This document shows, piece by piece, positions 1 through 37,141 of a stretch of 37,141 nucleotides of DNA. The first letter of the stretch is position 1. Each line of letters begins with the position of its first letter. The notes under the pieces were generated by a model that did no database searches, was not told the origin of the DNA, and saw only the letters and a program-made list of their open reading frames with translations. The stretch covers positions 1-37,141 of the forward strand of contig JAMXCX010000013.1 in NCBI GenBank assembly GCA_024542985.1, given 5' to 3'. Position numbers and translations under genes: made by a program. Source of the stretch: Candidatus Omnitrophota bacterium (GTDB lineage: Bacteria; Omnitrophota; Gorgyraeia; Duberdicusellales; 4484-171).

Positions 1-35
1 AGACAATTCAAGAATTGCAGAAAAATAAAACTATA

Positions 36-108
36 TGCCCCCACCCCGAGTCGAACGGGGCTCCCAGCCTTAGGAGGGCCGTGCTCTATCCTTCTGAGCT
101 ATGGGGGC
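36..108 (-). tRNA. tRNA-Arg (anticodon CCT)
   Basis: The minus strand folds as a 73-nt cloverleaf. It has a 7-bp acceptor stem (GCCCCCA with TGGGGGC), a D stem GCTC/GAGC, an anticodon stem CGGCC/GGCTG holding the loop CTCCTAA, a 4-nt variable loop, and a T arm CCCCG-TTCGACT-CGGGG. The anticodon CCT reads AGG, so this is an arginine tRNA. The discriminator base is A and no CCA is encoded after it, so the tail must be added by a CCA-adding enzyme. It lies about 20 bp downstream of apt and may be cotranscribed with it. Confidence 0.95.
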
Positions 109-128
109 GATTCAAGCTATGAGCTGAA

Positions 129-662
129 TTAGTATTTGATTAAAGAATATACGGGGTAATCTTTTAACTTATCTCTTCCTTTAAGATCTGTCAGCTCAAT
201 AAGGAAAGCCACTCCCATGATTTCACCCTTTAGCTGCTTCACCAAATCCACCATAGCCGAAACAGTTCCTCCCGTAGCTAGTAAATCGTCTAAAATAAGA
301 ACTTTTGAACCGGCCTTAAAAGCATCTTGGTGAATTTCTAAAGAATCCTTGCCATACTCTAAGGAATAGCCAGCCTTGTAGGTTTTATAGGGGAGTTTCC
401 CAGGTTTTCTAACCGGGACTAGTCCGCAATTCAAAAGATAAGAAAGCGTGCCGGCAAATAAAAATCCTCGTGATTCCGCTGCAACAATATAATCTATCTG
501 CTTATTCTTTAGTAAGTTAACAAACCCATCCACAGCCTGTTTATGGGCATCTTTGTCGCTAAGAAGGGTGGTTATATCCCGAAAGAGAATTCCTTGTTTA
601 GGAAAATCAGGAATATCCCTAATAGTTGCGGCCAAGTCTATTTTCTTCTTTTTTAAAATCAT
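129..662 (-). CDS. apt: Adenine phosphoribosyltransferase
   Basis: This enzyme salvages adenine to AMP using PRPP in the cytoplasm. The 177-residue product has the usual length and starts with the typical IRDIPDFPKQGILFRDITTL block (about residues 14-33). The PRPP-binding motif LILDDLLATGGT lies near residue 125, and the YIVAAESRGFLFAG segment is also present. It is the last protein gene of a minus-strand run glyS-ppdK-sigma factor-apt and starts 23 bp after the sigma gene stop. No strong ribosome-binding site precedes the ATG at 662, so the exact start is less certain than the identity. Confidence 0.95.
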   Translation of the reverse strand: MILKKKKIDLAATIRDIPDFPKQGILFRDITTLLSDKDAHKQAVDGFVNLLKNKQIDYIVAAESRGFLFAGTLSYLLNCGLVPVRKPGKLPYKTYKAGYSLEYGKDSLEIHQDAFKAGSKVLILDDLLATGGTVSAMVDLVKQLKGEIMGVAFLIELTDLKGRDKLKDYPVYSLIKY

Positions 663-685
663 TATCGTTTTATGGATATCTCAAT

Positions 686-1501
686 TTACAGCTCTTCTTT
701 TTGTTCTTCCTTGGCGTATTTTCGTAATTTTTTCAAAGCTTCTTGCTCAATCTGCCTAACTCTTTCTCGGGATATTTTTAACACCTTTGCCACCTCAGCT
801 AAGGTGTAAGTTTTACCCTCAACTATACCAAAACGCAAATTCAAAACAACCCGCTCTCTCTCATCAATAGAATCAAGAAGGTGTTTTATTCTTTCCCGGG
901 TAAAAACCTTATCTACTGTGACGGTGGCATCGGAGTAATCGCTGCTTTTAAGAAAATCCCCCAGTTGCGAATCGCCGTCACTGCCAACCGGAGCTTCTAT
1001 GGATGATTTTTTTGTAGTCCACAATTCGATTTCCCCTACTTTTCTTACATGCATTTTTAAGCGTTTGGCAACCTCTCCCCGGCTTGGTTCTCGGCTTAGC
1101 TTCTGACGTAACGCTTCTTTTGCCTTCTTATGTTTTGAAATTAGCTCACTCATGTACACGGGAATACGAATAGTTTTGCCTTGGTCAATTAGAGCTCGAG
1201 CTGCTGCTTGCCGTATCCACCAGGCAGCATAAGTAGAGAAACGATACCCCCTACGGACATCAAACTTATTGATAGACCTCATAAGGCCGATATTTCCTTC
1301 GGCAATTAAATCCATCAATGAAAAGTTAAAACTAGCATAGTGCTTAACTATGTTCACCACCAGCTTTAAGTTGCAGTTAATTAACTTACGCCGGGCTGCC
1401 CTGCTGCCGCGTTTTGCTTTCGTGATAAGTTCTATCTCTTCTTTTTTTTGAAGAATAGGCAAATCTTTTATCAGCTCTAAATAAGCTTTAATTGCTTCCA
1501 T
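686..1501 (-). CDS. RNA polymerase sigma-70 family factor (RpoD/SigA/RpoS-like)
   Basis: This is a sigma subunit that directs RNA polymerase to -10/-35 promoters. At 271 residues it is short for a primary sigma factor and lacks region 1.1. Region 2 is clear at about residues 44-105, including NLKLVVNIVKHYA, DLIAEGNIGLMRSINKFD and the -10-recognising block YRFSTYAAWWIRQA. Region 3 follows, and region 4 closes the protein with the helix-turn-helix LAEVAKVLKISRERVRQIEQ. The size and region pattern fit either a compact primary sigma or a group 2 alternative (RpoS-like) sigma, and the window alone cannot decide. It starts 14 bp after the ppdK stop. Confidence 0.9.
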   Translation of the reverse strand: MEAIKAYLELIKDLPILQKKEEIELITKAKRGSRAARRKLINCNLKLVVNIVKHYASFNFSLMDLIAEGNIGLMRSINKFDVRRGYRFSTYAAWWIRQAAARALIDQGKTIRIPVYMSELISKHKKAKEALRQKLSREPSRGEVAKRLKMHVRKVGEIELWTTKKSSIEAPVGSDGDSQLGDFLKSSDYSDATVTVDKVFTRERIKHLLDSIDERERVVLNLRFGIVEGKTYTLAEVAKVLKISRERVRQIEQEALKKLRKYAKEEQKEEL

Positions 1502-1515
1502 TGACTTTAATTATT

Positions 1516-4335
1516 TTATTTTTTTCTAGCTTTGCTTGATTTTTTAGTTTTTTCTTTTATCACTACCTGAGCAGCAGCTAATCTGGCAATAGGTACACGA
1601 TAAGGCGAACAACTTACATAGTCAAGCCCGACTTTATGGCAGTATTCAATAGACTGAGGGTCTCCGCCATGCTCCCCGCAAATACCCAATTTAATATCTT
1701 TGCGGGTTCTTTTTCCTAAATCTACTGCCATCTTAAGCAATTTTCCCACACCGGGAATGTCTAAGCTCTGAAAGGGATCAGTATCGTATATCCCCATCTT
1801 TACATAATCACCTAAAAACTTCCCGGCATCATCGCGGGAAAAGCCACAGCCCATCTGGGTTAAGTCGTTGGTACCAAAAGAGAAAAAATCTGCCACCTTA
1901 GCAATCTCATCAGCAGTTACAGCGGCCCTGGGAACCTCAATCATGGTTCCAATTTTAATCTTAAAGGGTAATTCTTTCAATTTGTTTTCTTTTTTTACCT
2001 TCTCGATAACAGCCAGAACTTCTCGTTTCTGCAGCTCTAGTTCTTTTACGTGACCGACCAAGGGAATCATTATTTCAGGGTTAACCGGTATTTTACTTTT
2101 TTTCACCGCCAAAGCAGCCTCGATTACTGCTCTAGCCTGCATTTGAGTAATTTCAGGATAGATTATCCCCAAGCGGCAACCGCGATGCCCAAGCATAGGG
2201 TTGAATTCATGCAAAGACTCTACAGTATCTCTGACCTGTTTGTAAATAATACCCATAGCATTGGCGAGATTTTCTTGGCCCTTTTCATCATGAGGCAAAA
2301 ACTCATGTAAAGGCGGGTCGAGAAATCTTATCGTACAAGGATAACCTTTCAGGGCTTTAAAAATACCCTCAAAATCGCTTCTTTGAAGCGGCAATAACTC
2401 CTCTAGGGCCTGCAAATACTGCCTCAAGGGAATTTCTAATTGCTTCTGCAAGGATTTCTTTTTACCTTCGTTTGTTTCTTGAGCTATTTCATCACGCAAA
2501 ACCTTTACCTTCTGCGCTACCAATATCACCTTGCGGAAAGAAACTATTCTTTCGCCCTCAAAAAACATGTGTTCAGTGCGGCATAAACCAATTCCTTTAG
2601 CGCCAAACTCAATAGCATTAGCAGCATCTTGAGGAGTATCGGCATTAGCTCTTACTCCTAATTTCTTTATTTGGTCGGCCCAAGCCATAATAACTCCGAA
2701 AGTGCCGGTCATCTTAGGAGATATTGTTTTTATCTTGTCTCGATAAACAACTCCTTTACTTCCGTTTAAAGAAATCCAATCACCTTCCTTTATTACCTGG
2801 TCACCGCATTGCATTTGCTTATTGCTTAACTCCATAACGATATCACCGGCTCCGGCAACACAACATTTACCCCAGCCGCGGGCGACTACTGCAGCGTGAC
2901 TGGTCATCCCCCCCCGGGCAGTTAAAATTCCCGCTGCCACATGCATGCCCCGGATATCTTCGGGAGATGTTTCCAAACGGCACAAAATCACATCCTTACC
3001 ATCTCCTTTCCATTCCTCAGCATCTTCAGCGCTAAATACTGCTTGGCCGACAGCAGCTCCGGGTGAAGCCGGAAGTCCGGATTTAGAAAAAATTCCTGCT
3101 TTTTTCTCTTCATCAATATCAAAATTAGGATGCAGGAGCTGGTCTATTTGTTCAGGCTGTATTCGCATCACAGCAGTTTCCTTAGTAATGAGTTTTTCTT
3201 TTACCATATCTACGGCTATCTTTACCGCAGCCTGAGCAGTCCTTTTACCATTACGGGTTTGAAGCATATAAAACTCACCCTTTTCAATAGTGAACTCAAA
3301 ATCCTGCATTTCCTTATAATGTTTCTCCAGCTTCTTTCTTATCACTTGCAGTTGACTGTAAGTTTTTTTACTAGCTCTTTTCATCTCAATAATAGGCAAA
3401 GGTGTCCTAATGCCGGCAACTACATCTTCGCCTTGAGCATTCATCAGAAATTCACCGTATAGTTTATTATCTCCAATGGAAGGATCTCGGGTAAAGCCAA
3501 CTCCGGTTCCGGAATCCTCACCCATATTGCCGAATACCATAGTTTGAACATTAACAGCCGTGCCAATTAGCCCTTTGATATTATTAATCTGGCGATAAGC
3601 AATTGCCCTATCGTTATGCCAAGAACCAAAAACAGCATCTATTGCATACCAAAGCTGCTTCTGGGGATCTTGAGGAAAATCTTCCCCCTTATTGTCCTTG
3701 TAAATATTTTTATATCTCTCAACCAGTTCTTTTAAATCATCTACTTCCAGGGCTGTATCAGGAACAACCTTGTTTAAGGCTTCCTGAACCAAAGATTCAA
3801 CATTGTTGATTCCTTTTTTCTTAGCAATTTTTCTTTTTACTTCTTCTAACTCCTGTTCGAAGGCGTGACGGGAAACCCCCATGGCAACATCACCGAACAT
3901 CTGGATAAATCTTCGGTAGGAATCCCAAGCAAATCTAGGATTCTTAGTAAGAGTGGCTAAGCCTTCTACTGCTTTATCCGTAAGCCCGAGGTTTAAAATA
4001 GTGTCCATCATCCCCGGCATTGACACTGCAGCACCGCTGCGTACAGAAACCAAAAGAGGGTTATTTTTGTCTCCGAATTTTTTTCCGGTAACCTTTTCTA
4101 ATTTTTTAAGATTAGTTGCAACCTGTTCAGTTGAACCTCGAGGGTATTTCCTCTTATTATCATAATACAATTTACAAACTTCAGTAGTAATCGTAAAACC
4201 AGAAGGAACCGGCAAGCCGATACTGCTCATCTCTGCTAAGTTTGCTCCTTTACCTCCAAGAAGTATCTTCATTGTGGCATTTCCGTCAGATTTTCCTGCG
4301 CTGAAAAAATACACATACTTTTTCTTGCTAGCCAT
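1516..4335 (-). CDS. ppdK: Pyruvate, phosphate dikinase
   Basis: PPDK interconverts pyruvate, ATP and phosphate with PEP, AMP and pyrophosphate. Many anaerobes use it for PPi-linked glycolysis or gluconeogenesis. The 939-residue product has the full three-domain order. An N-terminal ATP-grasp domain begins LLGGKGANLAEMSSIGLPVP. The phosphohistidine domain carries GGMTSHAAVVARGWGKCC with the catalytic His near residue 480. The C-terminal PEP-binding barrel contains RANADTPQDA, GIGLCRTEHMF and the catalytic Cys in GICGEHGG. A TTG six bases upstream is in frame but sits only 3 nt from the AGGAGG motif. The ATG at 4335 has 9-nt spacing and is preferred. The Shine-Dalgarno lies inside the last codons of glyS, so the pair is probably translationally coupled. 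Confidence 0.97.
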   Translation of the reverse strand: MASKKKYVYFFSAGKSDGNATMKILLGGKGANLAEMSSIGLPVPSGFTITTEVCKLYYDNKRKYPRGSTEQVATNLKKLEKVTGKKFGDKNNPLLVSVRSGAAVSMPGMMDTILNLGLTDKAVEGLATLTKNPRFAWDSYRRFIQMFGDVAMGVSRHAFEQELEEVKRKIAKKKGINNVESLVQEALNKVVPDTALEVDDLKELVERYKNIYKDNKGEDFPQDPQKQLWYAIDAVFGSWHNDRAIAYRQINNIKGLIGTAVNVQTMVFGNMGEDSGTGVGFTRDPSIGDNKLYGEFLMNAQGEDVVAGIRTPLPIIEMKRASKKTYSQLQVIRKKLEKHYKEMQDFEFTIEKGEFYMLQTRNGKRTAQAAVKIAVDMVKEKLITKETAVMRIQPEQIDQLLHPNFDIDEEKKAGIFSKSGLPASPGAAVGQAVFSAEDAEEWKGDGKDVILCRLETSPEDIRGMHVAAGILTARGGMTSHAAVVARGWGKCCVAGAGDIVMELSNKQMQCGDQVIKEGDWISLNGSKGVVYRDKIKTISPKMTGTFGVIMAWADQIKKLGVRANADTPQDAANAIEFGAKGIGLCRTEHMFFEGERIVSFRKVILVAQKVKVLRDEIAQETNEGKKKSLQKQLEIPLRQYLQALEELLPLQRSDFEGIFKALKGYPCTIRFLDPPLHEFLPHDEKGQENLANAMGIIYKQVRDTVESLHEFNPMLGHRGCRLGIIYPEITQMQARAVIEAALAVKKSKIPVNPEIMIPLVGHVKELELQKREVLAVIEKVKKENKLKELPFKIKIGTMIEVPRAAVTADEIAKVADFFSFGTNDLTQMGCGFSRDDAGKFLGDYVKMGIYDTDPFQSLDIPGVGKLLKMAVDLGKRTRKDIKLGICGEHGGDPQSIEYCHKVGLDYVSCSPYRVPIARLAAAQVVIKEKTKKSSKARKK

Positions 4336-4337
4336 CT

Positions 4338-5678
4338 TCAATGTCCTCCTTTAACCTTTGCTCTAATAAATTCTAATACTTTGCTTCTGCTAACCCTATC
4401 CTGCTGCATTGTATCGCGGTCTCTAACTGTGACTTTACCGTCACCAAGACTATCTACGTCGATTGTTATACAAAAAGGCGTGCCGATTTCATCCTGGCGG
4501 CGATAAAGCTTGCCTATCGCACCAGTATCATTATATACTGCAGGAACGCTATTATTTATATCACAAAAAATATTTTTTGCAAGCTGAACCAACTCCGGCC
4601 GATTACGCAATAAAGGAAATACCGCCACGCAATAAGGGGCCAATTGCGGTTTTATTTTCAAAACAGTTCGTAACTTTCCCTTGACTTCTTCTTCGCAATA
4701 GGCATCTGATATTACCGCAAACAATGTCCTATCAACTCCTGCCGAAGGTTCAATGACAAAAGGCGTAAACTTTTCTTTTTTTACGTTATCATAAAAAGAA
4801 AGGTCTTTCCTGCTAACTTTTGCGTGCTCGGTTAAATCAAAATTCCCTCTGTTGGCTATACCCTCTAATTCACTCCAACCAAAGGGAAAATTAAATTCAA
4901 TATCTGTGCAAGATTTAGCATAATGGGCCAATTCCTCTTTTTCATGTTCCCTTAAACGCAAGCTTTTTTTCTTCAGGCCGATTTTATTTACATAGAAATC
5001 AAACCGCTCCTTAACCCAGTATTTGTAAAACTTATTAGCCTCGCTCGGATGGACAAAATATTCAATCTCCATCTGTTCAAACTCTTTCATCCGAAAAACA
5101 AAATTACCGGTTGTCACCTCATTTCTGAAAGCCTTACCTATCTGGGCTATTCCCAAAGGAAGGCTCTTGTGGACTGTATTCAGGACATTAGAGAAATTGA
5201 CAAATATACCCTGGGCAGTTTCCGGCCGCAGATAAGCATAATAAGGCTCATCTTCAGTAGCGCTCATATTGGTCTTAAGCATTAAGTTGAATTGGCGGGG
5301 TTTATTTTTCTTTGTATCTATTTGGTGGCTGCATTCAGGGCACTTAAAACAATCTTGGCCTGCTTTTTCAAGCTTATCCATACGGAATCTCCTCTTGCAT
5401 CCCGGACAATCAACTAGCCAATCCGCAAACCCTTGAAGATGACCGGAGGCTTGAAATACCTGGTCTTTCATGATGATACTGCTGTCGAGGCCGACTATAT
5501 CTTCTCTTTTTTCGACATAAGTATCCCACCAGATGTCTTTTATACGTTTTTTGAGCCTTGCGCCTAAAGGTCCATAATCCCAGACACTAGAGAGCCCACC
5601 GTAAATCTCCGAACCCCCAAAAATAAAACCTCGTCTTCGGCACAATGCCACTATTTTTGATAATTTATCGGCATTCAT
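4338..5678 (-). CDS. glyS: Glycyl-tRNA synthetase (single-chain dimeric type)
   Basis: This class II synthetase charges tRNA-Gly. The 446-residue sequence is the one-polypeptide alpha2 type, not the bacterial alpha2beta2 type. It opens with LCRRRGFIFGGSEIYGGLSS and has a Zn-ribbon insertion with Cys91, Cys94, Cys113 and Cys116. Motif 2 appears as GKAFRNEVTTGNFVFRMKEF, motif 3 as PSAGVDRTLFAV, and a C-terminal anticodon-binding domain follows (residues about 335-446). It is the first gene of the ppdK operon. The stop codon is 2 bp before the ppdK start. A TATAAT box lies only 11 bases upstream of its ATG, so the transcript may be nearly leaderless. Confidence 0.96.
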   Translation of the reverse strand: MNADKLSKIVALCRRRGFIFGGSEIYGGLSSVWDYGPLGARLKKRIKDIWWDTYVEKREDIVGLDSSIIMKDQVFQASGHLQGFADWLVDCPGCKRRFRMDKLEKAGQDCFKCPECSHQIDTKKNKPRQFNLMLKTNMSATEDEPYYAYLRPETAQGIFVNFSNVLNTVHKSLPLGIAQIGKAFRNEVTTGNFVFRMKEFEQMEIEYFVHPSEANKFYKYWVKERFDFYVNKIGLKKKSLRLREHEKEELAHYAKSCTDIEFNFPFGWSELEGIANRGNFDLTEHAKVSRKDLSFYDNVKKEKFTPFVIEPSAGVDRTLFAVISDAYCEEEVKGKLRTVLKIKPQLAPYCVAVFPLLRNRPELVQLAKNIFCDINNSVPAVYNDTGAIGKLYRRQDEIGTPFCITIDVDSLGDGKVTVRDRDTMQQDRVSRSKVLEFIRAKVKGGH

Positions 5679-5689
5679 TTTAGGCTAAC

Positions 5690-5718
5690 ATTATACCCTA
5701 AAAATTGTTTTTTTTAAG
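5690..5718 (-). promoter_or_regulatory. Candidate promoter of the glyS-ppdK operon
   Basis: A consensus TATAAT (5690-5695) lies in the 86-bp gap before glyS. The best -35 match at 17 bp is only CTTAAA (5713-5718). The predicted transcription start would be about 4 nt from the glyS ATG, and no good Shine-Dalgarno is visible there, which would fit a near-leaderless mRNA. The weak -35 makes this a tentative call. Confidence 0.35.
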
Positions 5719-5764
5719 TAAAAAATTCTCTAATTACATTGGGAGGCTAAAATAGCAGAAGAAT

Positions 5765-6484
5765 CTAGAAAGTGTTGATTTTTTCCTTTATTTTTTCTAT
5801 TCTGGCTTCAGGTTTCGGGTGGCTTCGCAAGAAAACCAACGGTTCACCCTTATCCAAGCGTTCTAGCTTCCTTAAAAGCGAAATAGCACCTCTAAGCTTA
5901 TATCCGGCTTTTAAGACGTAACCTACCCCTAAAGAATCAGCAAAAAACTCGTCTTTACGAGAATAGCCTAAGGCTATAATATTATAGGTAATATTGACTG
6001 CGTCGCGCACCAGAGCATAATCAGAATATCCTAAGGCAATGCTAATCAATAGGTCAAAACCCAAAGAACTCTGCAATCTTTTTAATGAATGCCGGGCACA
6101 TACATGCCCGATTTCATGGCCGATAACAAATGCCAGCTCATCTTCACTTGTGCCTTCCACTAGGCCTTTATTAATGAAAATATATCCTCCCGGCAAGGCA
6201 AAGGCATTCATCCCGGTATCATCAAGGATGTAAAATTCAAAATTCAAAGAATCCCTGTGGCTTATCTTGGCGATAGATTTCCCGATTTGGTTTACATACG
6301 CTACCAGGGTGTGGTCATTTACTATGCCTTTATTCCTTATTATATCGTCAGCCATATTTCGCCCAATAGAAATTTCAGACTCTTCATTAATGAAATAAGA
6401 TTCTTTTCTTCCGGTAGCCGGATTATAAATAGTCACGCAACCGCTAATCAAAAATAACAAGATAAGTATAAGTAATCTTTTCAT
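5765..6484 (-). CDS. M48-family metallopeptidase lipoprotein
   Basis: This is a zinc peptidase, probably anchored to a membrane on the periplasmic side (BepA/LoiP/Oma1-like), with a likely role in envelope protein quality control. The chosen ATG at 6484 follows an AGAGAGG site by 6 nt and gives a 239-residue protein with a lipoprotein signal ending LILLFLISGC. An in-frame ATG at 6580 would add 32 residues that overlap the upstream gene and bury the signal, so it was rejected. The catalytic HEIGH motif is followed by the third zinc ligand region DEFFADSLG, as expected for M48. No TPR domain is present. It is the last gene of the DUF3568-nuclease-peptidase set. Confidence 0.9.
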   Translation of the reverse strand: MKRLLILILLFLISGCVTIYNPATGRKESYFINEESEISIGRNMADDIIRNKGIVNDHTLVAYVNQIGKSIAKISHRDSLNFEFYILDDTGMNAFALPGGYIFINKGLVEGTSEDELAFVIGHEIGHVCARHSLKRLQSSLGFDLLISIALGYSDYALVRDAVNITYNIIALGYSRKDEFFADSLGVGYVLKAGYKLRGAISLLRKLERLDKGEPLVFLRSHPKPEARIEKIKEKINTF

Positions 6485-6505
6485 CTTTAGCCTCTCTCTT
6501 CCCGT

Positions 6506-6536
6506 ATTCCGTAATCCGTTATCCCTAGCCCTTATC
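6506..6536 (-). repeat. Degenerate heptamer repeat spacer (ACGGATT-type)
   Basis: The spacer between the nuclease and peptidase genes contains about four degenerate 7-bp units. On the minus strand they read roughly AAGGGCT, AGGGATA, ACGGATT and ACGGAAT. The same ACGGATT unit builds the spacer at 34819-34839. It lies upstream of, and does not include, the Shine-Dalgarno of the peptidase gene. Confidence 0.6.
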
Positions 6537-7301
6537 TTAAGGACTATCAATAATTTCAATCTCATAGGGGCTGTTAACAATAATCTCCGGCCCGTTGTAT
6601 TCTTTTATCTTTCCGGTAACCTGAACTATCTTTCTCTTATAAAAAGAAACCGGCTCTATGCCCTTGTGATTAAAATACTTTAAAGAATTATTAAAAATCA
6701 CTACAGTAAAATCTGTTTTGTAATCTCGGCCAAAATTTAAATACACACAATTTCGTGATTGATAGGTACTCAAAACCATCCCCCTTACAGTTCGAATCTG
6801 ATTTATATATTTACGGGCTTCGTCGGCATCTAAGACTGTTAAAACACCCCAGAAACCTTTTAAGCCTTTGCGGGCTTGTTTCTGTAATCTTACAAATGAA
6901 TCAACGTACTTAACATTAGGCGGAAAAGTATATAGAGAGGCATAACCGGATTTTATTAATTCAGCATTTACGAATTTATCCCCTACAAAGCAATAACCTA
7001 AAAGCCTCCCATATTTGTCTTTTCTTACAACATCGAATTCAATTCTTACATACTTTCCTTCTACAAGCTTTCGGTTGAATTCAGTTGCTTCTAAAGCAAA
7101 GGGTTGGGGTGAATAAATAAAGTCTTTGCCCTTTTTGATGTGCACCTCGGGAGTATCCAGGCCTATATAACGCAGCAAATACCCATTAGATAACCTGATG
7201 GTATCTCCGTCAACAACATCTACAACTTTTATCTGAGAGTAATCTTGAGAAGCGCAGCAACAAAAAAGCAGAAAAGTGAAAAAGACTAGCTTTTTGAGCA
7301 C
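6537..7301 (-). CDS. Thermonuclease (SNase)-like exported protein
   Basis: This is a staphylococcal-nuclease-fold protein, probably a calcium-dependent phosphodiesterase acting outside the cytoplasm. The 254-residue protein starts with a hydrophobic signal followed by three cysteines (FLLFCCCAS), so a lipid anchor is possible although the lipobox is poor. The nuclease core runs about residues 23-150: VVDVVDGDTI, RYIGLDTPE (catalytic Arg and Glu) and KYGRLLGY (second catalytic Arg). Residues about 165-254 form a second beta-rich segment, perhaps an OB-fold (TVRGMVL, FGRDYKTDFTVVI, QVTGKIKEY). The start codon is GTG and overlaps the upstream stop by one base. Enzymatic activity is inferred from the motifs. 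Confidence 0.88.
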   Translation of the reverse strand: MLKKLVFFTFLLFCCCASQDYSQIKVVDVVDGDTIRLSNGYLLRYIGLDTPEVHIKKGKDFIYSPQPFALEATEFNRKLVEGKYVRIEFDVVRKDKYGRLLGYCFVGDKFVNAELIKSGYASLYTFPPNVKYVDSFVRLQKQARKGLKGFWGVLTVLDADEARKYINQIRTVRGMVLSTYQSRNCVYLNFGRDYKTDFTVVIFNNSLKYFNHKGIEPVSFYKRKIVQVTGKIKEYNGPEIIVNSPYEIEIIDSP

Positions 7302-7669
7302 TAGAAGTTGTCCATTATCCCCAAAAAGACTTTTTGCGCAAAATGCGGTTTAGGTAAAAGATACCTGCGTGCGGAAACTTTAAGACGCTGGTCGTTAGGG
7401 CTAATCATGTTTATCCTTACAGCTAGATTGTACTCAGAAATATTTGCCCGGATTAAGCCTTTAGATTCATTGGCCGTAACTATCTCTGCCTCCATTTCTT
7501 CTAAAGTATCCAAGCAGGCATCCCAAACTGTTCGGTATCCAGATTTAACATTCCCCGAAGCAGAATCTCCGCTTAAAGCGTAACCGGTCAATACTCCTGC
7601 GCCAATCATAAGCGGAATACATCCGCCTACCATTAAGCATCCCAAAGCAAGAAAAGTAATTTTTTTCAT
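7301..7669 (-). CDS. DUF3568-family small lipoprotein
   Basis: This 122-residue protein has a lipoprotein-type signal peptide with a cysteine at residue 17 (LGCLMVGGC). A glycine/alanine-rich stretch follows, and then a compact domain with GYRTVWDACLDTLEEMEAEI and a strand-rich end. The pattern matches the DUF3568 group of small exported proteins of unknown function. The ATG follows AAGGAG with good spacing. It is the first gene of a three-gene exported-protein operon and has its own likely promoter. No function can be stated. Confidence 0.8.
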   Translation of the reverse strand: MKKITFLALGCLMVGGCIPLMIGAGVLTGYALSGDSASGNVKSGYRTVWDACLDTLEEMEAEIVTANESKGLIRANISEYNLAVRINMISPNDQRLKVSARRYLLPKPHFAQKVFLGIMDNF

Positions 7670-7687
7670 ATTAAACTCCTTAACCTA

Positions 7688-7715
7688 AATATATCAAATT
7701 TTTCTTCTTTTTCAA
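7688..7715 (-). promoter_or_regulatory. Promoter of the DUF3568-nuclease-peptidase operon
   Basis: On the minus strand TTGAAA (7710-7715) and TATATT (7688-7693) are separated by 16 bp. The -10 box is preceded by TGA, which makes an extended -10 element. The expected start lies about 12 bp upstream of the DUF3568 ATG. It sits in the only gap of its size (72 bp) on this side of the hydrogenase and molybdenum cluster. Confidence 0.55.
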
Positions 7716-7741
7716 GAACTAATTAAAGATAATGTTGACTC

Positions 7742-8344
7742 TTAGGAGTTGATACCTAACTTTTGCAATTCCTCAACAAGTTGACTATTGTTGATAAATT
7801 TTATACAGCATAAACCAAAGGTTTTTGCCTTCTGAATTAAATCCTGACGGTCATCAATATAAATTATATTATTGAACTGCGTACCGGCGGTCTCTTTTAA
7901 TATCTGATAAATTTTCTTCTCCGGCTTTACTGACTTAACTTTAAAAGAAAGAATTAAGCCCTTAAATAAGTCAAAAACTTCCCGGTGATTTTTGTAAAGA
8001 TAATCATAGTGCAGCTTGCATATATTGGAAATAAGATATACCGGATATTTTAACCTCAAAGTTTTAACTAAAGCTATTGTTTCCGAATTGGGAGAAAATA
8101 TTGAGCTCCAGGCCTCAATAAATTCACTAAAACTTAACGACCCTGAAAAAGCCTTTTTAAATTTTAAAAAAAACTCCTTTTCAGAAACCAATCCTTTTTC
8201 AAAGTCTAAAGAGAAATTTTTGAAAAAAAGAGCCTCAATTATCACATCCGGGGAAACCCCGACTCGATTCTTTATCTTATCTAAGCCGAGATTATAATCA
8301 AAATCAAAAAGTACATTTCCTAAATCAAAGGCTAAAACTTTCAT
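7742..8344 (-). CDS. HAD-superfamily hydrolase (YihX-like)
   Basis: This 200-residue protein has HAD motif I as FDLGNVLFDFD, the variant typical of the YihX-like sugar-phosphatase branch. The mostly helical cap lies at about residues 15-85. Motif II is YLISN, a conserved lysine lies in SVKPEKKIY, and motif III/IV is IIYIDDRQDL. It probably hydrolyses a small phosphorylated metabolite, but the substrate cannot be read from the sequence. The gene starts 18 bp after the epimerase stop and may be in the same transcript. Confidence 0.85.
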   Translation of the reverse strand: MKVLAFDLGNVLFDFDYNLGLDKIKNRVGVSPDVIIEALFFKNFSLDFEKGLVSEKEFFLKFKKAFSGSLSFSEFIEAWSSIFSPNSETIALVKTLRLKYPVYLISNICKLHYDYLYKNHREVFDLFKGLILSFKVKSVKPEKKIYQILKETAGTQFNNIIYIDDRQDLIQKAKTFGLCCIKFINNSQLVEELQKLGINS

Positions 8345-8362
8345 CTTCTTACAATAAATATC

Positions 8363-9310
8363 TCAGTTTTTCCCGTAAAATAATTCTTTGGCACTTTTTG
8401 GTATGCTATATTCACCGGAATAAGGAAAATTAAATCCTAATTTTTCAATCCTTTTAGTGCTATAAATCATATCTCTGGTAAAAAAATTTAATTTTTTCCC
8501 TACATAAGGTAAAGGCATTAATGCGGCTTTTAGGCAATTAGGTATATTCAAAGGCGGCTTCGCTCTAATACCTTTACACATCGCTATAAACACTTCTTTT
8601 GACGATAACACTTCCTTGTCAGCAATAAAAAATGCACCTTCTAAAAAACCCTCATTGCCTAAAGAATATATCATCAATTTAACAACATTTTTCACATAAG
8701 CAAGGTGAAATTTATTTTGGCCATTATCAATTAAAGGCAGAAGCCGGTATTTTAAAAGAAAAAGCATAAACCTCATCATATGAGGCTCATCCTCCCCGTA
8801 AACTATCGGAGGCCTGACAATTACAATCTTTAAACCTTTTTTTCTGTATTCTAAAGCTTTTCTCTCAGCTTCTACTTTCGACTCGCCATAGATATTCGTA
8901 GCTTTAAACGGTAGGTCTTCTGTTAGCGGCACCTCCCTATTGCCGCTGACAACAGCTACCGAACTAGTATAAACTACCCGTTTCACCCCGGACTTTAAAG
9001 ACAAATCACATATATTTTCTGTTCCCAAGACATTTATTTTATACAAAAGTTCAGCATTGCTATTGGCAACGTATCCGGCACAATGAAATACAATATCAAT
9101 TTTTTGATTAAATACTTTCTCTAATGAATATTTTTCTGTTATGTCAGCTTGAATTATTTTAGCACCGAATTTTTTTAGAAAAGTTGCTCTCGAAAGCTTT
9201 CTGGTTGTACATAAAATATTGTATTCACCTGATTTGGATAATTCTTCTACCAAATGCCTTCCGATAAAGCCAGTCGCACCGGTTACTAATACCTTCGTTT
9301 TCTCATCCAT
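8363..9310 (-). CDS. NAD-dependent epimerase/dehydratase (extended SDR)
   Basis: This 315-residue enzyme has a Rossmann fold and probably acts on a nucleotide sugar or a related carbonyl substrate. The NAD-binding motif TGATGFIGRHL is at residues 10-20. DIVFHCAGYV marks the fourth strand, VVYTSSVAVV carries the catalytic serine region, and YGESK is the YxxxK active site. RPPIVYG follows as usual in extended SDRs. The C-terminal substrate domain is divergent, so the exact reaction is open. The start lies 4 bp after the aldo/keto reductase stop. Confidence 0.88.
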   Translation of the reverse strand: MDEKTKVLVTGATGFIGRHLVEELSKSGEYNILCTTRKLSRATFLKKFGAKIIQADITEKYSLEKVFNQKIDIVFHCAGYVANSNAELLYKINVLGTENICDLSLKSGVKRVVYTSSVAVVSGNREVPLTEDLPFKATNIYGESKVEAERKALEYRKKGLKIVIVRPPIVYGEDEPHMMRFMLFLLKYRLLPLIDNGQNKFHLAYVKNVVKLMIYSLGNEGFLEGAFFIADKEVLSSKEVFIAMCKGIRAKPPLNIPNCLKAALMPLPYVGKKLNFFTRDMIYSTKRIEKLGFNFPYSGEYSIPKSAKELFYGKN

Positions 9311-9314
9311 AAAT

Positions 9315-10292
9315 TTAAATTTCCTTTATTTCTTTTATTCTTAACAGACGCTCATCTAGGGCCGTGCCTATCGACATCATATCATCGGCAGATATTTCCC
9401 AACCAGAACTCCCCAAGTTATCTTCTAGCTGGCTAAGCTTTCTTGTGCCGACAATCGCTGAAGTAATTCCAGGTTGAGAAAAATTCCAGTTTATAGCCAG
9501 CTGGGCTAGGTTTTTATCATATCCGGCTGCGATTTCTTTTAACTTCCTAAGTGTATCTTTATTAATAGAAAATCGCGGCTCTGTTAAATCTTTTTTCTTC
9601 ATCTTTCTGTTGACATCGTCGGGGACACTAACCCCGTCAAGAAAGAATTTACCGGTTAATATCCCGCTGTATAAAGGCGCGTAGCTGATAATTGCTATAT
9701 TATCGTTAAGGCAAAACTCAATTATACTCCCTTCAATCGCTCTGTTAAACATAGAGTATTCAGGTTGAAGGCTATGCAAAGGGCAATATTTCATAAATTC
9801 CTGCATCTGGGAAACTGAATAATTACTCACCCCAACTGTCTTAATAATTCCTTTTTGATAAAGGCTATGCATAACTTCAGCCGTCTCACCAATTGGTATA
9901 TCCGGATCCGGCCAATGCACTTGATAGAGGTCAAAATAATCAGTGGCAAGCCTCAAGCGTGATTCATCCAGCTCTTGGAGCATTCTTAGCTTTGTGAGAT
10001 TATGCAAAATATTAGGACCTTCCCAGGAAAGACCGAGTTTAGTAGCTATTAATACTTTCTCTCTTAACTTTCTTTTTTTTATAAATGAACCGATTATTCT
10101 TTCAGAACGGCCGCGGCCATACACCGGAGCAGTATCAATCATTCTTACCCCTCTATGAATCGCTTGCTCCAGCACTTCGATAGAATCTCTATCCTGCTGT
10201 GGGCCCCACCAGCTATCACCCCCAAAGGCCCAAGTGCCTAAAGAAAGCGCTGAGACTTCGATATCGGATGTTCCTAGTTTTCGATATTTCAT
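9315..10292 (-). CDS. Aldo/keto reductase
   Basis: This is a cytoplasmic NAD(P)H-dependent oxidoreductase with a TIM-barrel fold, 325 residues. The catalytic tetrad regions are visible: Asp and Tyr in MIDTAPVYGRGRSE, Lys in VLIATKLG, and His in YQVHWPDPDIP. The C-terminal cofactor segment IVGTRKLSQLEDNL is typical. It resembles the YghZ/Tas-like branch. No substrate can be assigned. The start has no obvious Shine-Dalgarno, and the gene is 27 bp downstream of the mogA/moaB-like gene. Confidence 0.9.
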   Translation of the reverse strand: MKYRKLGTSDIEVSALSLGTWAFGGDSWWGPQQDRDSIEVLEQAIHRGVRMIDTAPVYGRGRSERIIGSFIKKRKLREKVLIATKLGLSWEGPNILHNLTKLRMLQELDESRLRLATDYFDLYQVHWPDPDIPIGETAEVMHSLYQKGIIKTVGVSNYSVSQMQEFMKYCPLHSLQPEYSMFNRAIEGSIIEFCLNDNIAIISYAPLYSGILTGKFFLDGVSVPDDVNRKMKKKDLTEPRFSINKDTLRKLKEIAAGYDKNLAQLAINWNFSQPGITSAIVGTRKLSQLEDNLGSSGWEISADDMMSIGTALDERLLRIKEIKEI

Positions 10293-10319
10293 GTTAGATT
10301 AACGGCTTTTTAGGTTTCC

Positions 10320-10790
10320 TCAATGCCCTTCTCCCCGCACCATAGAGACAGCATGGATAATACTTTCCAAAACACATTCTAGGGATTCTTTAACACCCTT
10401 AGGGCTTCCGGGCAAATTTACAATAAGAGTGTTCGCTTTTAAGCCCGAAACTCCCCGGGAAAGAATCGCTCTCTGAGTTTTTTTCGCCCCTTCAATCCTC
10501 ATAAACTCTGATATTCCCGGCACTTGCTTATCAATAACCTCTAGTGTTACCTCGGGCGTAACATCCCGCAGGCCCAGACCTGTACCGCCGATAGTTAGTA
10601 TTAAATCCGCTTTAAGTATACTGATCAAATAGTTTAAATGATCCTTGATCGCTTTCTTATCATCCTTAACAATTTCATAACTGCAGATATTAAATTTATC
10701 CTCAGTAAGGATATTTTGAATAGCTTTTGCGCTTGAGTCATTATCTTTTGTCCGGGTATCGCTTATGGTTAAAATAGCTGCTTTAATCAT
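10320..10790 (-). CDS. moaB: Molybdopterin adenylyltransferase family protein MogA/MoaB
   Basis: Members of this family adenylate molybdopterin before molybdate insertion by MoeA. The 156-residue protein shows the fold-defining AAILTISDTRT start, the nucleotide-binding TIGGTGLGLRDVTPE motif near residues 67-81, and NLPGSPKGVKESLE near the C terminus. Whether it acts as MogA or belongs to the MoaB subgroup cannot be settled from the sequence. It overlaps the MOSC gene by 8 bp and closes the molybdenum cofactor block. Confidence 0.9.
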   Translation of the reverse strand: MIKAAILTISDTRTKDNDSSAKAIQNILTEDKFNICSYEIVKDDKKAIKDHLNYLISILKADLILTIGGTGLGLRDVTPEVTLEVIDKQVPGISEFMRIEGAKKTQRAILSRGVSGLKANTLIVNLPGSPKGVKESLECVLESIIHAVSMVRGEGH

Positions 10791-11241
10791 TGCCGGCCTC
10801 TATTGAATCTCCGCTGCGGATAATTCCCCCCTTAATCACTTTTGCAAAAATACCTTCTCTAGGCATAATGCAGTCACCAATTTTATAATAAATCGCACAG
10901 CGCTTATGGCATTCTTTGCCGATTTTTGATATCTCCAAAACAACTCTTGCGCCTAGCTTTAATCTATCTCCGATTTTTAAATCTAGGAGCCGAATACCTT
11001 GAGTTGTAATGTTCTCGGCAAAATCTCCTTTTTTTAAAGACGGCTTTAATTCTTTAGCGATTAGGCGGCTATTTTGCTCATTAATGCTCTCTAGGGCAAG
11101 AAGGCTCACTTGTCTTATCCCCGGACCAGAATGAGCATCTGTTTCTAACCCAAAGTTTTTGATTAACTTAGACTCATTAACCGGATTTTTGCCGGTGCCT
11201 TTATTTTTGCTAAGGTTAATTGAACAAATTCTGCCCTTCAT
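10783..11241 (-). CDS. MOSC-domain protein
   Basis: MOSC domains bind pyranopterin or sulfur and are found in molybdenum cofactor sulfurases and in stand-alone proteins next to moa genes. This 152-residue protein is a single MOSC domain with GDFAENITTQGI, LKIGDRLKLG and a cysteine-bearing KIGDCIMPREGIFAKVIKGG segment that matches the family's conserved cysteine region. Two further cysteines in KECHKRC precede it. The gene overlaps moaC by 4 bp (ATGA) and moaB by 8 bp. A role in late cofactor handling is inferred from context. Confidence 0.85.
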   Translation of the reverse strand: MKGRICSINLSKNKGTGKNPVNESKLIKNFGLETDAHSGPGIRQVSLLALESINEQNSRLIAKELKPSLKKGDFAENITTQGIRLLDLKIGDRLKLGARVVLEISKIGKECHKRCAIYYKIGDCIMPREGIFAKVIKGGIIRSGDSIEAGND

Positions 11242-11681
11242 GCTTTCTCTTGGCTTTTGTAATGTCCGCTCTTTCCACCCTGCTTCTCAAGCAACTCGAT
11301 ATCTAATATTTTTATTTCTTTAGAAAACATTTTACACATATCATATATAGTCAATGCCGCTACTGAGCAAGCTATCATCGCTTCCATTTCAACGCCGGTT
11401 TTTGCCGTGGCTTTAGCAATTGCCTCAATTGTTACTATTTCTTCTTGGAGAGCAAAATCTACTTCGATGCTGTCTACTTCAATATTATGACACAGCGGTA
11501 TAAGCTCCGGAGTCTTTTTCGCGGCTAATATTGCGGCTATACGCGCAACTTCTAAAATATTACCCTTAGGTATATTGTTATGTTTAATCTTGTCGGTTAT
11601 TTCTTTGCCTAGAATTACCCGAGCCCTTGCTTTGGCAATCCGTACTGTTTTTTCCTTATCTCCCACATCAATCATGCCCAT
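11238..11681 (-). CDS. moaC: Cyclic pyranopterin monophosphate synthase MoaC
   Basis: MoaC converts the MoaA product (3',8-cyclo-GTP) to cyclic pyranopterin monophosphate. The sequence shows MIDVGDKEKTVRIAKARA at the N terminus, LIPLCHNIEVDSIEVDF, and the catalytic region KTGVEMEAMIACSVAALTIYDM. An in-frame TTG at 11696 lies within the AGGAGG ribosome-binding site (11688-11693). The ATG at 11681 with 6-nt spacing is therefore the start, giving 147 residues. The gene lies 15 bp after moaA. Confidence 0.95.
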   Translation of the reverse strand: MGMIDVGDKEKTVRIAKARARVILGKEITDKIKHNNIPKGNILEVARIAAILAAKKTPELIPLCHNIEVDSIEVDFALQEEIVTIEAIAKATAKTGVEMEAMIACSVAALTIYDMCKMFSKEIKILDIELLEKQGGKSGHYKSQEKA

Positions 11682-11696
11682 ATCATACCTCCTCAA

Positions 11697-12665
11697 TTAA
11701 CCGCCAAGGCTGCTCATCTCAATCTTACGTTCCTTAATCGTATACTTTGTGTATTGAAACTTTAAGCTCAGCAGTTTCTTTATATCTTCCAGCAGCTTCT
11801 CGTCTTGAGTATTGCTGCGCAGCAAAGGACGAGTATCATAAATATGTCCGGAAAAAAGGCAAGGTGAAATCCTGCCCGCGCAATCAACTCTTATTCGGTT
11901 GCAACAATGACAAAAATTACTGCTAGAACCGCTGATAAATCCTATGCTGCCTATTGAACCGCTAATCTTATAGTATGAGGCCGGACCCTCCCCCTTTATC
12001 ATATGCGATGGTTTTATTTCTCCTAATTCTTCAGTAATTAGTTTTTTGGTCCGTTCACTGGATAATAAAGACTCAATAAATTTTTTTGAGCGCTGGTTAG
12101 TATGAAAAAGCTCAATAAAACGTACAATGAGCGGATATTTAAGAGTAAGCTTGGCAAAATCTACTATTTCATCATCATTAACGCCCTTAATAGGAACTAC
12201 ATTTAGTTTCACCGGGTCAAACCCAACCGCTAAAGCAGCTTGAATACCTTCCCAAACCTCGAGAAAAGAATCTACTCCGGTGATAGCCTTAAACCTATCC
12301 CTTTTTAACGTATCCAGACTTATATTTACCCGGCTTAGGCCGGCTTTTTTGAGTTGGGCGGCATATTCACTCAACAACATTCCGTTAGTAGTCATCGAGA
12401 TTTCCTCTAATCCTTCTATCTTTTTCAGCATCTCAACTAAAGCTACAATATTCTTTTTAATCAATGGCTCGCCGCCGGTAATTCTCACCTTGCGTATTCC
12501 GATTTCAATAAACAACCTGATAAGCCTTGCTATTTCCTCATAGCGTAATACTTCCTGGTGGGTCAAAAATTCACGTTTCTCCAGGGGAGTACAATACACA
12601 CAATTTAAATTACATAAGTCCGTTACTGAAAGCCGTAAATAATCTACCGTTATATTTTTTTCCAT
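11697..12665 (-). CDS. moaA: GTP 3',8-cyclase MoaA (radical SAM)
   Basis: MoaA starts molybdenum cofactor synthesis by radical SAM rearrangement of GTP. The N-terminal cluster motif CX3CX2C is Cys18-Cys22-Cys25 in DLCNLNCVYC. RITGGEPLIKKNI binds SAM. The C-terminal [4Fe-4S] site is formed by FCHCCNRIRVDC and a further cysteine in SPCLF. The protein ends in Gly-Gly, which is functionally important in MoaA. An in-frame TTG at 12701 would lengthen it, but the ATG at 12665 gives a normal N terminus (322 residues). It overlaps the moeA end by 16 bp. Confidence 0.95.
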   Translation of the reverse strand: MEKNITVDYLRLSVTDLCNLNCVYCTPLEKREFLTHQEVLRYEEIARLIRLFIEIGIRKVRITGGEPLIKKNIVALVEMLKKIEGLEEISMTTNGMLLSEYAAQLKKAGLSRVNISLDTLKRDRFKAITGVDSFLEVWEGIQAALAVGFDPVKLNVVPIKGVNDDEIVDFAKLTLKYPLIVRFIELFHTNQRSKKFIESLLSSERTKKLITEELGEIKPSHMIKGEGPASYYKISGSIGSIGFISGSSSNFCHCCNRIRVDCAGRISPCLFSGHIYDTRPLLRSNTQDEKLLEDIKKLLSLKFQYTKYTIKERKIEMSSLGG

Positions 12666-13849
12666 CTGATAAATAGTGTTTGGGAATTTTTTCGAACACA
12701 AGAAATATTTTCATCAATCATCATAGCTCCGTCAGCCTGGGCTAAAGTGTAAATATCGGCTGAACCATGGCTGGATAAAGGTTCTAGGTAATATCTTGAG
12801 TTGTCTTTTGATATTTTTATGGGAGAAAAAAGTTTTCTGTCCCCTTTTTTGCAAAAGTCTTTTGCGATAAATCCCTGTTCAAAAGAAAGAGATGGTTCGG
12901 AATATCCCATCATTTTATGCAAAGCCGGGCGGATAAATAGCTGGTAGGCCATAAAGCCTGAAACCGGATTACCGGGAATACCAAAAATAATTTTTTTCCC
13001 TTTCGTTCCGAAAAAAACCGGTTTGCCGGGTTTAACTTTTACTTTATGAAATATATTTTTTACTCCTAAACTTTTAAGAATATCCGGTACAAAATCGTAA
13101 TCACCCATTGACACCCCGCCGGAAATCAAAAGTACGTCATATTCCAGACCTTTTCTAATCGCAGCTTTTAATTGAGAAGGCTTATCTTTAGCTACTCCTA
13201 AGTTAAAACAGTTGATATTATCAGAAGCCAGCAAGGCGCAAAGCTGAGGGCCATTGCTGTTATAGATTTTATTTCTGGCTAATTTTTTCCCTAAAGGTAT
13301 TATTTCACCGCCGGTGTTTAAAATCGCCACCTTCGGCAGACTTATTGTTTTAAGAAATTGCCGGCCTAAAGCAGCAATAAGGCTTATGTGTGAAATCGTA
13401 ATTTTTGTTCCGGAATCTATGACCTTTTGCCCTCTTCTTATATCTTCCCCCTTAAGACATACATGCTGTCCCCTTTTTACTTCTTTAGTTATTTCGGCGT
13501 AGCCGCCGCATTTACGGGTATATTCAACCATAACCACACTATCAGCGCCTTCGGGAATAGGCGCACCGGTCATTATTTTTACACATTCCCCGAATTTTAC
13601 TTTTTTCCTAAAATCTCCTCCTGCCGCAACAATGCCAATACATTTTAATTTAAAAGGTAAGCTTTGAGGGTCAGCGGCCCTTAAAGCATAACCATCCATA
13701 GCAGACTTATTAAAAGGAGGTATATCAAGCTTGGAATATACATCTTCGGCCAAAATACGGCCTACCAATTGATTAATGTGAGTTTTTTCTAGGGGAAGTT
13801 TTGCAATATTTTCTGAAATTAACTGCTGGGCTCGCTTAAAAGTAATCAT
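12650..13849 (-). CDS. moeA: Molybdopterin molybdenumtransferase MoeA
   Basis: MoeA inserts molybdate into adenylated molybdopterin. The 399-residue protein has the family's domains in order. It begins with LVGRILAEDVYSKLDIPPFNKSAMDGYAL, split across the N terminus. KIMTGAPIPEGADSVV follows. The MogA-like core carries AILNTGGEI, LLISGGVSMGDYDFV and KVKPGKPVFF, then FGIPGNPVSGFMAYQLF, and the C-terminal beta domain ends the protein. The start is 29 bp after the modE-like gene, with an AAGGAAAG ribosome-binding site. Confidence 0.96.
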   Translation of the reverse strand: MITFKRAQQLISENIAKLPLEKTHINQLVGRILAEDVYSKLDIPPFNKSAMDGYALRAADPQSLPFKLKCIGIVAAGGDFRKKVKFGECVKIMTGAPIPEGADSVVMVEYTRKCGGYAEITKEVKRGQHVCLKGEDIRRGQKVIDSGTKITISHISLIAALGRQFLKTISLPKVAILNTGGEIIPLGKKLARNKIYNSNGPQLCALLASDNINCFNLGVAKDKPSQLKAAIRKGLEYDVLLISGGVSMGDYDFVPDILKSLGVKNIFHKVKVKPGKPVFFGTKGKKIIFGIPGNPVSGFMAYQLFIRPALHKMMGYSEPSLSFEQGFIAKDFCKKGDRKLFSPIKISKDNSRYYLEPLSSHGSADIYTLAQADGAMMIDENISCVRKNSQTLFIRWKKI

Positions 13850-13878
13850 TTTATACTTTCCTTTATTTATATAATATT

Positions 13879-14223
13879 TTATATTTCTACCGGCTTACTA
13901 AAAATCTCGTTGAAGCGCTTATCTACGAAAGCTTTGGTATCCTTATCCAAAATGTCAAATTTGGCTAAAATATCCCGGGCATAATCAGTAAGAATTGCGC
14001 CTCCGCCATATTTACCGCCTTTAGTTCTTATTAAAAGAGGCCGGCCTAGTCTTTTCTCTATTGATTTTATATAGCTCCAGGCGTGACGATAAGACATATT
14101 AAGTTCTTGGGCTGCTTTGTTAAGAGAACCAGTCCTGGCAATGCTTTTTAAAATCTCTGATTTTCCTGTACCAAAAATGAGTTTTCCCTTACTGTCAATC
14201 CAGACTTTCGACTTTACTCGCAT
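13879..14223 (-). CDS. ModE-like winged-helix DNA-binding protein without molybdate domain
   Basis: The 114-residue protein corresponds to the N-terminal LysR-type helix-turn-helix domain of ModE. SLNKAAQELNMSYRHAWSYI is the recognition region and LGRPLLIRTKGGKYGGGAILT the wing. ModE's C-terminal TOBE (molbindin) domains that bind molybdate are absent. It may regulate molybdenum genes, but it cannot sense molybdate in the usual ModE way. It overlaps the mobA end by 10 bp and precedes moeA, which supports a local link to molybdenum metabolism. Confidence 0.87.
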   Translation of the reverse strand: MRVKSKVWIDSKGKLIFGTGKSEILKSIARTGSLNKAAQELNMSYRHAWSYIKSIEKRLGRPLLIRTKGGKYGGGAILTDYARDILAKFDILDKDTKAFVDKRFNEIFSKPVEI

Positions 14224-14807
14224 CTCTTCTTTGCTTCTCCTAAATCTTGGGGAGTATTTAAGTTTCTGAATATATTATTAAAAAAATCATTGTTTTTTAA
14301 CTCAAAAAACGTATGGTTTACACCCTCTAGAAATTTTTTTACTGAATAGTCGGTATTTAGCCTTGCATAAGAATTTATTTTATCTGCTAAAGCCTTAGCA
14401 TAGATAGCATGAAGAGGCTCTAGGAAATTATCTATTCTAGGAATAAAAGCCTCACAATTCAAAGAATTAAATTGATTAATTTGTTCCTTAATTATATCGT
14501 TATGCAAAAAAGGCATATCGCAAGCTATAAAAAAAACGCCCCTTTTAGACGAATGATAGAGACCGGAATGGATGCCTCCTAAGGGCCCGATATTTTTTAT
14601 CACATCAGTGACTATCCGGCAAGAATTATTATACGCGGTGTATTCATTAGGAGAGTTAGTAACTAAAATAATTTCATCAAATATTTCTCGAAAAACATTT
14701 AGTATTCTCTGGATAAGAAAAATACCCTTCAATTTGATGAAGGCTTTGTTCCTGCCTCCCATTCTTTTATTTTTACCCCCACAAAGTATTGCTCCGGCTA
14801 TATTCAT
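14214..14807 (-). CDS. mobA: Molybdenum cofactor guanylyltransferase MobA
   Basis: MobA attaches GMP to molybdopterin, giving the bis-MGD form used by DMSO-reductase-family enzymes such as formate dehydrogenases. The 197-residue protein carries the nucleotidyltransferase signature AILCGGKNKRMGGRNKAFI at the N terminus. GPLGGIHSGL follows, and then the metal-binding FFIACDMPFL motif. Weak similarity could also fit MocA-type cytidylyltransferases, but the neighbours moeA, moaA and moaC favour MobA. It starts 23 bp after the hydG stop. Confidence 0.9.
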   Translation of the reverse strand: MNIAGAILCGGKNKRMGGRNKAFIKLKGIFLIQRILNVFREIFDEIILVTNSPNEYTAYNNSCRIVTDVIKNIGPLGGIHSGLYHSSKRGVFFIACDMPFLHNDIIKEQINQFNSLNCEAFIPRIDNFLEPLHAIYAKALADKINSYARLNTDYSVKKFLEGVNHTFFELKNNDFFNNIFRNLNTPQDLGEAKKRCE

Positions 14808-14830
14808 TACAAAACTAATTTTAATTAATC

Positions 14831-16345
14831 TTAGAAATAAATGTCTCTCTCGCCCTTTTTTACCCTATCGTAGTATTCCATAAATTGAGGAAAAACACCA
14901 GGCAAAGTCTGCTTTATCTCCTGAATTTCTCTATTTATAACTTTCTTGGCTATTTTCTTTGTTTCTTCACTGGCAAAATCATCAAGCCATTCTCTAAACG
15001 TAAGCACAGCATTAAGCTTACAGAATTTGCCTTCCTTACCGGCCCGCAAAAGCTCCATAATACATTCACCCGTCCTTCCGCAACGATACCCGGCGGTGCA
15101 GAATGAAGTGATACTTCCTGCTTTAGCAAATTCCTGAATAACTTCCTCAAGGCTGCGGGTATCGGATAAAAGAAACTGCTGCCTTAAACCTTCCTGATTA
15201 TCGCTTCTATCGCTATATGAGCCAATACCTATTTTTGATGAGGCATCAGTTTGAGTAATACCCAAAGCAATTGATTCTTTCTTAATCTGAGGACTTTCCC
15301 GGCAGGTGATAATCATTCCGGCATGCGGGATACTGAGACGAAGAACTAAGATTAGCTTTTTAAAATCCTCATCGGATACTTTATATTTAGGGCTCTCTGT
15401 AAACGGCGTATTAGTTGCCGGCTCTAAGCGCGGAAAAGATACGGTATGGGCACCAATGCCGAATTTTTTCTCCAGCTCTCTATTGTGAGCAACCAAACCC
15501 ATCACCTCATATCTCCAATCATACAAGCCGAATAAGGCGCCTAAGCCTATATCATCTACACCAGCCTCCAAAGCTCTATGCATAACGTAAAGTCGCCAAA
15601 GATAATCAGATTTAATAGTCCCTTGGGGATGTACATCTTGATAAGTTTTTCGGTGATAAGTTTCCTGAAATACTTGATAAGTACCAATACCAACCCCTTT
15701 TAATCTTTTTAATTCCTCAATAGCCAGCGGCGGAGCATTAACATTAACCCTACGTATCTGGCCAACCCTATTCTTGCTCTTACCCTCAACCTTAACCTCA
15801 GCCTCAACCTTATATATTGTTTTTATTGTATCAACCATATAATCTATATCATTTGCCGGGTGTTCCCCATAAACAACAATTAAGCGCTTATGTCCGATTT
15901 GGCCAGCGAGTATTTTGGTTTCAGCTTCAATTTCAGCCAGGCTAAGAACTTTTCTTTTAGTGTATTTATTAGACTTGCGAAACCCACAATAGGAACAATC
16001 ATTAACACAAAAATTTCCTAAATAGAGAGGAGCAAAAGTTACGATTCTATTATCATAGACTTTTTTCTTAACTTTAAATGCCACCTCTTTCATCTTTTCC
16101 AAATTCTTGGAGTCGCTAACAGACAAGAGATAAGCGGTCTCGTCAAGGTTTAGAGTTTGAATACTTAATGACTTATCGAGTATATCCTGAAATTTTTTTG
16201 AATCAGACTTTTTTGACCTTTTAAGTCTTGAGTCAATGTTACTGTTGAATATAAAATCTCCTTTTTGCAGATATTTTTCTATCTGGTGATTTTTAATCCT
16301 TTGCTTGTCCCAAAAATCAATCTTACTTACCTTAATACCTAGCAT
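14831..16345 (-). CDS. hydG: HydG-family radical SAM tyrosine lyase, variant C-terminal cluster site
   Basis: HydG cleaves tyrosine and delivers an Fe(CO)2(CN) synthon for hydrogenase H-cluster assembly. The radical SAM motif is Cys113-Cys117-Cys120 (NFCVNDCSYCGF), followed by HydG-typical RRVNVNAPPLAIEELKRL, GIGTYQVFQETYH and DDIGLGALFGLYDWR. The C-terminal CX2CX22C site is altered: Cys416 and Cys442 are kept, but the middle position is Gly419 (codon GGG at 15089-15091). New cysteines are present at 422 and 428. Residues 179-188 form a charged insertion made of hexamer repeats. The ATG at 16345 (AAGG, 7-nt spacing) is preferred to a TTG at 16366, giving 504 residues. ThiH was considered, but the C-terminal domain is HydG-like. 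Confidence 0.9.
   Translation of the reverse strand: MLGIKVSKIDFWDKQRIKNHQIEKYLQKGDFIFNSNIDSRLKRSKKSDSKKFQDILDKSLSIQTLNLDETAYLLSVSDSKNLEKMKEVAFKVKKKVYDNRIVTFAPLYLGNFCVNDCSYCGFRKSNKYTKRKVLSLAEIEAETKILAGQIGHKRLIVVYGEHPANDIDYMVDTIKTIYKVEAEVKVEGKSKNRVGQIRRVNVNAPPLAIEELKRLKGVGIGTYQVFQETYHRKTYQDVHPQGTIKSDYLWRLYVMHRALEAGVDDIGLGALFGLYDWRYEVMGLVAHNRELEKKFGIGAHTVSFPRLEPATNTPFTESPKYKVSDEDFKKLILVLRLSIPHAGMIITCRESPQIKKESIALGITQTDASSKIGIGSYSDRSDNQEGLRQQFLLSDTRSLEEVIQEFAKAGSITSFCTAGYRCGRTGECIMELLRAGKEGKFCKLNAVLTFREWLDDFASEETKKIAKKVINREIQEIKQTLPGVFPQFMEYYDRVKKGERDIYF
15784..15813 (-). repeat. Five hexamer units inside hydG
   Basis: Five near-identical 6-bp units lie in tandem. On the minus strand they read ATAAGG, TTGAGG, CTGAGG, TTAAGG and TTGAGG. 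They keep the reading frame and encode the Lys/Val/Glu-rich segment KVEAEVKVE at about residues 179-187, which looks like extra sequence compared with remembered HydG proteins. Confidence 0.6.
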
Positions 16346-16349
16346 TATT

Positions 16350-16988
16350 TTACCTTTTTTTTGCAAAAAATATCAAGCTTTTCAGCTCGCAGGCCATATC
16401 CACATTAGAAACTGATACATTATCCGGAACCTTAAGTACAACCGGAGCAAAATTTAATATTCCCCTTATACCTGCCGAAACCAGGGTTTCTGCTATGGGT
16501 TGGGCAACATCAGGAGGAGTTGAAAGTATTGCGATTTTAATATTATTTAATTTCACAACTTTCTTTAAATCCTTAATATCCTCTATCCTAACATTTTTTT
16601 TCACTCTTCCTATTTTTGTTTTATCACTGTCAAAAACATGGGCTATTTTGATATTAAACCTGGAGAAGCCTTCAAAACCTAAAAGAGCACTCCCCAGCTT
16701 TCCTACACCAACAATAGCAATATCCCACTTATTGTTGACTCCTAATATGTTTTCTATTTCTTCTATCAGGCGCCCTACATTATAGCCAACCCCTCTTTTA
16801 CCAAAACCACCAAAATAGGATAAGTCTTTTCGAAATTGCTCAGGGCTGACATTAAGAAATTGAGTTATTTTATCAGAAGAAATAATATCAACGCCGGTTT
16901 CTTTTAACTCTTTAAGATTACGCAAATACAGTCCGAGGCGCTTAATACTTTCTAAGGAAAAACTATTTTTGCTCTTATTATTCTTCAT
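16350..16988 (-). CDS. rex: Redox-sensing transcriptional repressor Rex
   Basis: Rex represses its targets when NAD+ is high and leaves DNA when NADH rises. The 212-residue protein has the N-terminal winged helix, with the recognition segment FRKDLSYFGGFGKRGVGY, and a Rossmann domain starting AIVGVGKLGSALLG. The C-terminal swap helix region also matches the family. It overlaps the HypC-HydE stop by 4 bp (ATGA) and is 4 bp upstream of hydG. A perfect Rex operator stands before the first gene of the hydrogenase operon, so Rex probably controls that operon and itself. Confidence 0.96.
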   Translation of the reverse strand: MKNNKSKNSFSLESIKRLGLYLRNLKELKETGVDIISSDKITQFLNVSPEQFRKDLSYFGGFGKRGVGYNVGRLIEEIENILGVNNKWDIAIVGVGKLGSALLGFEGFSRFNIKIAHVFDSDKTKIGRVKKNVRIEDIKDLKKVVKLNNIKIAILSTPPDVAQPIAETLVSAGIRGILNFAPVVLKVPDNVSVSNVDMACELKSLIFFAKKR

Positions 16989-18298
16989 CTATTAGTTACT
17001 GCTATGCCTAAATCTGTCGGAGCTCGGCCTAAAGATTTAAGTAAAGAGATCGTCTCTTCAATCTGACCCTCAACAGAGGCTGCTATGTATGCCTTATTAG
17101 GATAAATTGAATATTGCTTTCTGTATTTAATTGGTGTTAGATTAAGCATTACTGAATTTGCTCCACAAAGAAGCCCGGCTTGAGTCATATCAGCATTTAA
17201 GGTTTGCAGAGCAGTCGTTACTAATATTTTCGCGTTTTCAGGATCAATTAATCTAATTAGGGCCAATATTTTCAATACTTGTTCTTGACTTGGTGCAGAA
17301 AATTCTTTTAAGGGAGTGCTGGGATGTGGTATAAAGGGCCCGAAAGAATACATTTCTGCTCCTAGGGCTTTAGCTAAATATATATCATTAATGATATCTT
17401 CTTGACTCTGTCCCGGTAAACCAATGAGGCCCCCGGTCATAATCAAATATCCTTGCTTATACGCTCTTTTAATATGTTCGAGGCGACTATCAAGGTTTTG
17501 GCCGGGATGTAAGTTTTGGTATATCTTTTGGTTTGAAGTCTCAAACCTCATAAGTAAAGCTCTTGCTCCGGCCTGATAAAGCTCAGAAAGACCATCTAAG
17601 CCTACCTCACCAAAACTTATGCAAATCAATACTGGCACCCTCTCTTTGATTCTCCTTACAATACTAGCTAGTTCTTTAACGGTATAATTAGGGTCCTCCC
17701 CGCTTTGCAGCACTAAAGCCTGGAATCCATAAATTTTAACTGCTCCCACCGCCGCCTCAACAACTTCATCAGGGTTCATCCGGTAACGCCTAAGTGCGTG
17801 GTTATACGTAGATATACCGCAATAGTGACACCCCTTAGAACAATAATTTGAAATTTCAATTATTCCATGCACACAGCAAGAATTTTTATGAAATTTTTGA
17901 CGCAGAAAATTAGCCGCTTTAAAAAATAGCTCCCTTGACTCATCATTGTCTAAATTAGCTAAATAAATTAGCTCTTCCCTGTTAAGCTTGAACCCTTCAA
18001 GGATTTTATCCAAAACTTTAGTAAGTTTCTTATCGATATTTTCGCGGTCAAAATCCAAACGGGAAAGCCTCAAGTCAACATCCCGGAGTTCAAAAAAAAG
18101 CTCTCTCCAAGCTGATAAGATTTCTTTTGCTTCTTGGGGTGCGACCTTCTTTATTACATGTCCACCTTGGGCGCAGATATAATCGCCTATTTTTAAGTCA
18201 TAAAACTCATTAAGAGCTTTTTTTTCTTCGCCGAAATAATCAACCACAATGCTTTTCTCGTTAATTTCTTTTACTTGTCCGGGAATAGCATAACACAT
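16985..18298 (-). CDS. HypC-HydE fusion protein (hydrogenase maturation chaperone plus radical SAM maturase)
   Basis: One 437-residue reading frame joins two maturation factors. Residues 1 to about 65 match HypC, the chaperone that carries the Fe(CN)2CO unit to [NiFe] large subunits: MCYAIPGQV with the essential Cys2, then KIGDYICAQGGHVIKKV. The conserved second-motif His of HypC aligns with Gln44, and a His stands three residues later. A helical linker follows. Residues about 96-437 match HydE, a radical SAM enzyme of [FeFe] H-cluster assembly: Cys153-Cys157-Cys160 (NYCSKGCHYCGI), RRYRM, LVLQSGEDP, ALLMRFETSN, GGLIGLPGQS, and a C-terminal LLCGANSVMLNLTP. The gene starts 2 bp after hypA with an AAGGA site and overlaps rex by 4 bp. 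Both halves are well conserved, so the fusion looks functional. Confidence 0.92.
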   Translation of the reverse strand: MCYAIPGQVKEINEKSIVVDYFGEEKKALNEFYDLKIGDYICAQGGHVIKKVAPQEAKEILSAWRELFFELRDVDLRLSRLDFDRENIDKKLTKVLDKILEGFKLNREELIYLANLDNDESRELFFKAANFLRQKFHKNSCCVHGIIEISNYCSKGCHYCGISTYNHALRRYRMNPDEVVEAAVGAVKIYGFQALVLQSGEDPNYTVKELASIVRRIKERVPVLICISFGEVGLDGLSELYQAGARALLMRFETSNQKIYQNLHPGQNLDSRLEHIKRAYKQGYLIMTGGLIGLPGQSQEDIINDIYLAKALGAEMYSFGPFIPHPSTPLKEFSAPSQEQVLKILALIRLIDPENAKILVTTALQTLNADMTQAGLLCGANSVMLNLTPIKYRKQYSIYPNKAYIAASVEGQIEETISLLKSLGRAPTDLGIAVTNR

Positions 18299-18300
18299 TT

Positions 18301-18552
18301 TTATTTTCCTTGTTCAATGTCAAAAGATACGACCTCTATTCTTGAAGCCAGGAAAAAATTAATTTCCAACTCGGCATTTTCTAAAATAGTACCTTTTGAT
18401 AATACTGCAAAAGTTTCTCGAAAAGAATCTTCTTTTATGCCGGTAAATTCGCCTATTTTTATCCTCACCCTTGATACAGCTTTAGCGCCTTCCCGCTCTG
18501 CGTGTTCTGATATGTTTTTAATCACTGGCTCAATTAAGTGTGTCTCGTGCAT
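18301..18552 (-). CDS. hypA: HypA-like nickel insertion protein lacking the zinc domain
   Basis: HypA delivers nickel to [NiFe] hydrogenase precursors, and its N-terminal Met-His-Glu binds Ni. This 83-residue protein begins MHETHLIEPVIKNI and has VSRVRIKIGEFTGI and the SFRETFAVLSKGTILENAELEI core. It has no cysteines at all, so the usual C-terminal zinc domain with two CxxC pairs is missing (the family is normally about 115 residues). The stop is 2 bp before the HypC-HydE start, so no frameshifted remainder can hide downstream. The start has a GGAG site with 7-nt spacing and overlaps the protease gene by 23 bp. Confidence 0.85.
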   Translation of the reverse strand: MHETHLIEPVIKNISEHAEREGAKAVSRVRIKIGEFTGIKEDSFRETFAVLSKGTILENAELEINFFLASRIEVVSFDIEQGK

Positions 18553-19006
18553 TTTTTATCTCCATTAATAATTTAGTTATTTCTTTAAGTGTACTATTTA
18601 ATTCTTTAGACATTCCTTCGCCGAATGAAACATCTTGGGGCTGAATACCTAAAAGATAAATACTCGCCTTTGTCTCAAGGCTAAGATAATCAAGAAACAT
18701 TTTTGGCGAAAGATCGTGGGTAGTAAAACCGCTTTTTACAATCTCTGATGAATCTAAAATATCGTAATCGCCGGCCTGTTTTTCTAAATGTATACAATCA
18801 ACGATTAAAATCGTACCGGGTTTTTCCTTAATAATCCTACCCATGTAGTTTTCCGGAGAAGTCCCAACATCGAAACATACTAGATTATTATTGCTGCCTA
18901 ATTTCTCAATAAGGATTGGGCCAAAGCCATCATCTCGTCGCAACGTATTACCAACTCCGACAATGACAACTTTTCCCTTAAGGATATCCTTAAATATATT
19001 CTTCAT
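18530..19006 (-). CDS. hycI: Hydrogenase maturation protease (HycI/HyaD family)
   Basis: This endopeptidase removes the C-terminal tail of the [NiFe] large subunit after nickel insertion. The 158-residue protein has GVGNTLRRDDGFGP (residues 17-30) and ILIVDCIH. TTHDLSP contains His97, and with Asp25 and Asp70 gives the expected nickel-sensing residues. The large subunit in this operon ends in a 35-residue tail after DPCYCCTER, a plausible substrate. The gene order protease-hypA-HypC-HydE places it at the start of the maturation block. Confidence 0.92.
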   Translation of the reverse strand: MKNIFKDILKGKVVIVGVGNTLRRDDGFGPILIEKLGSNNNLVCFDVGTSPENYMGRIIKEKPGTILIVDCIHLEKQAGDYDILDSSEIVKSGFTTHDLSPKMFLDYLSLETKASIYLLGIQPQDVSFGEGMSKELNSTLKEITKLLMEIKNARDTLN

Positions 19007-19009
19007 TTG

Positions 19010-19037
19010 AGCTGTAATCTTATAGCTTAAAGCTTTA
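19010..19037 (-). repeat. Degenerate heptamer repeat spacer (ATAAGCT-type)
   Basis: About four 7-bp units fill the gap between the HycF-like gene and the protease gene. On the plus strand they read AGCTGTA, ATCTTAT, AGCTTAA and AGCTTTA. A cleaner array of the same unit occupies the spacer on the other side of the HycF-like gene (19663-19690). Confidence 0.5.
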
Positions 19038-19646
19038 TTCAGCGGTCAAGGTAGTTTCTCTTCTACAGCGGGCACAGAGAATTTTTACCCTGTCCGAACG
19101 GCCGTGATCGCGTAAGGCTGATATAATATTTTGATCTATGATTCCGAGGTTCCTGAGACGGGAAAGATAAAGCGTAGGGCTTGAAAAGCTAAGTTCACCT
19201 ATACGCTGGACAATCCATTTTAAATGATCACGGCAAGCTATTGTAGCACCGCAAATTTCACAAAGCTGTAACTCTTTATCAATGCTTTCCTGGGCCTGGC
19301 TGCGGTCAAAAAATGAAAGCTCCCAGTCAGTAGAAAGTTTAATCCCTTCCTTGTCAGCAAGACAATTAGCCTCACATTCACCACAAAATATACAAGTGTC
19401 AGTGTAGTGAATCATAACCCTTGTTGGTACTTTTCTTCCATCAATAATATCTTTATAATCTATTGCTCCCGCCGGACAAACTTCACGGCAAGCGCCACAA
19501 CCAACACACTTCTGGTCATTGAATTTTGGCTGGCCCCGGAAATTCGGATGCAAAGTAGGCATAACTTTAGGAAACTTAGAAGTATAAGGTCCTTTTATTA
19601 CGGCTTTTATTGCTTCAATTAATTCTCTAATCTTCGGTAATTTCAT
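19035..19646 (-). CDS. HycF/NuoI-like ferredoxin subunit of the hydrogenase
   Basis: This peripheral electron-transfer subunit docks between the soluble module and the NuoB-like subunit. It has 203 residues. The first [4Fe-4S] site is Cys47-Cys50-Cys53-Cys57 (CVGCGACREVCP). The second is Cys85-Cys88-Cys91-Cys95. The C-terminal part adds CEICGATIAC (Cys129, Cys132, Cys138) and CARC (Cys191, Cys194), a probable metal site of the kind seen in HycF of formate hydrogenlyase and absent from plain NuoI. A conserved N-terminal block (MPTLHPNFRGQPKF) is typical of this family. It is the last structural subunit before the maturation genes. Confidence 0.88.
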   Translation of the reverse strand: MKLPKIRELIEAIKAVIKGPYTSKFPKVMPTLHPNFRGQPKFNDQKCVGCGACREVCPAGAIDYKDIIDGRKVPTRVMIHYTDTCIFCGECEANCLADKEGIKLSTDWELSFFDRSQAQESIDKELQLCEICGATIACRDHLKWIVQRIGELSFSSPTLYLSRLRNLGIIDQNIISALRDHGRSDRVKILCARCRRETTLTAE

Positions 19647-19662
19647 ATTTATCTTTGCTTGC

Positions 19663-19690
19663 AGCTTATAGCTTATAGTTTATAGCTGAT
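19663..19690 (-). repeat. Heptamer repeat spacer (ATAAGCT-type)
   Basis: Four consecutive 7-bp units, on the plus strand AGCTTAT, AGCTTAT, AGTTTAT and AGCTGAT, lie between the mnhG-like and HycF-like genes. The last unit reaches the mnhG stop codon. Confidence 0.65.
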
Positions 19691-20025
19691 CAGGCTTCCC
19701 CTTCTTTATCCTTAGCATACTCATCAACAACACTATCCTTGCAAAGTTTAACTCCTGCTCTATGTGCGCCTCGGGCAATTGCATGTGCGGCTACCGGTGA
19801 AGTCAAGATAAGAAAAGCCATACACATAAGCGCTTTAAACCCGGCAGCAGTAAAACCAACCACTAAAAAAGTTCCGAATAGTATACTGCAAGTACCTAAG
19901 GTAACACATTTAGTTGAGGCCTGCAGACGGTTATAAACATCCGGCAGGCGCACAAGACCTAAACAGCCGATAACGTCAAAAAATAAACCAATACTAATAA
20001 ATACTAAACCGATAATGTCACTCAT
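19690..20025 (-). CDS. mnhG: Mrp/Mbh antiporter subunit MnhG-like (MbhC)
   Basis: This small membrane subunit (111 residues, three predicted helices) belongs to the Mrp-type sodium/proton antiporter module. The family block IGLFFDVIGCLGLVRLPDVYNRLQ is split over helix 1 and the loop, and KALMCMAFLILTSPVAAHAIARGAHRAG is in helix 3. The ATG at 20025 has GGAG with 8-nt spacing and is preferred over the adjacent in-frame TTG at 20028. It overlaps mnhF by 8 bp. Confidence 0.92.
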   Translation of the reverse strand: MSDIIGLVFISIGLFFDVIGCLGLVRLPDVYNRLQASTKCVTLGTCSILFGTFLVVGFTAAGFKALMCMAFLILTSPVAAHAIARGAHRAGVKLCKDSVVDEYAKDKEGEA

Positions 20026-20413
20026 CAAAACTTCTCCCTTCCAAATATTTGGAAAGTGCTAAGGTGCTTATAAAACTCTGTAAGGCCCAGGCAATTGCGA
20101 TATCCATATACCATGACCTTTGGGTTGAAATAGTTAATACCGCGCATAAGCCGACAATCATAATACCTAAAATATCAATCGCGACAATTCTATCAGCTCC
20201 AGTCGGCCCTCTGGCAATCCGATAAAGAGAAAGCACACAAGCAAGAATAAAAATATAAATAGCCCGGCCTAAAAATCCGCTGTAAGGCAAGCCGGGAAAA
20301 CAAAGAAAAGGTAAGGGGCGAATAATAATTAAAGCAAGTAAAGCCGCCAGAGAAAGCGCGCCTAAAAACCATCTCGCTTTCTTTATCTCACGAGCTTCGT
20401 TTATTTTATCCAT
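20018..20413 (-). CDS. mnhF: Mrp/Mbh antiporter subunit MnhF-like (MbhB)
   Basis: This 131-residue membrane protein carries the MnhF hallmark LYRIARGPTGADRIVAIDIL. It is longer than usual because of about 40 extra N-terminal residues containing one more hydrophobic segment (ALSLAALLALIIIRPLPFL). It is expected to sit in the ion-translocating part of the complex with MnhE and MnhG. It lies 13 bp after mnhE. Confidence 0.9.
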   Translation of the reverse strand: MDKINEAREIKKARWFLGALSLAALLALIIIRPLPFLCFPGLPYSGFLGRAIYIFILACVLSLYRIARGPTGADRIVAIDILGIMIVGLCAVLTISTQRSWYMDIAIAWALQSFISTLALSKYLEGRSFDE

Positions 20414-20426
20414 AGTTTAATATCCT

Positions 20427-20924
20427 CTATTCAAAAATTTTAGTTAATATTCTTTCAAAACGCTCGACTACTATTTTTGTAGCTGATTCAATATCTTTTG
20501 CTTTTACATCAATCCAATGTACATAGAGAATGCCTTCATCTTTATTAATATCTACGGTTAAAGTCCCGGGAGTAAGAGTTATAGAATTAGCTAAAAAAGT
20601 AAGGGCCGTGTCTGTCTTTAACTTAGTTTTTACCTTAACAATCCCCGGCCTTATCGGCAGGCGTGGATGTAATACCCTGTAAGCAACATCAATATTAGCT
20701 TTAAAGCACTCCCACAAAAATACAGGCAAATACCAGGTGAAAAAATACCAGTAACGTAAGTGATGCTTTACTGTATACTGTCTCTCTGTGAACAAATCAG
20801 CGGTTATAAAAACAACCAGCAAAGATGCGAGCGCACCGATAATAAGGTGTTGAGTATCCGGCACCCAATTTAGGAATACCCAGGTCACAAACGCGATAAT
20901 AAATAGAGCTGTTTTACGTTTCAA
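20427..20924 (-). CDS. mnhE: Mrp/Mbh antiporter subunit MnhE-like (MbhA)
   Basis: This 165-residue protein starts with two hydrophobic segments. It then shows the MnhE family pattern HHLRYWYFFTWYLPVFLWECFK, split at the second helix, followed by RPGIVKVKTKLKTDTALTFL and NSITLTPGTLTVD, ending in a soluble alpha/beta domain. It belongs to the Mrp module that couples electron transfer to sodium or proton movement. It starts 2 bp after the mnhD stop. Confidence 0.92.
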   Translation of the reverse strand: MKRKTALFIIAFVTWVFLNWVPDTQHLIIGALASLLVVFITADLFTERQYTVKHHLRYWYFFTWYLPVFLWECFKANIDVAYRVLHPRLPIRPGIVKVKTKLKTDTALTFLANSITLTPGTLTVDINKDEGILYVHWIDVKAKDIESATKIVVERFERILTKIFE

Positions 20925-20926
20925 AT

Positions 20927-22423
20927 TTATCCTCCTAAAATCACTTGAGAGTACCTTGTGCCTTCCAATAACACCCTTACGGCTTTATCCAAGAAAACTT
21001 CCTTTACTGCCGGCAAGAATAAAAGCCCTCCCCCCAAACATATTAAAGCCAGCATACTCATTGATATTTTCATGCAAAGAGGCACTTCTTTTACCTGGCT
21101 CCATTTCTCTTTTAACTGCCCAAAAAATGCATACTTCATAACTTTCATAAAAGAAGCTAAAGTTAAAATACTGGCAATAACTGCCCAGAGCGCATATCCA
21201 TACCTGTTAGCTTGGACAGCGGCAATTATAATAATTAATTTGCTCCAGAAACCACTAAAAGGAGGGATACCGGCTATTGACATTGAAGCAGTTAAGGCTG
21301 TAGCTGAAGTCACCGGCATCTTTTGAGCTAACCCTCCCATTCTCTTTAAATCACGAGTTCCGGTCGCATACTCAACAGCTCCTGAGTTTAAAAATAATAA
21401 TGACTTAAATACTGAGTGATTAAATAAATGGAATAATCCTCCGGCTATTCCTAGAGGTGTACCCAAACCAATACCTAAAATAACATAGCCAATCTGGCTT
21501 ATAGAGTGGTAAGCGAGCAATCTTTTTAAATCCCATTGCCCAATAGCTAAAAATACACCTATGACCATAGATAAAGTCCCTAAAACCATTAAAATCGAAG
21601 AAAGCGAAGAACTTATTCCGATAACATTATAAAATAGCCTGCATAAAGTATACACACCCAAAGATTTTATTAATACCCCGGAAAGCATTGCTGATATGGG
21701 CGCCGGAGCTGAAGAATGAGCATCAGGAAGCCAGGCATGAAAAGGAACTAAAGCTGCCTTTAGGCCAAAACCCATAAGGAATAGAGCGCTCACCATTAGC
21801 ACTAAATTGGAAGCCCCTTTATCAGCTAAAATAGAAGCCATATCGGCCATATTCAAGGTAGAAGTATAACTGTACAAAAAGACAATTCCTAAAAGTATGA
21901 ACAGTGAACCTACAGTGCTCATCACTGCGTACTTAAATGCTGCCTCAAGCTCATGACGCTCAGTTCCAAAAGCAACTAAAGCATAGCTTGCCACTGAAGC
22001 TATCTCTAAAAATACAAAAAGATTAAATATGTCACCGGTTATTATTACACCGTTCATTCCTGCTAGCATGAGCAGGAATAAAGTATAGAATTTGTCCTTG
22101 GAGGTGAATTTCTTCATATAATTTACTGCATAAAGAGCAATAAAAAAGGCGACTAAATTCACCGTAACCAGCATAAAAGAAGTCAAGCCGTCTAAGACCA
22201 ATGTTATTCCTAAAGGTATTCTCCAATTGCCAACGTTATAAACAACAACACCTTTATCTGCTACTACATATACCGCTAAAACAGAAAGGCACAATAAAGC
22301 CAGGACTGTTAAATTTCCTAATATATCCGGCAGCAATTTTATTTTCCGGCCCAGTAAGGAAACTAAAAAAGCACCTAAAAGTGATATGCCTACAAAAAGC
22401 GGTACAATCCAAGACATTTCCAT
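20927..22423 (-). CDS. mnhD: Antiporter subunit MnhD-like (MbhH), intact pumping residues
   Basis: This large antiporter-type membrane subunit of the NuoL/M/N family has 498 residues and about 14 helices. The TM5 glutamate is present in FVFLEIASVASYAL, and the TM7 lysine is present in GLKAALVPFHAWLPDAHSSAP. AYHSISQIGYVILG and GGLFHLFNHSVFKSLLF follow. The ATG at 22423 (AAAAGG with 6-nt spacing) is preferred over the ATG at 22429, which touches the ribosome-binding site. It is one of two antiporter-like subunits in the operon and the one with the canonical charges. Confidence 0.94.
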   Translation of the reverse strand: MEMSWIVPLFVGISLLGAFLVSLLGRKIKLLPDILGNLTVLALLCLSVLAVYVVADKGVVVYNVGNWRIPLGITLVLDGLTSFMLVTVNLVAFFIALYAVNYMKKFTSKDKFYTLFLLMLAGMNGVIITGDIFNLFVFLEIASVASYALVAFGTERHELEAAFKYAVMSTVGSLFILLGIVFLYSYTSTLNMADMASILADKGASNLVLMVSALFLMGFGLKAALVPFHAWLPDAHSSAPAPISAMLSGVLIKSLGVYTLCRLFYNVIGISSSLSSILMVLGTLSMVIGVFLAIGQWDLKRLLAYHSISQIGYVILGIGLGTPLGIAGGLFHLFNHSVFKSLLFLNSGAVEYATGTRDLKRMGGLAQKMPVTSATALTASMSIAGIPPFSGFWSKLIIIIAAVQANRYGYALWAVIASILTLASFMKVMKYAFFGQLKEKWSQVKEVPLCMKISMSMLALICLGGGLLFLPAVKEVFLDKAVRVLLEGTRYSQVILGG

Positions 22424-22425
22424 TG

Positions 22426-22764
22426 TCATCCTTTTAATTCTCTAATTTTAGTAATATCAAAAGTTCCGTATTTCTCATAAATGCGCATGGCAATAACTAC
22501 AAGCAAAGATGTAACTGCCAGGCCAATTACAATTGAAGTAAGCACTAGTGCCTGGGGAAGAGGGTCTACCATATTAATGATTTCTGTATCCGGTGAAAGA
22601 ATCGGTGAACGGCCATTCTTGCGATAAGCAACTAAGATAAACAAAAGATTCACTGCATATTCAGCAATGATAATACCGACAATAATTTTAATAATATTGC
22701 GTTTTCGTAAAATACAGTAAAGCCCTATACAAAAAAGCACCAAACACAAAAAGTAAATTATCAT
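22426..22764 (-). CDS. mnhC: Antiporter subunit MnhC/NuoK-like (MbhG)
   Basis: This 112-residue membrane protein has three helices and is homologous to NuoK. A glutamate is buried in IIIAEYAVNLLFIL (helix 2), and the MnhC motif VDPLPQALVLTSIVIGLAV begins helix 3. It overlaps mnhB at the start by 4 bp and the next gene near its stop, so translation is likely coupled. Confidence 0.93.
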   Translation of the reverse strand: MIIYFLCLVLFCIGLYCILRKRNIIKIIVGIIIAEYAVNLLFILVAYRKNGRSPILSPDTEIINMVDPLPQALVLTSIVIGLAVTSLLVVIAMRIYEKYGTFDITKIRELKG

Positions 22765-23213
22765 TTCTTCTCTCCCTTCTCCAGCTTTAACATGGCAAGA
22801 GCGACAAATATCGCAAAAAGGCCGGCACCTACCTTTAAACCTATAGCAATATTACAAAGAGGAATAGTCCCGGCGCTAAAAAGCCTGAATGCCTCTCCTT
22901 TAGGAATAAAATTTAAAAAGAAATAGCCTCCGCTAAATCCCAGAAGGCCTATAGCTAAAAATAAAAGCGCACCTGTGCTTTCAAAAAAAGAGGCTGTTTT
23001 TTTAGACAGCTTGCGCAAAGCTACATCTTTACCATAAGCCAACATAAGATGGATAAAAGAAAGGGCAATAATAACCCCTCCGGCAAACCCGCCGCCGGGC
23101 GAAATATGGCCGTGCAAAACAATATAAACCCCATAAAGAAATATCATTCCCACAGTAAGACGGGTAACTGTCTTTACGATCACTGACATGCCTTGCTCAT
23201 GCTCTTTACTCAT
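22761..23213 (-). CDS. mnhB: Antiporter subunit MnhB-like (MbhF)
   Basis: This 150-residue membrane protein has the MnhB signature GHISPGGGFAGGVIIA after its first helix, followed by three more hydrophobic segments. In Mrp and Mbh complexes this subunit lines the ion path next to the MnhA C-terminal domain, which here is the preceding gene. The gene overlaps its upstream neighbour by 8 bp. Confidence 0.93.
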   Translation of the reverse strand: MSKEHEQGMSVIVKTVTRLTVGMIFLYGVYIVLHGHISPGGGFAGGVIIALSFIHLMLAYGKDVALRKLSKKTASFFESTGALLFLAIGLLGFSGGYFFLNFIPKGEAFRLFSAGTIPLCNIAIGLKVGAGLFAIFVALAMLKLEKGEKK

Positions 23214-23754
23214 CGTCTTTCTCTATAACCTCATTTTCTTTTTTACGCCCTTGGCGGCGCACGAGTGTAAGCACTCCAATAACTGCTGTAAATAACACAG
23301 TAGCCTCACCTAAGGTGTCATAAGCTCTGAAATCAAGAATTACTGAACTAACAAGGTTAACAGCGCCGGTTTTGGTTAATCCTTCAGCTAAGTAGCTCCG
23401 TGCGACTCTCATTATCGGATTGCCGAATTCAGGCAAAAGCTGCAAGGCATCCTTAGCAATATATAAAAATAAGGCGATAAAGCCAATTGCAATAACAGTA
23501 TTAAAAAACCAGCGGCCGGTAGTTGAAAAGGGAAGGTCTTTTTTTAAGGTCGCTTGAATTAATATAATAAGGCACAATATCTCAACTACAAGCTGGGTAA
23601 TAGCTACATCCGGCGCTTTTAGTAAAAGAAATACTATTGAAAGGCCTAAGCCTACAGCACCAACAGCGATTACTGAAGATAAAAGATCCTTCACTTCTAT
23701 GGCAACTATTGCCCCAATAATCATAAATATTAATAAAATATAAAGCTCTAGCAT
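23206..23754 (-). CDS. MbhD-MbhE-like subunit (MnhA C-terminal region)
   Basis: This 182-residue membrane protein corresponds to the C-terminal part of MnhA, which in archaeal membrane hydrogenases is split into MbhD and MbhE. The first part shows the DUF4040-type segment SVIAVGAVGLGLSIVFLLLKAPDVAIT followed by QLVVEIL, in which the acidic residues are conserved. The second shows ILDFRAYDTLGEATVLFTAVIG, typical of MbhE. Both halves are fused here. It starts 1 bp after the preceding antiporter gene. Confidence 0.87.
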   Translation of the reverse strand: MLELYILLIFMIIGAIVAIEVKDLLSSVIAVGAVGLGLSIVFLLLKAPDVAITQLVVEILCLIILIQATLKKDLPFSTTGRWFFNTVIAIGFIALFLYIAKDALQLLPEFGNPIMRVARSYLAEGLTKTGAVNLVSSVILDFRAYDTLGEATVLFTAVIGVLTLVRRQGRKKENEVIEKDDE

Positions 23755-23755
23755 G

Positions 23756-25411
23756 CTACTTTAGTAAAATATAAAAAATTATCCCCATACCTAGAAGGCA
23801 CCAGCTAAGATAAGTCGACAAAACCCCATTATGCAAGAAGCGTAAAATCCGGTTAAAACCAAAAGTTATTTTTGAGCCTACGTTATATATATCAAATATT
23901 TTTTTTTGGGCTAATTTATATATTATTTTTAAAAATCCTATCTCCTGAATTGTATTATAAAAGTCTCCTCCGGAAACCCGCATTTGAGGGTATTTAGCTA
24001 GGTCTTCCCCGCCGATAAACACCTTAGTTTCTCTTGTTTTAATAACTTTACCTAAAAGATAAATCGCCGCACCAATCAATATACCAACAACTATCAGAAG
24101 AGTAGCAAGGCTTGAATTCCATACCCCTAAAAATTGTACCTTGCTTCCTAAGCTGGGAATGATAAACATCTTAAGCGGAATTTGATAAGCGAACACGCCA
24201 AAGATAATACATAACGAAGCCAGGATAATTGTCGGTATCCGGATAAAAATAGAGGTTTCACGTATTTTAGGTTTTTTGCCCTCTCGGCTCTGGGATGGCT
24301 GTCCTAAAAACACAGCATGGATTAATTTCATAAAACTAGCTAAGGTAAGCGCACTACCAAACATTGCTGCCACCAGCCAGACTATCCAAAGGTACCCTCC
24401 ACTTTTTGCTGTCTCAATTATACCCTGGTATATCATCCATTTTGAAGCAAAGCCGTTAAATGGCGGAATTCCGGATATAGCAAACGAAGCTACTAAAAAA
24501 CTAATAAATGTTATTGGCATAATTTTAGCAAAACCACCTAATTTATCTAAATCAGTTGTTTTAGCTTCTTTTTCAACTGCTCCGCCGGAAAAGAATAAGC
24601 AGGATTTATAAATTGCGTGGTTTAACATATGGAACAATCCTCCGGCTATGCCGATAGGATTACCAGTGCCAATACCTAAAACCATATAACCAACCTGGCT
24701 TACAGCGTGATAACCCAAGAGCCTTTTTAAATCATGCTGGATAAGGGCCATCATAACCGCAGCTACAATGGTGAAGCTACCTACCACCATTAAAAATGTA
24801 TTCATAGCAGCATCCATTTTAAAAATATACAGTGAAATCCTGGCTAAAAAGTATATACCTAATAATTTATCCAAAGAAGCCGGCAAAAAAGCAGTGACCG
24901 GAGTAGGCGCGTCTTCGGCTGTGTCCGGAATCCAGGTATGAAACGGCATAGCTCCAGCTTTAGCCAAAGCCCCTATAGCCAAACACAAATAAGCATAAAC
25001 CGCTAATTTGTTATTTAAAATAATGCTTAGTTTGTCCATTGCAAATGTGCCGCTAATGCGCCAGATAAGAGCAATACCCAAAAGCATAACGGCATCGGTT
25101 CCGCCGATGATTATAAATGTTTTTTTAGCAGTAGCGGAAGTGTTCTCCTTTTCTCCAAAACCGATTAATAGATACAAAAGAAGCCCTAACAAACCCCAGA
25201 ATATTATAAATACTATCAAGTGATTGGCAAAAACCACCCCTAAAGAAGCGAAAAGAGTAAAAATAATATACGCATAATACGCGAACTGCCTTTTCTTGCC
25301 ACGCATGAAACCAATTGAATAGATAATAGTAATTATCGAAAAAAAAGCAACAAAAGCCGCAATAAAATTAGAAAGGTAATCAAATTTAAAAAATCGCTCA
25401 ATAAAACTCAT
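23756..25411 (-). CDS. Second antiporter-like subunit (NuoL/MnhA-N type) with altered TM5
   Basis: This 551-residue protein is of the NuoL/M family. The TM7 lysine region is intact (GALAKAGAMPFHTWIPDTAED), and the later YHAVSQVGYMVLG and GGLFHMLNHAIYKSCLFF motifs are present. The TM5 motif, WEGVGLCSYLLIGF in NuoL, reads WGLLGLLLYLLIGF here, so the key glutamate is Gly73 (codon GGT at 25193-25195). The last about 90 residues continue past the core as an amphipathic stretch and a final helix, resembling a NuoL or MbhI lateral helix. It follows the large subunit gene with a 4-bp overlap. Confidence 0.9.
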   Translation of the reverse strand: MSFIERFFKFDYLSNFIAAFVAFFSIITIIYSIGFMRGKKRQFAYYAYIIFTLFASLGVVFANHLIVFIIFWGLLGLLLYLLIGFGEKENTSATAKKTFIIIGGTDAVMLLGIALIWRISGTFAMDKLSIILNNKLAVYAYLCLAIGALAKAGAMPFHTWIPDTAEDAPTPVTAFLPASLDKLLGIYFLARISLYIFKMDAAMNTFLMVVGSFTIVAAVMMALIQHDLKRLLGYHAVSQVGYMVLGIGTGNPIGIAGGLFHMLNHAIYKSCLFFSGGAVEKEAKTTDLDKLGGFAKIMPITFISFLVASFAISGIPPFNGFASKWMIYQGIIETAKSGGYLWIVWLVAAMFGSALTLASFMKLIHAVFLGQPSQSREGKKPKIRETSIFIRIPTIILASLCIIFGVFAYQIPLKMFIIPSLGSKVQFLGVWNSSLATLLIVVGILIGAAIYLLGKVIKTRETKVFIGGEDLAKYPQMRVSGGDFYNTIQEIGFLKIIYKLAQKKIFDIYNVGSKITFGFNRILRFLHNGVLSTYLSWCLLGMGIIFYILLK

Positions 25412-26595
25412 TTTATTCCCATTTTATCTTTTATCTTTTGCGTTTTCTCCTGAGAAAGCTTAACCAAGTCTTGGCCATCATAAATCTTTTTACCTTTAAG
25501 GGTACGCACCGCTACTCTTTCTGTACAACAATAGCAAGGGTCAATAGCAGCTAAAATTATCGTAGCATCGGAAATAGTCTCACCGATAACAGTAGCTTTA
25601 TAAGTCGGTAAATTCATAAAAGTAGGAGCCCTGACTTTATGCCGGGCCGGCCTATTCGTTCCATCGCTAAGCACATAATGAAAACACTCACCTCTGGGAG
25701 CCTCAATATGGCCAATGCCTTCGCCCGGCGGTATGTTCTTAATCTTAGCATCTATTTCACCCTTAGGTAGATCTTTAAGACACTGCTTAACTATTTTTAT
25801 TGATTCAAACGTTTCTAACACTCTCACCAGTAGCTTATCAAATACATCCCCATTCTGAGTAACTATCATATCCCACTCGAGCTTATCATAAACACCATAG
25901 GGACAATCTTTACGTATATCTCTGGCAACACCGGAAGCGCGGGAAGTTGGGCCTAATGCACAATAACTTATAGAATCTTCCTTAGTAAGAACTCCTACCC
26001 CTTTAGTGCGGGCATGTAAAACCGGATCATCTATGACTGCCTTTTTGAGCATTACCAATGTGGGTATGATTGAATCGATCTTTTTAACAACACCGGGAAT
26101 ATCGTCAGGATTGATATCTCTTCTTACCCCTCCCGGCTTAAACATGGCATAGTTATTTCTGTTGCCGGATAAAATTTCCATTACGTCTAGTATCTCTTCT
26201 CTAAGTTTCCAAGCCCACATATATACTGTATTATAACCTAAAAAATGTCCGGCTAAGCCCAGCCATAAAAGATGTGAATGAATTCTTTCACCTTCAGCAA
26301 TAATAGTACGTATGTACTTTGCCCGCTCAGGCACCTCTATAGAGATAATATCCTCTACTGCCCGTGTATAGGCAAAAGGATGGGAAGTTGAACAAATACC
26401 GCAAATCCTCTCTACTAAAAAAGTTGATTGATCAAAGCTTTTACTCTCAGAAAGTTTCTCAATCCCCCGATGATTCCAGCCCACGCGGACATCAATATCG
26501 ACTATTTTTTCACCCTCAACAGTAAGAGTAAAAAATTCCGGCTCTTCCTGTAAGGGGTGATAAGGCCCTATTGGTACGATTGTTTTTTTAGCCAT
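25408..26595 (-). CDS. mbhL: Group 4 [NiFe] hydrogenase large subunit (NuoD/MbhL-like)
   Basis: This is the catalytic subunit for H2 evolution or uptake. Both nickel-ligand pairs are intact: Cys65 and Cys68 in RICGICSTSH, and Cys354 and Cys357 in DPCYCCTER. It is therefore a true hydrogenase and not a complex I or Mbx-type homologue. A 35-residue tail after TER (VAVRTLKGKK onward) matches a cleavable C-terminal extension and fits the hycI protease in the same operon. The 395-residue length and the MAKKTIVPIGPYHP start are typical of group 4. The gene overlaps the NuoC-like stop by one base. Confidence 0.96.
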   Translation of the reverse strand: MAKKTIVPIGPYHPLQEEPEFFTLTVEGEKIVDIDVRVGWNHRGIEKLSESKSFDQSTFLVERICGICSTSHPFAYTRAVEDIISIEVPERAKYIRTIIAEGERIHSHLLWLGLAGHFLGYNTVYMWAWKLREEILDVMEILSGNRNNYAMFKPGGVRRDINPDDIPGVVKKIDSIIPTLVMLKKAVIDDPVLHARTKGVGVLTKEDSISYCALGPTSRASGVARDIRKDCPYGVYDKLEWDMIVTQNGDVFDKLLVRVLETFESIKIVKQCLKDLPKGEIDAKIKNIPPGEGIGHIEAPRGECFHYVLSDGTNRPARHKVRAPTFMNLPTYKATVIGETISDATIILAAIDPCYCCTERVAVRTLKGKKIYDGQDLVKLSQEKTQKIKDKMGIK

Positions 26596-27068
26596 TACAC
26601 TCCTCTATCGCGAATTGCATTTTTATCCCACTCTTTATAATCTCTCCTTAAAGGGTACACCCCTTGAGGCCAATCATCAGGAAGAAGAAGCCGTATCAAA
26701 TTAGGATGGCCTTTAAAATTTATACCTAAAAGTTCGTTTATCTCCCGTTCAATCCAATCTGCAGCCTTAAAAACAGATGTCAGTGAATCGATTTCTAATT
26801 TCTTCTTATCTAATTTTACCCTTAAAGTAATAACTACATTTATATCTTCAAAAGTAAAATGATAAAGAATCTCCATGTGGGAATATACATCTACTCCGGA
26901 AGCAATGCTGAATCTGGCTCCTAAGTTTTTAAAAATATAAGTTGCGATTTCGACTATCGCGCAGGAGTTAATTTCAATGTATATTCTCCTAGTCGACCTC
27001 TCGATAATATCAATTATCTGAGCCTTAAATTTTTCTTTCAAATTATGCAGGACTTCGGTTTTAGTCAT
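26595..27068 (-). CDS. mbhK: NuoC-like hydrogenase subunit (MbhK/EchD)
   Basis: This 157-residue soluble subunit is homologous to the 30-kDa subunit of complex I and stabilises the large subunit. The family motif appears as FKAADWIEREINELLGINFKGHP, broken across one helix, followed by RLLLPDDWPQGVYPLRRDY. Overlaps with both neighbours (4 bp and 1 bp) indicate coupled translation. Confidence 0.94.
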   Translation of the reverse strand: MTKTEVLHNLKEKFKAQIIDIIERSTRRIYIEINSCAIVEIATYIFKNLGARFSIASGVDVYSHMEILYHFTFEDINVVITLRVKLDKKKLEIDSLTSVFKAADWIEREINELLGINFKGHPNLIRLLLPDDWPQGVYPLRRDYKEWDKNAIRDRGV

Positions 27069-27499
27069 TTTTTAGTAATACTTTTTTTGACTTTACCAAT
27101 TAATTTTACTATCCCAGCTATAATTGCTTCCGGCCGAGGCGGGCATCCCGGAATATAAACATCAACCGGAATAACTTTATCCAGCGGTAAAGGACAATTG
27201 TAACTGTGAATAAACATGCCTCGAGATAAAGAACACTCTCCTATTGCTACCACCAGACAAGGCCTAGGCATTTGTTCATAGACGTCTTTAATCCGTGGAA
27301 TGCAATTTCGATTAACAGAACCGGTCACTAAAAGTACATCGGCATGCTTAATACTGCCGACTAAAAGCATACCAAACCTTTCTATGTCAAACCGCGGGGT
27401 AAGACAGTCTAATATTTCGATGTCGCAATTATTACAACTGCCGGTAGAAAGATGGAATACCCAGGGTGATTTCAATAATGCTTTTAATTTAAAACTCAT
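27065..27499 (-). CDS. mbhJ: Hydrogenase small subunit (NuoB/MbhJ-like)
   Basis: This subunit carries the [4Fe-4S] cluster nearest the Ni-Fe site. The 144-residue protein shows the ligands in STGSCNNCDIEILDCL, VAIGECSLSRGMF and VYIPGCPPRPEAI, the standard group 4 pattern with no extra clusters. It lies between the NuoH-like and NuoC-like subunits, 14 bp after the former. Confidence 0.95.
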   Translation of the reverse strand: MSFKLKALLKSPWVFHLSTGSCNNCDIEILDCLTPRFDIERFGMLLVGSIKHADVLLVTGSVNRNCIPRIKDVYEQMPRPCLVVAIGECSLSRGMFIHSYNCPLPLDKVIPVDVYIPGCPPRPEAIIAGIVKLIGKVKKSITKK

Positions 27500-27513
27500 A
27501 ACTTACTAATATT

Positions 27514-28437
27514 TTATAAACCATTTAAAGCTAAAATAACTGCTACTATTGCGATGATTGTCATCGGCCCCCAAAAAAACCTAACTGCCTGGTCAATTCT
27601 AACTCGAGGGTTAGTATTCCTTATAACAGTTATAAGAGCGACTAAACCAATATATTTTAAAATGCCGTAAAAAATGTGTATGCCGGAAAAAACAAAACCG
27701 CCCATCAAAAGAATCATACAAAAAAACGGCAATACAAAAAGAAGCATATTTTTAGTAAGTTTATACATGGCAAGGCCTGAGCCTGAATATTCAACTAAGG
27801 GGCCGCCGATAAGTTCGGTCTCTGCTTCCGCCATATCAAAAGGAACCAAGGCTAATTTTGCCTGTATGCACATTGCAATTACGATAAAAGCTAATACTCC
27901 GGATAAGCTTCCTATAATAGCGCCGTTTTGAGCTTGAAAATTTAAAATCTCACCAAGCTTAATAGAAAATCCTGATTGGATAACCGGAACTAATACTGCT
28001 AAAATAAAAGGGAGCTCATAGGCTAGGATGAGTTTCATCTCCCGGGAGGCCCCTATGCTGGCTAAAGGATTCCTCGACGCAAAACCGCCGATGATGATAC
28101 TTATTGAGGGCAAAGTTAATAAATACAACACCACTATCAAATCCCCTAAAAAACTCTGGTTAAAGTTAATATTATTAAGCCAGAGTAAAGTCGATACTAC
28201 TACCACGCTGGCAAACCCAAGAACCGGAGCCGCCAAAAAAGTTATTTTTGATGAACCTGCAGGAATAAGAGTCTCCTTTCCCAGCAACTTTACAATATCA
28301 ATTAAAGGCTGTAAAATCGGCGGGCCTACCCGATACTGCACCCTGGCTGTAACTTTTCGGTCAATCCAGCTAGCAACCAGCCCGATTGCTGCTGTTGCCA
28401 GAAAACCTAAAACTAAAAGGTAATATATATATATCAT
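27514..28437 (-). CDS. mbhM: NuoH-like membrane anchor subunit (MbhM/EchB)
   Basis: This 307-residue membrane protein with about eight helices links the hydrogenase core to the ion-pumping module. Family motifs are DRKVTARVQYRVGPP near the N terminus, ETLIPAG, AYELPFILAV, and LALVPFDMAEAETELIGGPLVEYSG. The ATG at 28437 overlaps the ferredoxin stop (ATGA) and has GAGG with 8-nt spacing. An in-frame TTG at 28455 is less likely. Confidence 0.95.
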   Translation of the reverse strand: MIYIYYLLVLGFLATAAIGLVASWIDRKVTARVQYRVGPPILQPLIDIVKLLGKETLIPAGSSKITFLAAPVLGFASVVVVSTLLWLNNINFNQSFLGDLIVVLYLLTLPSISIIIGGFASRNPLASIGASREMKLILAYELPFILAVLVPVIQSGFSIKLGEILNFQAQNGAIIGSLSGVLAFIVIAMCIQAKLALVPFDMAEAETELIGGPLVEYSGSGLAMYKLTKNMLLFVLPFFCMILLMGGFVFSGIHIFYGILKYIGLVALITVIRNTNPRVRIDQAVRFFWGPMTIIAIVAVILALNGL

Positions 28438-28991
28438 ACGTTTTGCCTCTGCCAATGCCTAGAATGAACTATAATATTATCACCAACTAAAAATGTATTC
28501 TCGTCGAGCTTAATATCACCGTTTTTTAAACTCAATGCGCCATAAGGGCAAGTTTGAATACATAATGGTTCATTGGTTTTTTCTCTCCTGTCTAAACAAA
28601 AATCACAATTATGCACTAAGAAAGGGACATTTTCCGGATAAATTGCTCCGTAAGGACAAGCGTGTGAACAGGACTTGCAACTTACACAACGCATATTATG
28701 ACGTATCAACATATTATCTTTTTCCTTTTGCTGTTCAATAGCCTCGAAAGGACAAGAATTAACGCAGTGGGGTTCTTCACACTTGCGGCAAACAAGCGCA
28801 TAGGTTGCCAATTCTACTACTGTAGCAATACCATTATTAGCAGGATGATAAAAATAACTGCATTTAACAACGCAATCTTTACACTCTCCTGACGCGCAAA
28901 CATCAAGGTCAATAAAAAGCCTGGCATCGCTTCCCTTCTGCGGCTCGATATTTAGTTTTCCGTTATAAAGCTGCTGTGCACCTGTACTCAT
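28434..28991 (-). CDS. Polyferredoxin subunit (HydN/CooF-like, about four [4Fe-4S] clusters)
   Basis: This 185-residue iron-sulfur protein has cysteine groups arranged as in the HydN/HycB/CooF family: ECKDCVVKC, CRKCEEPHCVNSCP, MRCVSCKSCSHACP, and CDFCLDRREKTNEPLCIQTCP. Such proteins pass electrons between a partner dehydrogenase or flavin module and a membrane hydrogenase. Here it sits between the flavin subunit and the membrane anchor. It could also serve a formate dehydrogenase encoded outside the window. Confidence 0.9.
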   Translation of the reverse strand: MSTGAQQLYNGKLNIEPQKGSDARLFIDLDVCASGECKDCVVKCSYFYHPANNGIATVVELATYALVCRKCEEPHCVNSCPFEAIEQQKEKDNMLIRHNMRCVSCKSCSHACPYGAIYPENVPFLVHNCDFCLDRREKTNEPLCIQTCPYGALSLKNGDIKLDENTFLVGDNIIVHSRHWQRQNV

Positions 28992-29003
28992 TTTATACTG
29001 ATT

Positions 29004-29825
29004 CTAATCCCAAATTTCAGGAAAATTCTTTATTTGGCCGTAAGTAAAAACCGGCCCGTCTTTACAAGCGTAATAGATGCCGATACGGCAATGGCCGCAT
29101 TTGCCAATGCCGCAAGACATATTTTTTTCCATAGAAAGATAAATATTCTCTTCTTCAAATCCCATAGTAAGTAATTTCATAGTTGCAAATTTCATCATTA
29201 TCGGCGGCCCACAAACTATAGCAATGCCGTTTTTATAATCCATATCGACATCCAAAATGGCAGTAACCAAGCCTACATGGCCTTTCCATTTATCGTCACC
29301 TTTATCAACCGTAATTTTAAAATCAAGGTCTTTCCTTTTTGCCCATTCTTGGGTTTCATCTCTATAAACCAGCTCTCGAGGGGTTTTACAGCCTCCTCTG
29401 AAGAATATTTTTTTAAACTGACCGCTTCGTTCAAAAAATTCATACATCAGGCTTCTCAGCGGCGCAAAACCACACCCTCCGCCAACTACCAATATCTCTT
29501 TATCTTTAAACTCATCCAAAGGATAACCTTTGCCTAAAGGGCCGCGTACGCCGACGATATCGCCTTTTTTAAGTTTATGAATTTCTTCGGTAACTTTTCC
29601 CACTTTCATAACGCTGACTTCCATCATATCCTTAACTGAGGGCTTGGATGACGGCGTAAAAGGGGCCTCACCCATGCCGGGAATAGTTAACTCAATAAAT
29701 TGACCAGTTTTGAAGGTTATCGGTTCCCTGGGAATAAATCTTATTGTTTTTATAGTCGGAGTTTCACTTATAACCGCTACCACTTTAGCTTCAATAGACC
29801 GGTAGATATTTTTATCTTTTTGCAT
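29004..29825 (-). CDS. FAD/NAD(P)-binding oxidoreductase subunit (sulfhydrogenase gamma type)
   Basis: This 273-residue protein belongs to the ferredoxin-reductase/PyrK-like family. FAD-binding residues lie in TIRFIPREPITFKTGQFIEL and GPLGKGYPL, and the NAD(P)-binding part in ILVVGGGCGFAPLRSL and AIVCGPPIMMKF. A C-terminal [2Fe-2S] site uses Cys238, Cys243, Cys246 and Cys254. It probably exchanges electrons between NAD(P)H and the iron-sulfur chain. It overlaps the beta-type subunit gene by 14 bp, the usual partner in soluble sulfhydrogenases. The name hydG used for this family in archaea is avoided here because the maturase hydG lies in the same operon. Confidence 0.93.
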   Translation of the reverse strand: MQKDKNIYRSIEAKVVAVISETPTIKTIRFIPREPITFKTGQFIELTIPGMGEAPFTPSSKPSVKDMMEVSVMKVGKVTEEIHKLKKGDIVGVRGPLGKGYPLDEFKDKEILVVGGGCGFAPLRSLMYEFFERSGQFKKIFFRGGCKTPRELVYRDETQEWAKRKDLDFKITVDKGDDKWKGHVGLVTAILDVDMDYKNGIAIVCGPPIMMKFATMKLLTMGFEEENIYLSMEKNMSCGIGKCGHCRIGIYYACKDGPVFTYGQIKNFPEIWD

Positions 29826-30843
29826 CGCCCACCAACCTCTTTAAAACTTTTCTTATATCGATTTTGGCCGGACAAGCTGATATACAACGGCCGCAACCAG
29901 TACAAGCATATGTTTTGGCAACCTTAGGAAAAAAATCAAATTTCTTATCGAATCTATTCCGCAACCGCATCCAAAGCTTTGCCCGGGGGTTAGCTCCTCC
30001 GGCAACACGGGCGAAATCTTTAATCATGCAAGAATCCCAAATGCGCAACCGGGCCATATTCTTTTCATTTTTTTGATCATAAAGAAGAAAACAGTGACAA
30101 GTCGGACAAATAGTATTGCAGGCCCCGCACTCAACGCAAGTATTTGCCTCTTCCTCCCAAATCTTTGATTCGTAATTGCGTTCAATAATATTCTCAAAAG
30201 ATTCTTGATACGGAACACCACTATCTTGGATATTACGCTCAACATCTTTAGTGACTTTTGCCCGTGCTTCGTTTTTCCCGGTAATCGAATGAGATTTAGG
30301 ATTTTCAAAAAGTGAAGAATTCTTTGCAATAAGATCCTTACCCTTGTTAGAACCACTCTCCACAATAAACCCTCCGGATACCTGGGAAAGATTAATATCA
30401 AACTCTTCCTGGGGATAAGGCTTAAGGCCTATAGAAAGACAAAAACATGTATCGATACAAAGAGTGCAATCACTAGATATAATAAGATTATTTTGGCGTA
30501 ATGAACGATATGCAGAATCCGGACAATCGTGGTCGTTAAATACATGATCCTGGATCTTAAATCCTTTTAAATCACAGGCCTTCACACCAACAATGCATAA
30601 AGGTTTCTCGCATAATTTAGGTATCTCGGGGCTAAAGCCTCGAGCAACAATTCCCCGGGCTAAAGAGAAAAAAGACTTCAGAGGCTCAAAAGCTCTTACT
30701 TCACCGATAACAATATCAGCGCTAAATTCAGTATACTTTTTATAAAAACGCTGCTTATCTTTTTTTACAGGAACATAAACATCATATTCGGTTTTTAAAC
30801 CATCTAGAAGTACCGCAAAATTTCCTTCCGTTATATAATACAT
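29812..30843 (-). CDS. Iron-sulfur subunit of sulfhydrogenase beta / AsrA type
   Basis: This 343-residue protein is the first gene of the hydrogenase operon. The N-terminal half matches the HydB/AsrA family (CIVGVKACDLKGFKIQD and a cysteine cluster in CTLCIDTCFCLSIG). The C-terminal half holds two ferredoxin sites, CVECGACNTICPTCHC and CTGCGRCISACPAKID. With the following flavin subunit it forms an NAD(P)H-linked electron module normally seen in soluble [NiFe] enzymes, here attached to a membrane hydrogenase. The ATG lies about 70 nt downstream of the predicted transcription start, after the Rex operator. Confidence 0.9.
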   Translation of the reverse strand: MYYITEGNFAVLLDGLKTEYDVYVPVKKDKQRFYKKYTEFSADIVIGEVRAFEPLKSFFSLARGIVARGFSPEIPKLCEKPLCIVGVKACDLKGFKIQDHVFNDHDCPDSAYRSLRQNNLIISSDCTLCIDTCFCLSIGLKPYPQEEFDINLSQVSGGFIVESGSNKGKDLIAKNSSLFENPKSHSITGKNEARAKVTKDVERNIQDSGVPYQESFENIIERNYESKIWEEEANTCVECGACNTICPTCHCFLLYDQKNEKNMARLRIWDSCMIKDFARVAGGANPRAKLWMRLRNRFDKKFDFFPKVAKTYACTGCGRCISACPAKIDIRKVLKRLVGDAKR

Positions 30844-30891
30844 AGCACTCTCTGCTAAACTACAATATTGTTTAACCTTACTTACTAATAG

Positions 30892-30911
30892 TTTGTGAAT
30901 AAAATCACAAA
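30892..30911 (-). promoter_or_regulatory. Rex operator
   Basis: TTTGTGAATAAAATCACAAA is a 7-bp perfect inverted repeat with a 6-bp centre. It contains the Rex consensus TTGTG-N8-CACAA exactly. It begins a few bases downstream of the predicted transcription start of the hydrogenase operon and ends 48 bp before the first ATG. A repressor bound here would block initiation or early elongation. The rex gene lies within the same gene run. Confidence 0.88.
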
Positions 30912-30921
30912 TAGAAACATT

Positions 30922-30950
30922 ACTTTAGCACTAAGCTTGTTCCTTGTCAA
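30922..30950 (-). promoter_or_regulatory. Promoter of the hydrogenase operon
   Basis: On the minus strand a consensus -35 TTGACA (30945-30950) is followed after 17 bp by TAAAGT (30922-30927), a 4-of-6 match to TATAAT. An A-rich tract (30953-30971 read on the minus strand) stands directly upstream of the -35 and could act as an UP element. The predicted start is near 30915, so the 5' leader is about 70 nt. Confidence 0.75.
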
Positions 30951-31027
30951 ACAGTTTTTTTATTTTTTACTAAAGAATTACCTTTGGACAATTTTTATCG
31001 CAGCACACATGTCGTAGGATAAAAGAA

Positions 31028-31741
31028 TCACAGCCCTAAAAATTTGATTGCTCCTCCGCAAAGAAAAATAGTAAGGCCGGCTAAAGCGTGAGAATATTTT
31101 TCTAAATTGGTTAAAGGCAATCTCATTAAACCAAACGAGCCAATAAAAACTACACCTAACATAGTAATGATAGTCGTTAAGCCGAAAACTAAGGCTACAC
31201 TTAATGCTGTTACTAAACCTCCCTTGGCAGCCGGATACATTAATAAGGGAATTAACGGTTCGCAGGGCCCGAATATAAAAATGGTAAAAAGAATCCAAGG
31301 AGTTACACTTCTATTATCTTGGGATTGATGGATATGAGAATGTTTACCCCTATGATTATGCTTATGAATATGCTGCTTTTCGGCTTGATGGCAATGGCTA
31401 TGTGCATGTGATTTATTACGTAGAGCTTGATGCAAACCCCAAACACAATAGGTAAAACCAAACCCAAGAAGAAACCAACCTGCTAATTCTCCTCGAAAGG
31501 ATTCGATTGTCTCTAGCTTAAATACGGCTACTCCTAAAATTATGCCGATAAATCCTAGCAAGACAGAGCTCAAGATATGGCCAAGGCCGCACAAAAAAGT
31601 AACCCCGGCAGTCTTCGATATACTCCAACCCTTTGCCTTTGACATGAAAACAAAGGGCAGATAGTGATCCGGTCCCAAAATAGTGTGGAAAAAGCCTAAG
31701 CTTATTGCTGTCATCCCTAAAAGCATCATTTCACTACTCAT
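31028..31741 (-). CDS. NicO/UreH-like metal transporter with His-rich loop
   Basis: This 237-residue membrane protein has about six helices. The helix 1 motif FFHTILGPDHYLPF resembles the His/Asp motif of nickel/cobalt transport proteins of the NicO, RcnA and UreH group. A cytosolic or periplasmic loop at residues 112-138 holds eleven histidines and one cysteine, a likely metal-binding strip. It is placed just upstream of the [NiFe] hydrogenase promoter, so nickel is the probable substrate, although export and other metals are possible. The ATG at 31741 has AGGA with about 8-nt spacing and overlaps the upstream GT9 gene, so it is preferred over the in-frame ATG at 31756. Confidence 0.75.
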   Translation of the reverse strand: MSSEMMLLGMTAISLGFFHTILGPDHYLPFVFMSKAKGWSISKTAGVTFLCGLGHILSSVLLGFIGIILGVAVFKLETIESFRGELAGWFLLGFGFTYCVWGLHQALRNKSHAHSHCHQAEKQHIHKHNHRGKHSHIHQSQDNRSVTPWILFTIFIFGPCEPLIPLLMYPAAKGGLVTALSVALVFGLTTIITMLGVVFIGSFGLMRLPLTNLEKYSHALAGLTIFLCGGAIKFLGL

Positions 31742-32777
31742 TATTTTTATCCTCATCTATCATAGCAATAGCTTTTTCCGATACTTCTTTAGCCTTGAGC
31801 TTTTTAAGGCAAAGAAAATCTCTGGTGCAATTATGAGCAAGACACTCTTTGCAACCTGCATCTTCGTGGAAATAAAATGATTTATCACCCAATGGTTTCC
31901 ATCGTAAAGGACAAAGCCCGCGATCACTTCTGCCAAAAATTGAGATTACCCACACATTAAAGCTTGCCGCTATATGAACCGGCCCGGAATCATTGGATAT
32001 AAACAGTCGGCATTTTCTGAGCAATGCTCCAACTTCAGATATATCCAGCTTCCCTCTTAAATCTAGGATATCTCTATCCTCAACTAATTTTTGGCCAAAT
32101 TCTTTTTCAACTTCAGAAGTAATAACTGCTATCTTAAAATCATCTTTTTGCTTTAGTAACCTAATCAACTCTACAAAACTATCTTGCGGCCACCTCTTTG
32201 AAGGACACGACGCCGAGGGATGAATAACTATAATTTTATCGTTATTCTTTATGCCTCCCTTAGCCAGCAAATCTTTAACTCTTTTTTCTGCTACTTCTGA
32301 AATTGGAAAGTAAGTTTTTTTATCTTTAATAGGGATATTTAAATAACGCAATATATCTAAGGTATACTCTAACTCGTGTTTTTTGCCCTCTTGCTTAAGA
32401 TGCGGAACTCTTTTATTCAAAAGAAAAGCGCATTTCCTATTCCACCCTATTCGTAAAGGTATACCGGCAAAAAAAGTAACCATATGCGCACGATTAGTAG
32501 GATGTAAAATGATAGCCCAATCAAACTTTTTCTTTCGCAAACAAAATGAAAACTTAATTGAGGCCCAAAAGCTACGCTCGCAACCATACTTATCATAAAT
32601 AATAACCTCATTCAAATCCAGGTTATCTTTAAGGACTCCCTTTGTATAAGGCCGGCACATAAAGGCAATATAACTTTTAGGGTAGGCCATTCTTAGGTTA
32701 CGAATCACCGGTGTCGAAAGAATAACATCGCCCAGACGGTCAGTCCTTACTATAAGTATTCGCTTCGGAGCCTTCAT
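31734..32777 (-). CDS. Glycosyltransferase family 9 (heptosyltransferase-like)
   Basis: This 347-residue GT-B protein of the ADP-heptose:LPS heptosyltransferase family starts with ILIVRTDRLGDVILSTPVIRNL. It has the donor-binding region HPSASCPSKRWPQDSF and the characteristic LFISNDSGPVHIAASF near the C terminus, followed by a cysteine-rich segment (CKECLAHNC). The ATG at 32777 is preferred to a GTG at 32804, which adds an unusual leader. It probably adds a heptose or similar sugar to the lipid A core on the cytoplasmic side. Confidence 0.9.
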   Translation of the reverse strand: MKAPKRILIVRTDRLGDVILSTPVIRNLRMAYPKSYIAFMCRPYTKGVLKDNLDLNEVIIYDKYGCERSFWASIKFSFCLRKKKFDWAIILHPTNRAHMVTFFAGIPLRIGWNRKCAFLLNKRVPHLKQEGKKHELEYTLDILRYLNIPIKDKKTYFPISEVAEKRVKDLLAKGGIKNNDKIIVIHPSASCPSKRWPQDSFVELIRLLKQKDDFKIAVITSEVEKEFGQKLVEDRDILDLRGKLDISEVGALLRKCRLFISNDSGPVHIAASFNVWVISIFGRSDRGLCPLRWKPLGDKSFYFHEDAGCKECLAHNCTRDFLCLKKLKAKEVSEKAIAMIDEDKNNE

Positions 32778-32828
32778 TTTGATATGATATATAAAGGACA
32801 GCACTCTAAGAATGCTGAGCGTGAAGTC

Positions 32829-33818
32829 TTAAGTATAACTTATATTTTTATCTAGAGTTTGCGCGATTGCTTGGATTACTTCTTCAGGCTCAATATCCAT
32901 ACATTCGTTTTTGAAACTGCATTGAGATTTTTCGCAAGGAACGCATGATAAATCTTTGTTTCGCAACACCGTACAATTTATTGAATAAGGATGTGACCTG
33001 TCAGGATGGGTAGGGCCAAAAATAGCCACTGTCGGCAGGTCAAGGTAACTTCCCATATGCAGAATACTGGAATCAACAGCCAAAAGCAAAAGGCAATATT
33101 TTTTGAGTATGTAAAAGACGTCTGATATCGTGGTTTTTCCCACTAAATCAACAATGCCCTCAATAGCTAAAACATTCTTGTAAAATTGGCTGTCTCTCTC
33201 GCTTCCTAAAATTGTTACCGGGTATTTCTTTATCAGCTTTCTGACAACCTCTTCAAGAAACTTATGAGGGTAACTTTTAATAAGAGTAAGAGAAGAGCAG
33301 GCAATGAATATAGAAGGCTTTGGCTGCAATTTTTCCCATTTACTTTTTTCTGTCGGGTTAAGAATAATATCGCATTTTTTGACGTTCCCCTTTCTGGTAA
33401 ATTTCTCAATAAGGGCTAGATACTTATCCCGAATATGCATATCCTTAGGGAAAAACCTCAGGAAAGATGTCCGGAACTTCGGTTTCAATATTGCCGGGAG
33501 AAAAGAATTTTTTAAATCAATTACAAAATCATATTTACCCCTCAACGAGAAAGCAAACCTCCGCTTTTGGCCAGAACTCCAACGCTTGTTAAATAAAATT
33601 ACTTCATCGATGGAGTTGTTTCTCAAGATGAAATCTTTAGTTTTCGGTGAAGCTATTGCCGTAATATTACTCTGGGGGTAATTAGCTTTTATCTTATCCA
33701 AAACCGGAAATGCCAATACCGTATCCCCGATATTAGTCGGAAAATATATAAGGATATTTCTAATACCACTTAAAATCTTTTTATCACTGACTTTTTTCCT
33801 CATGCTCGCTATGCTCAT
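32829..33818 (-). CDS. Glycosyltransferase family 9
   Basis: This 329-residue member of the same family begins ILIYFPTNIGDTVLAFPVLDKI. It carries LLLAVDSSILHMGSYLDLPTVAIFG as the C-terminal nucleotide-sugar region, where the usual NDSG is DSSI, followed by a Cys-rich tail (CVPCEKSQC). The donor-binding middle region is weaker than in its neighbours. The start at 33818 has AAGGA with 8-nt spacing and overlaps the upstream GT9 end by 35 bp. Confidence 0.85.
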   Translation of the reverse strand: MSIASMRKKVSDKKILSGIRNILIYFPTNIGDTVLAFPVLDKIKANYPQSNITAIASPKTKDFILRNNSIDEVILFNKRWSSGQKRRFAFSLRGKYDFVIDLKNSFLPAILKPKFRTSFLRFFPKDMHIRDKYLALIEKFTRKGNVKKCDIILNPTEKSKWEKLQPKPSIFIACSSLTLIKSYPHKFLEEVVRKLIKKYPVTILGSERDSQFYKNVLAIEGIVDLVGKTTISDVFYILKKYCLLLLAVDSSILHMGSYLDLPTVAIFGPTHPDRSHPYSINCTVLRNKDLSCVPCEKSQCSFKNECMDIEPEEVIQAIAQTLDKNISYT

Positions 33819-34818
33819 CTAACGTTTCCTTTGCTACGACAAAAACGTCACTAACACTTATGTTTTTCATGCATACATTATTCGGACATTTTGCATTATA
33901 GCAAGGTATTTTGCAATTAACATCTTTTTTAATTATCTTCACGAATTTTCCGCGAGGGGCAGTTATTAAATCCGAGGTAGGCCCAAAAATCACTAAAGTC
34001 TTAACGCCTAATGAAGCAGCTAAATGAGCCGGACCAGAATCATTGGAAATAAAAAGGTCTGTATTTTTCAATAAGACCGCTAGCTCTTTAAGGGTTGTCT
34101 CACCGCAATAGTCATAAGTCTCTACCCCAAGCATACCTCTAATATTACTAACCAGCGGCCTTTCTTTTGCTGCGCCGACAAAAATAATTCCTGCATTTAA
34201 CTCTTTGACTAAACGTTTACAAAGCTCTGCGAAATAATTCCCCGGCCAGCGTTTCATCTCCCAGTTAGCTGATGGATTTATGCCTATAATAAAGGAGTGA
34301 TTTTGGCTAATTGGCAAAAGAAACTTACTTATCTTGCTACGAGCATCTTCCGGCAGAGAAAAATCAACAGTTTTGTCGGTGATCTCAATGCCTGTTTTCT
34401 CAAAAAGATAAAAATAATAGTCTTGACGATGCATCAGTCCTTTAGGCATGTCTATTTTAGTTGTGAGTACAAAACTATTTTTAAGCCTCCTGTAACCTAT
34501 CCGCGATTTTATACCCCCAAGAAAACACAAAAGAACCCTGGTAAAAGAACGCTGAACAAAAAAGACTGTATCGAATTTCTTAGCTCTCAACAATTTAATA
34601 AATTGCACTTTTCCCTTAAGGCTCTTCTGGGACTCTCTTTCATCAAAAGCAATCACTTCGTCGATGTAAGGGTTGCATTCAAAAATATCCTCCAGTCTCT
34701 TAACGGCCATAACTCCAATATACGAAGCAGGAAATTTATTTTTAAGAGCTTTGAATATAGGCAGGCAAAGAACGCTATCCCCCAGCCAGTTTACACTTAC
34801 CACTAAAATACGTTTCAT
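33784..34818 (-). CDS. Lipopolysaccharide heptosyltransferase II-like GT9 (WaaF type)
   Basis: This 344-residue protein starts ILVVSVNWLGDSVLCLPIF. It has INPSANWEMKRWPGNYFAEL (donor binding), DLFISNDSGPAHLAASLGVK, and the WaaF-like tail GPTSDLITAP and VNCKIPCYNAKCPNNVCM. This is the closest match in the window to heptosyltransferase II, which adds the second heptose of the LPS inner core. It supports a diderm, LPS-making organism. Confidence 0.9.
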   Translation of the reverse strand: MKRILVVSVNWLGDSVLCLPIFKALKNKFPASYIGVMAVKRLEDIFECNPYIDEVIAFDERESQKSLKGKVQFIKLLRAKKFDTVFFVQRSFTRVLLCFLGGIKSRIGYRRLKNSFVLTTKIDMPKGLMHRQDYYFYLFEKTGIEITDKTVDFSLPEDARSKISKFLLPISQNHSFIIGINPSANWEMKRWPGNYFAELCKRLVKELNAGIIFVGAAKERPLVSNIRGMLGVETYDYCGETTLKELAVLLKNTDLFISNDSGPAHLAASLGVKTLVIFGPTSDLITAPRGKFVKIIKKDVNCKIPCYNAKCPNNVCMKNISVSDVFVVAKETLDEHSEHEEKSQ

Positions 34819-34839
34819 AATCCGTAATCCTTAACCCGT
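34819..34839 (-). repeat. Heptamer repeat spacer (ACGGATT-type)
   Basis: The complete gap between the deacetylase and the next GT9 gene is three 7-bp units. On the minus strand they read ACGGGTT, AAGGATT and ACGGATT, directly followed by the ATG. The same unit occurs at 6506-6536. Confidence 0.65.
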
Positions 34840-35604
34840 TCAATAAGGTTTTTTGGGTTTTTTGAAAACATTGTAAAAACCACTTAGCTTTGCCCAGAGC
34901 CTAAGCCCTGAATCGCGATTAGTAATTTTTATTCTTCTTAAAGCAAAACGGTTCAAGTCTTTTGAAAATCCCCGGTTTGTTGTACAAGCACATAAATATT
35001 CTCCCTTTTTCACCTCTTCTATAACCCTCTCATCAAAACCGCCTACCGGATAAGATATTATTTCTACATCCTGAAAAAATCCTCTCCCCAGTAGGGACTT
35101 AGACCTTAAAATTTCTTTCCTTAGTGAAACATCATCTAAATCCGGCAGGTAGGCATGGCTTAGAGTATGAGAACCAATTTCTATTTCAGTGTCTGTTAGA
35201 AAAAATTCAATGTCAGATTTAGCTAAGTAGTTATCTTTGCCGATTTTGCCAACAATTATAAAAATAGTTGCCGGATAACCGAATTCATCTAATATATTTA
35301 TTGCCTTCAAATTATCCTTAAGGCCGTCATCAAAAGTTATTACTATCGTTTTTCTCGGTATGGGCTTAGAACCCTTTAGCAGCCGGCAATATTGGCTAAA
35401 GGGAATAACACTATAGCCGTTTCTTTTTATAAAATTCATCTGTTGATGGAAATTTTGCGGCTGGACAACAGGGGATACACTCATCTTAGACTTATCCAAA
35501 GAATGATACATTAAAATAGGGACTTCATAATTCTGGTCTAAATAAAACCAAAAAGAAACAAATAAAATAATAATTGTGCTAAAAAATATTAGTATTTTTT
35601 TCAT
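34840..35604 (-). CDS. Membrane-anchored polysaccharide deacetylase
   Basis: This 254-residue carbohydrate esterase family 4 protein has an N-terminal hydrophobic anchor (ILIFFSTIIILFVSFWFYL). The NodB-type core shows PILMYHSL, ITFDDGLKDN with the catalytic Asp pair, and SHTLSHAYLPD with the two metal-binding histidines, plus ISYPVGGFDERV. It probably removes N-acetyl or similar groups from a surface glycan outside the cytoplasmic membrane. It overlaps the GT4 gene by 4 bp and belongs to the glycan cluster. Confidence 0.92.
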   Translation of the reverse strand: MKKILIFFSTIIILFVSFWFYLDQNYEVPILMYHSLDKSKMSVSPVVQPQNFHQQMNFIKRNGYSVIPFSQYCRLLKGSKPIPRKTIVITFDDGLKDNLKAINILDEFGYPATIFIIVGKIGKDNYLAKSDIEFFLTDTEIEIGSHTLSHAYLPDLDDVSLRKEILRSKSLLGRGFFQDVEIISYPVGGFDERVIEEVKKGEYLCACTTNRGFSKDLNRFALRRIKITNRDSGLRLWAKLSGFYNVFKKPKKPY

Positions 35605-36674
35605 CCTAGGACTTCTTTATATACTTTCTCCGTATCGCTAGCCATTCTCTCATGAGAAAAAAACCAAACATCTTCTTTGGCAGCGAGTACGATTCTTTTT
35701 CGCAAGTTTTCTTTAAGCATTAGCTCTTCTATAGCGTCAATTAAACTACTGGCATTATAATTGTAAAATATAATTCCGTTTTTACGGTTTTTGATAATTT
35801 CAGTTATGCCGCCGACATTATAGCCAATTACAGGGACCTCTTTTATAAAAGCTTCAATAATCGAATAACCAAACCCCTCCTTTGCAGAAGGAACTAAAAG
35901 TAAATCAATAATATCCAAAAATTTATTGGCTTGGCAATCCACAAACTTAATTTTATTCTCTATTTTAACTGCCTCAATAAAGCTTTTTAATTTTTTTTCT
36001 AGTCTTCCTTTACCGGAAACAAGCAAATAAACATTGTCATAGTTTTTGGATAATTTGCGTATTGCCTCGACAGCCAGGAAATGGCCTTTCTCCTTAGATA
36101 TCCTGCCTAAAATTCCCATTAAAAAATCGCTATCTCGAAAGCCAAAATCAGACTTGCTGGCCTCTTTTACAGTAAATTCTGACTCGTCTAAACCATTATA
36201 AACAACTCGTACATTTGCAGCCTTAAGCTTTAAGTCACCTACTATATGCTCTTTTACAGCTTTGCTTACGGCAATAGTCCTTAAGCCGGAAAATTTAAAC
36301 AATTTCCTAAGAATAGTCGGACGGTAGAATCCATGATAAGCGCTCAAGTAAGGAACTCCTAATTTTTTATAAATAAGAGAACCTAGCCTTTGAGTCACTC
36401 TGGTATTGCTATGAATAACATCAATTTTCTCATCCCTAATAAAATTACGTAGATTTAAAAAGGAAATAAATATCTTTATACTGCATATAGATTTTGTCTT
36501 TATAGGAATGTATCTATGTTTTATTCTTGAGTCTTCTAACCTTTTTACCCATTCTCCTCCTCCTGAAGAAACCCAAACTTTATGTTTTTGTTTCGAGAGC
36601 CCTCGGGAGAGATTAATAACGTACCTGGATATACCTCCGGGATTAAGATGAGTCGTAAGGATTAGTATATTCAT
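35601..36674 (-). CDS. Glycosyltransferase family 4
   Basis: This 357-residue GT-B glycosyltransferase of the GT4 class begins ILTTHLNPGGISRYVINLSRGL. It has the donor-binding GILGRISKEKGHFLAVEAI and the EX7E motif in SAKEGFGYSIIEAFI, followed by VPVIGYNVGGITEII. It likely extends a lipopolysaccharide or capsule chain. The start overlaps the upstream GT9 stop by 4 bp, which joins it to the same transcript. Confidence 0.93.
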   Translation of the reverse strand: MNILILTTHLNPGGISRYVINLSRGLSKQKHKVWVSSGGGEWVKRLEDSRIKHRYIPIKTKSICSIKIFISFLNLRNFIRDEKIDVIHSNTRVTQRLGSLIYKKLGVPYLSAYHGFYRPTILRKLFKFSGLRTIAVSKAVKEHIVGDLKLKAANVRVVYNGLDESEFTVKEASKSDFGFRDSDFLMGILGRISKEKGHFLAVEAIRKLSKNYDNVYLLVSGKGRLEKKLKSFIEAVKIENKIKFVDCQANKFLDIIDLLLVPSAKEGFGYSIIEAFIKEVPVIGYNVGGITEIIKNRKNGIIFYNYNASSLIDAIEELMLKENLRKRIVLAAKEDVWFFSHERMASDTEKVYKEVLG

Positions 36675-37141
36675 TTTTTAAGAATTTCTCTGATTCGAGA
36701 GAAGACCTGACCGGGAGTAATCTTAACCAAACAAAAATTATCATCTTCTAAAGCGCAGTTGGGTCGGTAACAAAATGAACAGGGTAATTTTTCGCAAAAG
36801 ATATGTAAATCGCTGCTTTTCACAGTATGCCGATAGGGATCAGTAGGGCCGAAAAGGCCAATCGTAGGAATACCTAAAGCGCAGGATAAATGCAAAGTTG
36901 CGGTATCAGGAGTAATGAATATTTTCAATCTCTTCAAGGCTTCGGGCAAATTTTTTAGTGTAGTTTTTCCGCATAAATTAAAAGGGTGAGGGCTTAGGGA
37001 CCCTTGGATTTTCGCACCGTATTCGCTTGAGTCTTTATCTCCAAAAAGTATAACTTCAAATCCTGGCAAATTCTTATAAATCAACTCAATCAACTTAATC
37101 AGGTTCTTAAATGGCCAATTTTTTGATTGCCATCTTGATGA
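36671..37141 (-). CDS. Glycosyltransferase family 9, 5' part outside the window
   Basis: The frame stays open from its stop at 36671 to the right edge. Upstream of the in-frame TTG at 37093 the frame continues as SSRWQSKNWPFKNLIKLI, which is the family's donor-binding motif, so the gene truly extends beyond 37141. The visible part carries FITPDTATLHLSCALGIPTIGLFGPT and a Cys-rich tail (CEKLPCSFCYRPNC). The N-terminal domain is missing only because the window ends. Confidence 0.88.
   Translation of the reverse strand, partial: SSRWQSKNWPFKNLIKLIELIYKNLPGFEVILFGDKDSSEYGAKIQGSLSPHPFNLCGKTTLKNLPEALKRLKIFITPDTATLHLSCALGIPTIGLFGPTDPYRHTVKSSDLHIFCEKLPCSFCYRPNCALEDDNFCLVKITPGQVFSRIREILKK

Follow-up and report, generated by a model that had tools for sequence, protein, structure and literature searches.

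According to a May 2025 review, anaerobic synthesis of the [NiFe] hydrogenase cofactor requires six Hyp proteins, and the source of its CO ligand is unresolved (PMC12134894). HybG, a HypC-family protein, bears the Fe(CN)2CO group, for which Cys2 is a proposed ligand (PMC8692609), and the known product of HydG is Fe(CO)2(CN) (PMC12752695). Here we describe a locus from a Candidatus Omnitrophota genome, contained in a 37,141-nucleotide stretch of DNA that was analyzed in full (hereafter, the window), in which HydG and a HypC-HydE fusion stand behind a group 4 [NiFe] hydrogenase. We found no description of a HypC-HydE/HydG route in the literature searched, and gene content points to an undescribed way of building the [NiFe] iron center in many uncultured bacteria.

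Organization of the locus

The window carries an Mrp-type group 4 [NiFe] hydrogenase operon spanning positions 19035-30843, with a five-gene cassette behind it (Table 1). As the first-pass annotation had proposed, HycI, HypA, HypC-HydE, Rex, and HydG are contiguous there, all on the minus strand, and because they overlap or abut, the arrangement fits one transcript behind the [NiFe] operon. The large subunit has a C-terminal extension with a 38-residue tail and is 80-84% identical to its relatives. The operon with the Mrp-type antiporter modules is also kept in relatives. HydG scored 429.5 bits against TIGR03955, above the cut-off, and 440.9 bits against PDB 4wcx across residues 32-511. Two of the initial calls needed amendment. 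The HypA assignment was borne out by a PF01155 match, but the protein is just 83 residues long and lacks the zinc domain; we rejected loss of this domain as a trait of the system, since a HypD-bearing genome (G038) has an equally short HypA. The HydE assignment stood in both family (TIGR03956) and fold, but the score of 244.9 bits is slightly under the curated cut-off of 254.6, indicating a diverged HydE. HypB was present in four cassette loci and in the single-contig genome G091.

Table 1. Features of the hydrogenase operon and maturation cassette in the window.
Feature	Position	Strand	Basis or remark
HydG, tyrosine lyase (CO + cyanide on iron)	14831..16366	-	511 aa, C-terminal domain intact
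Rex, NAD(H)-responsive repressor	16350..16988	-	NF003995, 255 bits; overlaps both neighbors
HypC-HydE fusion	16985..18298	-	PF01455 (residues 1-64) + TIGR03956 (residues 96-407)
HypC-like domain of the fusion	18068..18298	-	residues 1-77, MCYAIP, invariant Cys2
HypA-like Ni chaperone, 83 aa	18301..18552	-	PF01155, 58.6 bits; zinc domain absent
HycI-type maturation endoprotease	18530..19006	-	TIGR00142; TIGR00072, 102 bits, above cut-off
HycF-like ferredoxin subunit	19035..19646	-	NF009053, 84 bits
Mrp-type antiporter modules MrpG, F, E, D, C, B, A, D2	19690..25411	-	ORFs; MrpD2 family matches
Group 4 [NiFe] large subunit	25408..26595	-	sequence; RICGICSTSH + DPCYCCTER cysteine motifs
[NiFe] small subunit	27065..27499	-	ORF + operon position kept in relatives
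Membrane subunit, HycB-like ferredoxin, FNR-like flavoprotein, 4Fe-4S subunit	27514..30843	-	ORFs, order kept in relatives

HypC-HydE and HypD exclude each other

The initial report that HypD, HypE, HypF, HydF, and an [FeFe] enzyme are absent from the window was found to hold genome-wide: none of them, including [FeFe] HydA, was found in the window genome, which is 88% complete. Most of the genomes compared are incomplete MAGs, and among 58 relatives the fusion was present in 16, HypD in 16, and both in none; HypE and HypF were confined to the HypD genomes, with no match above the cut-off in the 16 fusion-bearing relatives. Across 50 further fusion genomes, HypD was detected once, as a fragment, making one of the 66 fusion genomes checked. 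In this genome (G068), the HypD fragment and HypE lie on a different contig than the fusion, which occupies a 3-kb contig and is 60% identical to that of the window; we judged the bin to be probably contaminated. HypC-HydE thus replaces HypD, and the two are mutually exclusive even on closely related large subunits.

The [FeFe] enzyme was present in 27 of the 50 further fusion genomes, 25 of which also carried HydF. No match to the [FeFe] hydrogenase family (PF02906) was obtained in the window genome or in 37 other fusion genomes, and HydF was found in none of these 38. The genome G091 is a single contig of 1.67 Mb that encodes one [NiFe] large subunit, HypC-HydE, HydG, HycI, and HypB, and in which tblastn found no HypD/E/F, HydF, or HydA catalytic domain. 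We also considered HydF as a hidden scaffold, given an 85-residue HydF C-terminal fragment beside HydG at one locus (L102), and rejected this as the fragment was unique among the loci searched. Together, the searches of the genome and its relatives favor the model of the first-pass annotation, in which HydG supplies CO and cyanide on iron, HydE modifies the unit, and the fused HypC hands it to the large subunit.

Structure and divergence of the fusion

The fusion protein consists of a HypC domain (residues ~1-77), a linker helix, and a HydE radical SAM barrel (~95-437). Its AF2 model had a pLDDT of 91.3 and a pTM of 0.91, and the closest PDB fold to this predicted structure was T. maritima HydE (TM 0.94). 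The N-terminus matches the Met-Cys-x-[AG]-[IV]-P pattern of HypC; MCYAIP was found in 76 of 77 distinct fusions and MCYALP in the remaining one, with Cys2 in all. By alignment with standalone HypC, the canonical histidine of VHxGFA is replaced by Gln44, a residue shared by all aligned fusions (55/55). The HydE radical SAM motif CSKGCHYC (C153, C157, and C160 in the window fusion) is invariant among aligned fused HydEs.

A single branch (SH-aLRT 100) separated fused from unfused HydE in a tree built, like that of the large subunits, by a short search without bootstrap. The fused HydEs differ by a C141-C142 pair, by H144 in place of Arg54, and by an aromatic or aliphatic residue in place of Thr134 (T. 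maritima numbering), and several residues conserved in [FeFe] HydE are missing from them. Two-piece table matches in G040 and G041 raised a split HypC plus HydE as an ancestral form, but the ORFs there are continuous and this was rejected.

HydG is mostly retained and is unspecialized

HydG was found above the cut-off in 59 of the 66 fusion genomes and in 34 of the 38 that lack an [FeFe] hydrogenase; it was absent from all HypD genomes without [FeFe] enzymes (15/15). A full HydG was not found in four [FeFe]-less fusion genomes (G022, G043, G068, and G089). G022 has a HydG fragment and is 68% complete, but G043, at 96% completeness in 10 contigs, has no full HydG and is the one serious exception to HydG retention.

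Cassette HydGs and those of [FeFe] operons were interleaved on the HydG tree, and the window HydG grouped with HydGs of [FeFe] operons from the same class. A CX5C form of the C-terminal cluster motif (CTAGYRC, rather than CX2C) was rejected as a [NiFe]-specific mark: it also occurs in the HydGs of same-class [FeFe] operons, and other cassette HydGs carry CX2C. As judged by these sequence comparisons, HydE is the specialized part of the cassette and HydG is unspecialized, a distinction that the first-pass annotation had not drawn.

Distribution and exchange on large subunits

We confirmed 197 relatives of the HypC-HydE family in public genomes, with record titles naming about 10 phyla. At 69 of 80 cassette loci, same-strand [NiFe] subunits lay no more than 10 kb away, and HypD/E/F and HydF occurred at none of the 80. 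Across many phyla, the [NiFe] clients of the cassette include group 3-type enzymes in addition to those of group 4, a breadth beyond that of the first-pass annotation.

In G038, the slot that the window fills with HypC-HydE, Rex, and HydG is occupied by HypE-HypD-HypC-HypF, and its large subunit is 83% identical to that of the window, yet it is served by HypCDEF. Large subunits from HypCDEF and HypC-HydE/HydG genomes were interleaved on the large-subunit tree, along which the maturation set switches 3-5 times. Such interleaving at up to 83% identity suggests the same metal site.

A proposed maturation route and its alternatives

We consider it highly probable that a HypC-HydE plus HydG module replaces HypD/E/F, with ligands from HydG, remodeling by HydE, and delivery by HypC. 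We infer the following chemistry, including the stoichiometry of the ligands and a handover that is direct. HydG would cleave tyrosine to CO and cyanide, assembled on an iron ion. The fused HydE, a radical SAM protein specialized away from its [FeFe] role, would take this unit and remodel it, probably to Fe(CO)(CN)2; a ligand exchange has to be assumed because the HydG product is Fe(CO)2(CN). The covalently attached HypC domain would then hold the iron through its N-terminal cysteine and pass it to the apo large subunit, while nickel insertion by HypA/HypB and tail cleavage by HycI would remain conventional. The fuller version, that in mostly uncultured anaerobes from many phyla all [NiFe] diatomic ligands come from tyrosine via HydG, that HypC-HydE makes and delivers Fe(CO)(CN)2, and that HypD/E/F and carbamoyl phosphate are unnecessary, we regard as likely.

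It is unlikely, but the foremost competing idea, that the cassette matures the [NiFe] enzyme with another ligand set, such as Fe(CO)2(CN) directly from HydG, and that HydE is a carrier or reductase. An unspecialized HydG with that known product (PMC12752695) and the loss from fused HydE of residues conserved in [FeFe] HydE would suit it, but the interleaved, closely similar large subunits and the invariant radical SAM motif argue against it. We find it improbable that HydG gives CO only, with cyanide from another, unrecognized enzyme. HydG makes CO, and the anaerobic source of CO is unresolved (PMC12134894), but HydG also makes cyanide, neither HypE nor HypF occurs in any of the 16 fusion-bearing relatives or in G091, and a non-systematic look beside the cassette revealed no second conserved candidate gene.

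The simpler alternative of the first-pass annotation was shared regulation with an [FeFe] enzyme encoded elsewhere. HydE and HydG would then serve that enzyme, and undetected Hyp proteins would mature the [NiFe] enzyme. Despite the [FeFe] enzyme in about half of the 50 further fusion genomes and Rex within the operon, this fails because 38 fusion genomes lack both the [FeFe] enzyme and HydF, and 34 of them keep HydG. Single-contig G091 likewise has neither, HydF tracks the [FeFe] enzyme in genomes with both the fusion and that enzyme, and fused and unfused HydEs are distinct types. Shared regulation is thus refuted for the [FeFe]-less genomes, barring [FeFe] enzymes that went undetected in every one, and we give it very little credence. 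An assembly artifact or frameshift joining separate HypC and HydE genes could be entertained from one MAG window only; it is refuted, with a negligible chance of being correct, by 77 distinct full-length fused ORFs across many assemblies. Fused ORFs recur in all 16 fusion-bearing relatives, although a contig end truncates one of them, and in the 80 loci retrieved from further genomes.

Significance and comparison with known systems

Many naturally occurring [NiFe] hydrogenases apparently mature in the absence of HypD/E/F, and an enzyme known to make CO and cyanide is present. If the HypC-HydE/HydG route is correct, two hydrogenase classes whose assembly lines were thought to be separate can draw their ligands from a common source, and joining HydE to another carrier can redirect its chemistry. 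In these organisms, the route would also be a candidate explanation of where CO comes from under anaerobic conditions, a question that becomes directly testable through tyrosine labeling, and it suggests a compact gene set for anaerobic production of [NiFe] enzymes.

Like the canonical HypABCDEF plus endoprotease system of E. coli, the cassette has a HypC-type carrier with an N-terminal cysteine, HypA, a HycI-type protease, and, in at least some genomes, HypB, and it has the same [NiFe] large-subunit clients. It differs in lacking HypD, HypE, and HypF, in the fusion of HypC to HydE, in the replacement of the HypC histidine by glutamine, and in ligands predicted to come from tyrosine rather than from carbamoyl phosphate. 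With the [FeFe] HydE/HydF/HydG system, it shares the same type of HydG, full length with its C-terminal domain, and the HydE fold and radical SAM motif; unlike that system, it lacks HydF and an [FeFe] apoenzyme in the [FeFe]-less fusion genomes, and its HydE is fused to HypC, is set apart from unfused HydE in the tree, and has changed residues. HmdB, PylB, and BioB belong to the same superfamily as HydE, and HmdB likewise acts in an iron-CO cofactor pathway, but the window protein scores 244.9 bits as HydE versus 162.6 as PylB and 68.6 as HmdB. HypX offers a parallel for an extra enzyme giving CO to the [NiFe] site under aerobic conditions; however, HypX uses formyl-tetrahydrofolate alongside HypCDEF, whereas HydG is anaerobic, uses tyrosine, and is found where HypDEF are missing.

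Operon structure and the HypC-HydE fusion

In the hydrogenase operon of the window, genes for a group 4 [NiFe] hydrogenase (its electron-transfer, membrane, and catalytic subunits) and for Mrp-type antiporter modules come first; HycI protease, HypA, HypC-HydE, Rex, and HydG follow at the end, in that order. The genes for HycI and HypA overlap, as do those for HypC-HydE, Rex, and HydG, and two bases separate HypA from HypC-HydE. In the large subunit both cysteine pairs (RICGIC and DPCYCC) are present, and the C terminus extends into a 38-residue tail for the protease. HypC-HydE is a single 437-aa ORF in which a HypC domain (residues 1-77) is followed by a long helix and a HydE barrel with the CX3CX2C motif; the AlphaFold2 model (pLDDT 91, pTM 0.91) was closest among solved structures to Thermotoga maritima HydE (TM 0.94). 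Molybdenum cofactor genes lie directly downstream of HydG, 23 bases on.

Coordinates of the features described
Feature	Location	Strand	Observation
Hydrogenase and maturation genes	window 30843 down to 14831	-	single long gene run
Molybdenum cofactor genes	window 10320-14807	-	MogA, MOSC, MoaC, MoaA, MoeA, ModE-like regulator, MobA-like
HypA	window 18301-18552		~80 aa, ending ahead of the zinc-binding domain; likewise in L055, L058, L073, and other loci of this class
HydF-like ORF	L102 12757-13014		85 aa, after HydG; shares ~50% identity with the cluster-binding C terminus of HydF
Group 4 [NiFe] hydrogenase and HydG	L082 and G011:C118:3378-4790		HypD, HypC-HydE, and [FeFe] enzyme not detected
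HypD and HypF	G013:C11:19424-20586		broken pieces

The fusion and HypD exclude each other among relatives

The first-pass annotation had proposed that HydG supplies CO and cyanide on iron, HydE modifies the unit, and the fused HypC hands it to the large subunit. The window's genome (1.57 Mb, 88% complete) had no match for HypD or an [FeFe] catalytic domain and none over cut-off for HydF, HypE, or HypF. Across 58 relatives, from genus to class level, the fusion was present in 16 and HypD, tracked by HypE and HypF, in 16, and the two were never found together. A clear group 4 large subunit occurs in 24 relatives; scored by maturation genes, these comprised 13 with HypD only, 10 with the fusion only, none with both, and one with neither (G011; 89% complete, 5% contamination), which has HydG and lacks an [FeFe] enzyme. 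Among the genomes of this set that lack an [FeFe] enzyme, HydG was found in 13 of 15 with the fusion, one more (G022) having a fragment; all 15 with HypD were without HydG.

A natural swap was seen in the relative G038, whose hydrogenase operon is that of the window (large subunits 83% identical); in the slot beside HypA and HycI, HypE-HypD-HypC-HypF replaces HypC-HydE, Rex, and HydG. When 35 large subunits of group 4 were placed on a tree, the maturation sets required five switches, at least three of them forced by well-supported branches. We regard this as strong comparative evidence that both sets fulfil one and the same function.

The broken HypD and HypF in G013 suggest a decaying hyp operon. 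Six HypD-bearing relatives (L073, L074, L075, L076, L077, and genome G046) have a short HypF (~360-400 aa) that matches model positions ~380 to 740 only and is missing the acylphosphatase, zinc-finger, and YrdC-like parts. The short HypA also occurs in a HypD-bearing genome.

Fusions across phyla and in whole genomes

One scan over 84,980 species gave 197 confirmed relatives, and the best 80 were all fusions. By record title, which for MAGs can be wrong, these 80 span Omnitrophota, WOR-1/Saganbacteria/Margulisbacteria, Elusimicrobia, Spirochaetes/Brevinematales, Caldatribacterium/Atribacteria, WOR-3, Auribacterota, Falkowbacteria, Mcinerneyibacterium, Chitinispirillaceae, Scalindua, and others. 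Among these best 80 loci, [NiFe] subunits lay within 10 kb on the same strand in 69, an [FeFe] subunit was nearby in four, and HypD, HypE, HypF, or HydF in none. The neighboring large subunit was group 4-type in 16 and group 3-type in 46, the latter label being assigned from the composition of the operon (beta, FNR-like, small, and large subunits) and from how similar the loci are to one another, rather than by a classifier.

A simpler explanation, also raised in the first-pass annotation, is that the cassette shares regulation with an [FeFe] enzyme encoded elsewhere. We scanned 50 distant fusion genomes whole (completeness not given; most genomes in the analysis were incomplete): 27 do have an [FeFe] enzyme, and HydF occurred in 25, every one within those 27. 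The other 23 lack an [FeFe] enzyme; HydG was present in 21 of them and HydF in none, and shared regulation is excluded wherever the [FeFe] enzyme is absent. HypD was found in one of the 50, where it was fragmentary and the bin suspect. G091 is a genome in a single contig of 1,668,697 bases that contains no N, and its record bears the title 'curated complete'. It encodes a single [NiFe] large subunit, which shares 61% identity with that of the window, as well as HypB; HycI, HypC-HydE, and HydG are encoded too, each at a different location. There, tblastn found no HypD or HypF, only paralogue-level matches for HypE and HydF, and a HydA match confined to the N-terminal ferredoxin region. The gene pattern was alike in G004, another single-contig genome (84% by the completeness measure), where ~70 kb separates the cassette from the hydrogenase. 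The proposed HydG/HydE/HypC route was supported in every comparative test run, except for a few genomes without detectable HydG.

One such genome is G043 (96% complete, 10 contigs), where HydG was not detected though HypC-HydE, HypA, and protease adjoin a group 3-type [NiFe] operon (L065, G043:C9). The HydF-like ORF, seen in L102 alone among cassette loci, is probably what remains of a hydE-hydG-hydF operon; its genome lacks HydF and [FeFe] hydrogenase.

HydE is the specialized part

In trees, HydGs from genomes with and without [FeFe] enzymes were interleaved, with at least five label changes forced by starred branches, and HydG is unspecialized. G020 has HydF and an [FeFe] enzyme at one place and the [NiFe] cassette at another (L064, L084), with two HydEs (fused and unfused) and a single HydG, beside the cassette; one HydG therefore seems to feed both pathways. 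A single branch (SH-aLRT 100) separated all 47 fused HydEs from 21 unfused ones, that of T. maritima among them, and by these sequence comparisons HydE is the specialized part. All 77 fused HydEs carry N130, C142, and H144, and 74 of them carry C141; at the N130, C142, H144, and C141 positions, the predominant residues of [FeFe] HydEs are Asp, His/Tyr, Arg, and Val. Residues conserved in [FeFe] HydEs are replaced in the fused ones, e.g., the threonine that aligns with T. maritima Thr134, at residue 226 in the numbering of the window's protein. The fused HypC retains Cys2 and has Gln where the conserved histidine sits.

A possible route and its relation to known pathways

From two tyrosines, two molecules each of CO and cyanide are formed. 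Both CO but only one cyanide stay in the [FeFe] synthon; the [NiFe] site has the opposite requirement, one CO and two cyanides, so we propose that the fused HydE would exchange or select ligands. The simplest union of the known routes would run from HydG to HydE, the tethered HypC, and the large subunit. In the [FeFe] route, H-cluster ligands originate from tyrosine (PMC3105041) and Fe(CN)(CO)2(Cys) is handed from HydG straight to HydE (PMC12752695). For the Hyp route, the Fe(CN)2CO group, which HybG/HypC carries towards the apo large subunit, is proposed to be held by Cys2 of HypC and Cys41 of HypD (PMC8692609). A candidate for the second thiolate ligand, which may stand in for HypD Cys41, is the invariant Cys142 of the fused HydE, located on the strand that precedes the radical SAM loop.

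In searches of the open-access literature, we found no description of a HypC-HydE fusion or of HydG-dependent [NiFe] maturation. With this model, the source of CO under anaerobic conditions becomes a testable question. Together, we rate the system as one in which known protein families, from the [NiFe] and [FeFe] routes, would be working in a new pathway.
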